Assembly (NCBI RefSeq): GCF_011045075.1
Contig: NZ_JAAKZZ010000006.1
Span: 1-43,465 of the forward strand
Length of the DNA stretch: 43,465 nt
Source of the DNA: Streptomyces boncukensis
Lineage (GTDB): Bacteria > Actinomycetota > Actinomycetes > Streptomycetales > Streptomycetaceae
Direction of reading: 5' to 3'
Of this stretch, positions 1 through 43,465 are shown in pieces; within the stretch, counting starts at the first letter, position 1, and every line of letters begins with the position of its first letter. Position numbers and translations under genes: made by a program. The notes beneath the pieces are model-generated. The model was not told the DNA's origin, ran no database searches, and saw only the letters and a list, made by a program, of their open reading frames with translations.

Positions 1-49
1 CCCCCCGCCCCCCGATACCGACCGACAACCGAACGGCGAAAGGAAACGG

Positions 50-1096
50 ATGTCCCACTCCCACCGCACCCACCGGATCCGGCGCCGCCTGCTGCGCGTG
101 TGCTGTGCTCCAGCGGCGGCCGCCGCGCTGCTCGTCACCGGCTGCTCCGCGATGGCGGACGACGGCTCCGGCGCCGGGGACATCGGGCAGCGGCCCGAGC
201 GCCTCGCCCCGCACTGGGTCGACCCCGACAGCGTCGCGGCCCGCCAGGTGGACAAGCTGCACGAGAAGGGCGAGCGCGGCAAGGCGGCGCTGCTGCGCCG
301 CATCGCCGAGCAGCCCGTGGCCCGCTGGGTCCCGGACAAGGAGCCGCGGAGCGAGGTGGAGCGCGTCACCCGCGCCGCGGCGGACGCGGACCGCCGGGCG
401 CTGCTGGTCGTCTACAACCTGCCGCACCGCGACTGCGGGCAGTACTCCCGGGGCGGCGCGCAGAGCGCCCAGGCGTACCGGGACTGGATCGCGGAGGTCG
501 CGGCGGGCATCGGCGACCGCCCGGCCACCGTCGTCGTCGAGCCGGACGCCATCCCGCACCTGCTGGTGCCGGGCTGTACGCCGCGCGAGTTCCACGGCGA
601 GCGCTACGAACTGCTCGCACACGCCGTCAAGGAGCTGAAGAAGCTGCCGGACACCGACGTCTATCTGGACGCGGGCAACCCGGACTGGGTCCGCGACCCG
701 GGCGGGCTCGTCGAGCCGCTGCGGCGGGCGGGGATCGCCGAGGCGGACGGCTTCGCGCTGAACGTCTCCAACTACCAGACCACCGAGTCCAACGAGGCGT
801 ACGGCAAGCGGGTCTCCGGCATGGTCGGCGGCAAGCCGTTCGTCATCGACACCAGCAGAAACGGCAACGGGCCCGTGAAGGAGGGCCCGAAGAAGGTCGA
901 CAAGACCTGGTGCAACCCGGCGGGCCGGGCGCTCGGCGAGGCGCCGACCGTGCGCACCGGGGACCGGCAGGTGGCCGCCTACCTGTGGGTCAAGCAGCCC
1001 GGCGACTCGGACGGCGAGTGCCGGGGCGGCCCCAGGGCGGGCGTGTGGTGGACGGCCTACGCCCTGGAGCTCGCCCGCAACGCGGCGCGCAACTGA
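50..1096 (+). CDS. GH6 family cellulase-like lipoprotein
   Basis: Predicted surface-anchored glycoside hydrolase family 6 enzyme (endoglucanase or cellobiohydrolase type, inverting, beta-1,4-glucan). The N-terminus has an arginine-rich n-region, a hydrophobic stretch and a lipobox LVTGC with the lipidated Cys at residue 32. GH6 blocks then appear in order: VVYNLPHRDCGQYSRGG with the Arg-Asp-Cys signature, VVVEPDAI with the probable acid Asp, LDAGNPDW, NVSNYQTT, DTSRNGNG, and WVKQPGDSDGEC near the C-terminus. All Asp residues expected in the GH6 active site are present. At 348 aa it is a bare catalytic domain without a carbohydrate-binding module, which is unusual for a secreted cellulase but usual for small Streptomyces GH6 lipoproteins. 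An AAAGGAAAC ribosome site lies just upstream of the ATG. It converges on the UvrA-like gene with a 3-bp gap, leaving no room for a separate terminator. The family is secure; the natural substrate is not. Confidence 0.9.
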   Translation: MSHSHRTHRIRRRLLRVCCAPAAAAALLVTGCSAMADDGSGAGDIGQRPERLAPHWVDPDSVAARQVDKLHEKGERGKAALLRRIAEQPVARWVPDKEPRSEVERVTRAAADADRRALLVVYNLPHRDCGQYSRGGAQSAQAYRDWIAEVAAGIGDRPATVVVEPDAIPHLLVPGCTPREFHGERYELLAHAVKELKKLPDTDVYLDAGNPDWVRDPGGLVEPLRRAGIAEADGFALNVSNYQTTESNEAYGKRVSGMVGGKPFVIDTSRNGNGPVKEGPKKVDKTWCNPAGRALGEAPTVRTGDRQVAAYLWVKQPGDSDGECRGGPRAGVWWTAYALELARNAARN

Positions 1097-1099
1097 CCC

Positions 1100-3472
<2,373 letters not shown>

Positions 3473-3504
3473 GGCGTACACGCTACGGTCGACCACTGAC
3501 AGCG

Positions 3505-3540
3505 GCGCGGCAGCCCGCCCGCCGGGGAGGGCTGCCGCGC
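3505..3540 (-). terminator. Rho-independent-like hairpin after the beta-propeller gene
   Basis: A perfect 12-bp inverted repeat (GCGCGGCAGCCC at 3505-3516 and its complement at 3529-3540) with a 12-nt loop, directly after the stop codon at 3546. It has no T-tract, as is usual in Streptomyces. It should end the beta-propeller transcript before the UvrA-like gene. Confidence 0.75.
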
Positions 3541-3545
3541 GGTGT

Positions 3546-4616
3546 TCAGCCGGTCTTGACGGGGCTCAGCGTGAAGCCCTTGTTCGGCTTGCCCGCGAGG
3601 AGGTCGGCCAGCCCGCCGCTGAGCGCGTACGTCGTCCCGCCGGGGCCTCCGGTGACGTCGCTGGTGACGGGGTCCTCGACCTTGTCGGTGACGTTCACCG
3701 TGGCCGTCTTCCAGCCGTCGCCGGGCTGCACCCGCTGGATCCGGGCGGGCTTGCCGGACAGCAGGCCGCTGCTGACCGCCGCGATCGAGCCGTCCTTCAG
3801 GAGCCGCATCCCGGCGGTGGGGGAGGCCAGCTTCTTGTCGAGCTTCACCGGCTCCGCCTGCTCGGGGTGGTCGACGGGCACCCGTACCAGGGAGCCGTCG
3901 GCCATGGCGATGATCAGCTGGTTCCCCGACACCCACTCCACCGCGGCCATGCCCACGTCATCCAGGAAGTCGGGAATGTCGAGCTCGCCCTGGAGCAGAT
4001 CGCTCTTCAGCAGGACCGAGGCGCGCCCCTCGGTGTCGATGCGGAACACCGTCGGGGTCAGCTCGTCCACGGCGTACGCGGTGCCGTCGGGCCCCACCGC
4101 CACGTCGGAGATCAGGTGCTTCTCGCCGTCGCCTGCGACCGCGGTCAGATCGACGCACCAGTCCTGCTTCCCGGTCTTCAGGTCGTAGCTGCCCACACCG
4201 GCGACCTTGAAGGGGTTCTCCTTGTCGGAACGGTCGGCCGTGCCGTAGTCCACATTGCTGGCCAGGATGCGGTCGCGCTTGCGGTCGACCTGGACGGCCT
4301 GCGCCGACACCAGCTGCGGGTCGTCGATATGGGTGCGTACCTTTCCGTCCAGGCCGACGGCGGAGATCGTGCCGTGCTTCAGTGAGCCGGTGATGAACGT
4401 CTTCGACCGCGGGTCGTAGTCCAGGGAGTGCGGGAAGACGTTCGGGCCCTTGACGTCGATGGCGCTGGGCGTCTCCTGCTTGCTCTGCGCGGCCTGGGGC
4501 CGCACAGAGCCGGAACCGGAGTCGGAACCGGAGCCGTTCGCGGCGAACGCCGTCCCGGTGGCTACGGCGGCGACGAGCGTCGCGCCCGCGATGGTGAGCT
4601 TCAGCTTCTTCTGCAT
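3546..4616 (-). CDS. Secreted SMP-30/NHL-like beta-propeller protein
   Basis: A 356-aa exported protein of unknown function. The start MQKKLKLTIAGATLVAAV is chosen because GGAGACC lies just upstream; an ATG 16 codons further up has no ribosome site. A Sec signal peptide with an AFA-A cleavage region is followed by a Ser/Gly-rich linker. The rest carries repeated beta-propeller blades of the form 'SLDYDPRSKTFITGSL', 'ISDVAVGPDGTAYAVDE' and 'AGMRLLKDGSIAAVSSGL', each a Gly/Asp turn in a hydrophobic strand pattern, as in SMP-30/gluconolactonase-like and NHL-type propellers. No catalytic residues could be assigned with confidence. It has no obvious operon partner; the regulator gene upstream is on the same strand 105 bp away. 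It could be a ligand-binding or structural extracellular propeller. Confidence 0.7.
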   Translation of the reverse strand: MQKKLKLTIAGATLVAAVATGTAFAANGSGSDSGSGSVRPQAAQSKQETPSAIDVKGPNVFPHSLDYDPRSKTFITGSLKHGTISAVGLDGKVRTHIDDPQLVSAQAVQVDRKRDRILASNVDYGTADRSDKENPFKVAGVGSYDLKTGKQDWCVDLTAVAGDGEKHLISDVAVGPDGTAYAVDELTPTVFRIDTEGRASVLLKSDLLQGELDIPDFLDDVGMAAVEWVSGNQLIIAMADGSLVRVPVDHPEQAEPVKLDKKLASPTAGMRLLKDGSIAAVSSGLLSGKPARIQRVQPGDGWKTATVNVTDKVEDPVTSDVTGGPGGTTYALSGGLADLLAGKPNKGFTLSPVKTG

Positions 4617-4721
4617 GGGTGGTCTCCGGTTAGTGGCGTGAAAGAGAAATATGGTCATGCACACGTCATGTCTCGGGGTGTGCGGTACTGCGGCGGCCGA
4701 GCGGCCGGGCGGCCGGGCGGA

Positions 4722-5624
4722 TCAGACGTGCGGGTGAGGGGACAGCGGCGCGGGGGCGTCGGTGGCGGGCTGCAGGGACTGGGCGAGCAGCTGCAGTGCC
4801 GACTGCGAGGCGGAGCCGGGCGCCGTCGTCGTCACCACCAGCCGGATCCCCTGCGCTCGGGGCACCGGGAGGGAGTGCTGCAGGACGTCCAGCTCCCCGA
4901 CCACCGGATGGCGCATCCGGTACTCGGCCATGTCCCAGGTGCGCACCCGGTGCTCGGACCACAGCGCAGCGAACTGCGGGCTGCCCATGGTGAGCTCGCC
5001 GATGAGGGACGCCAGCTGCGGGTCGTCCGGATACTCGCCGACGGTCTTGCGCAGCTTGCCCACCACATCCCGCGCCTTCCTGGGCCAGTCCACATACAGG
5101 TCCCGCGTGTGGGCGTCCAGGAACACCAGCCGGGCGGTGTTGGGACGGGTGGCCGCCCGGTCCGGGCTGTCCGGGGCCAGGTGCCCGGCGAACAGCGCAT
5201 GCCCGGTGCGGTTCCACGCCAGTACGTCCGAGCGGCGGCCGGCGACGACCACGGGCGCGTCCCCGAAGGAGTCCATCAGCTGGCGCACCGCCGCGGTGAC
5301 CCGCTCGGCGGGGAGCCTGCGGCGGCGCTGCCGCGCGTCACCGGACAGCTCGTGCAGATGGCGCCGCTCGGCGTCGTCCAGCTGCAGCGCCGTGGCCAGC
5401 GCGTCGAGCACCTGCGGCGAGGCGTTGAGCGACAGCCCCTGCTCCAGCCGGATGTAGTAGGCCACGCTGACCCCGGCCAGCTGGGCCAGCTCCTCGCGCC
5501 GCAGCCCCGGCACCCGCCGCCGGTCGCCGTAGTCCGGCAGCCCCACGTCCGCCGGCTTCAACTGCGCCCGGCGCGTGGACAGGAAGTCACCGAGGAGGGA
5601 CCGGCCGTGCGCTGTGTGCTTCAT
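4722..5624 (-). CDS. XRE-family regulator with MmyB-type ligand-binding domain
   Basis: A 300-aa transcription factor. The N-terminal third is a Cro/C1-type helix-turn-helix: the family hallmark RRVPGLRREELAQLAGVS is followed by VAYYIRLEQG. The remainder, with VLAWNRTGHALFAG, PNTARLVFLD, RDLYVDWPRKARDVV and ALWSEHRVRTWDMAEY, matches the MmyB-like ligand-binding domain common in Streptomyces. In S. coelicolor such regulators are often divergent from an oxidoreductase they control, but the divergent neighbour here is acnA about 440 bp away, so no target is assigned. There is no Shine-Dalgarno; CATACT ends 7 nt before the ATG, consistent with a leaderless mRNA. The ligand is unknown. Confidence 0.88.
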   Translation of the reverse strand: MKHTAHGRSLLGDFLSTRRAQLKPADVGLPDYGDRRRVPGLRREELAQLAGVSVAYYIRLEQGLSLNASPQVLDALATALQLDDAERRHLHELSGDARQRRRRLPAERVTAAVRQLMDSFGDAPVVVAGRRSDVLAWNRTGHALFAGHLAPDSPDRAATRPNTARLVFLDAHTRDLYVDWPRKARDVVGKLRKTVGEYPDDPQLASLIGELTMGSPQFAALWSEHRVRTWDMAEYRMRHPVVGELDVLQHSLPVPRAQGIRLVVTTTAPGSASQSALQLLAQSLQPATDAPAPLSPHPHV

Positions 5625-5914
5625 GCGACTCAGTATGGTCGGGCCCTCCCCGGCCAGCCTGCCCCTGCGAGTAGCAGCCTCGGGTGATCTGTCTCAGCGC
5701 GGCCGTGTGGGGTACGAGTCGTGGCTGGGGCGGGACCGGCCGGACGTCACCCGCGTACCGGCGGTACGTCCGCGGACCGCACGTTCCACGCGGTGCCTAA
5801 CGCGGCGCGACGGTGGTACCCGCCCTCAGAGAAGTCCAGGTCGAAGGCGCTCAGCCTTCGCTGAGGCAGATCGCGGGGGTCAGGGCATGACCCTTCGGCG
5901 GTCGTGTACTAGAA

Positions 5915-5934
5915 TTATCTCGACATCGAGATAA
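5915..5934. promoter_or_regulatory. Perfect 20-bp palindrome, MarR-type operator candidate for acnA
   Basis: TTATCTCGA and TCGAGATAA are exact inverted arms separated by CA. Length and symmetry suit a MarR-family dimer. In S. coelicolor the MarR regulator TamR is known to act on the aconitase (sacA) promoter through a palindrome, so TamR or a relative is the first candidate. That assignment is inference. Confidence 0.7.
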
Positions 5935-5981
5935 CTGGCGACGACATGCGCCGCGACCGCTCTCCGCCGGGCAGCCCCGGG

Positions 5982-6000
5982 GTAAGTAAGGCTTACCTAA
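5982..6000. promoter_or_regulatory. DmdR1/IdeR-type iron box upstream of acnA
   Basis: This 19-mer (GTAAGTAAGGCTTACCTAA) matches the iron-box consensus TTAGGTTAGGCTAACCTAA at 15 of 19 positions and keeps its dyad. It lies about 64 bp upstream of the acnA start. DtxR-family regulators such as DmdR1 bind such sites with Fe(II); here control would tie aconitase, a [4Fe-4S] enzyme, to iron supply. Confidence 0.7.
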
Positions 6001-8802
<2,802 letters not shown>

Positions 8803-8830
8803 CGGCCGGCAGCGCCTGCACACGGCGACG

Positions 8831-8858
8831 GGCCGCACCCTCGCACGAGGGTGCGGCC
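8831..8858. terminator. Bidirectional hairpin between acnA and the GH92 gene
   Basis: A perfect 13-bp stem (GGCCGCACCCTCG and its complement) with a CA centre, sitting between convergent stop codons. It can end transcription from both sides. Confidence 0.85.
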
Positions 8859-8891
8859 CGGCCCGGCCCGGCACGATCCGCCGGACACGGT

Positions 8892-11800
8892 CTAGCCGAG
8901 GAGCTCCACCTGGGACAGCCGGGCCCCCTTCGTGTCGGGGACCAGCCGGTACTGCCGGTAGCGGGACGCCTTCCGCAGCTCGAAGACCCGGGTCTGCTTG
9001 TCCCAGCGGAAGGACTCGGACGCCCGGTGGTCGACCTCGCGCCACCGTTTGCCATCCCGTGAGCCCTCCAGGGTCCAGCCCTTCGGGGCCTTCTTCCCGT
9101 CCGACGACGTGAGGGTGTACGAGGTGACCTTCGCGCCCTTCTGCACCTTCAGCGGTGTGCCCGTGACCTCCGCCGCGGTGTCGGAGGTGTTGTCCAGCAG
9201 CGGGGAGCCGGCGGGTTCTGTGACGTCCCGCGCCGGGGACGGGGCCCGCTTGCCCCGGGTGAGCGACGTCGGACCGCTCTTCTTCCCCGTGCCCCACTTC
9301 GAGGGGCGCGGGCCCATGTCGAACTCCAGGGTGCCGCCCTTCGCGAGGAGCTTGTGCGGGAGGGCGGTGGACTTCCAGCGCTTGCCGTTCAGCTTCAGGC
9401 CCTGGACGTAGACGTTCTTCGCGCTGTTCTTCGGGGCCTTGACCACCAGGTCGCGGCCGTTCTCCAGATGGACCGTGGCCTTGGTGAACAGCGGGGAGCC
9501 CACCGCGTACTCCGGCTGGCCCATCACCAGCGGGTAGAAGCCCAGCGCGCTGAAGACGTACCAGGCGGACATCTCGCCGTTGTCCTCGTCGCCCGGGTAG
9601 CCCTGGCCGATCTCGCTGCCCAGATAGAGCCGGGACAGCACCTCGCGGACCTTCTGCTGCGTCTTCCAGGGCTGGCCCGCCGCGTCGTACATATACGCGA
9701 TGTGGTGCGAGGGCTGATTGCTGTGTCCGTACATGCCCATGCGGACGTCGCGTGCTTCGAGCATCTCGTGGATGACGCTGGAATAGCTGCCTTTGTACTT
9801 CTCCTCGGCCGTCTCCGGGGTGGAGAAGAATGTGTCCAGCTTCTTCGCCAGGCCCTTCCGGCCGCCGTAGAGATTCGCCAGGCCCCGGGAGTCCTGGGGC
9901 GCGGTGAAGGCGAAGTTCCAGCCGTTTGTCTCCGTGTAGTCATGGCCCCAGACCCGGGGGTCGTACGCGCCGGGGCTCAGCCGCCAGGAGCCGTTCTCGT
10001 TGCGGCCCTGGAAGAAGCCGACCTTCTCGTCGAAGAGGTGGACGTAATTCTGCGCGCGGTTGCGGAAGTAGTCGGACTCCTCTTTGTAGCGGCGTTCACC
10101 CGTTTTCTCGTAGAGCGCCTTGCCCATGTTCGCGATGCCGAAGTCGTTGATGTAGCCCTCCAGCGCCCAGGACAGGCCCTCGCCCGTCTTCGTGCTGGTG
10201 TAGCCGAGGAAGGGGGAGGTGTTCATCCCCTTGCGGCCGACGCCCGAGGACGGGGGCGCGACGGTGGCGTTCTTCAGCGCCGCCTCGTACGCGGCCTTCG
10301 CGTCGAGGCCGACGCCCTTGGCGTACGCGTCGGCGAACGCCACGTCCGAGGAGGTGCCGGTCATCAGGTCCGCGTAGCCGGGCGAGGACCAGCGGGAGGT
10401 CCAGCCGCCGTCCTTGTAGTGCTGGATGAAGCCGTCCGCCATGCGTGCGGCGCGCTTCGGGGTGAGGAAGGAGTAGGCGGGCCAGGTGGTGCGGTAGGTG
10501 TCCCAGAAGCCGTTGTTGACGTAGACCTCGCCGTCCACGATCTTCGAGCCGGTCTCCGTCGGGGTGTCCGGCTTCTCGGCGGGTGAGAAGGGCGAGGCGT
10601 ACCGGGTGCGGGAACCGACCTTCTCGGAACCGGAGTTGGGGTAGAGGTAGAGCCGGTAGAGGTTGGAGTAGAGGGTGGTGAGCTGGTCCTCACTCGCGCC
10701 CTCGACCTCGACCACCTTGAGGATGTCGTCCCACTGGCGCTGGGCCTTCTTCCGGATGTCGCCGAAGGAGGCCGACTCGGGGATCTCCCGGGTCAGGTTC
10801 GCCTTCGCCTGGTCCACGCTGATCAGCGAGGTGGCGATGCGCATCGTGACCGTGCGGTCCTCGCCGGGCCGGAACCGCAGATAGCCGGTGACGTCGTCCC
10901 CGCCGCCGCCCTTCAGCCGGCCGCCGGCTGTCGCGGGCGCGTCGAACTCGGCGTAGACGAACATCCGGGTGGCGCCCGTGGACAGCCCGGACTTGACGTC
11001 GGAGAAGCCGCTGACGACGCCGCGTTCGCGGTCCAGCGTGAGACCGCCCCGGTTGTCGACGTTGTCGAAGATCAGGCTCGCGTCGTCGTCCGGGTACGTG
11101 AAGCGCATCATCGCCGCGTGGTCGGACGGGGCGATCTCGGTACGCAGCCCGTTGGTGAAGGTCACCCCGTAGTAGTGCGGCTTCGCCGTCTCCCGCGCGT
11201 GCCGGAAGGGCAGCGCGCGGGCCGTACGGGACGCGTCGGGGGTGCCCTTCGCCGCGGAGGGCATCACCTGGAACGTCTGCCGGTCGCCCATCCAGGGGCT
11301 GGGCTCGTGGCTGGCGCTGAACGCCTGGAGGGTGGGCAGGTTCTCGGAGTTGTTCCGCCGTGCGTACTCGTAGAGCCAGGAGGTGGAGCCCGCGTTGGTG
11401 ACGGGCGTCCAGAAGTTGAAGCCGTTCGGCACGGCGGTGGCGGGGAAGTTGTTGCCCCGGGAGAAGGAGCCGCTGGAGTGGGTGCCGCGGGTGGTGTTCA
11501 CATAGTCGGACAGCTGGGCCTTGGGCTTCGCGGGCTTCTCGGGGCGCAGCGCGATGTCGTCCACCCAGCCGCGGAACGGTCCGCTGCCCCGCGCCGCGTC
11601 GTATGCGACGAGCACCCTGTCGACGGTCTTGCCCGCCGCGACCGCGCCGATCCGCGCCTCCTTGTGGTTCCACTGATTGACGGACAGCGTCTTGGAGGCC
11701 GACTGGGCGCGCGGGCTGAGGCGCACGCCGTGCTGGTCCTGCGCGCGCAGGTCGCTCAGATACGTGCCGTCGGTGAACGCGAGGTCGACGGCGGCGCCGG

Positions 11801-12338
11801 TGGCGCGGTACGAGCGGTCGCCGTCCGGCATCTCGGGGAACAGCCGGTAGGACAGCACGGTGTCGCGGGTGACGGTGACATCGGTGTCGAAGACCTTGTT
11901 GTACGCGTAGCCGCGCCCGGCGGCGCGGTGGGTGCCGGCGTAGCGGAGCGCGTGGGTGCCGGTGAATCCGGCGCCCTCCTTGGCGGTGGGGGAGTCGGCC
12001 GGGCCGGAGCCGACGCGGGTGGTCATGCCCGGACCGTCCCCGGACTCGGGGGAGACCCCGCCGGCGCGGGGCCTGCCGTCGGGGCCCGTCTCGACGGTGT
12101 CGCGCCAGTCCGGCGGCGGGTCGTCGTCCTCGAAGGAGGTGGCGAACCGGGTGCTGTGGGACGCGGCGCCGGGGTCGGGCGCCGCGACGGCGGCGGTGGG
12201 CAGCACCCCGGCGAGCAGCGCCCCCGCGAGCAGCGCGGGGGCGCCGGACAGCGCGGCGAGCCGGGGGAGTCGGGCGAGCCGGGGGAGTCGTCTGTGGCGG
12301 TTGCTGGACCGGTGTGGGCGTCGCTGTGGGTGTCGCAC
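8892..12338 (-). CDS. Secreted GH92 alpha-1,2-mannosidase with C-terminal discoidin-like domain
   Basis: A large exported exo-alpha-mannosidase (1148 aa), predicted to be calcium-dependent and inverting, and to act on alpha-mannosyl groups of glycans or mannoproteins. A Sec signal peptide (LAALSGAPALLAGALLAG to about residue 52) is followed by an N-terminal beta-sandwich-like region (about 60-265, starting FATSFEDDDPPPDW), the GH92 N-domain and the helical-barrel catalytic domain. Diagnostic blocks are TYRTTWPAYSFLTP, QPSHHIAYMYDAAG, IGQGYPGDEDNGEMSAWY with the probable base Asp917/Asp919, and FSALGFYPLVMGQPEYAVGS. The last 110 residues (SYTLTSSDGKKAPKGWTLEG onward) look like an F5/8 type C (CBM32-like) module. 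The GTG start follows GAGAGG. A 12-bp palindrome 20 bp upstream suggests LacI-type sugar repression. It is divergent from ngcE, so both genes may serve extracellular glycan use. Confidence 0.92.
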   Translation of the reverse strand: MRHPQRRPHRSSNRHRRLPRLARLPRLAALSGAPALLAGALLAGVLPTAAVAAPDPGAASHSTRFATSFEDDDPPPDWRDTVETGPDGRPRAGGVSPESGDGPGMTTRVGSGPADSPTAKEGAGFTGTHALRYAGTHRAAGRGYAYNKVFDTDVTVTRDTVLSYRLFPEMPDGDRSYRATGAAVDLAFTDGTYLSDLRAQDQHGVRLSPRAQSASKTLSVNQWNHKEARIGAVAAGKTVDRVLVAYDAARGSGPFRGWVDDIALRPEKPAKPKAQLSDYVNTTRGTHSSGSFSRGNNFPATAVPNGFNFWTPVTNAGSTSWLYEYARRNNSENLPTLQAFSASHEPSPWMGDRQTFQVMPSAAKGTPDASRTARALPFRHARETAKPHYYGVTFTNGLRTEIAPSDHAAMMRFTYPDDDASLIFDNVDNRGGLTLDRERGVVSGFSDVKSGLSTGATRMFVYAEFDAPATAGGRLKGGGGDDVTGYLRFRPGEDRTVTMRIATSLISVDQAKANLTREIPESASFGDIRKKAQRQWDDILKVVEVEGASEDQLTTLYSNLYRLYLYPNSGSEKVGSRTRYASPFSPAEKPDTPTETGSKIVDGEVYVNNGFWDTYRTTWPAYSFLTPKRAARMADGFIQHYKDGGWTSRWSSPGYADLMTGTSSDVAFADAYAKGVGLDAKAAYEAALKNATVAPPSSGVGRKGMNTSPFLGYTSTKTGEGLSWALEGYINDFGIANMGKALYEKTGERRYKEESDYFRNRAQNYVHLFDEKVGFFQGRNENGSWRLSPGAYDPRVWGHDYTETNGWNFAFTAPQDSRGLANLYGGRKGLAKKLDTFFSTPETAEEKYKGSYSSVIHEMLEARDVRMGMYGHSNQPSHHIAYMYDAAGQPWKTQQKVREVLSRLYLGSEIGQGYPGDEDNGEMSAWYVFSALGFYPLVMGQPEYAVGSPLFTKATVHLENGRDLVVKAPKNSAKNVYVQGLKLNGKRWKSTALPHKLLAKGGTLEFDMGPRPSKWGTGKKSGPTSLTRGKRAPSPARDVTEPAGSPLLDNTSDTAAEVTGTPLKVQKGAKVTSYTLTSSDGKKAPKGWTLEGSRDGKRWREVDHRASESFRWDKQTRVFELRKASRYRQYRLVPDTKGARLSQVELLG

Positions 12339-12358
12339 GCGGACCTCTCTCGATGACC

Positions 12359-12370
12359 GACAACGTTGTC
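12359..12370. promoter_or_regulatory. LacI-type operator upstream of the GH92 gene
   Basis: GACAACGTTGTC is a perfect 12-bp palindrome centred on the CG typical of LacI-family operators. On the minus strand it overlaps a TTGACA hexamer that could serve as the -35 of the mannosidase gene, so binding would repress. The regulator is not in the window. Confidence 0.65.
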
Positions 12371-12523
12371 AATCCACGACTTCAGAGCCCAGTAACGTAC
12401 CTGGGCCCTTTGGTGTCAAGGGTGTTGAAGGCGATGACAGAGGGGGGCGCTCCGGAGTGTATTCCCGGCGCGTGCCGTGAGGTCTCAACTCGGGAAAGAT
12501 GGGGAAGCGGATTGTACTCGATC

Positions 12524-12556
12524 TTGCACCGCCGCCGAAGAGTGGACTATACCTGT
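12524..12556 (+). promoter_or_regulatory. ngcE promoter with overlapping DasR-responsive element
   Basis: TTGCAC (12524-12529), an 18-bp spacer and TATACC (12548-12553) form a sigma-70-like promoter. The 16-mer AGTGGACTATACCTGT at 12541-12556 overlaps the -10 and matches the DasR consensus ACTGGTCTAGACCAGT at 12 of 16 positions. DasR is a GntR-family repressor released by glucosamine-6-phosphate, so repression by -10 occlusion is inferred. Confidence 0.7.
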
Positions 12557-12718
12557 CCCACCCCGCGCGACCCGCGCGACCCGCACCCTCTGCACGGCCC
12601 GCACGACCTCAGATTGCCAATGACCGCGGTGAACGGCCCTTCGTCTGTGGCGAGTTTGAACGGGTGACCGGTACACCGCCTGAGTCCTGGAGTACCTGGA
12701 GAAGGCGAGGACCCCCGC

Positions 12719-14149
12719 ATGGGATTCACCAGTGTCAACCGTCGCGATGTGATGAAGCGGTCCGCGGCGGTCGGACTTCTCGCCGTGCCCGGCGCCGCGG
12801 CGCTCTCCTCCTGCGCGACGGGCGGAGACGACGACGGGGACAAGGCCGAAAAGGGCGACAAGACCAAGAAGAATCCGCTCGGCGTCAAGGAGGACGCCGA
12901 CCTGCAGGTCTATATCTTCAACGGCGGGTACGACGACAAGTACGCGCAGTTCGTCACCGACATGTACGGGGACCGGTTCGGCGACGCCACGACGGACCAG
13001 AAGGCGACCGAGAAGATTGCCACCCAGGTGCAGCCGCGGCTCGTCAAGGGCGATCCGCCGGACGTCGTCAACAATTCCGGCGCGGACAACATGAACGCCG
13101 GAAAGGTCATCAAGAACAAGCAGGCGGCCGACCTCACCGAGCTGCTGGACGCCCCCTCCTGGGACGATCCGAACGTCAAGGTGCGCGACACGCTGATCCC
13201 CGGCGTGGAGGAAATGGGCGCCTTCGGTGCCGACGGCTGCTACCAGCTCAACATCGCCTCCACCATCTACGGCAACTGGTACTCGGACAAGATGCTCACC
13301 GAGACCCTGGAGTCCGACTATCCCAAGACCTGGGACGAGATGCTCGCCGTCTGCAAGAAGGCGAAGGCGAAGGGCATTCACGGCTGGACCTACCCCGGCG
13401 GCCATCCGCGCTACATGCTCTTCAGCATGTTCGCGATGTTCGCGCAGGCGGGCGGGCGCGAGGTCATCGAGGCCATGGACTATCTGGAGCCGGGCGCCTG
13501 GAAGCACGACGCGGTCAAGTCCGTCTTCGAGGCGTTCGAGGAACTCGTCGCGAAGAAGTACGTGCTCACCGGCTTCGACGGCAAAGAGGCCCATATCGAG
13601 ATGCAGACCGCGTGGACGAAGGGCAAGGCGCTCTTCGTTCCGGACGGCTCCTGGGTGGAGAACGAGGCGAAGGACACCACCCCGAAGGACTTCCGCATGG
13701 CGGTGGGCGCCACCCCCTCCCTCGACAAGGGCGACAAGCTGCCGTTCGGCACCCTCTACTCCCCGCCCGGGGAGCCCTTCCTGGTTCCGGCCAAGGCGGA
13801 CAACGTGCGCGGCGGCATGGAGTGGCTGCGGATGATGTACAGCCGCAAGGCCGCCCGCAACCTCTTCAAACAGGTCTCCGTCATGCCCGTGGTCAAGGGC
13901 GCCATCGACGGTATGAGCCTTCCGCCGGGCGTGGCCTCGTCCCAGAAGGCGGTCAAGGCGGCGGGCAAGAACATCGTCATCGCCTTCTGGAAGGAGTGGT
14001 ACCGGGAGATGTTCGACGAGGACTTCAACAACGTCATGGGCAAGTTCATGCTCGGGGACATGTCCGTCAAGGAGGCCATGGACACGATGGAGAAGGCCAC
14101 GGCGCGCGTGGCGAAGGACCCCGACGTGGAGAAGGTGAAGCGGTCTTAG
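12719..14149 (+). CDS. ngcE: NgcE-like N-acetylglucosamine/diacetylchitobiose-binding lipoprotein
   Basis: Solute-binding protein of a CUT1-type sugar ABC importer (476 aa). The N-terminus combines a twin-arginine motif (NRRDVMK, Arg8-Arg9) with a lipobox LSSC (Cys32), so Tat export and lipidation are likely. The mature chain starts with an acidic/Lys linker and shows the NgcE pattern: NPLGVKEDADLQVYIFNGGY, PKTWDEMLAVCKKAKAKGIH, QTAWTKGKALFVPDGSWVEN and a C-terminal AFWKEWYREMF. These resemble the family of S. olivaceoviridis NgcE, which binds GlcNAc and (GlcNAc)2. A DasR-like site on its promoter fits chitin-derived ligands. It heads an operon with two permeases; no ATPase follows, so MsiK is expected to power it. 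A second binding protein lies 3.7 kb downstream, and which of the two is the true functional NgcE orthologue is not settled. Confidence 0.78.
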   Translation: MGFTSVNRRDVMKRSAAVGLLAVPGAAALSSCATGGDDDGDKAEKGDKTKKNPLGVKEDADLQVYIFNGGYDDKYAQFVTDMYGDRFGDATTDQKATEKIATQVQPRLVKGDPPDVVNNSGADNMNAGKVIKNKQAADLTELLDAPSWDDPNVKVRDTLIPGVEEMGAFGADGCYQLNIASTIYGNWYSDKMLTETLESDYPKTWDEMLAVCKKAKAKGIHGWTYPGGHPRYMLFSMFAMFAQAGGREVIEAMDYLEPGAWKHDAVKSVFEAFEELVAKKYVLTGFDGKEAHIEMQTAWTKGKALFVPDGSWVENEAKDTTPKDFRMAVGATPSLDKGDKLPFGTLYSPPGEPFLVPAKADNVRGGMEWLRMMYSRKAARNLFKQVSVMPVVKGAIDGMSLPPGVASSQKAVKAAGKNIVIAFWKEWYREMFDEDFNNVMGKFMLGDMSVKEAMDTMEKATARVAKDPDVEKVKRS

Positions 14150-14165
14150 CCTCCGCCGAGTGAGG

Positions 14166-14205
14166 GCGCCCCGCGTCGCGGAGTGCCCGTGCCCCTCCGG
14201 GGCGC
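14166..14205 (+). promoter_or_regulatory. Intercistronic hairpin between ngcE and ngcF
   Basis: GCGCCCCG (14166-14173) pairs with CGGGGCGC (14198-14205) right after the ngcE stop. Such stems often stabilise or partly terminate the mRNA so that the binding protein is made in excess over the permeases. The function here is inferred from position. Confidence 0.5.
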
Positions 14206-14253
14206 GGAGCGGGGTGGACAAGTCGGGTGGGTCGACCAGGGAATCGGAGCAGT

Positions 14254-15303
14254 GTGAAGACAGCGAAACCGGCGGAGTCACCGCCGTCGACGACAGCGCG
14301 GGCGGCAGCGGGGGGCACGCGGGCACCCAGCGGTCTGCTCCTCCTTTCCGTACTGCTGCCGCCCCGGTTCACTCCGGAGCGGGTCAAGCGGGACCGCCGC
14401 TACCGCACGCTCGACAAGTACCGCTTCATCGCCGGCTTTCTGGCGCTGCCGCTCGCGTTCTACGCGGTGTTCGTCATCTCCCCGTTCCTCCAGGCGATCT
14501 ACTACTCGTTCACCGACTGGGACGGCGGCGCCACCGCCGATTTCGTCGGCCTCGACAACTACCGGAAGCTGTGGAACGACGACCGGTTCTGGGACTCCGC
14601 CAAGACCAGCGTGTCCCTGCTGGTCGCCGCACCGGTGATCACCCTGTCGCTGGGCATCTTCTTCGCCTACATGATCACCGCGGGCGGGCGGCACCGCAGG
14701 GGGCAGGCCGTCGCGGGCGTCGTCGGCTCCTCCTTCTACAAGGTCGTCTACTTCTTCCCGCAGGTGCTCTCCATCGCGATCGTCGCGGTGGTCTGGATGC
14801 GGGTGTTCTCCACCCGCAGCGGACTGCTGAACGGGTCACTCGGCGCCGTGGGGCTCGACGGCCTGGAGAAGCCGTGGCTGGGCGGGGACTACAACCTCGC
14901 GCTGTTCGCCACGCTGACCGTGCTGTGCTGGTCGTTCGTCGGCTTCTACGTGGTGCTGTTCTCGGCGGCGATGGGGGCCATCCCCCGGGACCTGTACGAG
15001 GCGGCGCTGCTGGACGGCGCCGGGCGGGCCACGACCTTCTTCAAGGTCACCCTGCCGCTGATCTGGGACACCGTCCGCACCGGCTGGATCTATATGGGCA
15101 TCCAGGCGCTGGACGCCTTCGCCATCGTCCTGGTGATGGTGCCGGACCACGCCCTGAAGGTCACCCCGGTCTTCCTCTACCAGCGGTTCCGCGAGGGGCA
15201 GTTCGGCTACGCCACCGCCATCGGCGTCGTCCTCCTCGTCTTCAGCGTGGTGTTCTCCCTGATCATCATGCGGGTCGGGAACCGCGACCGGATCGAATAC
15301 TGA
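14254..15303 (+). CDS. ngcF: NgcF-like sugar ABC transporter permease
   Basis: First membrane subunit of the ngc-type importer (349 aa from the chosen start). Six hydrophobic segments follow a proline/alanine-rich cytoplasmic N-terminus. Family blocks include RFIAGFLALPLAFYAVFVIS, TDWDGG, FYKVVYFFPQVLSIAIVAVV and the cytoplasmic EAA loop YEAALLDGAGRATTFFKVTL, which contacts the ATPase. The end NRDRIEY is typical of NgcF. GTG 14254 (VKTAKPAES) is preferred because CGGAGCA lies just before it; an in-frame GTG at 14227 would add nine residues without a good site. It works with the NgcE and NgcG homologues; ATP hydrolysis is expected from the shared ATPase MsiK, which is not in the window. Confidence 0.82.
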   Translation: MKTAKPAESPPSTTARAAAGGTRAPSGLLLLSVLLPPRFTPERVKRDRRYRTLDKYRFIAGFLALPLAFYAVFVISPFLQAIYYSFTDWDGGATADFVGLDNYRKLWNDDRFWDSAKTSVSLLVAAPVITLSLGIFFAYMITAGGRHRRGQAVAGVVGSSFYKVVYFFPQVLSIAIVAVVWMRVFSTRSGLLNGSLGAVGLDGLEKPWLGGDYNLALFATLTVLCWSFVGFYVVLFSAAMGAIPRDLYEAALLDGAGRATTFFKVTLPLIWDTVRTGWIYMGIQALDAFAIVLVMVPDHALKVTPVFLYQRFREGQFGYATAIGVVLLVFSVVFSLIIMRVGNRDRIEY

Positions 15304-15323
15304 CGACGGGGGAGCACAGCTTC

Positions 15324-16223
15324 ATGACGACAGCGCCGACTGAGCGGACCGAGCGGAGCGAGCGGACCGGGCGGGGCCGGCGGGCCCGGGAGACGGAGGG
15401 GGCCGCCCTCAACGTCTTCTCCCACGCCTTCCTCGTGGTGTGGGTGGTGCTGGCGGCCGGGCCGCTGGTGTGGGTGGCCGTCACCGCGTTCCGGTCCTCG
15501 GGGGACATTCTCAGCGACCCGCTGGGCCTGCCCTCCACCCTGCACTGGGAGAACTTCAGCAACGCCTGGACCGAGGCGAAGATCGGCCGCTACGCACTCA
15601 ACTCGCTGGTCATCCTCGCGGGTTCGCTCACCGGCACCATGCTGCTGGGCTCCATGGCCGCGTATGTGATCGCCCGCTTCACCTTCCCCGGCAACCGCTT
15701 CATCTTCCTGCTGTTCGCCGGGGGGATGATGTTCCCGGTGATCCTGGCGCTGGTGCCGCTGTTCACCATCATGGACAACCTCAGCCTGCTGGACACCCGG
15801 CACGGGCTGATGATCGCGTATATCGCGTACTCGCTGCCCTTCACCACGTTCTTCCTGACCTCGTTCTTCCGCACGCTGCCCACCGGGGTGCAGGAGGCGG
15901 CCATGGTCGACGGGGCCTCGCACACCCGCACCTTCTTCCAGATCATGCTGCCGATGGCCAAGCCCGGCCTGGTGAGCATCGGGATCTTCAACTTCCTGGG
16001 CCAGTGGAACCAGTATCTGCTGCCGCTGCTGCTGAACAACGAGAGCGAGGACAACTACGTCCTCCCGCAGGGGCTCGCCTCGCTGGCCGTCTCGCAGGGC
16101 TACCGCGGCGACTGGGGCGCGCTGTTCGCGGGACTGACGATCGCCATGCTGCCGGTGCTGGTGGTGTACGCCGTCTTCCAGCGCCAGGTGCAGGCCGGAC
16201 TGACCGCGGGCGCCCTGAAGTAG
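15324..16223 (+). CDS. ngcG: NgcG-like sugar ABC transporter permease
   Basis: Second membrane subunit of the ngc-type importer (299 aa), 20 bp after ngcF and in another frame. The ATG follows GGGGGAGCACAGCTTC. A charged N-terminus with repeated Thr-Glu-Arg-Ser units (TERTERSERTGRGRR) precedes six membrane segments. The EAA loop is QEAAMVDGASHTRTFFQIML, and the end QAGLTAGALK is characteristic of CUT1 MalG-type permeases. The long open frame begins far upstream at 14160, but only the part from 15324 resembles a permease. After its stop come 160 bp containing the DasR-like site of the next operon. Confidence 0.85.
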   Translation: MTTAPTERTERSERTGRGRRARETEGAALNVFSHAFLVVWVVLAAGPLVWVAVTAFRSSGDILSDPLGLPSTLHWENFSNAWTEAKIGRYALNSLVILAGSLTGTMLLGSMAAYVIARFTFPGNRFIFLLFAGGMMFPVILALVPLFTIMDNLSLLDTRHGLMIAYIAYSLPFTTFFLTSFFRTLPTGVQEAAMVDGASHTRTFFQIMLPMAKPGLVSIGIFNFLGQWNQYLLPLLLNNESEDNYVLPQGLASLAVSQGYRGDWGALFAGLTIAMLPVLVVYAVFQRQVQAGLTAGALK

Positions 16224-16261
16224 CGGTTACGCAGGGCTCCTTCGTAAAGATTTCGGGTTGG

Positions 16262-16284
16262 CCACGAACGTGGACTAGACCTGT
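16262..16284 (+). promoter_or_regulatory. DasR-like site overlapped by a CCACG-AA-CGTGG palindrome
   Basis: CGTGGACTAGACCTGT (16269-16284) matches the DasR consensus at 12 of 16 positions and is nearly identical to the ngcE site. A separate perfect 12-bp palindrome, CCACGAACGTGG (16262-16273), shares five bases with it. Two regulators could therefore compete in the promoter of the second sugar transporter. Confidence 0.65.
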
Positions 16285-16383
16285 TGTGCCGGAAACGGCT
16301 GTGAGTAGGGTCGGCGCCACAGCGCAACTCACAGATCTTCCCCCCGCGGGCAAGTCGACACCGATGTCGAAGGGTTGAGCAAG

Positions 16384-17655
16384 ATGAACAGAAGAGCAGT
16401 TGTGACCGGTGCGGCCGCGCTCGCCATGGCCCTGGGGCTGACCGGGCTCACCGGGTGCGGCAGCAGTGACGACGAGGGCTCCGACGGCAAGACCACCCTC
16501 AAGCTGGTGGCCGCCGACTACGGGGACAAGGCGTCCAACGCCTCCAAGATCTACTGGCGGGACGTCGTCAAGGACTTCCAGAAGAAGAACCCGGACATCA
16601 AGGTCGATGTCCAGGTCATCAACTGGAACGAGATCGACAAGCAGGTCAAGACGATGATCCAGAGCGGCAACGTTCCGGACCTGCTGCAGACCGGGGGCTA
16701 CGCCGACAAGGTCGCCGACGACCTCCTCTACAAGGCCGACGAGGTCACCTCGGACAAGACCCGCGCCAACCTCATCCCGTCCTTCGCGAAGGCGGGCGAG
16801 GTCGACGGCACGCAGTACGGCATCCCCTGGGTCTCCTCCACCCGCGTGCTCTTCTACAACAAGAAGATCCTCAAGGAGGCGGGCGTCAAGGCGCCCCCGA
16901 AGACCTGGGACGAACTCGCCGCCGCGGCGAAGAAGATCAAGGACAAGAAGGCCGCCGACACCCCCTACGCGCTGCCCCTCGGCCCCGAGGAGACCCAGGG
17001 CGAGTCGATGATCTGGGAACTGGGCAACGGCGGCGGCTACACCGACAGCGGCGGTACGTACCAGCTGGACAGCGCCAAGAACGTCGAGACCTTCAAGTGG
17101 CTCCAGGACAACCTGGTCAAGCCCGGCCTCACCTACAGCAACCCGGCCACCACCGACCGGAAGACGGCGTTCGCCGACTTCGCCGCGGGCAAGGCCGGCA
17201 TGCTCAACGGCCATCCGAGCCTCATCCAGATGGCCAAGAGCGGCAAGGTCGACTACGGCGTCACCACCATCCCCGGCAAGGACGGGCCGCTGAAGTCCAC
17301 GCTGGGCGTGGCCGACTGGATGATGGCCTTCAAGGACCCCGGCCACCAGGCGGAGGTGAAGAAGTTCCTCGACTTCACCTACGCCAACAAGATGCTGAAG
17401 TTCGACGAGATGTACAACTTCATGCCGGTCACCCAGGACGTCCGCAAGGAGATGGAGTCCAGCGGTGAGCACAAGGACCTGGAGCCCTTCTTCGCCGAGC
17501 TGGACAACGCGAAGTTCTACCCGCTGGGCGACCCGGCCTGGGACGTGATCTCGGCCGAGATGAAGAAGTCCGGCGGCAAGGCGGCGCAGGAGGACCCGAA
17601 GAAGGTGCTCGGCGACCTGCAGAAGAAGGCGGAGGACGCGGTGGCGAACAAGTGA
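16384..17655 (+). CDS. Sugar ABC transporter solute-binding lipoprotein (second system)
   Basis: Extracellular CUT1-type sugar-binding lipoprotein (423 aa). Signal peptide MNRRAVVTGAAALAMALGLT ends in the lipobox LTGC (Cys25). The fold is type 1 solute-binding, with TLKLVAADYGDKASN, VDVQVINWNEIDKQV, YGIPWVSSTRVLFYNKKIL and PKTWDELAAAAKKIK, then ATTDRKTAFADFAAGKAGML in the second lobe. ATG 16384 is preferred because GAAGGG lies about 10 nt before it; a TTG three codons upstream would sit on top of that site. The sequence is clearly different from the NgcE homologue 3.7 kb upstream. The DasR-like site 100 bp upstream hints at an amino-sugar or chitin-related ligand. By position next to rok7B7 it could be the counterpart of the S. 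coelicolor SCO6005 transporter, so orthology between the two systems needs a tree. Confidence 0.85.
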   Translation: MNRRAVVTGAAALAMALGLTGLTGCGSSDDEGSDGKTTLKLVAADYGDKASNASKIYWRDVVKDFQKKNPDIKVDVQVINWNEIDKQVKTMIQSGNVPDLLQTGGYADKVADDLLYKADEVTSDKTRANLIPSFAKAGEVDGTQYGIPWVSSTRVLFYNKKILKEAGVKAPPKTWDELAAAAKKIKDKKAADTPYALPLGPEETQGESMIWELGNGGGYTDSGGTYQLDSAKNVETFKWLQDNLVKPGLTYSNPATTDRKTAFADFAAGKAGMLNGHPSLIQMAKSGKVDYGVTTIPGKDGPLKSTLGVADWMMAFKDPGHQAEVKKFLDFTYANKMLKFDEMYNFMPVTQDVRKEMESSGEHKDLEPFFAELDNAKFYPLGDPAWDVISAEMKKSGGKAAQEDPKKVLGDLQKKAEDAVANK

Positions 17656-17691
17656 CCGCTGTTCGTTCCCGCTGAACCGCAAGGAGACCCC

Positions 17692-18645
17692 GTGTCCGTA
17701 AAGGCCCCGTCGTCCCCGGCCGAGAGCCGGGGGCGGGGTGGGTCCGGCGGCAGGCGAGTGCGGCACCGTCCGCGCGGCGGCCTCGCCCGGCTGGGCCCGC
17801 TTCCCTGGATCGCCCCGGTGATCCTGCTGATCCTCGCCGTCGTCGTCTACCCGATCGTCGAACTGGTCCGCACCTCGTTCCTGAACATCAGCATCGCGGG
17901 CAAGGTCCGCGGCTCGGCGGGCACCGACAAGTTCAAGAAGCTCTTCGAGGAGACCGACTTCGGGCACGTCCTGCTGTGGACCGTGCTGTGGACCGTGGTG
18001 GTCGTGTGCGTCACCATGGTGCTCTCGCTGGGCCTCGCCCAGCTGTTCAACCAGCGGTTTCCCGGCCGCCGGGTGGCCCGCTGGGCGCTGATCGCGCCCT
18101 GGGCGGCATCCGTGCTGATGACCGCCATCGGCTTCAAGTGGATGCTCAACCAGACCGCCGGGGTGCTCAACACCCTGCTGATCGACCTCGGCCTCATCGA
18201 CAAGTCCAAGGACTGGCTGGGCGAGCCGGGCACCGCCTGGCCCTGGATGATGTTCGTCGCGGTCTTCGTCTCGCTGCCGTTCACCACGTACACCCTGCTC
18301 GCCGGGTTGCAGACCATTTCGCAGGACGTGTACGAGGCCGCCCGGATCGACGGCGCCGGCCCCTGGCAGACGTACTGGGGCATCACCCTGCCGCTGCTGC
18401 GCCCCGCCTTCCTCGTCGGCGTGGTGATCAACCTGATCAACGTCTTCAACTCGTTCCCGATCATCTGGGCGATGACGCAGGGCGGACCGGGCAGCGACAC
18501 CGCCACCAGCACGGTGTTCATGTACAAGCTCAAGGAGACGGACATCGCCGAGTCCGCGGCGATGTCGGTGGTGAACTTCGCGATGGTCGTGGTGCTGGTG
18601 CTGATCTTCCTCAAGGTCAGCCGGTGGAACGAGGAGGACGCATGA
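17692..18645 (+). CDS. Sugar ABC transporter permease, MalF-type (second system)
   Basis: First permease of the second sugar importer (317 aa), starting at GTG behind a strong AAGGAG site 36 bp after the binding-protein gene. An Arg-rich cytoplasmic N-terminus precedes six membrane spans (PWIAPVILLILAVVVYPIVE is the first). The EAA loop is YEAARIDGAGPWQTYWGITL, and NVFNSFPIIWAMTQGGPGSD is the conserved MalF-type region after span 5. The stop overlaps the next start as ATGA, showing translational coupling. Confidence 0.9.
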   Translation: MSVKAPSSPAESRGRGGSGGRRVRHRPRGGLARLGPLPWIAPVILLILAVVVYPIVELVRTSFLNISIAGKVRGSAGTDKFKKLFEETDFGHVLLWTVLWTVVVVCVTMVLSLGLAQLFNQRFPGRRVARWALIAPWAASVLMTAIGFKWMLNQTAGVLNTLLIDLGLIDKSKDWLGEPGTAWPWMMFVAVFVSLPFTTYTLLAGLQTISQDVYEAARIDGAGPWQTYWGITLPLLRPAFLVGVVINLINVFNSFPIIWAMTQGGPGSDTATSTVFMYKLKETDIAESAAMSVVNFAMVVVLVLIFLKVSRWNEEDA

Positions 18646-19490
18646 CGGCCACCGCACCCGCGGCCAGGAAGCGGAGCTTCCGCCCGCGGACGCTCGTGAT
18701 CACGGCGGTCGCCTGGCTGCTGGCCGCGCTCTTCCTCGCGCCGTACCTGGAGATGGTGCTCACCGCGCTGCGCCCGGCCGACGAGCTGCGCGACCGCTCC
18801 TACTTCCCGGACAAGCTGGAGTGGTCCAACCTCGTCGACGTGTGGAAGGAGTCCTCGCTCGGGGACAACCTCCAGGTGACGCTGCTGGTCGCGGGCGGCG
18901 CCACGGTGCTGGTGCTGCTCGTCTCGCTGCCCGCCGCGTACTACACGGCGCGGGTGCGCTACCGGGGACGCAAGTGGTTCCTGCTGCTGGTGCTGGTCAC
19001 CCAGATGTTCCAGCCGACGGCCCTGGTGGTCGGCCTCTACCGGCAGTTCTACCAGCTGGACATGTTGAACTCGGTGTGGACGCTGATCCTGTGCAACGCG
19101 GCGTTCAACCTCGCGTTCGCGGTGTGGATCCTCTCGGCCTACATCAGCTCGATCCCGGTGGAGCTGGAGGAGGCCGCCATGGTCGACGGCACCAGCCGGT
19201 TCGGGGCGATGATCCGGGTGACGCTGCCGCTGGCGCTGCCGGGGGTGGTGACGGCCGTGATCTTCACGTTCATCACCTCCTGGAACGAGTTCATCATGGG
19301 GCTGACGCTGTCCACCGAGCCGGACAAGCAGCCGCTGACGGTGGGGATCAACAACTTCATCGGCAACTACACGGTGCAGTGGAACTACCTGTTCGCGGCC
19401 TCGGTGGTCGCGATCCTGCCGGTGATCGTGCTCTTCGCGTTCATCGAGCGGCATGTGGTCTCCGGGCTGACCGCGGGCTCCGTGAAGTAG
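18642..19490 (+). CDS. Sugar ABC transporter permease, MalG-type (second system)
   Basis: Second permease of the importer (282 aa), coupled to the previous gene by a 4-nt ATGA overlap. Six predicted spans begin at LVITAVAWLLAALFLAPYLE. The EAA loop LEEAAMVDGTSRFGAMIRVT and the C-terminus HVVSGLTAGSVK are typical of MalG-like subunits. Its open frame extends upstream to 17976, but that part is antisense or out-of-frame noise. No ATPase follows. It ends at a hairpin shared with the convergent ThDP-enzyme gene. Confidence 0.9.
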   Translation: MTATAPAARKRSFRPRTLVITAVAWLLAALFLAPYLEMVLTALRPADELRDRSYFPDKLEWSNLVDVWKESSLGDNLQVTLLVAGGATVLVLLVSLPAAYYTARVRYRGRKWFLLLVLVTQMFQPTALVVGLYRQFYQLDMLNSVWTLILCNAAFNLAFAVWILSAYISSIPVELEEAAMVDGTSRFGAMIRVTLPLALPGVVTAVIFTFITSWNEFIMGLTLSTEPDKQPLTVGINNFIGNYTVQWNYLFAASVVAILPVIVLFAFIERHVVSGLTAGSVK

Positions 19491-19510
19491 CCCGGGGCCC
19501 TTGCGGGGCA

Positions 19511-19541
19511 CCCCCGGCTCAGTCGCGGACCGAGCCGGGGG
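19511..19541. terminator. Bidirectional hairpin between sugar transporter and ThDP-enzyme genes
   Basis: CCCCCGGCTC (19511-19520) and GAGCCGGGGG (19532-19541) form a perfect 10-bp stem with an 11-nt loop between convergent operons. The stem covers the last codons of the ThDP-enzyme gene. Confidence 0.75.
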
Positions 19542-21222
19542 CGCCGCCCAGCAGCAGGGGCCATACGCTCGGCATCTCCCCGACCGGCACCTCCACCAGC
19601 GAAGGGCCCTGCTCCGTGAGCGCCTCCTTGAGCGCGCCGGTCAGCTCGTCCGGCGTCCGGGCGCGCACCCCGGGCACCCCGAACGACTCCGCGAGGCGGA
19701 CGAAGTCCGGGCTGGCCAGCTCGCTGCCGAGGAAGCGCCCGCCGAACTCGTCGGCCTGGATCTGCCGCACGTTCCCGTAGGCGCTGTCGTTGAAGACGAC
19801 CGCGGCCACCCCGAGCCCGTACTTGCGCGCGGTGGCCAGCTCCTGCAGATTCCAGCAGAAGCCGCCGTCCCCGTTGAGGGAGACGACGGCGCGGTCCGGG
19901 TGGCCGGCCTTCACGCCCAGCGCCGTGGGATAGCCGTAGCCGAGGGTGCCCTGGTAGCCGGGCGTGAGGAAGGTGCCGGGGGTGTGCACGGGGTAGCCGA
20001 CCCCCGCGAGGTAGCCGACCTGGGTCAGCTCGTTCACCAGGTACCCGTCGTCGGGGACCGCCGCGCGCAGCGCCTGTACGTACGACCACTGCGGCTCGAC
20101 GCCGCGCAGCAGCCCCGCGCACTCCGCGCGCACCTCGGACAGCTCCCCGGGCGGCCAGCCCCCGAGCTCTCGGCTTCGCTCAAGCAGGGGGTCCCCCCGC
20201 TGCGGCGGCGGCGCCCCGGACAGCGCGCCGCGCAGTCCCGCCAGCGCGGTGCGCGCGTCGGCGCACAGCGCGAGGTCGGCCCGGCGGGGCGGCCCCAGGT
20301 CCGAGGGGTCCGCGTTGACCAGCGCGACGGTCGCGCCCGGCGCGGTGGGCAGGGCCGTGCCGCGCGGCGACACGAAGCGGCTGCCCACCGCCAGCACCGC
20401 GTCCGCCGCGGGCAGCAGCCGCGGCGCGGCCAGGGTGGTGAAGGCGAGCGGATGGCGGGCCGGGACAGCGCCGCCCGCGTTCCGGCTCACCACCACCGGA
20501 GCGGACAGCTCCTCGGCGAGGGCCGTCAGTTCGGCGGCGGCTCGCGCGGCCAGCACGCCGCCTCCCGCGTACAGCAGCGGACGGCGGGCCGTACGCAGCA
20601 CCTCGGCGATCTCCGCCAGGGTGCGGGGATCCGCCGGGTCCGCCGCCTCCGCTTCCGTCCACGGGTCCGGCGCGGCCTCGGGAGGCGGGCCCTCCAGCCG
20701 CGCGGTCAGCACGTCCGCCGGGATCGTCAGGGCCGCCGGGCGCGGCCGCCCGGAGCGGGCGCGGGTAAGCGCCTCCCGTACGAGCCCGGGGATCCGCTCC
20801 GGGCGCTCGGCCCGCGCCGACCAGCCGGTGACCGAGCCGAGCGCCGCGTCCTGGTCCGGCAGTTCGTGCAGCATGCCCAGACCGCGCCCGGACAGCGGTG
20901 CGGGGATGTCGGCCGCGACGCACAGCATCGGCGTCGAGCAGGCGTAGCCGGTGGCCACCGCGGGCAGCGCGTTGAGGACGCCGGGCCCGGGGACCACCAG
21001 GCAGACGCCGGGCCGCCCGGTGGTCCGGGTGTAGCCCTCCGCCATATGCGCGGCGCCCTGCTCGTGGCGGGCCACGATGTACTCGATCGGGCCCCCGGCG
21101 GCCCGGGAGCGGGCCAGCGCGTCGAGTACGTGGTCGAGCTGGACGCCCGGCACGCCGAAGACATGGCGTACGCCCTCCCGTTCCAGCTGCTGGACCAGGG
21201 CTTCCGCGCCGGTCTGGGTCAT
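19519..21222 (-). CDS. ThDP-dependent enzyme (acetolactate synthase/benzoylformate decarboxylase-like)
   Basis: Last gene of the five-gene cassette (567 aa). It has the three-domain layout of ThDP enzymes of the POX/ALS/BFD group. The N-terminal Pyr domain carries the cofactor Glu in YIVARHEQGAAHMAEGYTR, the middle domain follows with RRPLLYAGGGVLAARAAAEL, and the C-terminal PP domain has the metal/ThDP motif GDGGFCWNLQELATARKYGL ending in VVFND. The start overlaps the antiporter stop as ATGA. Next to an alpha-hydroxy-acid oxidase, a decarboxylase or carboligase acting on the resulting 2-oxo acid is the natural inference, but the substrate-pocket residues do not identify it. Between the middle and PP domains, about residues 342-355 (GDPLLERSRELGG) are encoded by a copy of a Streptomyces intergenic palindromic repeat, read in frame. 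A housekeeping acetolactate synthase is less likely because no regulatory subunit is present. Confidence 0.88.
   Translation of the reverse strand: MTQTGAEALVQQLEREGVRHVFGVPGVQLDHVLDALARSRAAGGPIEYIVARHEQGAAHMAEGYTRTTGRPGVCLVVPGPGVLNALPAVATGYACSTPMLCVAADIPAPLSGRGLGMLHELPDQDAALGSVTGWSARAERPERIPGLVREALTRARSGRPRPAALTIPADVLTARLEGPPPEAAPDPWTEAEAADPADPRTLAEIAEVLRTARRPLLYAGGGVLAARAAAELTALAEELSAPVVVSRNAGGAVPARHPLAFTTLAAPRLLPAADAVLAVGSRFVSPRGTALPTAPGATVALVNADPSDLGPPRRADLALCADARTALAGLRGALSGAPPPQRGDPLLERSRELGGWPPGELSEVRAECAGLLRGVEPQWSYVQALRAAVPDDGYLVNELTQVGYLAGVGYPVHTPGTFLTPGYQGTLGYGYPTALGVKAGHPDRAVVSLNGDGGFCWNLQELATARKYGLGVAAVVFNDSAYGNVRQIQADEFGGRFLGSELASPDFVRLAESFGVPGVRARTPDELTGALKEALTEQGPSLVEVPVGEMPSVWPLLLGGAPGSVRD
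20159..20198. repeat. Palindromic intergenic-type repeat inserted in frame in a coding sequence
   Basis: This stretch, with core AGCTCTCGGCTTCGCTC flanked by C-runs and G-runs, is the same element as the inverted copy at about 39101-39141. The core is identical and the flanks differ at a few positions. Here it lies inside the ThDP-enzyme gene without breaking the frame and specifies about 14 residues between domains. Confidence 0.8.
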
Positions 21223-22568
21223 TGCGGGACCTCCGCGGTCGTGTCGTCGGCGCCGCTTGCGGACGCCGGGGGCGTGCGCCTGGGCGTGCGGCGGGGGGTG
21301 CGCTGCCGGGTGCGGGCGTGCTGGTGGGGCCCGCTCCCGCCGGCCGCCGCTCTCTCCCTGCGGTCCAGCCAGCTCAGAACCGGCACGGTCATGACCGTCG
21401 TCACCAGGGCGACGAGGACCAGCACGGTGAACAGCGCCTCGCTGACGATCCCGGCCTCCAGGCCGACGTTGAGCGCGATGAGCTGCATCAGTCCGCGCGC
21501 GTTCATCAGCGCGCCCACCCGCGCCGCGACGCCGCCGGGCTCGCCGCGCCAGCGCGCCGCCAGCCAGCAGCCGCCGAACTTCCCCGCGACGGCCAGCACC
21601 ACGGCGCCCGCGCCGAACGCGAGCACGGCGGGGTCGCCGAAGACGCCGAACCGGGTGTTGAGGCCGGAGTAGGTGAAGAACATCGGTACGAGGAGCACCT
21701 GGGTGACGGGCACGGTGCTGCGCACCACCCGCTCGGACGCGTCGCACGCCGGCATGGCCAGCCCGACGGCGAACGCGCCGAAGACCGCGTACAGCCCGAC
21801 CTCGTCGGTGAACCAGGCGGCGCCCAGCAGCACCACGAAGGCGCCCAGCAGCCGGGTGTCCTCCCGCAGCCCCGGCCGGGTCATCAGCGCGCCGAGCAGC
21901 CGCCGGCCCAGCAGCAGCATCACGGCGGTGAACAGCAGCAGCCCGCCCGCCGCCTTCACGATCAGCTCCGCCTCGCCCGCGGCCACGCTGAGGACCCCGG
22001 CCAGCAGCAGCCAGGCGGTCACGTCGTCGACGGCTCCCGAGGCCAGCGCCAGCGTGCCGAACCGGGAGCCGGCCAGGCCCCGTTCGGTGATCAGCCGGGC
22101 GAGCATCGGGAACGCCGTGACCGTCAGGGTGACGCCGACGAAGGCCGCCGTCACCCCGGGCGAGACCCCGTCGACGAAGACGCCGACATGGCCGTGGACG
22201 GCGAGGGTCAGCCCCGCGCCCAGCAGCAGCGGCAGCACGATCCCGGCCGCGGAGACCGTCGCGGCGGTACCGGCGAGCCCGCGCCCGGCGTGCGCCCGGA
22301 ACTCGTACCCCGCGGCGAACATCAGCGCCACCAGGCCGATCTGGCCGACGACGTACAGCACGGGCCGCAGCTCGGACGGGAAGAGGGCGTCGGAGAGTCC
22401 GGGCGCGAGCAGTCCGAACAGCGAGGGCCCGAGCAGCACTCCGGCCAGCATCTCCCCGACGACGGCGGGCTGGCCGATCCGGGCCGCGGCCAGGGAGACC
22501 AGGCGGCACGTCAGCAGGATCACGGCGGCCGCGGCGAAGAAGACGGGCGCGAGCTCGGCCGGGGTCAC
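21219..22568 (-). CDS. Cation/proton antiporter, CPA2 (Kef/NapA) type
   Basis: A 449-aa membrane protein with about 12 hydrophobic segments and a charged, Arg/Thr-rich C-terminal tail (RTPRRTPRRTP). CPA2 features are visible: RIGQPAVVGEMLAGVLLGPS in the first two spans, QIGLVALMFAAGYEF, LTVTAFPMLARLITERGLAG, and the ion-binding span GAVDDVTAWLLLAG with the two adjacent aspartates expected of electrogenic members. No TrkA-N/KTN domain is fused. GTG start and upstream stop overlap as GTGA, and its own stop overlaps the ThDP gene as ATGA, so it belongs to the cassette. It could maintain pH or cation balance, or export a charged product; similar antiporters occur in antibiotic clusters as efflux proteins. 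That role is inference. Confidence 0.88.
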   Translation of the reverse strand: MTPAELAPVFFAAAAVILLTCRLVSLAAARIGQPAVVGEMLAGVLLGPSLFGLLAPGLSDALFPSELRPVLYVVGQIGLVALMFAAGYEFRAHAGRGLAGTAATVSAAGIVLPLLLGAGLTLAVHGHVGVFVDGVSPGVTAAFVGVTLTVTAFPMLARLITERGLAGSRFGTLALASGAVDDVTAWLLLAGVLSVAAGEAELIVKAAGGLLLFTAVMLLLGRRLLGALMTRPGLREDTRLLGAFVVLLGAAWFTDEVGLYAVFGAFAVGLAMPACDASERVVRSTVPVTQVLLVPMFFTYSGLNTRFGVFGDPAVLAFGAGAVVLAVAGKFGGCWLAARWRGEPGGVAARVGALMNARGLMQLIALNVGLEAGIVSEALFTVLVLVALVTTVMTVPVLSWLDRRERAAAGGSGPHQHARTRQRTPRRTPRRTPPASASGADDTTAEVPQ

Positions 22569-23956
22569 TCCCCCTTCCCCTCACCGGCGCACGTCCCCTC
22601 ACCGGCGAAGTGGTTGCGGCACAGGCCCTGCCGCTTGGCGTCCCAGACCATATAGCTGCCGAGCACCAGCTGGGTGAGGCTGCGCGGGATGGCGGCCCAG
22701 CGGTCGCGGGTGCGCATGGCGGCGAGCCGGACGCGGGGGCGGGGCGCCGGACTGCCGTGCGGGGTGAGGAGGCAGGGGCCCCTGCTGGGCAGGGAACGGG
22801 TGTGGTCGACGGTGGAGTCCAGCCGGTAGCGCCGCAGCACCTCCTCGGCGGCGACCCGCATGGTGAGCACCGCGAACCCCCGGGCCGGGCAGGGGCGGTT
22901 GGCGGGGACCCCGAACGGAATGGCGGTGCCGGGCCGGGTGTCGGGGCGCAGCCAGCGGTCCGGGTCGAACCGCTCGGGCGCGACCGTCCCCGAGCGCTGG
23001 TACTCGGGGTAGTGGAACAGGAGGACCGAGCCGGCCGGGATGGGCGGCCCGCCCCTGCGCGGCACCGCGCCGGTGGTGATCCGGTGGGCCACCCCGAACA
23101 GCGGGAAGTGCTGGAGGGTTTCGTCGATCACCCGGTCCAGGTAGTCGGCGGGCTGCCGGCCGGCGCGCAGCCGCCGCTGTACGGGCTGGTGGGTGGCGAG
23201 AGCGAGCAGCAGATGGGCCATCGCCTCGGACATCTGGACCACGGCGGTGTTGAAGAACGTGCCCTGGAGGTAGTACGCCTGCTCGTGGGGGGTGAGCGCG
23301 GCGGGCAGCGGGACGGGCGGCGGCGCTGCGGCGAGCCGCTCGCGCAGATACCGGGTGAGCCGGTGGCGCCGGTCCATATGCCGCAGACTGGTGCACTTCA
23401 GAGCGCTGACCACGTCGTCCGCGTTGCCGACGATCAGGTCCCGCACCGGCCGGGGGCACGGCTCGCGGAAGACGACCTCGTAGTACGCCTCCGCCCACAC
23501 CGGCATCATCAGGTCGCGCAGCCGCACCCGGTGGGTGCGCCCGGCGCTGCCCGCTTCCAGCTCGTCCAGCACGTTGCGGGTGGCGCGGCCCACCAGCTCC
23601 GCCCACTCGGCGCGGGAAGGCCCGGCCAGGATCCGCCGGGTGGCGCGGGCCACGTCGTCGTAGCGGGGCCCCGGCTCCAGGTGCTCCTGGTGCACCTCGG
23701 GGCCGGGCGAGAGCCAGTACCAGAACAGGTCGGACAGCGCGGCGCCCCGGCTGCGGCCGTTCGCCGCCGGGTGTCCGTAGACCTCCCGGAACTGAGCCGG
23801 GGGCACCTCGGGTCCTGGCGCGGAGAGCGCTTCCTCGCCGTTGACCCGCTCGAAGATGCCCTCGCGCAGCGCGATCACCCCGCGCGGCAGCCAGCGCGGC
23901 AGGCTGGCCACCCCCGCCGCGGCCCCGGCGGCGGCCATCCACCGGGCGCCCCTCAT
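22565..23956 (-). CDS. Divergent cytochrome P450 lacking the ExxR arginine
   Basis: A 463-aa P450-like protein, start fixed by an ATGA overlap with the upstream oxidase. The heme loop is FGVPANRPCPARG, with the presumed thiolate Cys356 one residue later than in FxxGxRxCxG and no Gly at Cys+2. The K-helix is DETLQHFPLFGVAHR, with Glu279 but Gln282 where ExxR needs Arg. The I-helix region GTFFNTAVVQMSEAMAHLL lacks the usual AGxxT acid-alcohol pair. The meander-type stretch PERFDPDRWLRPDTRPGT is normal and supports the family call. An N-terminal hydrophobic stretch (MAAAGAAAGVASLPRWLP) could be a membrane anchor or cryptic signal. About 107 residues follow the Cys, somewhat long. Such changes suggest peroxygenase-like or non-oxygenase chemistry, or a heme protein with another role. 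No ferredoxin gene is adjacent; the flavoprotein upstream is not an obvious redox partner. Confidence 0.8.
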   Translation of the reverse strand: MRGARWMAAAGAAAGVASLPRWLPRGVIALREGIFERVNGEEALSAPGPEVPPAQFREVYGHPAANGRSRGAALSDLFWYWLSPGPEVHQEHLEPGPRYDDVARATRRILAGPSRAEWAELVGRATRNVLDELEAGSAGRTHRVRLRDLMMPVWAEAYYEVVFREPCPRPVRDLIVGNADDVVSALKCTSLRHMDRRHRLTRYLRERLAAAPPPVPLPAALTPHEQAYYLQGTFFNTAVVQMSEAMAHLLLALATHQPVQRRLRAGRQPADYLDRVIDETLQHFPLFGVAHRITTGAVPRRGGPPIPAGSVLLFHYPEYQRSGTVAPERFDPDRWLRPDTRPGTAIPFGVPANRPCPARGFAVLTMRVAAEEVLRRYRLDSTVDHTRSLPSRGPCLLTPHGSPAPRPRVRLAAMRTRDRWAAIPRSLTQLVLGSYMVWDAKRQGLCRNHFAGEGTCAGEGKGE

Positions 23957-25167
23957 ACCGGGCCCCCGTCCCAGCTCCCGGGGACCCGGCCCGGCGGTGC
24001 CGGAGGGCGGACCAGCTCGGGGCCCACGTCCCGCACCCCGGTGGCGCCGCACAGCGCGAGCGCGTCGTCCACCTCGTCGCGCAGCAGCTCCAGCAGCCGG
24101 CCTACGCCCGCCTCGCCGCCGTCGGCCAGCGCCCACATGACCGGGCGGCCGATGCCCACGGCGGAGGCGCCGAGCGCCAGCGCCTTGACGACATCGGTGC
24201 CCCGCCGCACCCCGCCGTCCAGGATCACCGGGATCCGGCCCCCGACGGCGGCTGCGATCTCCGGCAGCAGCTCCAGGGTCGCCGGGACCGTGTCCAGTTG
24301 CCGGCCGCCGTGGTTGGACAGCAGCAGCCCGTCCACGCCGTGCCGTACCGCCAGCCGGGCGTCCTCGGGGTGCAGCACGCCCTTCAGCAGGACCGGCAGG
24401 TCGGTGATCCGGCGCAGCCAGTCCACCTGCGTCCAGGAGATCTCCGGGGACATCACGATCTGCCGCACGTGCCCGCTCTCGCCGTCCCGCAGATCCACCA
24501 GGTTCTCGCAGCGCAGTCCGGGCGGCAGGTCGTGGAAGCCGTTGCGCCGGTTCCGCTCGTGGGTGCCGTGCACCGGCGAGTCCACGGTGACCACGAGCGC
24601 CTGGCACCCGGCGTCGGCGGCCCGCCGCACCAGGGCCTCGGTGATCTCCAGATCGGGCTGGATGTAGAGCTGGAACCACAGCGCCGGCTGCTCGCCGTCC
24701 GGCGCCGCCTTGCGGGCCGCCTCGGCGACCTCGCCGATGGCGACCGTGGAGGCCATGCTCGCGATCATGAGGGCTCCGGCGGACGCGGCGGCCCGCGCGG
24801 CGGCCACCTCGCCCTCCGGGACGAGAAGCCGGTGGAACGCGGTGGGCGAGAGCAGCACCGGCATCCGGGCCCTGGCGCCGGGCAGTTCGACGCCGAGCTC
24901 CCGCTCGGCGCTGCCGCGCAGCACCCGGGGCAGCAGCCGCAGCCGCCGGAACGCCGCCTCGTTGGCCCGTACGGTGATCTCGTCGTGCGCCCCGCCCGCG
25001 ATGAAGTCGGCGTGCACCGGGTCGAGGGTGGCGCGGGCCGCGGCCTCGAAGTCCCGGACGGCCACCCGCCGCGCGCCCGGAACGCCGCTCGCGGAACGGT
25101 CCGCGGTGTCGCCCGCCGTGTCGCCCGAGGTATCGCCCGCTATGTCGCTCGCGGTGTCGTCGTGCAC
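23953..25167 (-). CDS. FMN-dependent alpha-hydroxy-acid oxidase/dehydrogenase
   Basis: A TIM-barrel flavoenzyme (404 aa) of the glycolate oxidase, lactate oxidase and mandelate dehydrogenase family, oxidising an L-2-hydroxy acid to a 2-oxo acid. Conserved residues are visible: FQLYIQPD (active-site Tyr), TVDSPVHGTHERNRRNGF (Asp and Arg), LPVLLKGVLHPEDA (FMN-binding Lys), SNHGGRQLD (catalytic His and substrate Arg) and ILDGGVRRGTDVVKAL (phosphate site). The substrate-binding Tyr24 of spinach glycolate oxidase aligns with Phe55 (HADFIAGGAHDE), a non-standard choice. The first 28 residues are a low-complexity Asp-Thr-Ala-Gly repeat, unlike family members. GTG starts 5 bp past the flavoprotein stop, and its stop overlaps the P450 start. 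In the cassette it probably supplies a 2-oxo acid to the ThDP enzyme. Confidence 0.9.
   Translation of the reverse strand: MHDDTASDIAGDTSGDTAGDTADRSASGVPGARRVAVRDFEAAARATLDPVHADFIAGGAHDEITVRANEAAFRRLRLLPRVLRGSAERELGVELPGARARMPVLLSPTAFHRLLVPEGEVAAARAAASAGALMIASMASTVAIGEVAEAARKAAPDGEQPALWFQLYIQPDLEITEALVRRAADAGCQALVVTVDSPVHGTHERNRRNGFHDLPPGLRCENLVDLRDGESGHVRQIVMSPEISWTQVDWLRRITDLPVLLKGVLHPEDARLAVRHGVDGLLLSNHGGRQLDTVPATLELLPEIAAAVGGRIPVILDGGVRRGTDVVKALALGASAVGIGRPVMWALADGGEAGVGRLLELLRDEVDDALALCGATGVRDVGPELVRPPAPPGRVPGSWDGGPV
25106..25162. repeat. 12-bp imperfect tandem repeat coding Asp-Thr-Ala-Gly units
   Basis: Four to five head-to-tail 12-mers related to GTGTCGCCCGCC, read on the minus strand as tetrapeptides DTAS, DIAG, DTSG, DTAG and DTAD at the very N-terminus of the hydroxy-acid oxidase. 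Unit length is a multiple of three, so copy changes keep the frame. Confidence 0.8.
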
Positions 25168-25171
25168 GGCG

Positions 25172-26770
25172 TCACCGTCCGGCGTCGGCGGTCCGGCGGC
25201 CGAGCTGCCCGGCGAAGAACCGCACCAGCGGCGCCCGGTGCGCCTCGGGGTGGTCCCACTCGTTCTCCAGGTTCTCCGCCATATGGTGGGTGCCGAGCAG
25301 CCGGCCCGCGCGGTGGTGGCGGATGACCGGGTGGAGGTAGGCGGCGTCGACGGCCTCGTCGGCCGCGTTCTGCGCGGTGCGCCGCACCGTGATGTCGAAC
25401 GGGTCGACCTTGTCGTGGTCCGGCCCGTACTCCAGGGTGACGGTGAAGTAGCCGCCCCGCTCCGCGACCGGGCTCTCGTGCGCGTAGTCGACGGGCATCT
25501 CCTCCAGATAGCGGCACGGCTCCCCGGACTCCGGCACGGTCAGCACATCGCCGAGCACGCCGAACTGCTGCCACAGCGCCGAGGTGCGGTTGACCCGCGC
25601 CACCACGGCGTCCGCGAGCGCCTCCGGCTCCGGCTCCAGGGTGCGGTGCGGCCACGGTTCGCCGTGGTGGCGCTCGCCGAGGATGCGGCTCAGCGCGCGG
25701 ACGGCGTACCGGAAGCCGTGGATGAAGCCGCCGGTGGACTTCTTGAAGTCGCGCTGCTGCATCAGCGTTCCGGCGAAGTACAGCCCCGGCACGTTCACCG
25801 ACTCGTAGGCGGAGGTGAGCGCGGCGAACCGGTCGTTGATCACCAGCTCGGGGCGGCACTCCGGGGCGAACGGCGAGGGGTCGAAGCGGAATCCGGTGCA
25901 GGTGATGACGCGGTCGTAGCGCAGCTCCTTCACGGTCTCGTCGGCCCGGGAGAAGCTGAAGCGGACCCGGTAGCGGCCGTCGCCGTCCTTCTCGACGCCC
26001 AGCACCTGGCCGTCCAGCAGCGCGTTCTGCGACTTGAGCTGGTAGGTGTCCAGGAAGTTGTTGTTCACGGCGCGCAGATGGCCCACGTAGTGGGAGTTCC
26101 AGGCCAGCCGCACCGACCCGGGGCCGGCCACGTGGATGACGGCGGCGGTCTCGACGAGGTTGTCGGCGGTCTCCAGCCCGGAGTTGCCCTTGCCGAGGAT
26201 CAGCACGCGCTGGTCGGTGAAGTCCTCGGGCGCCACGGAGGTCTCCGCGTAGTCCTCGGCCAGCTCGATGCCGGGGATGGCGGGGATGTGCGGGAGGGTC
26301 AGCCCGGTGGCCATCACCAGGCGCTCCGCGCGGTGTTCGGCGCCGTGCTGGTCGGTGACGCGGAAGCCGCCCCCCTCGGTGTCGCGGGCGATGCGGGCCG
26401 CGCGGGTGCCGTAGGCGATGTCGAGGCCGTGGTGCTCGGCGAAGTCGGCGAGATAGCGCAAGAGGTCGTCGGCGTGCGGGAAGTAGCGGGCGCTGTAGCG
26501 GGTGAAGAGCAGCCGGGGGTCGGGGGACAGCAGCGAGTTCCAGTCCATCCGGAGGTTGAGCTCCGGATCGTCGGTGCCGTTGTGCACCTTGTTGATGGAG
26601 ATCAGCTTGCGGTGCCGGGGGAAGGTACGGAAGAACGTACCGGGCGCGTCGCCGCTCTCCAGGATCCGGTACCGGTGCCCTGCCGCCTGCAGGAGCTGTC
26701 CCGTCTGGAGGCCCGCGGGACCGCCGCCGATCACCAGGTAGTCCAGGGGAGCGTGGGGGGAGCCGTGCAT
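25172..26770 (-). CDS. FOXRED2-like NAD(P)-binding FAD oxidoreductase / flavin monooxygenase
   Basis: First gene of the cassette (532 aa). ATG 26770 is chosen because GGAAGGAG lies 6 nt upstream; a longer open frame has no site. An FAD Rossmann motif (VIGGGPAGLQ, residues 13-22) and a second NAD(P) motif (ILGKGNSGLETADN) give the two-dinucleotide fold of class B flavin monooxygenases. Around them is a pattern shared with the eukaryotic ER protein FOXRED2/ERFAD: PRHRKLISINKVHNGTDDPE, LNLRMDWNSLLSPDPRLLFT, HYVGHLRAVNNNFLDTYQLK, KSTGGFIHGFRYAVRALSR, HHGEPWPHRTLEP and AYLHPVIRHHRAGRLLG. The FMO fingerprint FxGxxxHxxx(Y/F) is not seen, so N- or S-oxygenation should not be assumed. It may be an oxidoreductase acting on a pathway intermediate or on thiols. 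An operator-like palindrome lies 21 bp upstream. Confidence 0.85.
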   Translation of the reverse strand: MHGSPHAPLDYLVIGGGPAGLQTGQLLQAAGHRYRILESGDAPGTFFRTFPRHRKLISINKVHNGTDDPELNLRMDWNSLLSPDPRLLFTRYSARYFPHADDLLRYLADFAEHHGLDIAYGTRAARIARDTEGGGFRVTDQHGAEHRAERLVMATGLTLPHIPAIPGIELAEDYAETSVAPEDFTDQRVLILGKGNSGLETADNLVETAAVIHVAGPGSVRLAWNSHYVGHLRAVNNNFLDTYQLKSQNALLDGQVLGVEKDGDGRYRVRFSFSRADETVKELRYDRVITCTGFRFDPSPFAPECRPELVINDRFAALTSAYESVNVPGLYFAGTLMQQRDFKKSTGGFIHGFRYAVRALSRILGERHHGEPWPHRTLEPEPEALADAVVARVNRTSALWQQFGVLGDVLTVPESGEPCRYLEEMPVDYAHESPVAERGGYFTVTLEYGPDHDKVDPFDITVRRTAQNAADEAVDAAYLHPVIRHHRAGRLLGTHHMAENLENEWDHPEAHRAPLVRFFAGQLGRRTADAGR

Positions 26771-27104
26771 GGTGCTCTCCTTCCGAAGGGGACGTACACA
26801 TGTCATGTACGTACCGGGTCCGCACCGTGCTCAAGAGGTAGTGCTTGAAATCTGAATCAGCACGGTAGGAACAGCAACCTCGTTCGACAACGTCGATATC
26901 CCGCCATCACGCGGAGCGCCGAGCGCCCCTGGTTCACGGAGGGGAAACCCATGGCTCGCCAGGAGCTCACGCTCCGTACAATGCACACATCTGAGCGCCC
27001 CGGCTGCCCACTCGTGCTCAAGGACTTGACGGGGAGAACCAGTGGGGATCTGCTTAGAGTTCACATGTTGGAGGCAAGACCGCACGGGCTGGAGTGGAAC
27101 AGTG
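26771..27104. other. Divergent promoter region, redox cassette and rok7B7
   Basis: 334 bp without a credible gene. It contains the ACGTACA-N7-TGTACGT palindrome near the flavoprotein start and two weaker dyads: GTGCT-N13-AGCAC (26841-26863) and TCGAC-AAC-GTCGA (26884-26896). The rok7B7 ribosome site GGAG (27091-27094) closes it. A minus-strand open frame covering 26831-27679 is antisense to rok7B7 and is not called. Confidence 0.6.
26792..26812. promoter_or_regulatory. Operator-like palindrome before the redox cassette
   Basis: ACGTACA (26792-26798) and TGTACGT (26806-26812) are perfect arms around a 7-bp spacer. An inner dyad ACATG-A-CATGT is visible on the minus strand. Size and placement, 21 bp before the flavoprotein ATG, suit a TetR- or GntR-type repressor. 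No regulator gene is inside the cassette. Confidence 0.65.
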
Positions 27105-28286
27105 GTGGAGACTCCGGGGTCGCAGTCCTCGCTGCACCGGGCCAACCTCGAACGGGTCGTCAGGGCCGTACGGATGGCCGGCTCGCTGACCCAGGCGGAG
27201 ATCGCCCGGTCCACCGGGCTGTCGGCCGCCACCGTCTCCAACATCGTCCGGGAACTGAAGGAGAGCGGAACCGTCGAGGTGACGCCCACCTCGTCCGGCG
27301 GGCGCCGGGCCCGCGCCGTCTCGCTCAGCGCCGACGCCGGGATCGTCGTGGGCATCGACTTCGGCCACTCCCACCTGCGCGTCGCCGTCGGCAACCTCGC
27401 GCACAAGGTGCTCACCGAGGACGCCGAGCCGATCGACGTGGACGCCTCCTCGGCCCAGGGCTTCGACCGGGCCGAGCAGCTGGTCCAGCGGCTGATCGCG
27501 CGCAGCGCGGTGAGCCCCTCCAAGGTCATCGGCGTCGGCCTCGGCGTCCCCGGGCCCATCGACATCGGCACCGGGGTACTGGGCTCCACCGCCATCCTCC
27601 CCGGCTGGGCGGGCACCAACCCGCGGGACGAGATGGCGCGCCGGCTCGGCGTCCCGGTGCACGTGGACAACGACGCCAACCTCGGCGCGCTCGGCGAGCA
27701 GGTCTGGGGCGCCGGGCAGGGCGCGGCCGACCTGGCCTACATCAAGGTCGCCAGCGGAGTCGGCGCCGGGCTGGTGATCAACGGCCGGATCTACCGCGGC
27801 CCCGGCGGCACGGCCGGAGAGATCGGCCACATCACGCTGGACGAGTCGGGCCCGGTCTGCCGCTGCGGCAACCGGGGCTGCCTGGAGACCTTCACCGCCG
27901 CGCGGTACGTCCTTCCGCTGCTGCACTCCAGCCACGGCCCCGGCCTGACCATGGCGCGGATGGTCGAGCTGGCGGAGGAGGGCGACCCGGGCTGCCGCCG
28001 GGTGATCGCCGACATCGGCCGGCACATCGGCAGCGGCGTCGCCAGCCTGTGCAACCTGCTCAACCCCTCCCGGGTGGTGCTGGGCGGCCCGCTGGCCGAG
28101 GCGGGCGACCTGGCGCTGGACCCGGTGCGGGACTCCGTCACCCGGTATGCGATCCCGAGCGCGGCGCGGCAGCTGCGGGTGGAGCCGGGGGAGCTGGGGA
28201 GCCGCGCCGAGGTGCTGGGGGCGCTGGCGCTGGTGCTGAACGAGATGGGCGACGCCATGCTCCTGGACGCCGCCGGCCCCACCTGA
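27105..28286 (+). CDS. rok7B7: ROK-family transcriptional regulator Rok7B7
   Basis: DNA-binding ROK protein (393 aa). The winged helix-turn-helix LTQAEIARSTGLSAATVSNI near residues 28-47 precedes the ROK sugar-kinase-like domain: GIDFGHSHLRVAVGNL (phosphate-1 like), VDNDANLGALGEQVWGAG, and the zinc motif CRCGNRGCLETF. The first residues (VETPGSQSSLHRANLERVVR) match the usual N-terminus of Rok7B7 proteins, so GTG 27105 is chosen, though GTG 27102 is also possible behind GGAG. In S. coelicolor Rok7B7 (SCO6008) is known to influence xylose transport, carbon control and antibiotic production, and lies next to xylFGH as here. Its inducer is not evident from sequence. The xylF promoter dyad at 28336 is a candidate target. 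Confidence 0.92.
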   Translation: METPGSQSSLHRANLERVVRAVRMAGSLTQAEIARSTGLSAATVSNIVRELKESGTVEVTPTSSGGRRARAVSLSADAGIVVGIDFGHSHLRVAVGNLAHKVLTEDAEPIDVDASSAQGFDRAEQLVQRLIARSAVSPSKVIGVGLGVPGPIDIGTGVLGSTAILPGWAGTNPRDEMARRLGVPVHVDNDANLGALGEQVWGAGQGAADLAYIKVASGVGAGLVINGRIYRGPGGTAGEIGHITLDESGPVCRCGNRGCLETFTAARYVLPLLHSSHGPGLTMARMVELAEEGDPGCRRVIADIGRHIGSGVASLCNLLNPSRVVLGGPLAEAGDLALDPVRDSVTRYAIPSAARQLRVEPGELGSRAEVLGALALVLNEMGDAMLLDAAGPT

Positions 28287-28290
28287 GGCG

Positions 28291-28305
28291 CGCCCCGCAG
28301 GGGCG
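28291..28305 (+). terminator. Short GC hairpin after rok7B7
   Basis: CGCCCC-GCA-GGGGCG immediately follows the stop codon. It resembles the GC-rich hairpin of the intergenic repeat at 39021-39095 in miniature, so it may be a degenerate copy acting as terminator. Confidence 0.55.
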
Positions 28306-28335
28306 GGGAGGGGCGGGTTCACGGCTTCACGGTCG

Positions 28336-28364
28336 TAACGAATGGCATCGTTGCCATCTCGTTA
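28336..28364. promoter_or_regulatory. Nested dyad upstream of xylF, ROK operator candidate
   Basis: Outer arms TAACGA (28336-28341) and TCGTTA (28359-28364) enclose perfect inner arms ATGGCA (28342-28347) and TGCCAT (28352-28357) around TCGT. It sits about 90 bp before the xylF start, in the only gap between rok7B7 and its presumed target operon. Confidence 0.65.
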
Positions 28365-28453
28365 AGGGTTTACTTATTGACCGCCCACCTGGCGACGAGT
28401 TGACTTCCGGCTACCTCGGCCGCAACGACGCGGCCCCGTCAGGGAGGTAGCTC

Positions 28454-29572
28454 ATGCACGCATCGCTGCGCCGCGTCGCCCTCGGTACCGCAGCTCTGTC
28501 CCTCGTGGCCGTGTCGGCCGCCTGCGGCAGTGCCGATGAGGCCGACGACAAGGACAGCAAGGGCAAGAAGGACGGCAGCCTCACCATCGGCCTGCTGCTC
28601 CCGGAGAACCAGACGGCGCGCTACGAGCGCTTCGACAAGCCGCTGATGGAGAAGAAGATCAAGGAGCTGGCGGGCGACGACACCAAGATCCTCTACTCCA
28701 ACGCCAAGCAGGAGGCCAGCCTCCAGCAGCAGCAGGCCGACACCATGATCACCAAGAAGGTCGACGCGCTGATCGTGGACGCCGTGGACGCCAAGTCGAT
28801 CTCCAGCTCGGTGAAGAAGGCCGACGACCGCGGCATCCCCGTCGTCGCCTACGACCGCCTCGCCGAGGGCCCCATCAAGGCGTACACCTCGGTCGACAAC
28901 CCCCGGGTCGGCAAGATCCAGGCCACCTCGCTGCTCAAGGCCCTGGATGAGAAGGGCGTCAAGGGCAAGCCGCAGGTCGTGATGATGAACGGCTCCGTCA
29001 CCGACCCCAACGCCAAGATGTACAAGGACGGCGCCCACTCCGTCCTGGACGGCAAGGTCAAGGTCGGCAAGGAGTACGACACCAAGGAGTGGAAGCCGGA
29101 GAACGCCAACGCCAATATGAAAGGCGCTCTCTCCGCGCTCGGCAAGAACAACGTCGACGGGGTGTACTCCGCCAACGACGGCATGGCGGGCGGCATCATC
29201 ACCGCGCTCAAGGGCGCCGGCTTCAGCGGATCCGACATCCCGCCCGTCACCGGCCAGGACGCCGAGCTCAACGCCGTGCAGCGGGTGCTGGCCGGCGAGC
29301 AGTACATGAGCGTCTACAAGCCGTACGTCCCGGAGACCAGCGCGGCGGCCGAGTTCGCCGTGGCCCTCGCCCGCGGCGAGAAGCTGGACAAGATCGCGAC
29401 GTCGAAGACCGACAGCGAGTCCGAGAAGGGCGTACCCTCCAAGATCGTCACGCCGCTGCCGCTGACCCAGGACGACGTCAAGAAGTACGTCGGCAAGGCG
29501 GGCTTCTTCTCGCAGAAGGAGATCTGCACGGCCAAGTTCCAGGACGCGTGCGACAAGGCGGGCATCAAGTAG
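28454..29572 (+). CDS. xylF: Xylose ABC transporter substrate-binding lipoprotein XylF
   Basis: Periplasmic-binding-protein-type lipoprotein (372 aa) of the CUT2 class for pentoses. Signal peptide with lipobox VSAAC (Cys24) and a Lys/Asp-rich linker precede the two-lobe type I fold: LTIGLLLPENQTARYERFDK, VDALIVDAVDAKSISSSVKK, IPVVAYDRLAEGPIKAYTSV, GVYSANDGMAGGIITALKGA and IPPVTGQDAELNAVQRVLAG. The motifs YDRLA and TGQDAELN are hallmarks of D-xylose-binding proteins. The ATG follows GGGAGGTAGCTC. It starts the xylFGH operon downstream of rok7B7; a gap of 90 bp precedes xylG. Confidence 0.93.
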   Translation: MHASLRRVALGTAALSLVAVSAACGSADEADDKDSKGKKDGSLTIGLLLPENQTARYERFDKPLMEKKIKELAGDDTKILYSNAKQEASLQQQQADTMITKKVDALIVDAVDAKSISSSVKKADDRGIPVVAYDRLAEGPIKAYTSVDNPRVGKIQATSLLKALDEKGVKGKPQVVMMNGSVTDPNAKMYKDGAHSVLDGKVKVGKEYDTKEWKPENANANMKGALSALGKNNVDGVYSANDGMAGGIITALKGAGFSGSDIPPVTGQDAELNAVQRVLAGEQYMSVYKPYVPETSAAAEFAVALARGEKLDKIATSKTDSESEKGVPSKIVTPLPLTQDDVKKYVGKAGFFSQKEICTAKFQDACDKAGIK

Positions 29573-29662
29573 CGCCGCGCGCGGCTGCGTTGAAGCAGCA
29601 GGCCGTTCAGCCCACAGGGCCGCCTCCCCCGGGGCCCTGCCCCTGCGAAGGAGATGATTCAC

Positions 29663-30442
29663 GTGTCCACCGCGCCCGTGCTGGCGTTGCGCGGAGTCTC
29701 CAAGCGGTTCGGCGCCGTGCAGGCACTCACGGACGTCGAACTGGAGATCCACCCTGGTGAGGTCGTCGCCCTGGTCGGCGACAACGGCGCCGGGAAGTCC
29801 ACCCTCGTCAAGAGCATCGCCGGGGTCTCCCCGGCCGACGAGGGCACCATCGAGTGGGACGGCAGGGCCGTCCAGATCAACCGGCCGCACGATGCCCAGC
29901 AGTTGGGCATCGCGACCGTCTACCAGGACCTCGCGCTCTGCGACAACCTGGACGTCGTCGGGAACCTCTTCCTCGGCAGCGAGCTGCTGCGCGGCCCGCT
30001 GCTCGACGAGGTGGAGATGGAGCGGCGCGCGCTGGAGCTGCTCTCCACCCTGTCCATCCGGATCCCCAGCGTCCGTATCCCGGTCGCCTCGCTCTCCGGC
30101 GGACAGCGCCAGACCGTGGCCATCGCGCGCTCGCTGCTGGGCGAGCCCAAGGTCGTCATCCTGGACGAGCCCACCGCCGCGCTCGGCGTGGAGCAGACGG
30201 CGCAGGTGCTCGACCTGGTGGAGCGGCTCCGCGAGCGGGGCCTCGGGGTCATCCTCATCAGCCACAACATGGCCGAGGTCAAGGCCGTCAGCGACCGGGT
30301 GGCCGTGCTGCGCCTGGGCCGCAACAACGGGGTCTTCACCGTCGCCGACACCAGTCAGGAAGAGATCATCTCCGCGATCACCGGAGCGACCGACAACGCT
30401 GTCACCCGCCGTACGACCCGCACCACGGAGGTGGCGAAGTGA
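29663..30442 (+). CDS. xylG: Xylose ABC transporter ATP-binding protein XylG (single-domain)
   Basis: Cytoplasmic ATPase of the xylose importer (259 aa). Walker A GDNGAGKST, Q-loop YQDLALCDNL, signature LSGGQRQ, Walker B VVILDEPTAALG and switch His in ILISHNM are all present. It has one nucleotide-binding domain, whereas E. coli XylG is a fused pair of about 513 aa, so a homodimer is expected. GTG 29663 is preferred: GAAGGAG ends 9 nt before it but abuts the in-frame ATG at 29654 with no spacing. The stop overlaps the xylH start as GTGA. Confidence 0.92.
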   Translation: MSTAPVLALRGVSKRFGAVQALTDVELEIHPGEVVALVGDNGAGKSTLVKSIAGVSPADEGTIEWDGRAVQINRPHDAQQLGIATVYQDLALCDNLDVVGNLFLGSELLRGPLLDEVEMERRALELLSTLSIRIPSVRIPVASLSGGQRQTVAIARSLLGEPKVVILDEPTAALGVEQTAQVLDLVERLRERGLGVILISHNMAEVKAVSDRVAVLRLGRNNGVFTVADTSQEEIISAITGATDNAVTRRTTRTTEVAK

Positions 30443-31728
30443 CCACCGACACCCCCACATCCAGCGAGGAGACGGCCGGAAACGGCGCCGGGAAGGCCGA
30501 GGGCGCCGTCGACATGGTCGACCCCCGGCTGCTGGTGCGGCAGCAGGGGTTCAAGGGCTATGTGGACGAGCTGGTCCGCCGGGTCCGCACCGGCGAGCTG
30601 GGCTCGATCCCGGTCGTCGTCGGCCTGATCGTCATCGCGATCGTCTTCCAGGTTCAGGACTCGGCCTTCCTCAGCGCGAACAACCTCAGCGACCTGTTCA
30701 TCCTCAGCACCGGTACGGGGCTGATCGCGGTCGGCATCGTCTTCATCCTGATCCTCGGCGAGATCGACCTGTCGGTCGGATCCGTCAGCGGGATGTCGGC
30801 GGCCGTGCTGGCGGTACTCAATATCAACCAGGGGATGACCGAGTGGCTGGCGCTGCTGCTGGCCATCCTCACCGGCATGGCGGCGGGCGCCCTGCACGGC
30901 TTCTTCTTCGCCAAGATCGGCGTACCCGCCTTCGTCGTCACCCTGGCCGGGCTGCTCGGCTGGAACGGGCTGATGCTGCAGATCCTGGGATCCAGCGGCA
31001 CCATCAACCTGGACGACGACGGCATCGTGGCCAAGCTGACCAACTACTACTTCACGGACAAGGCCGCGGCCATGGGCCTGGCCACCGTCGCCGTGCTGGC
31101 CTTCCTCGGCCTCTCGCTGCTCGACGCGCGCCGCCGACAGGCGGCCGGGGTGCCCAGCCGCCCGCTGACCGAGATCATCCTGCGGACCGTGGTGCTCGCG
31201 GTGCCCGTGTACGCGGCGGCGATGGTCTTCAACTCCTACAAGGGCCTGCCGCTGGGCGTCGTGATCTTCCTGGCCGTGGTGGTGCTGTCGGACTTCGTGC
31301 TGCGGCGCACCTCGTACGGCCGGAAGGTGTACGCGGTCGGCGGCAGCAGCGAGGCGGCGGCGCGCGCCGGTATCAATGTGCCGCTCATCCGGATCAGCGT
31401 CTTCTCCATCGCCGGGACCATGGCGGCGGTGGGCGGCATGTTCTACGCCTCCCAGATCAACGCGGCCAACCAGTCCTCCGGCGCCGGCAGCCTGCTGATG
31501 AACTGCATCGCGGCGGCCGTCATCGGCGGTACGAGCCTCTTCGGGGGGCGCGGGAAGACCTGGTCCGCGCTGCTGGGTGCGCTGGTCATCCAGTCGATCA
31601 ACTCCGGCATGGCCCTGCTGGGCACCGGCTCCGCGGTCCGGGACATGATCACGGGCGCGGTGCTGCTGGCAGCGGTGGTCATCGACTCGGTGTCCCGCCG
31701 CACCCAGAAGACGGCGGGCCGCGCATAA
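30439..31728 (+). CDS. xylH: Xylose ABC transporter permease XylH
   Basis: Membrane subunit of the CUT2 xylose importer (429 aa), coupled to xylG by a GTGA overlap. A hydrophilic N-terminus (about 55 aa) is followed by about ten membrane spans. BPD_transp_2 family features are ILILGEIDLSVGSVSGMSAA, IGVPAFVVTLAGLLGWNGLM, YGRKVYAVGGSSEAAARAGI with its EAA-like ARAGI, and CIAAAVIGGTSLFGGRGKTW. The longer open frame from 29854 overlaps xylG and is not used. A strong 15-bp hairpin ends the operon. Confidence 0.93.
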   Translation: MTTDTPTSSEETAGNGAGKAEGAVDMVDPRLLVRQQGFKGYVDELVRRVRTGELGSIPVVVGLIVIAIVFQVQDSAFLSANNLSDLFILSTGTGLIAVGIVFILILGEIDLSVGSVSGMSAAVLAVLNINQGMTEWLALLLAILTGMAAGALHGFFFAKIGVPAFVVTLAGLLGWNGLMLQILGSSGTINLDDDGIVAKLTNYYFTDKAAAMGLATVAVLAFLGLSLLDARRRQAAGVPSRPLTEIILRTVVLAVPVYAAAMVFNSYKGLPLGVVIFLAVVVLSDFVLRRTSYGRKVYAVGGSSEAAARAGINVPLIRISVFSIAGTMAAVGGMFYASQINAANQSSGAGSLLMNCIAAAVIGGTSLFGGRGKTWSALLGALVIQSINSGMALLGTGSAVRDMITGAVLLAAVVIDSVSRRTQKTAGRA

Positions 31729-31738
31729 GGGGCGTCCT

Positions 31739-31778
31739 GCGGATCCCTGCCGGCGGCCCCTGCCCGGCAGGGATCCGC
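31739..31778 (+). terminator. Terminator of the xylFGH operon
   Basis: A perfect 15-bp inverted repeat (GCGGATCCCTGCCGG at 31739-31753 and its complement at 31764-31778) with a 10-nt loop, 10 nt after the xylH stop. It separates xylFGH from dxs. Confidence 0.88.
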
Positions 31779-31930
31779 CGGATGCAGGCCAGGTCGGGCG
31801 GTACCGGGCGGCTATTCCTCCTCCATCCGTGTGACTGAGATAGCACCAGCAGGTGAATCAGATCGCGGACGGAACATTAGACTCGACGGAATCGGCACTG
31901 CTCGATCACGCTCGAAGCAAGGAGGTACGG

Positions 31931-33859
31931 GTGGCGTTGCTGACCCGCATCAGGGGACCGCGCGATCTGGACCGGCTCAGCCCGGAGCAGCTGGAGACGC
32001 TCGCCGAGGAGATCCGCGGTTTCCTCGTCGACGCCGTCGCGAAGACCGGCGGCCACCTGGGGCCGAACCTGGGCGTGGTCGAGCTGACCATCGCCCTGCA
32101 CCGGGCCTTCGACTCCCCGAAGGACAAGGTGCTCTTCGACACCGGTCACCAGGCATATGTCCACAAGCTGCTCACCGGCCGCCGTGACTTCTCCAAGCTC
32201 CGCGCCAAGGGCGGCCTGTCCGGCTACCCCTCGCGCGCGGAGTCGGAGCACGACATCATCGAGAACTCGCACGCCTCCACCGTCCTCGGCTGGGCCGACG
32301 GCCTGGCCAAGGCCAACGAGGTACGGGGACGCGAGGACCACGTCGTCGCGGTCATCGGCGACGGCGCCCTCACCGGCGGCATGGCCTGGGAGGCGCTGAA
32401 CAACATCGCCGCCGCCAAGGACCGCCCCCTCGTCATCGTCGTCAACGACAACGAGCGCTCGTACGAGCCCACCATCGGCGGCCTCGCCAACCATCTCGCC
32501 ACCCTCCGCACCACCGACGGCTACGAGCGCTTCCTCGCCCGGGGCAAGGAAGTGCTCAACCGCACCCCCGTCGTCGGCCGGCCGCTGTACGACACGCTGC
32601 ACGGCGCGAAGAAGGGGCTGAAGGACTTCATCGCGCCGCAGGGCATGTTCGAGGACCTCGGCCTGAAGTACGTCGGGCCCATCGACGGGCACGACATCGG
32701 CGCCGTCGAGTCGGCGCTGCAGCGCGCCAAGCGCTTCGGCGGCCCCGTACTGGTGCACTGTCTGACGGAGAAGGGCCGGGGCTACCAGCCCGCGCGGCAG
32801 GACGAGGCGGACCAGTTCCACGCGGTCCCCGTCATCCACCCGGACACCGGGCTGCCGGTCAAGTCGTCCGGGGCCGACTGGACGTCGGTCTTCGGCGAGG
32901 AGATGGTCAAGCTCGGGCGGGAGCGCCCGGACATCGTGGCCATCACCGCCGCGATGATGCGCCCGGTGGGACTGCATGCGTTCGCACAGGAGTTCCCTGA
33001 CCGGGTGTACGACGTCGGGATCGCCGAGCAGCACGGCGCCGTGTCGGCGGCGGGGCTGGCCACGGGCGGGGTGCACCCCGTCTTCGCCGTCTACGCGACC
33101 TTCCTCAACCGCGCGTTCGACCAGTTGCTGCTGGATGTGGCCCTGCACCGGTGCGGGGTCACCTTCGTGCTGGACCGGGCCGGGGTCACCGGCAGCGACG
33201 GGCCCTCGCACAACGGCATGTGGGACATGTCGATCCTGCAGTGCGTGCCCGGCCTGCGGCTCGCCGCCCCGCGCGACGCCGACCAGGTGCGGGCGCAGCT
33301 GAGGGAGGCCGTCGAGGTGGACGACGCGCCGACCGTGGTGCGCTACTCCAAGGGCGCCGTCGGCCCGCCGGTGCCGGCCGTCGGCCGGATCGGCGGCATG
33401 GACGTGCTGCACACGCCCGGCGAGGCGGTGCCCCACCCCGACGTCCTGCTGGTCTCCGTCGGCGCGCTGGCCCCGATGTGCCTGGAGATCGCCGGCCTGC
33501 TGGACAAGCAGGGCATCTCGGCCACGGTCGTCGACCCCCGGTGGGTCAAGCCGGTCGACGAGGCGCTGCCGCCGCTGGCCGAGCAGCACCGGGTCGTCGT
33601 CACCGTCGAGGACAACAGCCGCGCGGGCGGCGTCGGTTCGGCGGTCGCCCAGGCGCTCCGGGACGCGGGGGTGGATGTGCCGCTGCGGGACTTCGGCATC
33701 CCCGAGCGCTTCCTGGACCACGGGTCCCGCAAGGAGGTCATGGCCGAGATCGGGCTGACCGCGCCGGATGTCGCCCGCCAGGTGACGGGGCTCGTCGCCA
33801 AGCTCGACGGGCGTGACGGCTACGATGCGGACTCCGCGAGAGAGCCCGCCCGGGATTAG
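31931..33859 (+). CDS. dxs: 1-deoxy-D-xylulose-5-phosphate synthase
   Basis: First enzyme of the MEP isoprenoid pathway: ThDP-dependent condensation of pyruvate and glyceraldehyde-3-phosphate to DXP (642 aa). GTG 31931 follows AAGGAGG by 6 nt and gives the conserved start [20 protein letters not shown]. Seen are [35 protein letters not shown], the ThDP/Mg motif [16 protein letters not shown] ending VVNDN, the catalytic Glu in [10 protein letters not shown], and the DRAG loop [20 protein letters not shown]. Streptomyces often have two dxs genes, and this position corresponds, from memory, to SCO6013. It has its own upstream region of 150 bp after the xyl terminator, so co-transcription with xylFGH is unlikely. 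Confidence 0.96.
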
Positions 33860-33883
33860 CTCGGCACTCCGCGATCGCGGGCC

Positions 33884-33900
33884 GCGCCCCTGCGGGGCGC
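33884..33900 (+). terminator. GC-rich hairpin after dxs
   Basis: GCGCCCC-TGC-GGGGCGC, 25 nt after the dxs stop. It is the same hairpin core as in the repeat at 39021-39095, so it is both a likely terminator and a fragment of that repeat. Confidence 0.6.
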
Positions 33901-33980
33901 CCTGGTGCGGGGAGCGCGGGGGCGGCGGAAAAAGGTGGGGTTGTGCGGAAGTGCGAGGGACACACCGTTAAGTTGGGGCC

Positions 33981-35513
33981 ATGCCGCCGCCCTCCGCCGA
34001 GCCGCCCGCGAGCGCTCCGCCCGCCGCCCGGGTTCCACGACTGACCCTGTCCGGAATCCGGAGCGCGGGAGCGCGGCCCGAGCCGGCGGCCGACCGCCGC
34101 TCCTACTGGCTGCTGCTGGTCCCGGTGCTGCTCGCGGTCACCGTGTGCACCCGCCTCCCGTCGTTCGCGCGGCCGCTGTGGAACCCGGACGAGGGCTTCC
34201 TGGCGACCCAGGCCCGCCAGCTCGCCGACGGCGGCACGCTCTACCACGACGTCGTCGACCGCAAGCCGCCGCTGATGCCGTGGCTCTACCAGGGGCTGTT
34301 CGCGCTGTTCGGGGACGGCTCGCTGTGGCCGGCGCGGGTGGCGGCGATCGGCGCGGTGCTGGTGGGCGGGGTGTTCGCCGCCTCGCTGGCCCGCCGCCGC
34401 TGGGGGGACCGCGCGGGCTGGACGGCGGGGGTCGTCTATGTGCTGCTGACGATCGGGCTCAACCCGGAGGACACCCAGGCGGCGACCTTCGAGGTCTTCA
34501 TGCTGCCCTGGACGATGGCGGCGATGTGGCTCGCCGACCGCCGCCGCTGGTGGTGGGCGGGGATCGCCATCGCGGGCGCCGCGCTCACCAAGCAGACCGG
34601 CGGCGCCGTGCTGCTGCCCGCGCTCTTCCTGCTGTGGCGGACCCGCGCGGGCCTGCTCCCGGCGCTGCGGCTGGTGGCCGGGACGGCGCTGCCGCTGGCG
34701 GCCGCGGCGCTCGCCTTCGGGCCCGGCCGGTTCCTGTACTGGATCGCCACCGGCTCCGGCGCGTACGTCTCCGCCGACGGCGCCGGGATGCACGCGGCGG
34801 GCCGGGCGCTGGGCAGCCTCAGCATCCTCGTCGCCGCCAGCGCGCCGCTGCTCGTCGCCCTCGGCCAGGTGCTGCGCGTACGGCGGCTGCGCGAGCGCCT
34901 CACCGGCGTCAGCGATCTGTGGGTGTGGCTGGCCGCCTCCGCGGTGGCCGTCGCGGTCGGCTTCCAGTTCTACGGCCACTACTTCCTCCAGCTCACCCCG
35001 CCGCTGGCGCTGCTCGCCGCCGCGGCGCTGCGCGAGCTGACCGCCCGGCAGGCGACGGTGTCGCTCGCCGTCACCTCGGTCTTCGCCTGCGCCTTCGTCG
35101 GCTGGGGGTACGCGTACAAGCGGGGCGAGCTGGACCACGCGCAGAAGCTGGTGGCGGCCGTACGGGAGCGCACCGCGCCCGACGAGCGGATCCTGCTGTG
35201 GGGCATGCACCCGGAGGGCTACTGGTTCGCGGCGCGCCCGCCCGCGTCCCGCTATCTGACGGCCGGCTTCCTGAGCAACTTCAGCGGCGGGCGCGGCGGG
35301 ATCCGCACCGGCGAGCGGTACGCCATGGACGGCTCCTGGCCGCACTTCATGCGGGAGCTGCGCGAGGATCCGCCGACGCTGATCGTGGACGACTCGCGGG
35401 GGGCGCCGTACCGGATTCCGCGCATGCCCACCCTGCGGGCCTATGTGGACCGCCACTACGAGAGGACGGTCACGGTCGGCGGGGCGGTCTTCTACGTCCG
35501 GAACACGCCGTAG
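33981..35513 (+). CDS. GT39/ArnT-like polytopic glycosyltransferase
   Basis: An integral membrane protein (510 aa) with about 10-11 hydrophobic segments. The first extracytoplasmic loop carries LWNPDEGFLATQARQLADGG and DVVDRKPPLMPWLYQG, the Asp-Glu pair and basic patch that mark C-type (polyprenyl-phosphate-sugar dependent) glycosyltransferases of the GT39/ArnT clan. Further spans follow and a soluble C-terminal domain of about 130 residues (RTAPDERILLWGMHPEGYWF). Donor and acceptor cannot be read; cell-wall polymer or lipid glycosylation outside the membrane is the family-level inference. ATG at 33981 lies 5 nt after a weak GGGG. It is a single gene between dxs and fadA with no partner, similar to solo actinobacterial GT39-like proteins. 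Confidence 0.82.
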   Translation: MPPPSAEPPASAPPAARVPRLTLSGIRSAGARPEPAADRRSYWLLLVPVLLAVTVCTRLPSFARPLWNPDEGFLATQARQLADGGTLYHDVVDRKPPLMPWLYQGLFALFGDGSLWPARVAAIGAVLVGGVFAASLARRRWGDRAGWTAGVVYVLLTIGLNPEDTQAATFEVFMLPWTMAAMWLADRRRWWWAGIAIAGAALTKQTGGAVLLPALFLLWRTRAGLLPALRLVAGTALPLAAAALAFGPGRFLYWIATGSGAYVSADGAGMHAAGRALGSLSILVAASAPLLVALGQVLRVRRLRERLTGVSDLWVWLAASAVAVAVGFQFYGHYFLQLTPPLALLAAAALRELTARQATVSLAVTSVFACAFVGWGYAYKRGELDHAQKLVAAVRERTAPDERILLWGMHPEGYWFAARPPASRYLTAGFLSNFSGGRGGIRTGERYAMDGSWPHFMRELREDPPTLIVDDSRGAPYRIPRMPTLRAYVDRHYERTVTVGGAVFYVRNTP

Positions 35514-35557
35514 TCCGTGTGACCTACGACGCGTCGTCCGGAGGGGCTGGGCACGAT

Positions 35558-35572
35558 GGTTACCCGTAAGTA
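35558..35572. promoter_or_regulatory. TTAC-CC-GTAA dyad upstream of fadA
   Basis: GGTTACCCGTAAGTA, 75 bp before the fadA start, contains a TTAC/GTAA dyad. Similar dyads sit before fatty-acid degradation genes in actinobacteria and are bound by TetR-type acyl-CoA sensors. The assignment is tentative. Confidence 0.45.
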
Positions 35573-35646
35573 GCATGAGGGGAGGGCGCGCCGCCGCGTG
35601 CGCGCGCCGCGCAGCAGTGCCATCCCGCACCTGGAGGAGAGCCAAC

Positions 35647-36864
35647 GTGCCTCGTACCGCTAGGGACGTCGTCTTCGTCGACGGCGTCCGCACCCCGTTC
35701 GGCAAGGCGGGCCCGAAGGGCATTTATCACGAGACCCGCGCCGACGACATGGTCGTCAAGTGCATCCGGGAGCTGCTGCGCCGCAACCCCGGGCTGCCCC
35801 CGGAGCGCGTCGACGAGGTGGCGCTCGCGGCGACGACGCAGATCGGCGACCAGGGGCTGACCCTCGGCCGCACCGCGGGGATCCTCGCGGGCCTGCCGCA
35901 GTCCGTGCCCGGCTACTCCATCGACCGGATGTGCGCGGGCGCCATGACGGCCGTGACGACGACCGCCGGCTCGATCGCCTTCGGCGCGTACGACCTGGTG
36001 GTCGCGGGCGGCGTCGAGCACATGGGCCGCCACCCGATGGGCGAGGCCGTCGACCCCAACCCGCGCTTCGTCTCGGAGAAGCTGGTCGACCAGTCCGCGC
36101 TGTTCATGGGCATGACGGCGGAGAACCTGCACGACCGCTTCCCGCACCTGTCCAAGGAGCGCGCCGACGCCTTCGCCGTGGCCAGCCAGGAGAAGGCCGC
36201 CAAGGCGTACGCCAACGGCCGGATCCAGGCCGACCTCGTCCCGGTCGCGCTGCGCCGTACGTCCGAGGAGTCGGGCGGCGAGCAGGGCTGGGGCCTGGCC
36301 ACCGCCGACGAGCCGATGCGGCCGGGCACCACGCTGGAGGGCCTGGCGGGCCTGAAGACCCCGTTCCGGGCGCACGGCCGGGTCACGGCGGGCAACTCCG
36401 CGGGGCTGAACGACGGCGCCACCGCCTCGCTCGTCGCCGCCGAGGACGTGGCGGAGGAGCTGGGGCTGCCGGTCAAGATGCGCCTGGTCTCCTTCGCCTT
36501 CGCGGGCGTGGAGCCCGAGGTGATGGGCTACGGCCCGATCCCGGCCACCGAGAAGGCGCTCGCCAAGGCGGGGCTGTCGATCGGCGACATCGGCCTGTTC
36601 GAGATCAACGAGGCGTTCGCCGTCCAGGTCCTGGCGCTGCTGGACCACTACGGAATCGCCGACGACGACCCCCGCGTCAACCAGTACGGCGGGGCCATCG
36701 CGTTCGGCCACCCGCTGGCCTCCTCCGGGGTGCGGCTGATGACCCAGCTGGCCCGGCAGTTCGAGGAGCAGCCGCACGTCCGCTACGGCATCACCACCAT
36801 GTGCGTCGGCTTCGGCATGGGCGGGACCGTCATCTGGGAGAACCCCCACTGGGAGGGCAAGTAA
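35647..36864 (+). CDS. fadA: Acetyl-CoA acyltransferase (3-ketoacyl-CoA thiolase)
   Basis: Last step of beta-oxidation: thiolytic cleavage of 3-ketoacyl-CoA (405 aa). The nucleophile is Cys96 in YSIDRMCAGAMTAV. The other catalytic blocks are NEAFAVQ, YGGAIAFGHPLASSG (His) and TTMCVGFGMGGT (second Cys). GTG 35647 follows GGAGGAGAGCCAAC and gives the standard N-terminus PRTARDVVFVDGVRTPFG; the open frame reaches further upstream but without homology. The stop is 2 bp before fadB, so the two subunits of the trifunctional complex are made together. Confidence 0.95.
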   Translation: MPRTARDVVFVDGVRTPFGKAGPKGIYHETRADDMVVKCIRELLRRNPGLPPERVDEVALAATTQIGDQGLTLGRTAGILAGLPQSVPGYSIDRMCAGAMTAVTTTAGSIAFGAYDLVVAGGVEHMGRHPMGEAVDPNPRFVSEKLVDQSALFMGMTAENLHDRFPHLSKERADAFAVASQEKAAKAYANGRIQADLVPVALRRTSEESGGEQGWGLATADEPMRPGTTLEGLAGLKTPFRAHGRVTAGNSAGLNDGATASLVAAEDVAEELGLPVKMRLVSFAFAGVEPEVMGYGPIPATEKALAKAGLSIGDIGLFEINEAFAVQVLALLDHYGIADDDPRVNQYGGAIAFGHPLASSGVRLMTQLARQFEEQPHVRYGITTMCVGFGMGGTVIWENPHWEGK

Positions 36865-36866
36865 GA

Positions 36867-39008
36867 ATGAGCACCGCTGAGCTGCTGAAGGGCGCCGCCG
36901 AGCTCTTCCCCGACGAGGTCGTCACCCAGGCGTACGTCCGCCACCTCGACCTCCCCGGCGGGGCCGGCGCCTTCGCCCTCATCACCCTCGACAACGGCCT
37001 GGACCACACCAAGCCCACCACCTGCGGCCCGCAGTCGCTGGCGAACCTGGACGCGGCCCTCGACCAGGTCGAGCAGGAGGCCGCGGAGGGGAAGATCAAG
37101 GGCGTCGGCATCACCGGCAAGCCGTTCATCTTCGCCGTCGGCGCGGATCTGAAGGGCGTGGAGCTGGTGAAGCGCCACGAGGACGCGCTGGCCATCGCGC
37201 ACGGCGGCCACGAGGTCTTCAAACGGCTGTCCCAGCTGGCCGTTCCCACCTTCGCGTACTACAACGGCGCGGCGCTGGGCGGCGGCGTCGAGATCGGCCT
37301 GCACTGCACCTACCGCACCGTCTCCAGGGCGCTGCCCGCCTTCGCCCTCCCCGAGGTCTTCCTCGGGCTGGTGCCCGGCTGGGGCGGCTGTACGCTGCTG
37401 CCCAACCTGATCGGCGCCGACCGCGCGGTGAGCGTGATCATCGAGAACTCGCTCAACCAGAACCGCCAGCTCAAGGGCGCGCAGGTGTACGAGCTGGGCA
37501 TCGCGGACGCGCTCTTCGACGGCGCCGACTTCCTGGAGGACTCGCTGCGCTGGACCGCCTCGGTGCTCAGCGGCGAGACCGAGGTCGTACGCGGCGAGGT
37601 GGACCGGGGCGAGGGCTGGGACGCGGCCGTCGCGCGCGGCAGGGAGATCGCCGACAGCAAGGTGCACGGCGCGGCGCCCGCCGCGTACCGCGCCCTCGAC
37701 ATCATCGCGAACGCGAAGAGCCTCGGCTCCGCCGAGGAGGGCTTCGACGCGGAAGCTGGATTTGATCTAGAAGATGTGGCGCTGGCCGACCTGATCATGA
37801 GCGGTGAGCTGCGCAGCGGCATCTACGCCTTCAACCTGGTCCAGAAGCGGGCCAAGCGCCCGGCGGGCGCCCCGGACAAGTCCCTCGCCCGCCCGGTCAC
37901 CAAGGTGGGCGTGGTCGGCGCCGGGCTGATGGCCTCGCAGCTCGGGCTGCTGTTCGCGCGCCGCCTGGAGGTGCCGGTCGTCCTGACCGACATCGACCAG
38001 GAGCGGGTCGACAAGGGCGTGGCCTACTGCCACGAGGAGATCGACAAGCTGCTGCTGAAGGGCCGCGTCAACCAGGACGGGGCGAACCGCCTCAAGGGCC
38101 TGGTCACCGGCTCGCTGGACAAGGCGGCGGCGTTCGCGGACGCGGACTTCGTCATCGAGGCCGTGTTCGAGGAGATGAGCGTCAAGCAGAAGGTGTTCGC
38201 GGAGGTCGAGGCGGTGGTGCCGGAGCATGCCATCCTCGCCACCAACACCTCCTCGCTGTCGGTCAGCGAGATGGCCTCCCAGCTCCAGCACCCCGAGCGG
38301 GTCGTCGGCTTCCACTTCTTCAACCCGGTGGCCGTGCTGCCGCTGCTGGAGATCGTGCGCGGCGAGCGCACCGACGACGCCGCGCTGGCCACCGCGTTCG
38401 GCGTCGCCAAGCAGCTGAAGAAGACGGCGGTGCTGGTGAAGGACGCCCCGGCGTTCGTCGTCAACCGCGTCCTGACCCGCTTCCTCGGCGAGGTGCTGCG
38501 CGCCATCGACGAGGGCACCCCGGCCGAGGTCGCGGACCGCGCGCTGGCCCCGCTCGGGCTGCCGATGTCGCCGATCGTGCTGCTGGAGCTGGTCGGCCCG
38601 GCCGTGGCCCACCATGTCGCCGGCACCCTGCACACCGCGTTCCCGGACCGCTTCGCGGTCTCCGGGAACCTGGGCCGGGTCGTCGAGGCGGGCAAGCGCA
38701 ACCTGCTGACCCCCGGCACCGAGCAGCTGGACCCGGAGGTCGCCGAGCTCTTCGAGGTCGGGGACACGGTGCTGACCGAGGAGCAGGTCCGCGACCGCGC
38801 GCTGGACGCCATCGCCGAGGAGGTCCGGCTGATGCTGGACGAGGGCGTGGTGGCCGAGGCGCAGGACATCGACCTGTGCCTGATCACCGGCGCGGGCTGG
38901 CCCTTCCACCTGGGCGGCGTGACCCCCTACCTGGACCGCGAGGGCGTCAGCGAGCGCGTCACGGGCCGCCGCTTCCTGGAGCCGGGCGTGGCCAGCGTGC
39001 CCGCCTAG
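36867..39008 (+). CDS. fadB: Enoyl-CoA hydratase / 3-hydroxyacyl-CoA dehydrogenase (FadB/FadJ-like)
   Basis: Bifunctional beta-oxidation alpha subunit (713 aa). Residues 1-330 are the crotonase domain: FIFAVGADLKGVEL and YNGAALGGGVEIGLHC form the oxyanion hole, and LPEVFLGLVPGWGG carries a catalytic Glu. At about residue 349 the dehydrogenase Rossmann fold begins (GVVGAGLMASQLG), followed by ATNTSSLSVSEMA and RVVGFHFFNPVAVLPLLEIV with the catalytic His, and the C-terminal helical 3HCDH domains. ATG 36867 starts 2 bp after fadA and gives MSTAELLKGAAELFPDEV. An order of fadA before fadB is usual in actinobacteria and reversed relative to E. coli fadBA. Confidence 0.95.
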   Translation: MSTAELLKGAAELFPDEVVTQAYVRHLDLPGGAGAFALITLDNGLDHTKPTTCGPQSLANLDAALDQVEQEAAEGKIKGVGITGKPFIFAVGADLKGVELVKRHEDALAIAHGGHEVFKRLSQLAVPTFAYYNGAALGGGVEIGLHCTYRTVSRALPAFALPEVFLGLVPGWGGCTLLPNLIGADRAVSVIIENSLNQNRQLKGAQVYELGIADALFDGADFLEDSLRWTASVLSGETEVVRGEVDRGEGWDAAVARGREIADSKVHGAAPAAYRALDIIANAKSLGSAEEGFDAEAGFDLEDVALADLIMSGELRSGIYAFNLVQKRAKRPAGAPDKSLARPVTKVGVVGAGLMASQLGLLFARRLEVPVVLTDIDQERVDKGVAYCHEEIDKLLLKGRVNQDGANRLKGLVTGSLDKAAAFADADFVIEAVFEEMSVKQKVFAEVEAVVPEHAILATNTSSLSVSEMASQLQHPERVVGFHFFNPVAVLPLLEIVRGERTDDAALATAFGVAKQLKKTAVLVKDAPAFVVNRVLTRFLGEVLRAIDEGTPAEVADRALAPLGLPMSPIVLLELVGPAVAHHVAGTLHTAFPDRFAVSGNLGRVVEAGKRNLLTPGTEQLDPEVAELFEVGDTVLTEEQVRDRALDAIAEEVRLMLDEGVVAEAQDIDLCLITGAGWPFHLGGVTPYLDREGVSERVTGRRFLEPGVASVPA

Positions 39009-39020
39009 CCCGGTACGCCG

Positions 39021-39095
39021 GAAGGAGGGGCGCCCCGTCGGCGGGGCGCCCCTGCGGGGCGCCCCGCAGGGGCGCGGGGAACTGCGCGACCAGCC
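39021..39095. repeat. GC-rich Streptomyces intergenic repeat, copy A
   Basis: Nested GGGGCGCCCC palindromes (39029-39075) run into a 28-bp block at 39068-39095 that is repeated exactly, in inverted orientation, at 43285-43312. This block (ending CTGCGCGACCAGCC) is a sequence seen very often between Streptomyces genes. It lies between fadB and the convergent RNase D gene and probably ends transcription as well. Confidence 0.8.
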
Positions 39096-39179
39096 ATGGG
39101 GGTACCTCCCTGCTCGAGCGAAGCCGAGAGCTTGGGGGAGGACTCGCAGCCGCGAGAGTACAGGCGGGGCACCCCCATA
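39095..39179. repeat. Long imperfect hairpin element, second copy of the palindromic repeat
   Basis: CATGGGGGTACC at the left end pairs with GGCACCCCCATA at the right end (one mismatch inside). Inside is the CCTCCC/GGGAGG stem with core GAGCGAAGCCGAGAGCT (39115-39131), the inverted match of the element within the ThDP-enzyme gene at 20159-20198. It directly follows copy A of the GC-rich repeat. Confidence 0.75.
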
Positions 39180-39200
39180 GGGCGCCGGAAGGACAGAGGG

Positions 39201-40463
39201 CTACCCGGACACTGCCAGCGCGGCCGTCAGCAGGGCGGCCGTCTGCCCGATCTGCCACTCCCGCGCGCCGAGCGCCCGGAGCGCGCCGGTGACGGCGTCC
39301 CGGGTGAGCGGGTCCGGCGGCTCCCAGCACAGCCGTCGGACCGTGTCCGGCGTCAGCAGGTTCTCCTGCGGAAGGTTCAGCTCCTCGGCCCGCGCGGTCA
39401 CCCCGGAGCGCGCGGCGGTGAGCCGCGCGGCCGCCGCCGGGTCCTTGTCGGCCCAGGACCTGGGCGGGGGCGGCCCGCCCGGCGCCTGGCTCTGCTGCGG
39501 CAGCTCCGACTCCGGCAGCGTCCTCGCCCGGTCCACCGCGGCCTGCCACTGCTCCAGCTGCTTGCGGCTCATCCGCTGGCCGTACCCGGGGAGCGCCGCG
39601 AGCGCGCGGGTGCTCGCCGGCATCGCCAGCGCCGCCTCGACGATCGCAGCGTCCGTCAGCACCTTGCCGGGGGAGACGTCGCGCCGCTGGGCCACCGCGT
39701 CCCGCGCCGTCCACAGCTCGCGCACGGCCGCCATCTGTCTGCGGCGGCGGACCTTGTGCATACCGGAGGTGCGCCGCCAGGGGTCCTTGCGCGGCGGCGG
39801 CGCGGGCGCCGCCACGATGGCCGCGAACTCCTCCCGGGCCCACTCCAGCTTCCCCTGCCGGCTCAGCTCCTCCTCCAGCGCGTTGCGCAGGTCGACGAGC
39901 AGCTCGACATCGAGCGCCGCGTACCGCAGCCAGGGCTCGGGGAGCGGGCGGGTGGACCAGTCCACCGCGGAGTGGCCCTTCTCCAGCGCGTAGCCGAGCA
40001 CGTTCTCGACCATCGCGCCCAGGCCGACCCGGGCGAAGCCCGCCAGCCGGCCCGCCAGTTCGGTGTCGAACAGGCTGGTGGGCTGCATACCTATCTCGCG
40101 GAGGCACGGCAGGTCCTGCGTCGCCGCGTGCAGCACCCACTCCGTGCCGGACAGCGCCGCGTCCAGCCCGGAGAGGTCCGGGCAGGCGACCGGGTCGACC
40201 AGCGCCGTGCCCGCGCCCTCGCGGCGCAGCTGGATCAGATAGGCCCGCTGCCCGTAGCGGTACCCCGAGGCGCGCTCGGCGTCGACGGCGACCGGTCCCG
40301 TGGCCTGAGCGAACGAGGCTGTGACCCGGCCCAGCTCGTGGGACGTCACGGTCACCGGGGGAATGCCCTCACGCGGAGCCAGGAGTGGGACCGGCGCCGG
40401 ACCGGATTCCGGGGCAGGGGCCTGAGCTGCGGTTGCTGATGCGGTCTCTTGGGCGTCGGTCAC
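39201..40463 (-). CDS. rnd: Ribonuclease D (3'-5' exonuclease with HRDC domain)
   Basis: RNA 3'-end processing exonuclease (420 aa). DEDD-superfamily motifs are visible: Exo I around VAVDAERASGYRY, Exo II ATQDLPCLREIGMQPTSLFD, and Exo III WSTRPLPEPWLRYAALDVEL with the Tyr/Asp pair. An HRDC domain (VRELWTARDAVAQRRDVSPG) follows, and a C-terminal actinobacterial extension with RLCWEPPDPLTRDAVTGAL. GTG 40463 lacks a Shine-Dalgarno; TACCCT lies about 8 nt upstream, so the mRNA may be leaderless. Nearest partners are DUF3000 and hemE, the usual actinobacterial neighbourhood. Confidence 0.93.
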   Translation of the reverse strand: MTDAQETASATAAQAPAPESGPAPVPLLAPREGIPPVTVTSHELGRVTASFAQATGPVAVDAERASGYRYGQRAYLIQLRREGAGTALVDPVACPDLSGLDAALSGTEWVLHAATQDLPCLREIGMQPTSLFDTELAGRLAGFARVGLGAMVENVLGYALEKGHSAVDWSTRPLPEPWLRYAALDVELLVDLRNALEEELSRQGKLEWAREEFAAIVAAPAPPPRKDPWRRTSGMHKVRRRRQMAAVRELWTARDAVAQRRDVSPGKVLTDAAIVEAALAMPASTRALAALPGYGQRMSRKQLEQWQAAVDRARTLPESELPQQSQAPGGPPPPRSWADKDPAAAARLTAARSGVTARAEELNLPQENLLTPDTVRRLCWEPPDPLTRDAVTGALRALGAREWQIGQTAALLTAALAVSG

Positions 40464-40492
40464 CCGTCAAGGGTATCCGCGTGCACGGAGTG

Positions 40493-40534
40493 CGCAGCGC
40501 CCGCCGACGGAACGTTACCGCGACGGGCGCTGTG
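40493..40534 (-). terminator. Hairpin after the response-regulator gene
   Basis: CAGCGCCCG (40495-40503) pairs with CGGGCGCTG (40524-40532) around a 20-nt loop that itself contains GGAACGTTACC. It follows the response-regulator stop on the minus strand, upstream of the RNase D gene. A separate GGCCCGCGGGCC palindrome lies at 40536-40547. Confidence 0.6.
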
Positions 40535-40553
40535 CGGCCCGCGGGCCGCGTAC

Positions 40554-41231
40554 TCAGTGGATGATGCCGGTGCGCAGGGCCACGGCGACCATCCCCGCGC
40601 GGTCGCCGGTGCCCAGCTTGCGGGCGATCCGGGCCAGGTGGCTCTTCACCGTCAGCGCGGACAGGCCCATGGACACGCCGATGGCCTTGTTCGACTGGCC
40701 CTCGGCCACCAGGCGCAGCACCTCGACCTCGCGGCCGGACAGCTCGCGGTAGCCGCCGGGGTGCCCGGGACCGCCGGGGCCGCCGCCCGGCCTGCGGTGC
40801 ATCCGGGCCGCCGCCGCGCCGATCTGCGCGGCGCCGTGCCGCGTCGGGAGCGCCCCGCCGAGGTTGGTCCGGGTGCCGGTGACGACATAGCCCTTGACGC
40901 CGCCCGCGAGGGCGTTGCGCACCGCGCCGATGTCATCGGCCGCCGACAGCGCCAGTCCGTTCGGCCAGCCCGCTGCCCGGGTCTCGGACAGCAGGCTGAG
41001 CCCGGAACCGTCGGGGAGATGGACATCGGCGACGCAGATGTCGCGCGGATTGCCGATTCGGGGACGTGCCTCCGCGATCGACGACGCCTCGATCACGTCC
41101 CGTACACCGAGCGCCCACAGATGGCGGGTCACGGTCGAACGGACGCGGGGGTCGGCCACGACCACCATGGCCGTCGGCTTGTTCGGGCGGTAGGCGACCA
41201 GGCTTGTGGGGTGCTCAAGGAGAACAGACAC
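40554..41231 (-). CDS. NarL/LuxR-family response regulator, orphan
   Basis: A two-component-type DNA-binding protein (225 aa). The receiver domain has AMVVVADPRVRSTV at strand 1, Asp69 in VADVHLPDGSGLSLL as the likely phosphoacceptor, and GVKGYVV with the conserved Lys. Strand 1 ends in a single Asp27 instead of the usual acidic pair, so metal binding and phosphorylation could be weakened. The C-terminal LuxR-type HTH is complete (LSGREVEVLRLVAEGQSNKA, LSALTVKSHLARIARKLGTG). A Gly/Pro-rich linker (RRPGGGPGGPGHPGG) joins the two. GTG follows AGGAGGCCCG. No histidine kinase is adjacent; from memory the same orphan gene occurs at this place in S. coelicolor (near SCO6029). Confidence 0.9.
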   Translation of the reverse strand: MSVLLEHPTSLVAYRPNKPTAMVVVADPRVRSTVTRHLWALGVRDVIEASSIAEARPRIGNPRDICVADVHLPDGSGLSLLSETRAAGWPNGLALSAADDIGAVRNALAGGVKGYVVTGTRTNLGGALPTRHGAAQIGAAAARMHRRPGGGPGGPGHPGGYRELSGREVEVLRLVAEGQSNKAIGVSMGLSALTVKSHLARIARKLGTGDRAGMVAVALRTGIIH

Positions 41232-41416
41232 CGGGCCTCCTGAGGAGTGGAGTGGCTGGGGACGGGCCCGACGCGGACGAGTCGGGTATTCCGTATGGAA
41301 GGGTCACAGACCTCTTCGGCAGCTCTCCCCCGAGCCTTTAGAGAATGATCACGAAGGGGTGACCCCCTGCCCCGAGTCCCCCGGACGGGGGCGGGTATGC
41401 CCCGGGACGGCGAGCG

Positions 41417-42058
41417 CTACTGCGGGCCGCGGCGCTGGGGGAGCTGGACCACCGAGCCGCTGTCACCCGTCTCCGGGGGCAGCCCGGCGCACTGGCACAG
41501 CATCTCGCACCACGCGGACAGATGAGCGGCCACCTCGGGCGCCCCCTCGCCCCCCGCCGGGGTCCAGCTCGCCCGGATCTCCAGCACCTCCTGCGGGGCC
41601 CGCTCCGCCAGCCCGCCGAAGAACGTGGAGCCGGACCGCGTCACCGTGCCGCTCGGCGCGCCGTACTCCGCCTCCCGCGCCTCCAGCGCGCCGGTCAGCC
41701 AGGACCACGTCACCTCCGGCAGCAGCGGATCCTGCGCCATCTCCGGCTCCAGCTCCGCCCGCCCCAGCGTGACCACGCGGAACATGCCCTGCCAGGACTC
41801 CTGCCCCTCGGGGTCGTGCAGCAGTACGAAACGGCCGTCGGCCAGTTCCTCGCCCGCGCCGTCCGGGTCGCTGACCGCCGCCTCCAGCGCGAACGCGTAC
41901 GGCGCCAGCCGCCGGGGCGCGGGCAGCGGCGAGATCCTCACCTGCGGCCGGGGCCGGGCCGCGCTGAGCGCCGTGACGGCTTGCCGGAACGGAAGGGGGA
42001 ACGAGTCCCCGTCGTCGCCACCGGAGTTGCCCGCCCTGGATGCTCTCGCCGCTGTCAT
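41417..42058 (-). CDS. DUF3000 domain protein
   Basis: A cytoplasmic protein of 213 aa with no signal or membrane segment, conserved in actinobacteria as DUF3000. Characteristic stretches are FPLPFRQAVTALSAARPRPQ, LAPYAFALEAAV, RFVLLHDPEGQESWQGMFRV, LLPEVTWSWLTGALE and VLEIRASWTPAGG. ATG 42058 (MTAARASR) is chosen over upstream in-frame starts because those would overlap the divergent hemE gene. Only 73 bp separate the two starts, so promoters must overlap. The function is unknown; the constant position beside hemE and rnd is the only hint. The 185 bp downstream to the response regulator hold its promoter and nothing else recognisable. Confidence 0.85.
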   Translation of the reverse strand: MTAARASRAGNSGGDDGDSFPLPFRQAVTALSAARPRPQVRISPLPAPRRLAPYAFALEAAVSDPDGAGEELADGRFVLLHDPEGQESWQGMFRVVTLGRAELEPEMAQDPLLPEVTWSWLTGALEAREAEYGAPSGTVTRSGSTFFGGLAERAPQEVLEIRASWTPAGGEGAPEVAAHLSAWCEMLCQCAGLPPETGDSGSVVQLPQRRGPQ

Positions 42059-42131
42059 GGGCGGAAGATTAGGCGGACCGTGCGTCCGAGGGCGGTAAGG
42101 ACACCCCGGACGGCCGTGGGAGACTTCCCCT

Positions 42132-43229
42132 GTGAGTGGAAACGACCGCCCCACGGGCCAGCAGAACGACCAGGAAGCCCTCCCGGACGCCGTGCGGGAC
42201 TCGGCGTTCCTGCGCGCGTGCCGCCGTGAGCCCGTCCCGCACACGCCGGTCTGGTTCATGCGCCAGGCCGGGCGCTCGCTGCCGGAGTACCGCAAGGTGC
42301 GCGAGGGCATCGCCATGCTGGACTCCTGCATGCGGCCCGACCTGGTCGCCGAGATCACGCTGCAGCCCGTGCGCCGCCACGGAGTTGACGCCGCGATCTA
42401 CTTCAGCGACATCGTCGTGCCGCTCAAGGCCATCGGGGTCGACCTCGACATCAAGCCCGGCGTGGGGCCCGTCGTCGAGCGGCCCATCCGCTCCCGTGCC
42501 GACCTGGCGCGGCTGCGCAAGCTGGACCCGGAGGACGTCCCGTACATCACCGAGGCCGTCCGCATCCTCACCCGCGAGCTGAGCGGCAGCGGCACCCCGC
42601 TGATCGGGTTCGCCGGGGCGCCGTTCACCCTCGCCAGCTATCTCGTCGAGGGCGGCCCCTCCAAGAACCACGAGCACACCAAGGCGCTGATGTACGGCGA
42701 CCCGGAGCTGTGGGCCGAACTGCTCGACAGGCTCGCGGACATCACCGCGATGTTCCTCCGGGTGCAGATCGAGGCGGGCGCCGCCGCCGTGCAGCTCTTC
42801 GACTCGTGGGTCGGCGCGCTGTCCCCCGCTGACTACCGCCGCTCCGTGCTGCCCGCCTCCGCCAAGGTGTTCGCCGAGATCGCCCCCTACGGCGTGCCGC
42901 GCATCCACTTCGGTGTCGGCACCGGAGAACTGCTGGGCCTGCTCGGCGAGGCCGGCGCCGATGTGGTCGGCGCCGACTGGCGCGTCCCGCTGGACGAGGC
43001 GGCCCGCCGCGTCGGCCCCGGCAGGGCGCTCCAGGGCAATCTGGACCCGGCCGTGCTGTTCGCGCCGCGCGCGGCGGTGCGGGCGAAGGCCGACGAGGTG
43101 CTGGAGTCGGCCCGCGGGCTGGAGGGGCACGTCTTCAACCTGGGCCACGGGGTGCTGCCGCAGACGGAGCCGGAGGCGCTGACGGATCTCGTCGCCCACG
43201 TCCACGAACGCTCCTCCGCCCGGCCCTGA
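42132..43229 (+). CDS. hemE: Uroporphyrinogen decarboxylase
   Basis: Heme biosynthesis enzyme converting uroporphyrinogen III to coproporphyrinogen III by four decarboxylations (365 aa). The signature [20 protein letters not shown] contains the conserved Arg residues and is followed by [20 protein letters not shown] with the essential Asp, [19 protein letters not shown] (second PROSITE-type block), [26 protein letters not shown] and the C-terminal His in [17 protein letters not shown] 42132 (VSGNDRPTG) lies in a short divergent region with the DUF3000 gene and has no strong ribosome site. In Streptomyces hemE usually precedes a protoporphyrinogen-oxidase gene; here an IS end follows instead within the window. 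Confidence 0.96.
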
Positions 43230-43231
43230 AC

Positions 43232-43252
43232 CGGCCCAGCCGCGCTGGGTCG
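43232..43252 (+). terminator. Hairpin after hemE
   Basis: CGGCCCAGC-CGC-GCTGGGTCG directly after the hemE stop: a 6-bp perfect CCCAGC/GCTGGG core with G-T extension. Confidence 0.6.
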
Positions 43253-43284
43253 GGTCTGCCCCGTGCGGTTTCGTCGCGGGCTGC

Positions 43285-43312
43285 GGCTGGTCGCGCAGTT
43301 CCCCGCGCCCCT
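43285..43312. repeat. GC-rich Streptomyces intergenic repeat, copy B (inverted)
   Basis: An exact inverted copy of the 28-bp block at 39068-39095, here reading GGCTGGTCGCGCAG and onward into CCCCTTCGGGG. It sits between the hemE terminator and the transposase end, 4.2 kb from copy A. Confidence 0.85.
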
Positions 43313-43333
43313 TCGGGGCGCCCCGGGGGAGGG

Positions 43334-43465
43334 CTAGCTGTATTGCCCTGTGAGGTTGGGGACGCGGCTGGCGGGTGGTTTGCCTGCGAGCGCGGTGTGT
43401 CCGCGGTGGTGATTGTAGGAGTGCAGCCAGCGGGGGAACGCGTCGCGTCGTTCCTGCTCTGAGCG
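43334..43465 (-). CDS. IS481-type transposase, C-terminal end (cut by window edge)
   Basis: Reading the minus strand from the last base gives 43 uninterrupted codons ending in TAG at 43334-43336. The peptide includes FPRWLHSYNHHRGHTALAGK and ends RVPNLTGQYS. This W-x-x-x-YN-x-x-R-x-HTAL pattern followed by PxSRxxNLxGxY is the C-terminus of DDE transposases of the IS481 group, just after the catalytic Glu helix. The start and the catalytic Asp-Asp-Glu lie beyond the window, so whether the element is intact cannot be judged. It faces hemE tail to tail. Confidence 0.8.
   Translation of the reverse strand, partial: RSEQERRDAFPRWLHSYNHHRGHTALAGKPPASRVPNLTGQYS

Follow-up and report, generated by a model that had tools for sequence, protein, structure and literature searches.

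The window analysed here is a stretch of 43,465 nucleotides from Streptomyces boncukensis, and at positions 19519-26770 it carries a cassette of five genes, all of which lie on the minus strand:

25172-26770, minus strand: FAD/NADPH flavoprotein (Pyr_redox_3), 532 aa, the first gene of the cassette; PF13738, 148 bits
23953-25167, minus strand: enzyme of the FMN-dependent 2-hydroxy-acid oxidase family, 404 aa; PF01070, 405 bits
22565-23956, minus strand: divergent cytochrome P450, 463 aa; PF00067, 43 bits
21219-22568, minus strand: CPA2-type cation/proton antiporter, 449 aa; PF00999, 162 bits
19519-21222, minus strand: ThDP enzyme, 567 aa, an optional member of the cassette; three TPP_enzyme Pfam domains

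The initial annotation described a 4-bp gap between the FAD and FMN genes, followed by ATGA, GTGA and ATGA overlaps, and these junctions were confirmed by reading the sequence; the five genes are presumably read as one transcript. The gene types it proposed are likewise backed by Pfam (PF13738, PF01070, PF00067, PF00999 and three TPP_enzyme domains), apart from the FOXRED2 label, a presumed resemblance of the FAD protein. It also holds that the cassette has no PKS or NRPS gene. Chance open reading frames are ruled out, since all five genes have curated domains and conserved relatives. The palindrome GTACATGACATGTGTAC (26794-26810), upstream of the FAD gene, was considered as a conserved operator and dropped, because none of the other upstream regions in the comparison (75 regions, window included) matched it with fewer than five mismatches.

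The cassette is located between a sugar transporter operon and a divergent regulator gene, and the site comprises the following features:

12752-16223, plus strand: ABC transporter at the ngcEFG position, recognized from the Pfam domains of its binding protein and first permease; it adjoins the ROK gene in G031 and G043
16402-19490, plus strand: second ABC sugar transporter, made up of a binding protein and two permeases and flanked by the ngcEFG-position operon and the cassette
19489-27020, no strand: inserted segment, with no homology in G087 by blastn
27042-28286, plus strand: ROK regulator at the rok7B7 position; PF00480, 202 bits; divergent from the cassette

The ROK regulator was found in all 101 genus-sample genomes (E <= 1e-100), and the most similar one among the 100 other genomes is that of G087 (88%). 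In G087, blastn homology to the window ends at 19488 and restarts at 27021, with a transposase gene (Pfam) inside the gap, and in G031 and G043 it skips from 16223-16225 to 27014-27016. The three genes of the second ABC transporter (SBP_bac for 16375-17655, BPD_transp_1 for 17692-18645) are present in G087 at 81-91% and absent from the site in G031 and G043. Taken together, these breaks indicate that the window contains two additions, the second ABC transporter (16402-19490) and then the cassette. The ngcEFG-position transporter is thus the usual rok7B7 neighbour, and a report on S. coelicolor, in which rok7B7 lies immediately downstream of ngcEFG (PMC6167110), agrees with the arrangement given in the initial annotation. 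Its view of the cassette as an insertion was right in substance, and the site is closed in relatives. The GC content is 74.6% in 19489-27014, compared with 67.3% for the left-hand 10 kb and 71.3% on the right. No convincing repeats or target-site duplications were seen at the insertion edges within 19400-27200. Carriage on plasmids was also considered and rejected: of 72,556 plasmid records a single one matched (E <= 1e-60), an 11.85-Mb chromosome-sized Nonomuraea record in which that stretch is unannotated.

Conservation was followed across 80 P450-anchored loci, the best 80 of 210 in GTDB species genomes, a set biased to close relatives and drawn from 210 places that represent P450 relatives rather than proven cores; figures for 81 loci add the window. 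Gene families were formed by single-linkage grouping and include some general members. Within the 80 loci, the P450 is accompanied by the FMN enzyme in 78, the FAD protein in 77 and the CPA2 antiporter in 67, co-occurrence figures which ignore shared ancestry and, in most genomes, physical linkage. The four genes are contiguous on one strand in 64 of 81 loci, and the FMN and P450 genes overlap or touch in 57 of these 64. The distances among the four proteins are correlated (Mantel r 0.76-0.96, 64 loci), and none of 999 permutations was as high for any of the six pairs. At least FAD-FMN-P450 occurs among the 80 loci in Streptomyces, Micromonospora, Actinomadura, Nonomuraea, Saccharothrix, Nocardia and one Novosphingobium, and in the window's genus the P450 is present in 25 of the 199 genomes sampled. 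The conserved unit is therefore FAD-FMN-P450-exporter, and a translationally coupled oxidative cassette, as had been proposed, is indeed conserved. No published description of the gene set was found in the full-text literature searched, which lies mostly outside subscription papers, in line with the earlier remark that no described pathway was known to have it.

The ThDP gene behaves differently from the core. It is present in 10 of the best 80 of 210 P450 loci, some of which end at contig edges, and in 4 of 24 same-genus P450 loci with flanks read (G146 lies outside this count, and the G032 contig stops behind CPA2). All ThDP loci are confined to one clade of 23 rows in the core-gene tree, in which 11, including the window, are positive. 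Thus, the joint occurrence expected earlier stands for the recurrent four-gene core and falls for the rare five-gene set, and the five genes are not supported as a unit. The ThDP enzyme itself passes only one model among the 25 listed, NF006122/PRK08266 (621 bits vs a cut-off of 571), which is named 'hypothetical protein'; its three TPP_enzyme domains together with Glu54 and GDG 451-453, kept in 11/11, place it in the ThDP-dependent decarboxylase/AHAS superfamily. A repeat in the gene extends a variable linker and yields no clean insert of a dozen residues. The enzyme is a lineage-specific, optional add-on, and hence the proposed route from hydroxy acid to 2-oxo acid to ThDP chemistry cannot be the general logic of these loci.

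Several further families recur around the core. In the 80 loci, an AMP-ligase is found in 50, a response regulator in 51 (no more than six genes from the P450 in 47) and a kinase in 48, while a tyrosine-type MIO ammonia-lyase occurs in 22, of which 19 also carry a second FAD copy. Other lineages have a sulfotransferase (15 loci) or a DUF6282 protein with an aldehyde dehydrogenase (5 loci) and, given that the MIO enzyme is limited to 22 of 80 loci, the substrates may differ. Among the AMP-ligases, 45 of 50 are at least 45% identical to that of the window genome, and the one of L035 is only 32% identical. In the window genome, the MIO gene is located at C225:2404-3924, is 71% identical to that of Micromonospora chalcea, and is adjoined by a response regulator and a kinase from the locus-set families; the AMP-ligase gene is at C160:15377-16876 and matches a Phytohabitans one at 68%. 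The end of C160 and the start of C225 share an exact 79-base overlap, and so the two contigs may be one locus. The second FAD protein was not found in the window genome. These genes, referred to here as module A, form a single cluster with the core (module B) in Micromonosporaceae, Pseudonocardiaceae and some Streptomyces. The MIO and AMP-ligase genes lie off the P450 contig in G000, G022 and G185. In the genus sample of 199 genomes, the MIO clade (at least 81% identity) is found in 14 and the AMP-ligase (E <= 1e-100) in 21, and all carriers fall within the 25 P450 genomes. The AMP-ligase was not seen at this threshold in four of the 25 (G007, G068, G146, G158), and the MIO clade is missing from 11; either module A is not obligatory, or a substitute enzyme serves, or the assemblies have gaps.

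The best solved match of the C225 MIO enzyme is 2o6y (E 1.5e-68), which bears the PDB name putative histidine ammonia-lyase and which we take to be the tyrosine ammonia-lyase of R. sphaeroides. An ASG sequence, presumably the MIO triad, and a His-Leu pair aligned with the H-L of 2o6y, presumably the selectivity pair, are each kept in 23/23. The C225 enzyme thereby carries the tyrosine ammonia-lyase motifs, in a sequence that fits a lyase or an aminomutase; the MIO homologue of L088 reaches none of the cut-offs of the listed NCBIfam lyase and mutase models. For the L088 AMP-ligase, the best solved sequence matches are 6sq8 and 6h1b (E 3.8e-61; PDB name fatty acid CoA ligase), presumably the amide bond synthetase McbA, a closest solved relative that does not imply the class of the ligase product (amide, CoA ester or adenylate). 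The distribution of module A also bears on whether the five genes could be a self-contained pathway, in which the FMN enzyme makes a 2-oxo acid, the ThDP enzyme decarboxylates or ligates it, and two more oxidations and export follow. The coupling of all five genes in the window, the intact catalytic residues of both enzymes and the grouping of the ThDP loci in one clade are consistent with this reading. We nevertheless regard it as unlikely, since no ThDP gene was found in 70 of 80 loci (some cut by contig ends) and since module A, elsewhere in the genome, is limited in the genus sample to genomes with the P450.

The AlphaFold2 model of the FAD protein (pLDDT 82) matches TrxR/FMO folds, including YpdA (Z 25.2, rmsd 3.4 over 317 residues), and an N-terminal GxGxxG and a GxGNSxxE motif are present in 94 and 91 of 96 homologues, respectively. 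Despite the fold match to YpdA and TrxR, the CxxC redox pair that marks TrxR-type disulfide reductases occurs in 0/96, as does FxGxxxH, the fingerprint of class B flavin monooxygenases (FMO/BVMO). In the FMN enzyme, H286, R289 and D196 are each conserved in 77/77 and Y168 in 71/77; we take these to be the catalytic residues, and together with PF01070 they assign the enzyme to the FMN-dependent 2-hydroxy-acid oxidase/dehydrogenase family. At the position of Tyr24 of glycolate oxidase it has Phe in 42/77 and Tyr in 35/77, and Trp108 aligns with Ala139. The PDB matches are headed by 7f22 and 7f20, two lactate oxidase entries with chains of ~730 residues matched twice. The 4-hydroxymandelate oxidase Hmo (5zzp and others, 2e-71) has the FMN family and conserved catalytic residues in common with the cassette enzyme but is a weaker match than glycolate oxidase 1gox (7e-81) or human HAO1 (2e-87).

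The P450 reaches 42.9 bits against PF00067 (cut-off 22.8) only across residues 232-384, so that the label 'divergent' was fair. The heme-ligand cysteine C356 is kept in 80/80 loci (best 80 of 210), and in the I-helix pair N236-T237 (N 77/80, T 80/80) Asn replaces the acid that is usual in the acid-alcohol pair in 77/80. At the ExxR position, a motif which is usual but not universal in P450s, the window has Gln (ExxQ); the 80 loci have R in 57, Q in 18, L in 2, W in 2 and H in 1, and the arginine is mostly missing in the window's clade. The only ferredoxin-like family seen beside the P450 is present in 3 of 80 loci. The structural model (pLDDT 87) gives a fold match of Z 28.8 (rmsd 2.8 over 342 residues) but no identity beyond that of a P450, with many rows tied. 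CYP152 peroxygenases are among these rows, which fits a catabolic alpha-oxidation of an aromatic or alkyl acid by activation, alpha-hydroxylation, conversion to a 2-oxo acid, decarboxylation and aldehyde oxidation; the AMP-ligase family (50/80), the ThDP enzyme (10/80) and the aldehyde dehydrogenase with DUF6282 (5/80) could supply such steps. CYP152 enzymes, however, bind the substrate carboxylate through an I-helix Arg, and the window stretch 232-246 contains none; of 15 PDB sequence matches, none is named CYP152 or peroxygenase (8z9s is named just 'Cytochrome P450'), and the aldehyde dehydrogenase and ThDP genes are minority genes. Alpha-oxidation thus appears very unlikely.

The antiporter carries PF00999 (162 bits, cut-off 26) as its single Pfam domain, falls short of TIGR00932 (114 bits, cut-off 238) and keeps the Asp-Asp motif D181-D182 in 66/66. 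An MFS-type family occupies its place in L046, L056, L058, L170, L172 and L174, which argues for a role of the antiporter in export. Export could also serve detoxification or stress relief, with a flavoprotein and an exporter under two-component control oxidizing and expelling toxic aromatic acids or electrophiles, and the P450 and FMN enzyme broadening the range. In G193 (CPA2) and G174 (MFS type), a FAD gene indeed adjoins a transporter gene where FMN and P450 genes of the cassette kind are lacking, and the frequent regulators and kinases near the P450 agree with such control. Nevertheless, this explanation seems improbable, as the ammonia-lyase and AMP-ligase fit poorly with an export-only role and the antiporter lacks a second Pfam domain, whereas Kef systems carry a regulatory domain.

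A recurrent four-gene unit, often accompanied by lyase and ligase genes, looks like the oxidation and export half of an undescribed pathway. We therefore lean towards the view that FAD-FMN-P450-CPA2 serves for oxidative tailoring and export, as module B of an actinobacterial specialised-metabolite pathway in two modules, which is probably p-coumarate-derived. This view starts from the observed gene families, their order, conservation and co-occurrence, and the split of the modules; the chemical steps, product, transporter role and regulation are predicted from the families. Module A would supply and activate the precursor, the MIO ammonia-lyase converting tyrosine to p-coumarate and the AMP-ligase activating it, possibly with participation of the second FAD copy, which 19 of the 22 loci with the lyase carry; an OmpR-type two-component system may turn the pathway on. 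In module B, the flavoprotein and P450 would oxygenate the activated acid, the FMN enzyme would oxidize a 2-hydroxy acid or related alcohol, and the antiporter, replaced in a few loci by the MFS carrier, would export the product; where present, the ThDP enzyme might act on the 2-oxo acid so formed by decarboxylation or ligation. In the window genome the modules are split, with B at the insertion and the A genes on C160 and C225. A bolder version, namely a widespread undescribed actinobacterial pathway from tyrosine via p-coumarate to an exported small molecule without PKS or NRPS, in which the P450 is not an ordinary monooxygenase, is in our judgement doubtful; under it, the P450 may run on H2O2 released by the coupled FMN oxidase, have isomerase activity, or receive electrons from the flavoprotein. 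The two-module view predicts that loss of either module removes one shared metabolite. Cluster finders that depend on backbone genes and linkage could overlook a common pathway of this kind, which has no backbone PKS or NRPS in its core and is sometimes split over contigs.

Three further known systems offer comparisons. The mycofactocin cluster likewise contains an LldD-family FMN enzyme (MftD), but the cassette enzyme scores 227 bits against the MftD model TIGR03966, below its cut-off of 470.85; a RiPP reading based on LldD plus P450 was rejected on this ground, and the coupled core leaves scant room for a precursor gene. The avenalumic/p-coumaric acid clusters with ANL diazotases also combine an AMP-ligase-family enzyme with a hydroxycinnamate-type actinomycete pathway, in which, according to a review, p-coumaric acid arises by a diazotisation-dependent route with nitrite-forming enzymes (PMC11705231). 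Finally, two reports describe the naringenin pathway of Streptomyces clavuligerus, in which tal is unlinked from ncs-ncyP and all three genes are required, as judged by deletion and complementation (PMC4640377, PMC8773403). That pathway, as described there, needs a chalcone synthase, which is not among the 12 gene families occurring in at least 10 of 81 loci, while the cassette has FAD, FMN and antiporter genes in addition. What the two systems share is a tyrosine ammonia-lyase whose locus is separate from the P450-containing gene set that it feeds, or in our case would feed; in S. clavuligerus that set is a gene pair.

The cassette is a real finding, both more and less interesting than first stated: the set of five genes is a local variant, whereas its four-gene core is a common and apparently undescribed module, and the genome of the window likely has partner genes of that core outside the cassette. 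The window is contig C808 of an 8.27-Mb genome in 1141 contigs, and its cassette comprises five genes, each family being confirmed by Pfam:

26770-25172, minus strand, FAD protein
25167-23953, minus strand, FMN enzyme
23956-22565, minus strand, P450
22568-21219, minus strand, antiporter (CPA2)
21222-19519, minus strand, ThDP enzyme

The sequence places a 4 bp gap at the first junction and ATGA, GTGA and ATGA overlaps at the next three, so that gene calls, Pfam and sequence all bear out the layout and families of the initial annotation; the five genes would form a single transcript. A 40-base repeat at 20159-20198, with 37 further matches in the genome (counted as rows), falls within the ThDP reading frame and maps to a variable-length linker (approximately residues 342-355); residues 344-347 are missing from all ten other ThDP copies.

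The initial annotation took the cassette for a likely insertion, since S. coelicolor has a chitobiose-type transporter directly beside rok7B7. This agrees with PMC6167110, in which rok7B7 lies directly downstream of the ngcEFG operon and the synteny is kept in streptomycetes. A ROK regulator of the window's kind is present in all 101 genomes of the genus sample, and 30 neighborhoods from 30 of these 101 were read, 29 being from genomes other than the window's. A permease match lies within 1.5 kb of the regulator in 24 of these 29 loci, at only 27-34% identity to the window permease at 18642-19490. In two genomes (G031 and G043), a counterpart of the window transporter at 12752-16223 directly adjoins the regulator, and homology skips from 16223-16225 to 27014-27016. 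The genome with the most similar regulator (G087, 88%) also has the second transporter (16402-19490); here homology ends at 19488 and restarts at 27021, the gap between these points holding a transposase gene. The cassette is therefore an added segment of 7.5 kb, placed where this relative has a transposase. The breaks in all three genomes uphold the insertion, and no target duplication was found at its edges.

Searching 84,980 species genomes with the P450 yielded 210 confirmed relatives. Of their loci the best 80 were read, so distant relatives are under-represented; genes were called in them, clustered by single linkage and tallied per family. Among these best 80 of 210 loci, FMN occurs in 78, FAD in 77, CPA2 in 67, a response regulator in 51, an AMP-ligase in 50, a histidine kinase in 48, an MIO (tyrosine-type) ammonia-lyase in 22, a sulfotransferase in 15, and DUF6282 with aldehyde dehydrogenase in 5. 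By tblastn of the same 80, FMN was not found in L034 only, and FAD only in L060, where the contig end cuts it, and L079. FAD-FMN-P450-CPA2 recurs: with the window counted, 64 of 81 loci have these four genes contiguous and in the same orientation. ThDP occurs in only 10 of the 80, and the five genes are not supported as the unit. Distances among the four core proteins are mutually correlated (Mantel r 0.76 to 0.96, n = 64, 0/999 permutations as high per pair), r being partly raised by shared species history. In the tree, the window branches outermost in a clade of 23 rows (support 100, inner split 86); every ThDP locus belongs to this clade, 11 rows in all, and a single gain at the clade base with several losses would be the simplest history.

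The sole non-actinobacterial organism named among the best 80 of 210 loci is the proteobacterium Novosphingobium rosa (L078), with FAD-FMN-P450 at 54-64% identity. Six loci of the S. violaceusniger group (L013, L016, L023, L155, L156, L158) have, before FAD, another P450-like gene (judged by eye) together with a small ferredoxin-like one, possibly a redox partner set; most also have a short-chain dehydrogenase there, and an AMP-ligase follows on the other strand.

An MFS-type family, with Pfam run on its L191 member only, occupies the CPA2 place in L046, L056, L058, L170, L172 and L174, and export would therefore suit this position better than ion balance. In G193 and G174, a FAD gene is paired with a transporter gene and lacks FMN and P450 partners of the cassette kind. 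At 9572-12281 of the G193 locus (L190), the FAD homologue adjoins a CPA2 gene 70% like that of L037, among genes that, judged by eye, resemble a nonribosomal-peptide-type cluster.

In the FMN protein, the catalytic His, Arg and Asp are conserved in 77/77 rows and Tyr in 71/77. At the position of glycolate oxidase Tyr24 it has Phe (42/77) or Tyr (35/77), and at that of Trp108 Ala (Ala139; 71/77); the substrate could therefore plausibly be a 2-hydroxy acid larger than glycolate. The P450 has its Cys ligand and the Thr of the acid-alcohol pair in 80/80, with Asn at the usual acid position in 77/80; in place of the ExxR arginine, the window and 17 further rows have Gln. Its N-terminus is hydrophobic (mean hydropathy at least 1.6) in 60/80, the window copy lying below at 0.98, and the model predicts helices ahead of residue 25 and beyond residue 403, which are covered by few solved P450s. 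The fold of the FAD protein is TrxR/FMO-like; the sequence contains FAD and NADPH motifs and neither CxxC nor the FMO fingerprint, and residues past ~426 are barely covered by fold matches. The MIO enzyme has the ASG triad in 23/23 and, likewise in 23/23, a His-Leu pair that aligns with 2o6y, and the AMP-ligase of L088 is closest to 6sq8/6h1b, presumably McbA.

The core (module B, proposed oxidation and export) occurs with lyase, AMP-ligase, OmpR-type response regulator and kinase (module A, proposed precursor supply) in Micromonosporaceae, Pseudonocardiaceae and part of Streptomyces, where MIO-bearing clusters usually have a second FAD paralogue. The P450 family (E <= 1e-140) is present in 25/199 same-genus genomes, 28 others with weak general P450 matches being left out. 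FAD (E <= 1e-100) is found in 28/199, namely all 25 plus G006, G174 and G193, while AMP-ligase (E <= 1e-100; 21/199) and the MIO clade (at least 81% identity to the copy in the window's genome; 14/199, the G185 match spanning two thirds) fall entirely within the 25. Four weaker MIO matches (56-64%) are divided between the P450 set (G036, G048) and genomes outside it (G062, G137). Hypergeometric figures for this co-occurrence are 4e-15 and 1e-24, with ancestry and linkage ignored. Nine genomes have lyase and P450 on one contig (G029, G032, G115, G117, G130, G132, G135, G189, G191). G000, G022 and G185 are the informative cases, in which lyase and ligase lie on contigs other than that of the P450 and yet co-occur with it; the similar separations in G194 and G146 are likely assembly breaks, since their contigs stop within or close to the cluster. 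Against the two-module reading, G007, G068, G146 and G158 have the P450 without AMP-ligase at E <= 1e-100, and 11 of the 25 P450 genomes are without the MIO clade. In the phylum, FAD (E <= 1e-140) is found in 5/296 genomes; three, of other genera, all have FAD-FMN-P450, one with a whole Micromonospora-type cluster.

In the window's genome, the lyase lies on contig C225, adjoining two-component genes (response regulator and kinase) of the cluster families, and the AMP-ligase lies at the end of C160. That end shares an exact 79-base overlap with the start of C225, the kind expected between assembly-graph neighbors, and the two may form one locus. A search of this genome for a second FAD gene found none. 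Behind the lyase gene on C225 (L186, 4123-13526), none of the genes falls in a cluster family, and this contig's share of module A therefore looks confined to regulator, kinase and lyase. Elsewhere (contig C167; L187, 4803-6734), a 643-aa protein with a 48% match to the FMN family and, by eye, a thioesterase-like start adjoins a large polyketide-synthase-like protein, an odd fusion unrelated to the cassette.

The initial annotation knew of no described pathway with this set, and a literature search aimed at the gene set likewise found no description. The nearest published idea found to the split-module reading is naringenin biosynthesis in S. clavuligerus, which involves an unlinked tal gene (PMC4640377, PMC8773403).
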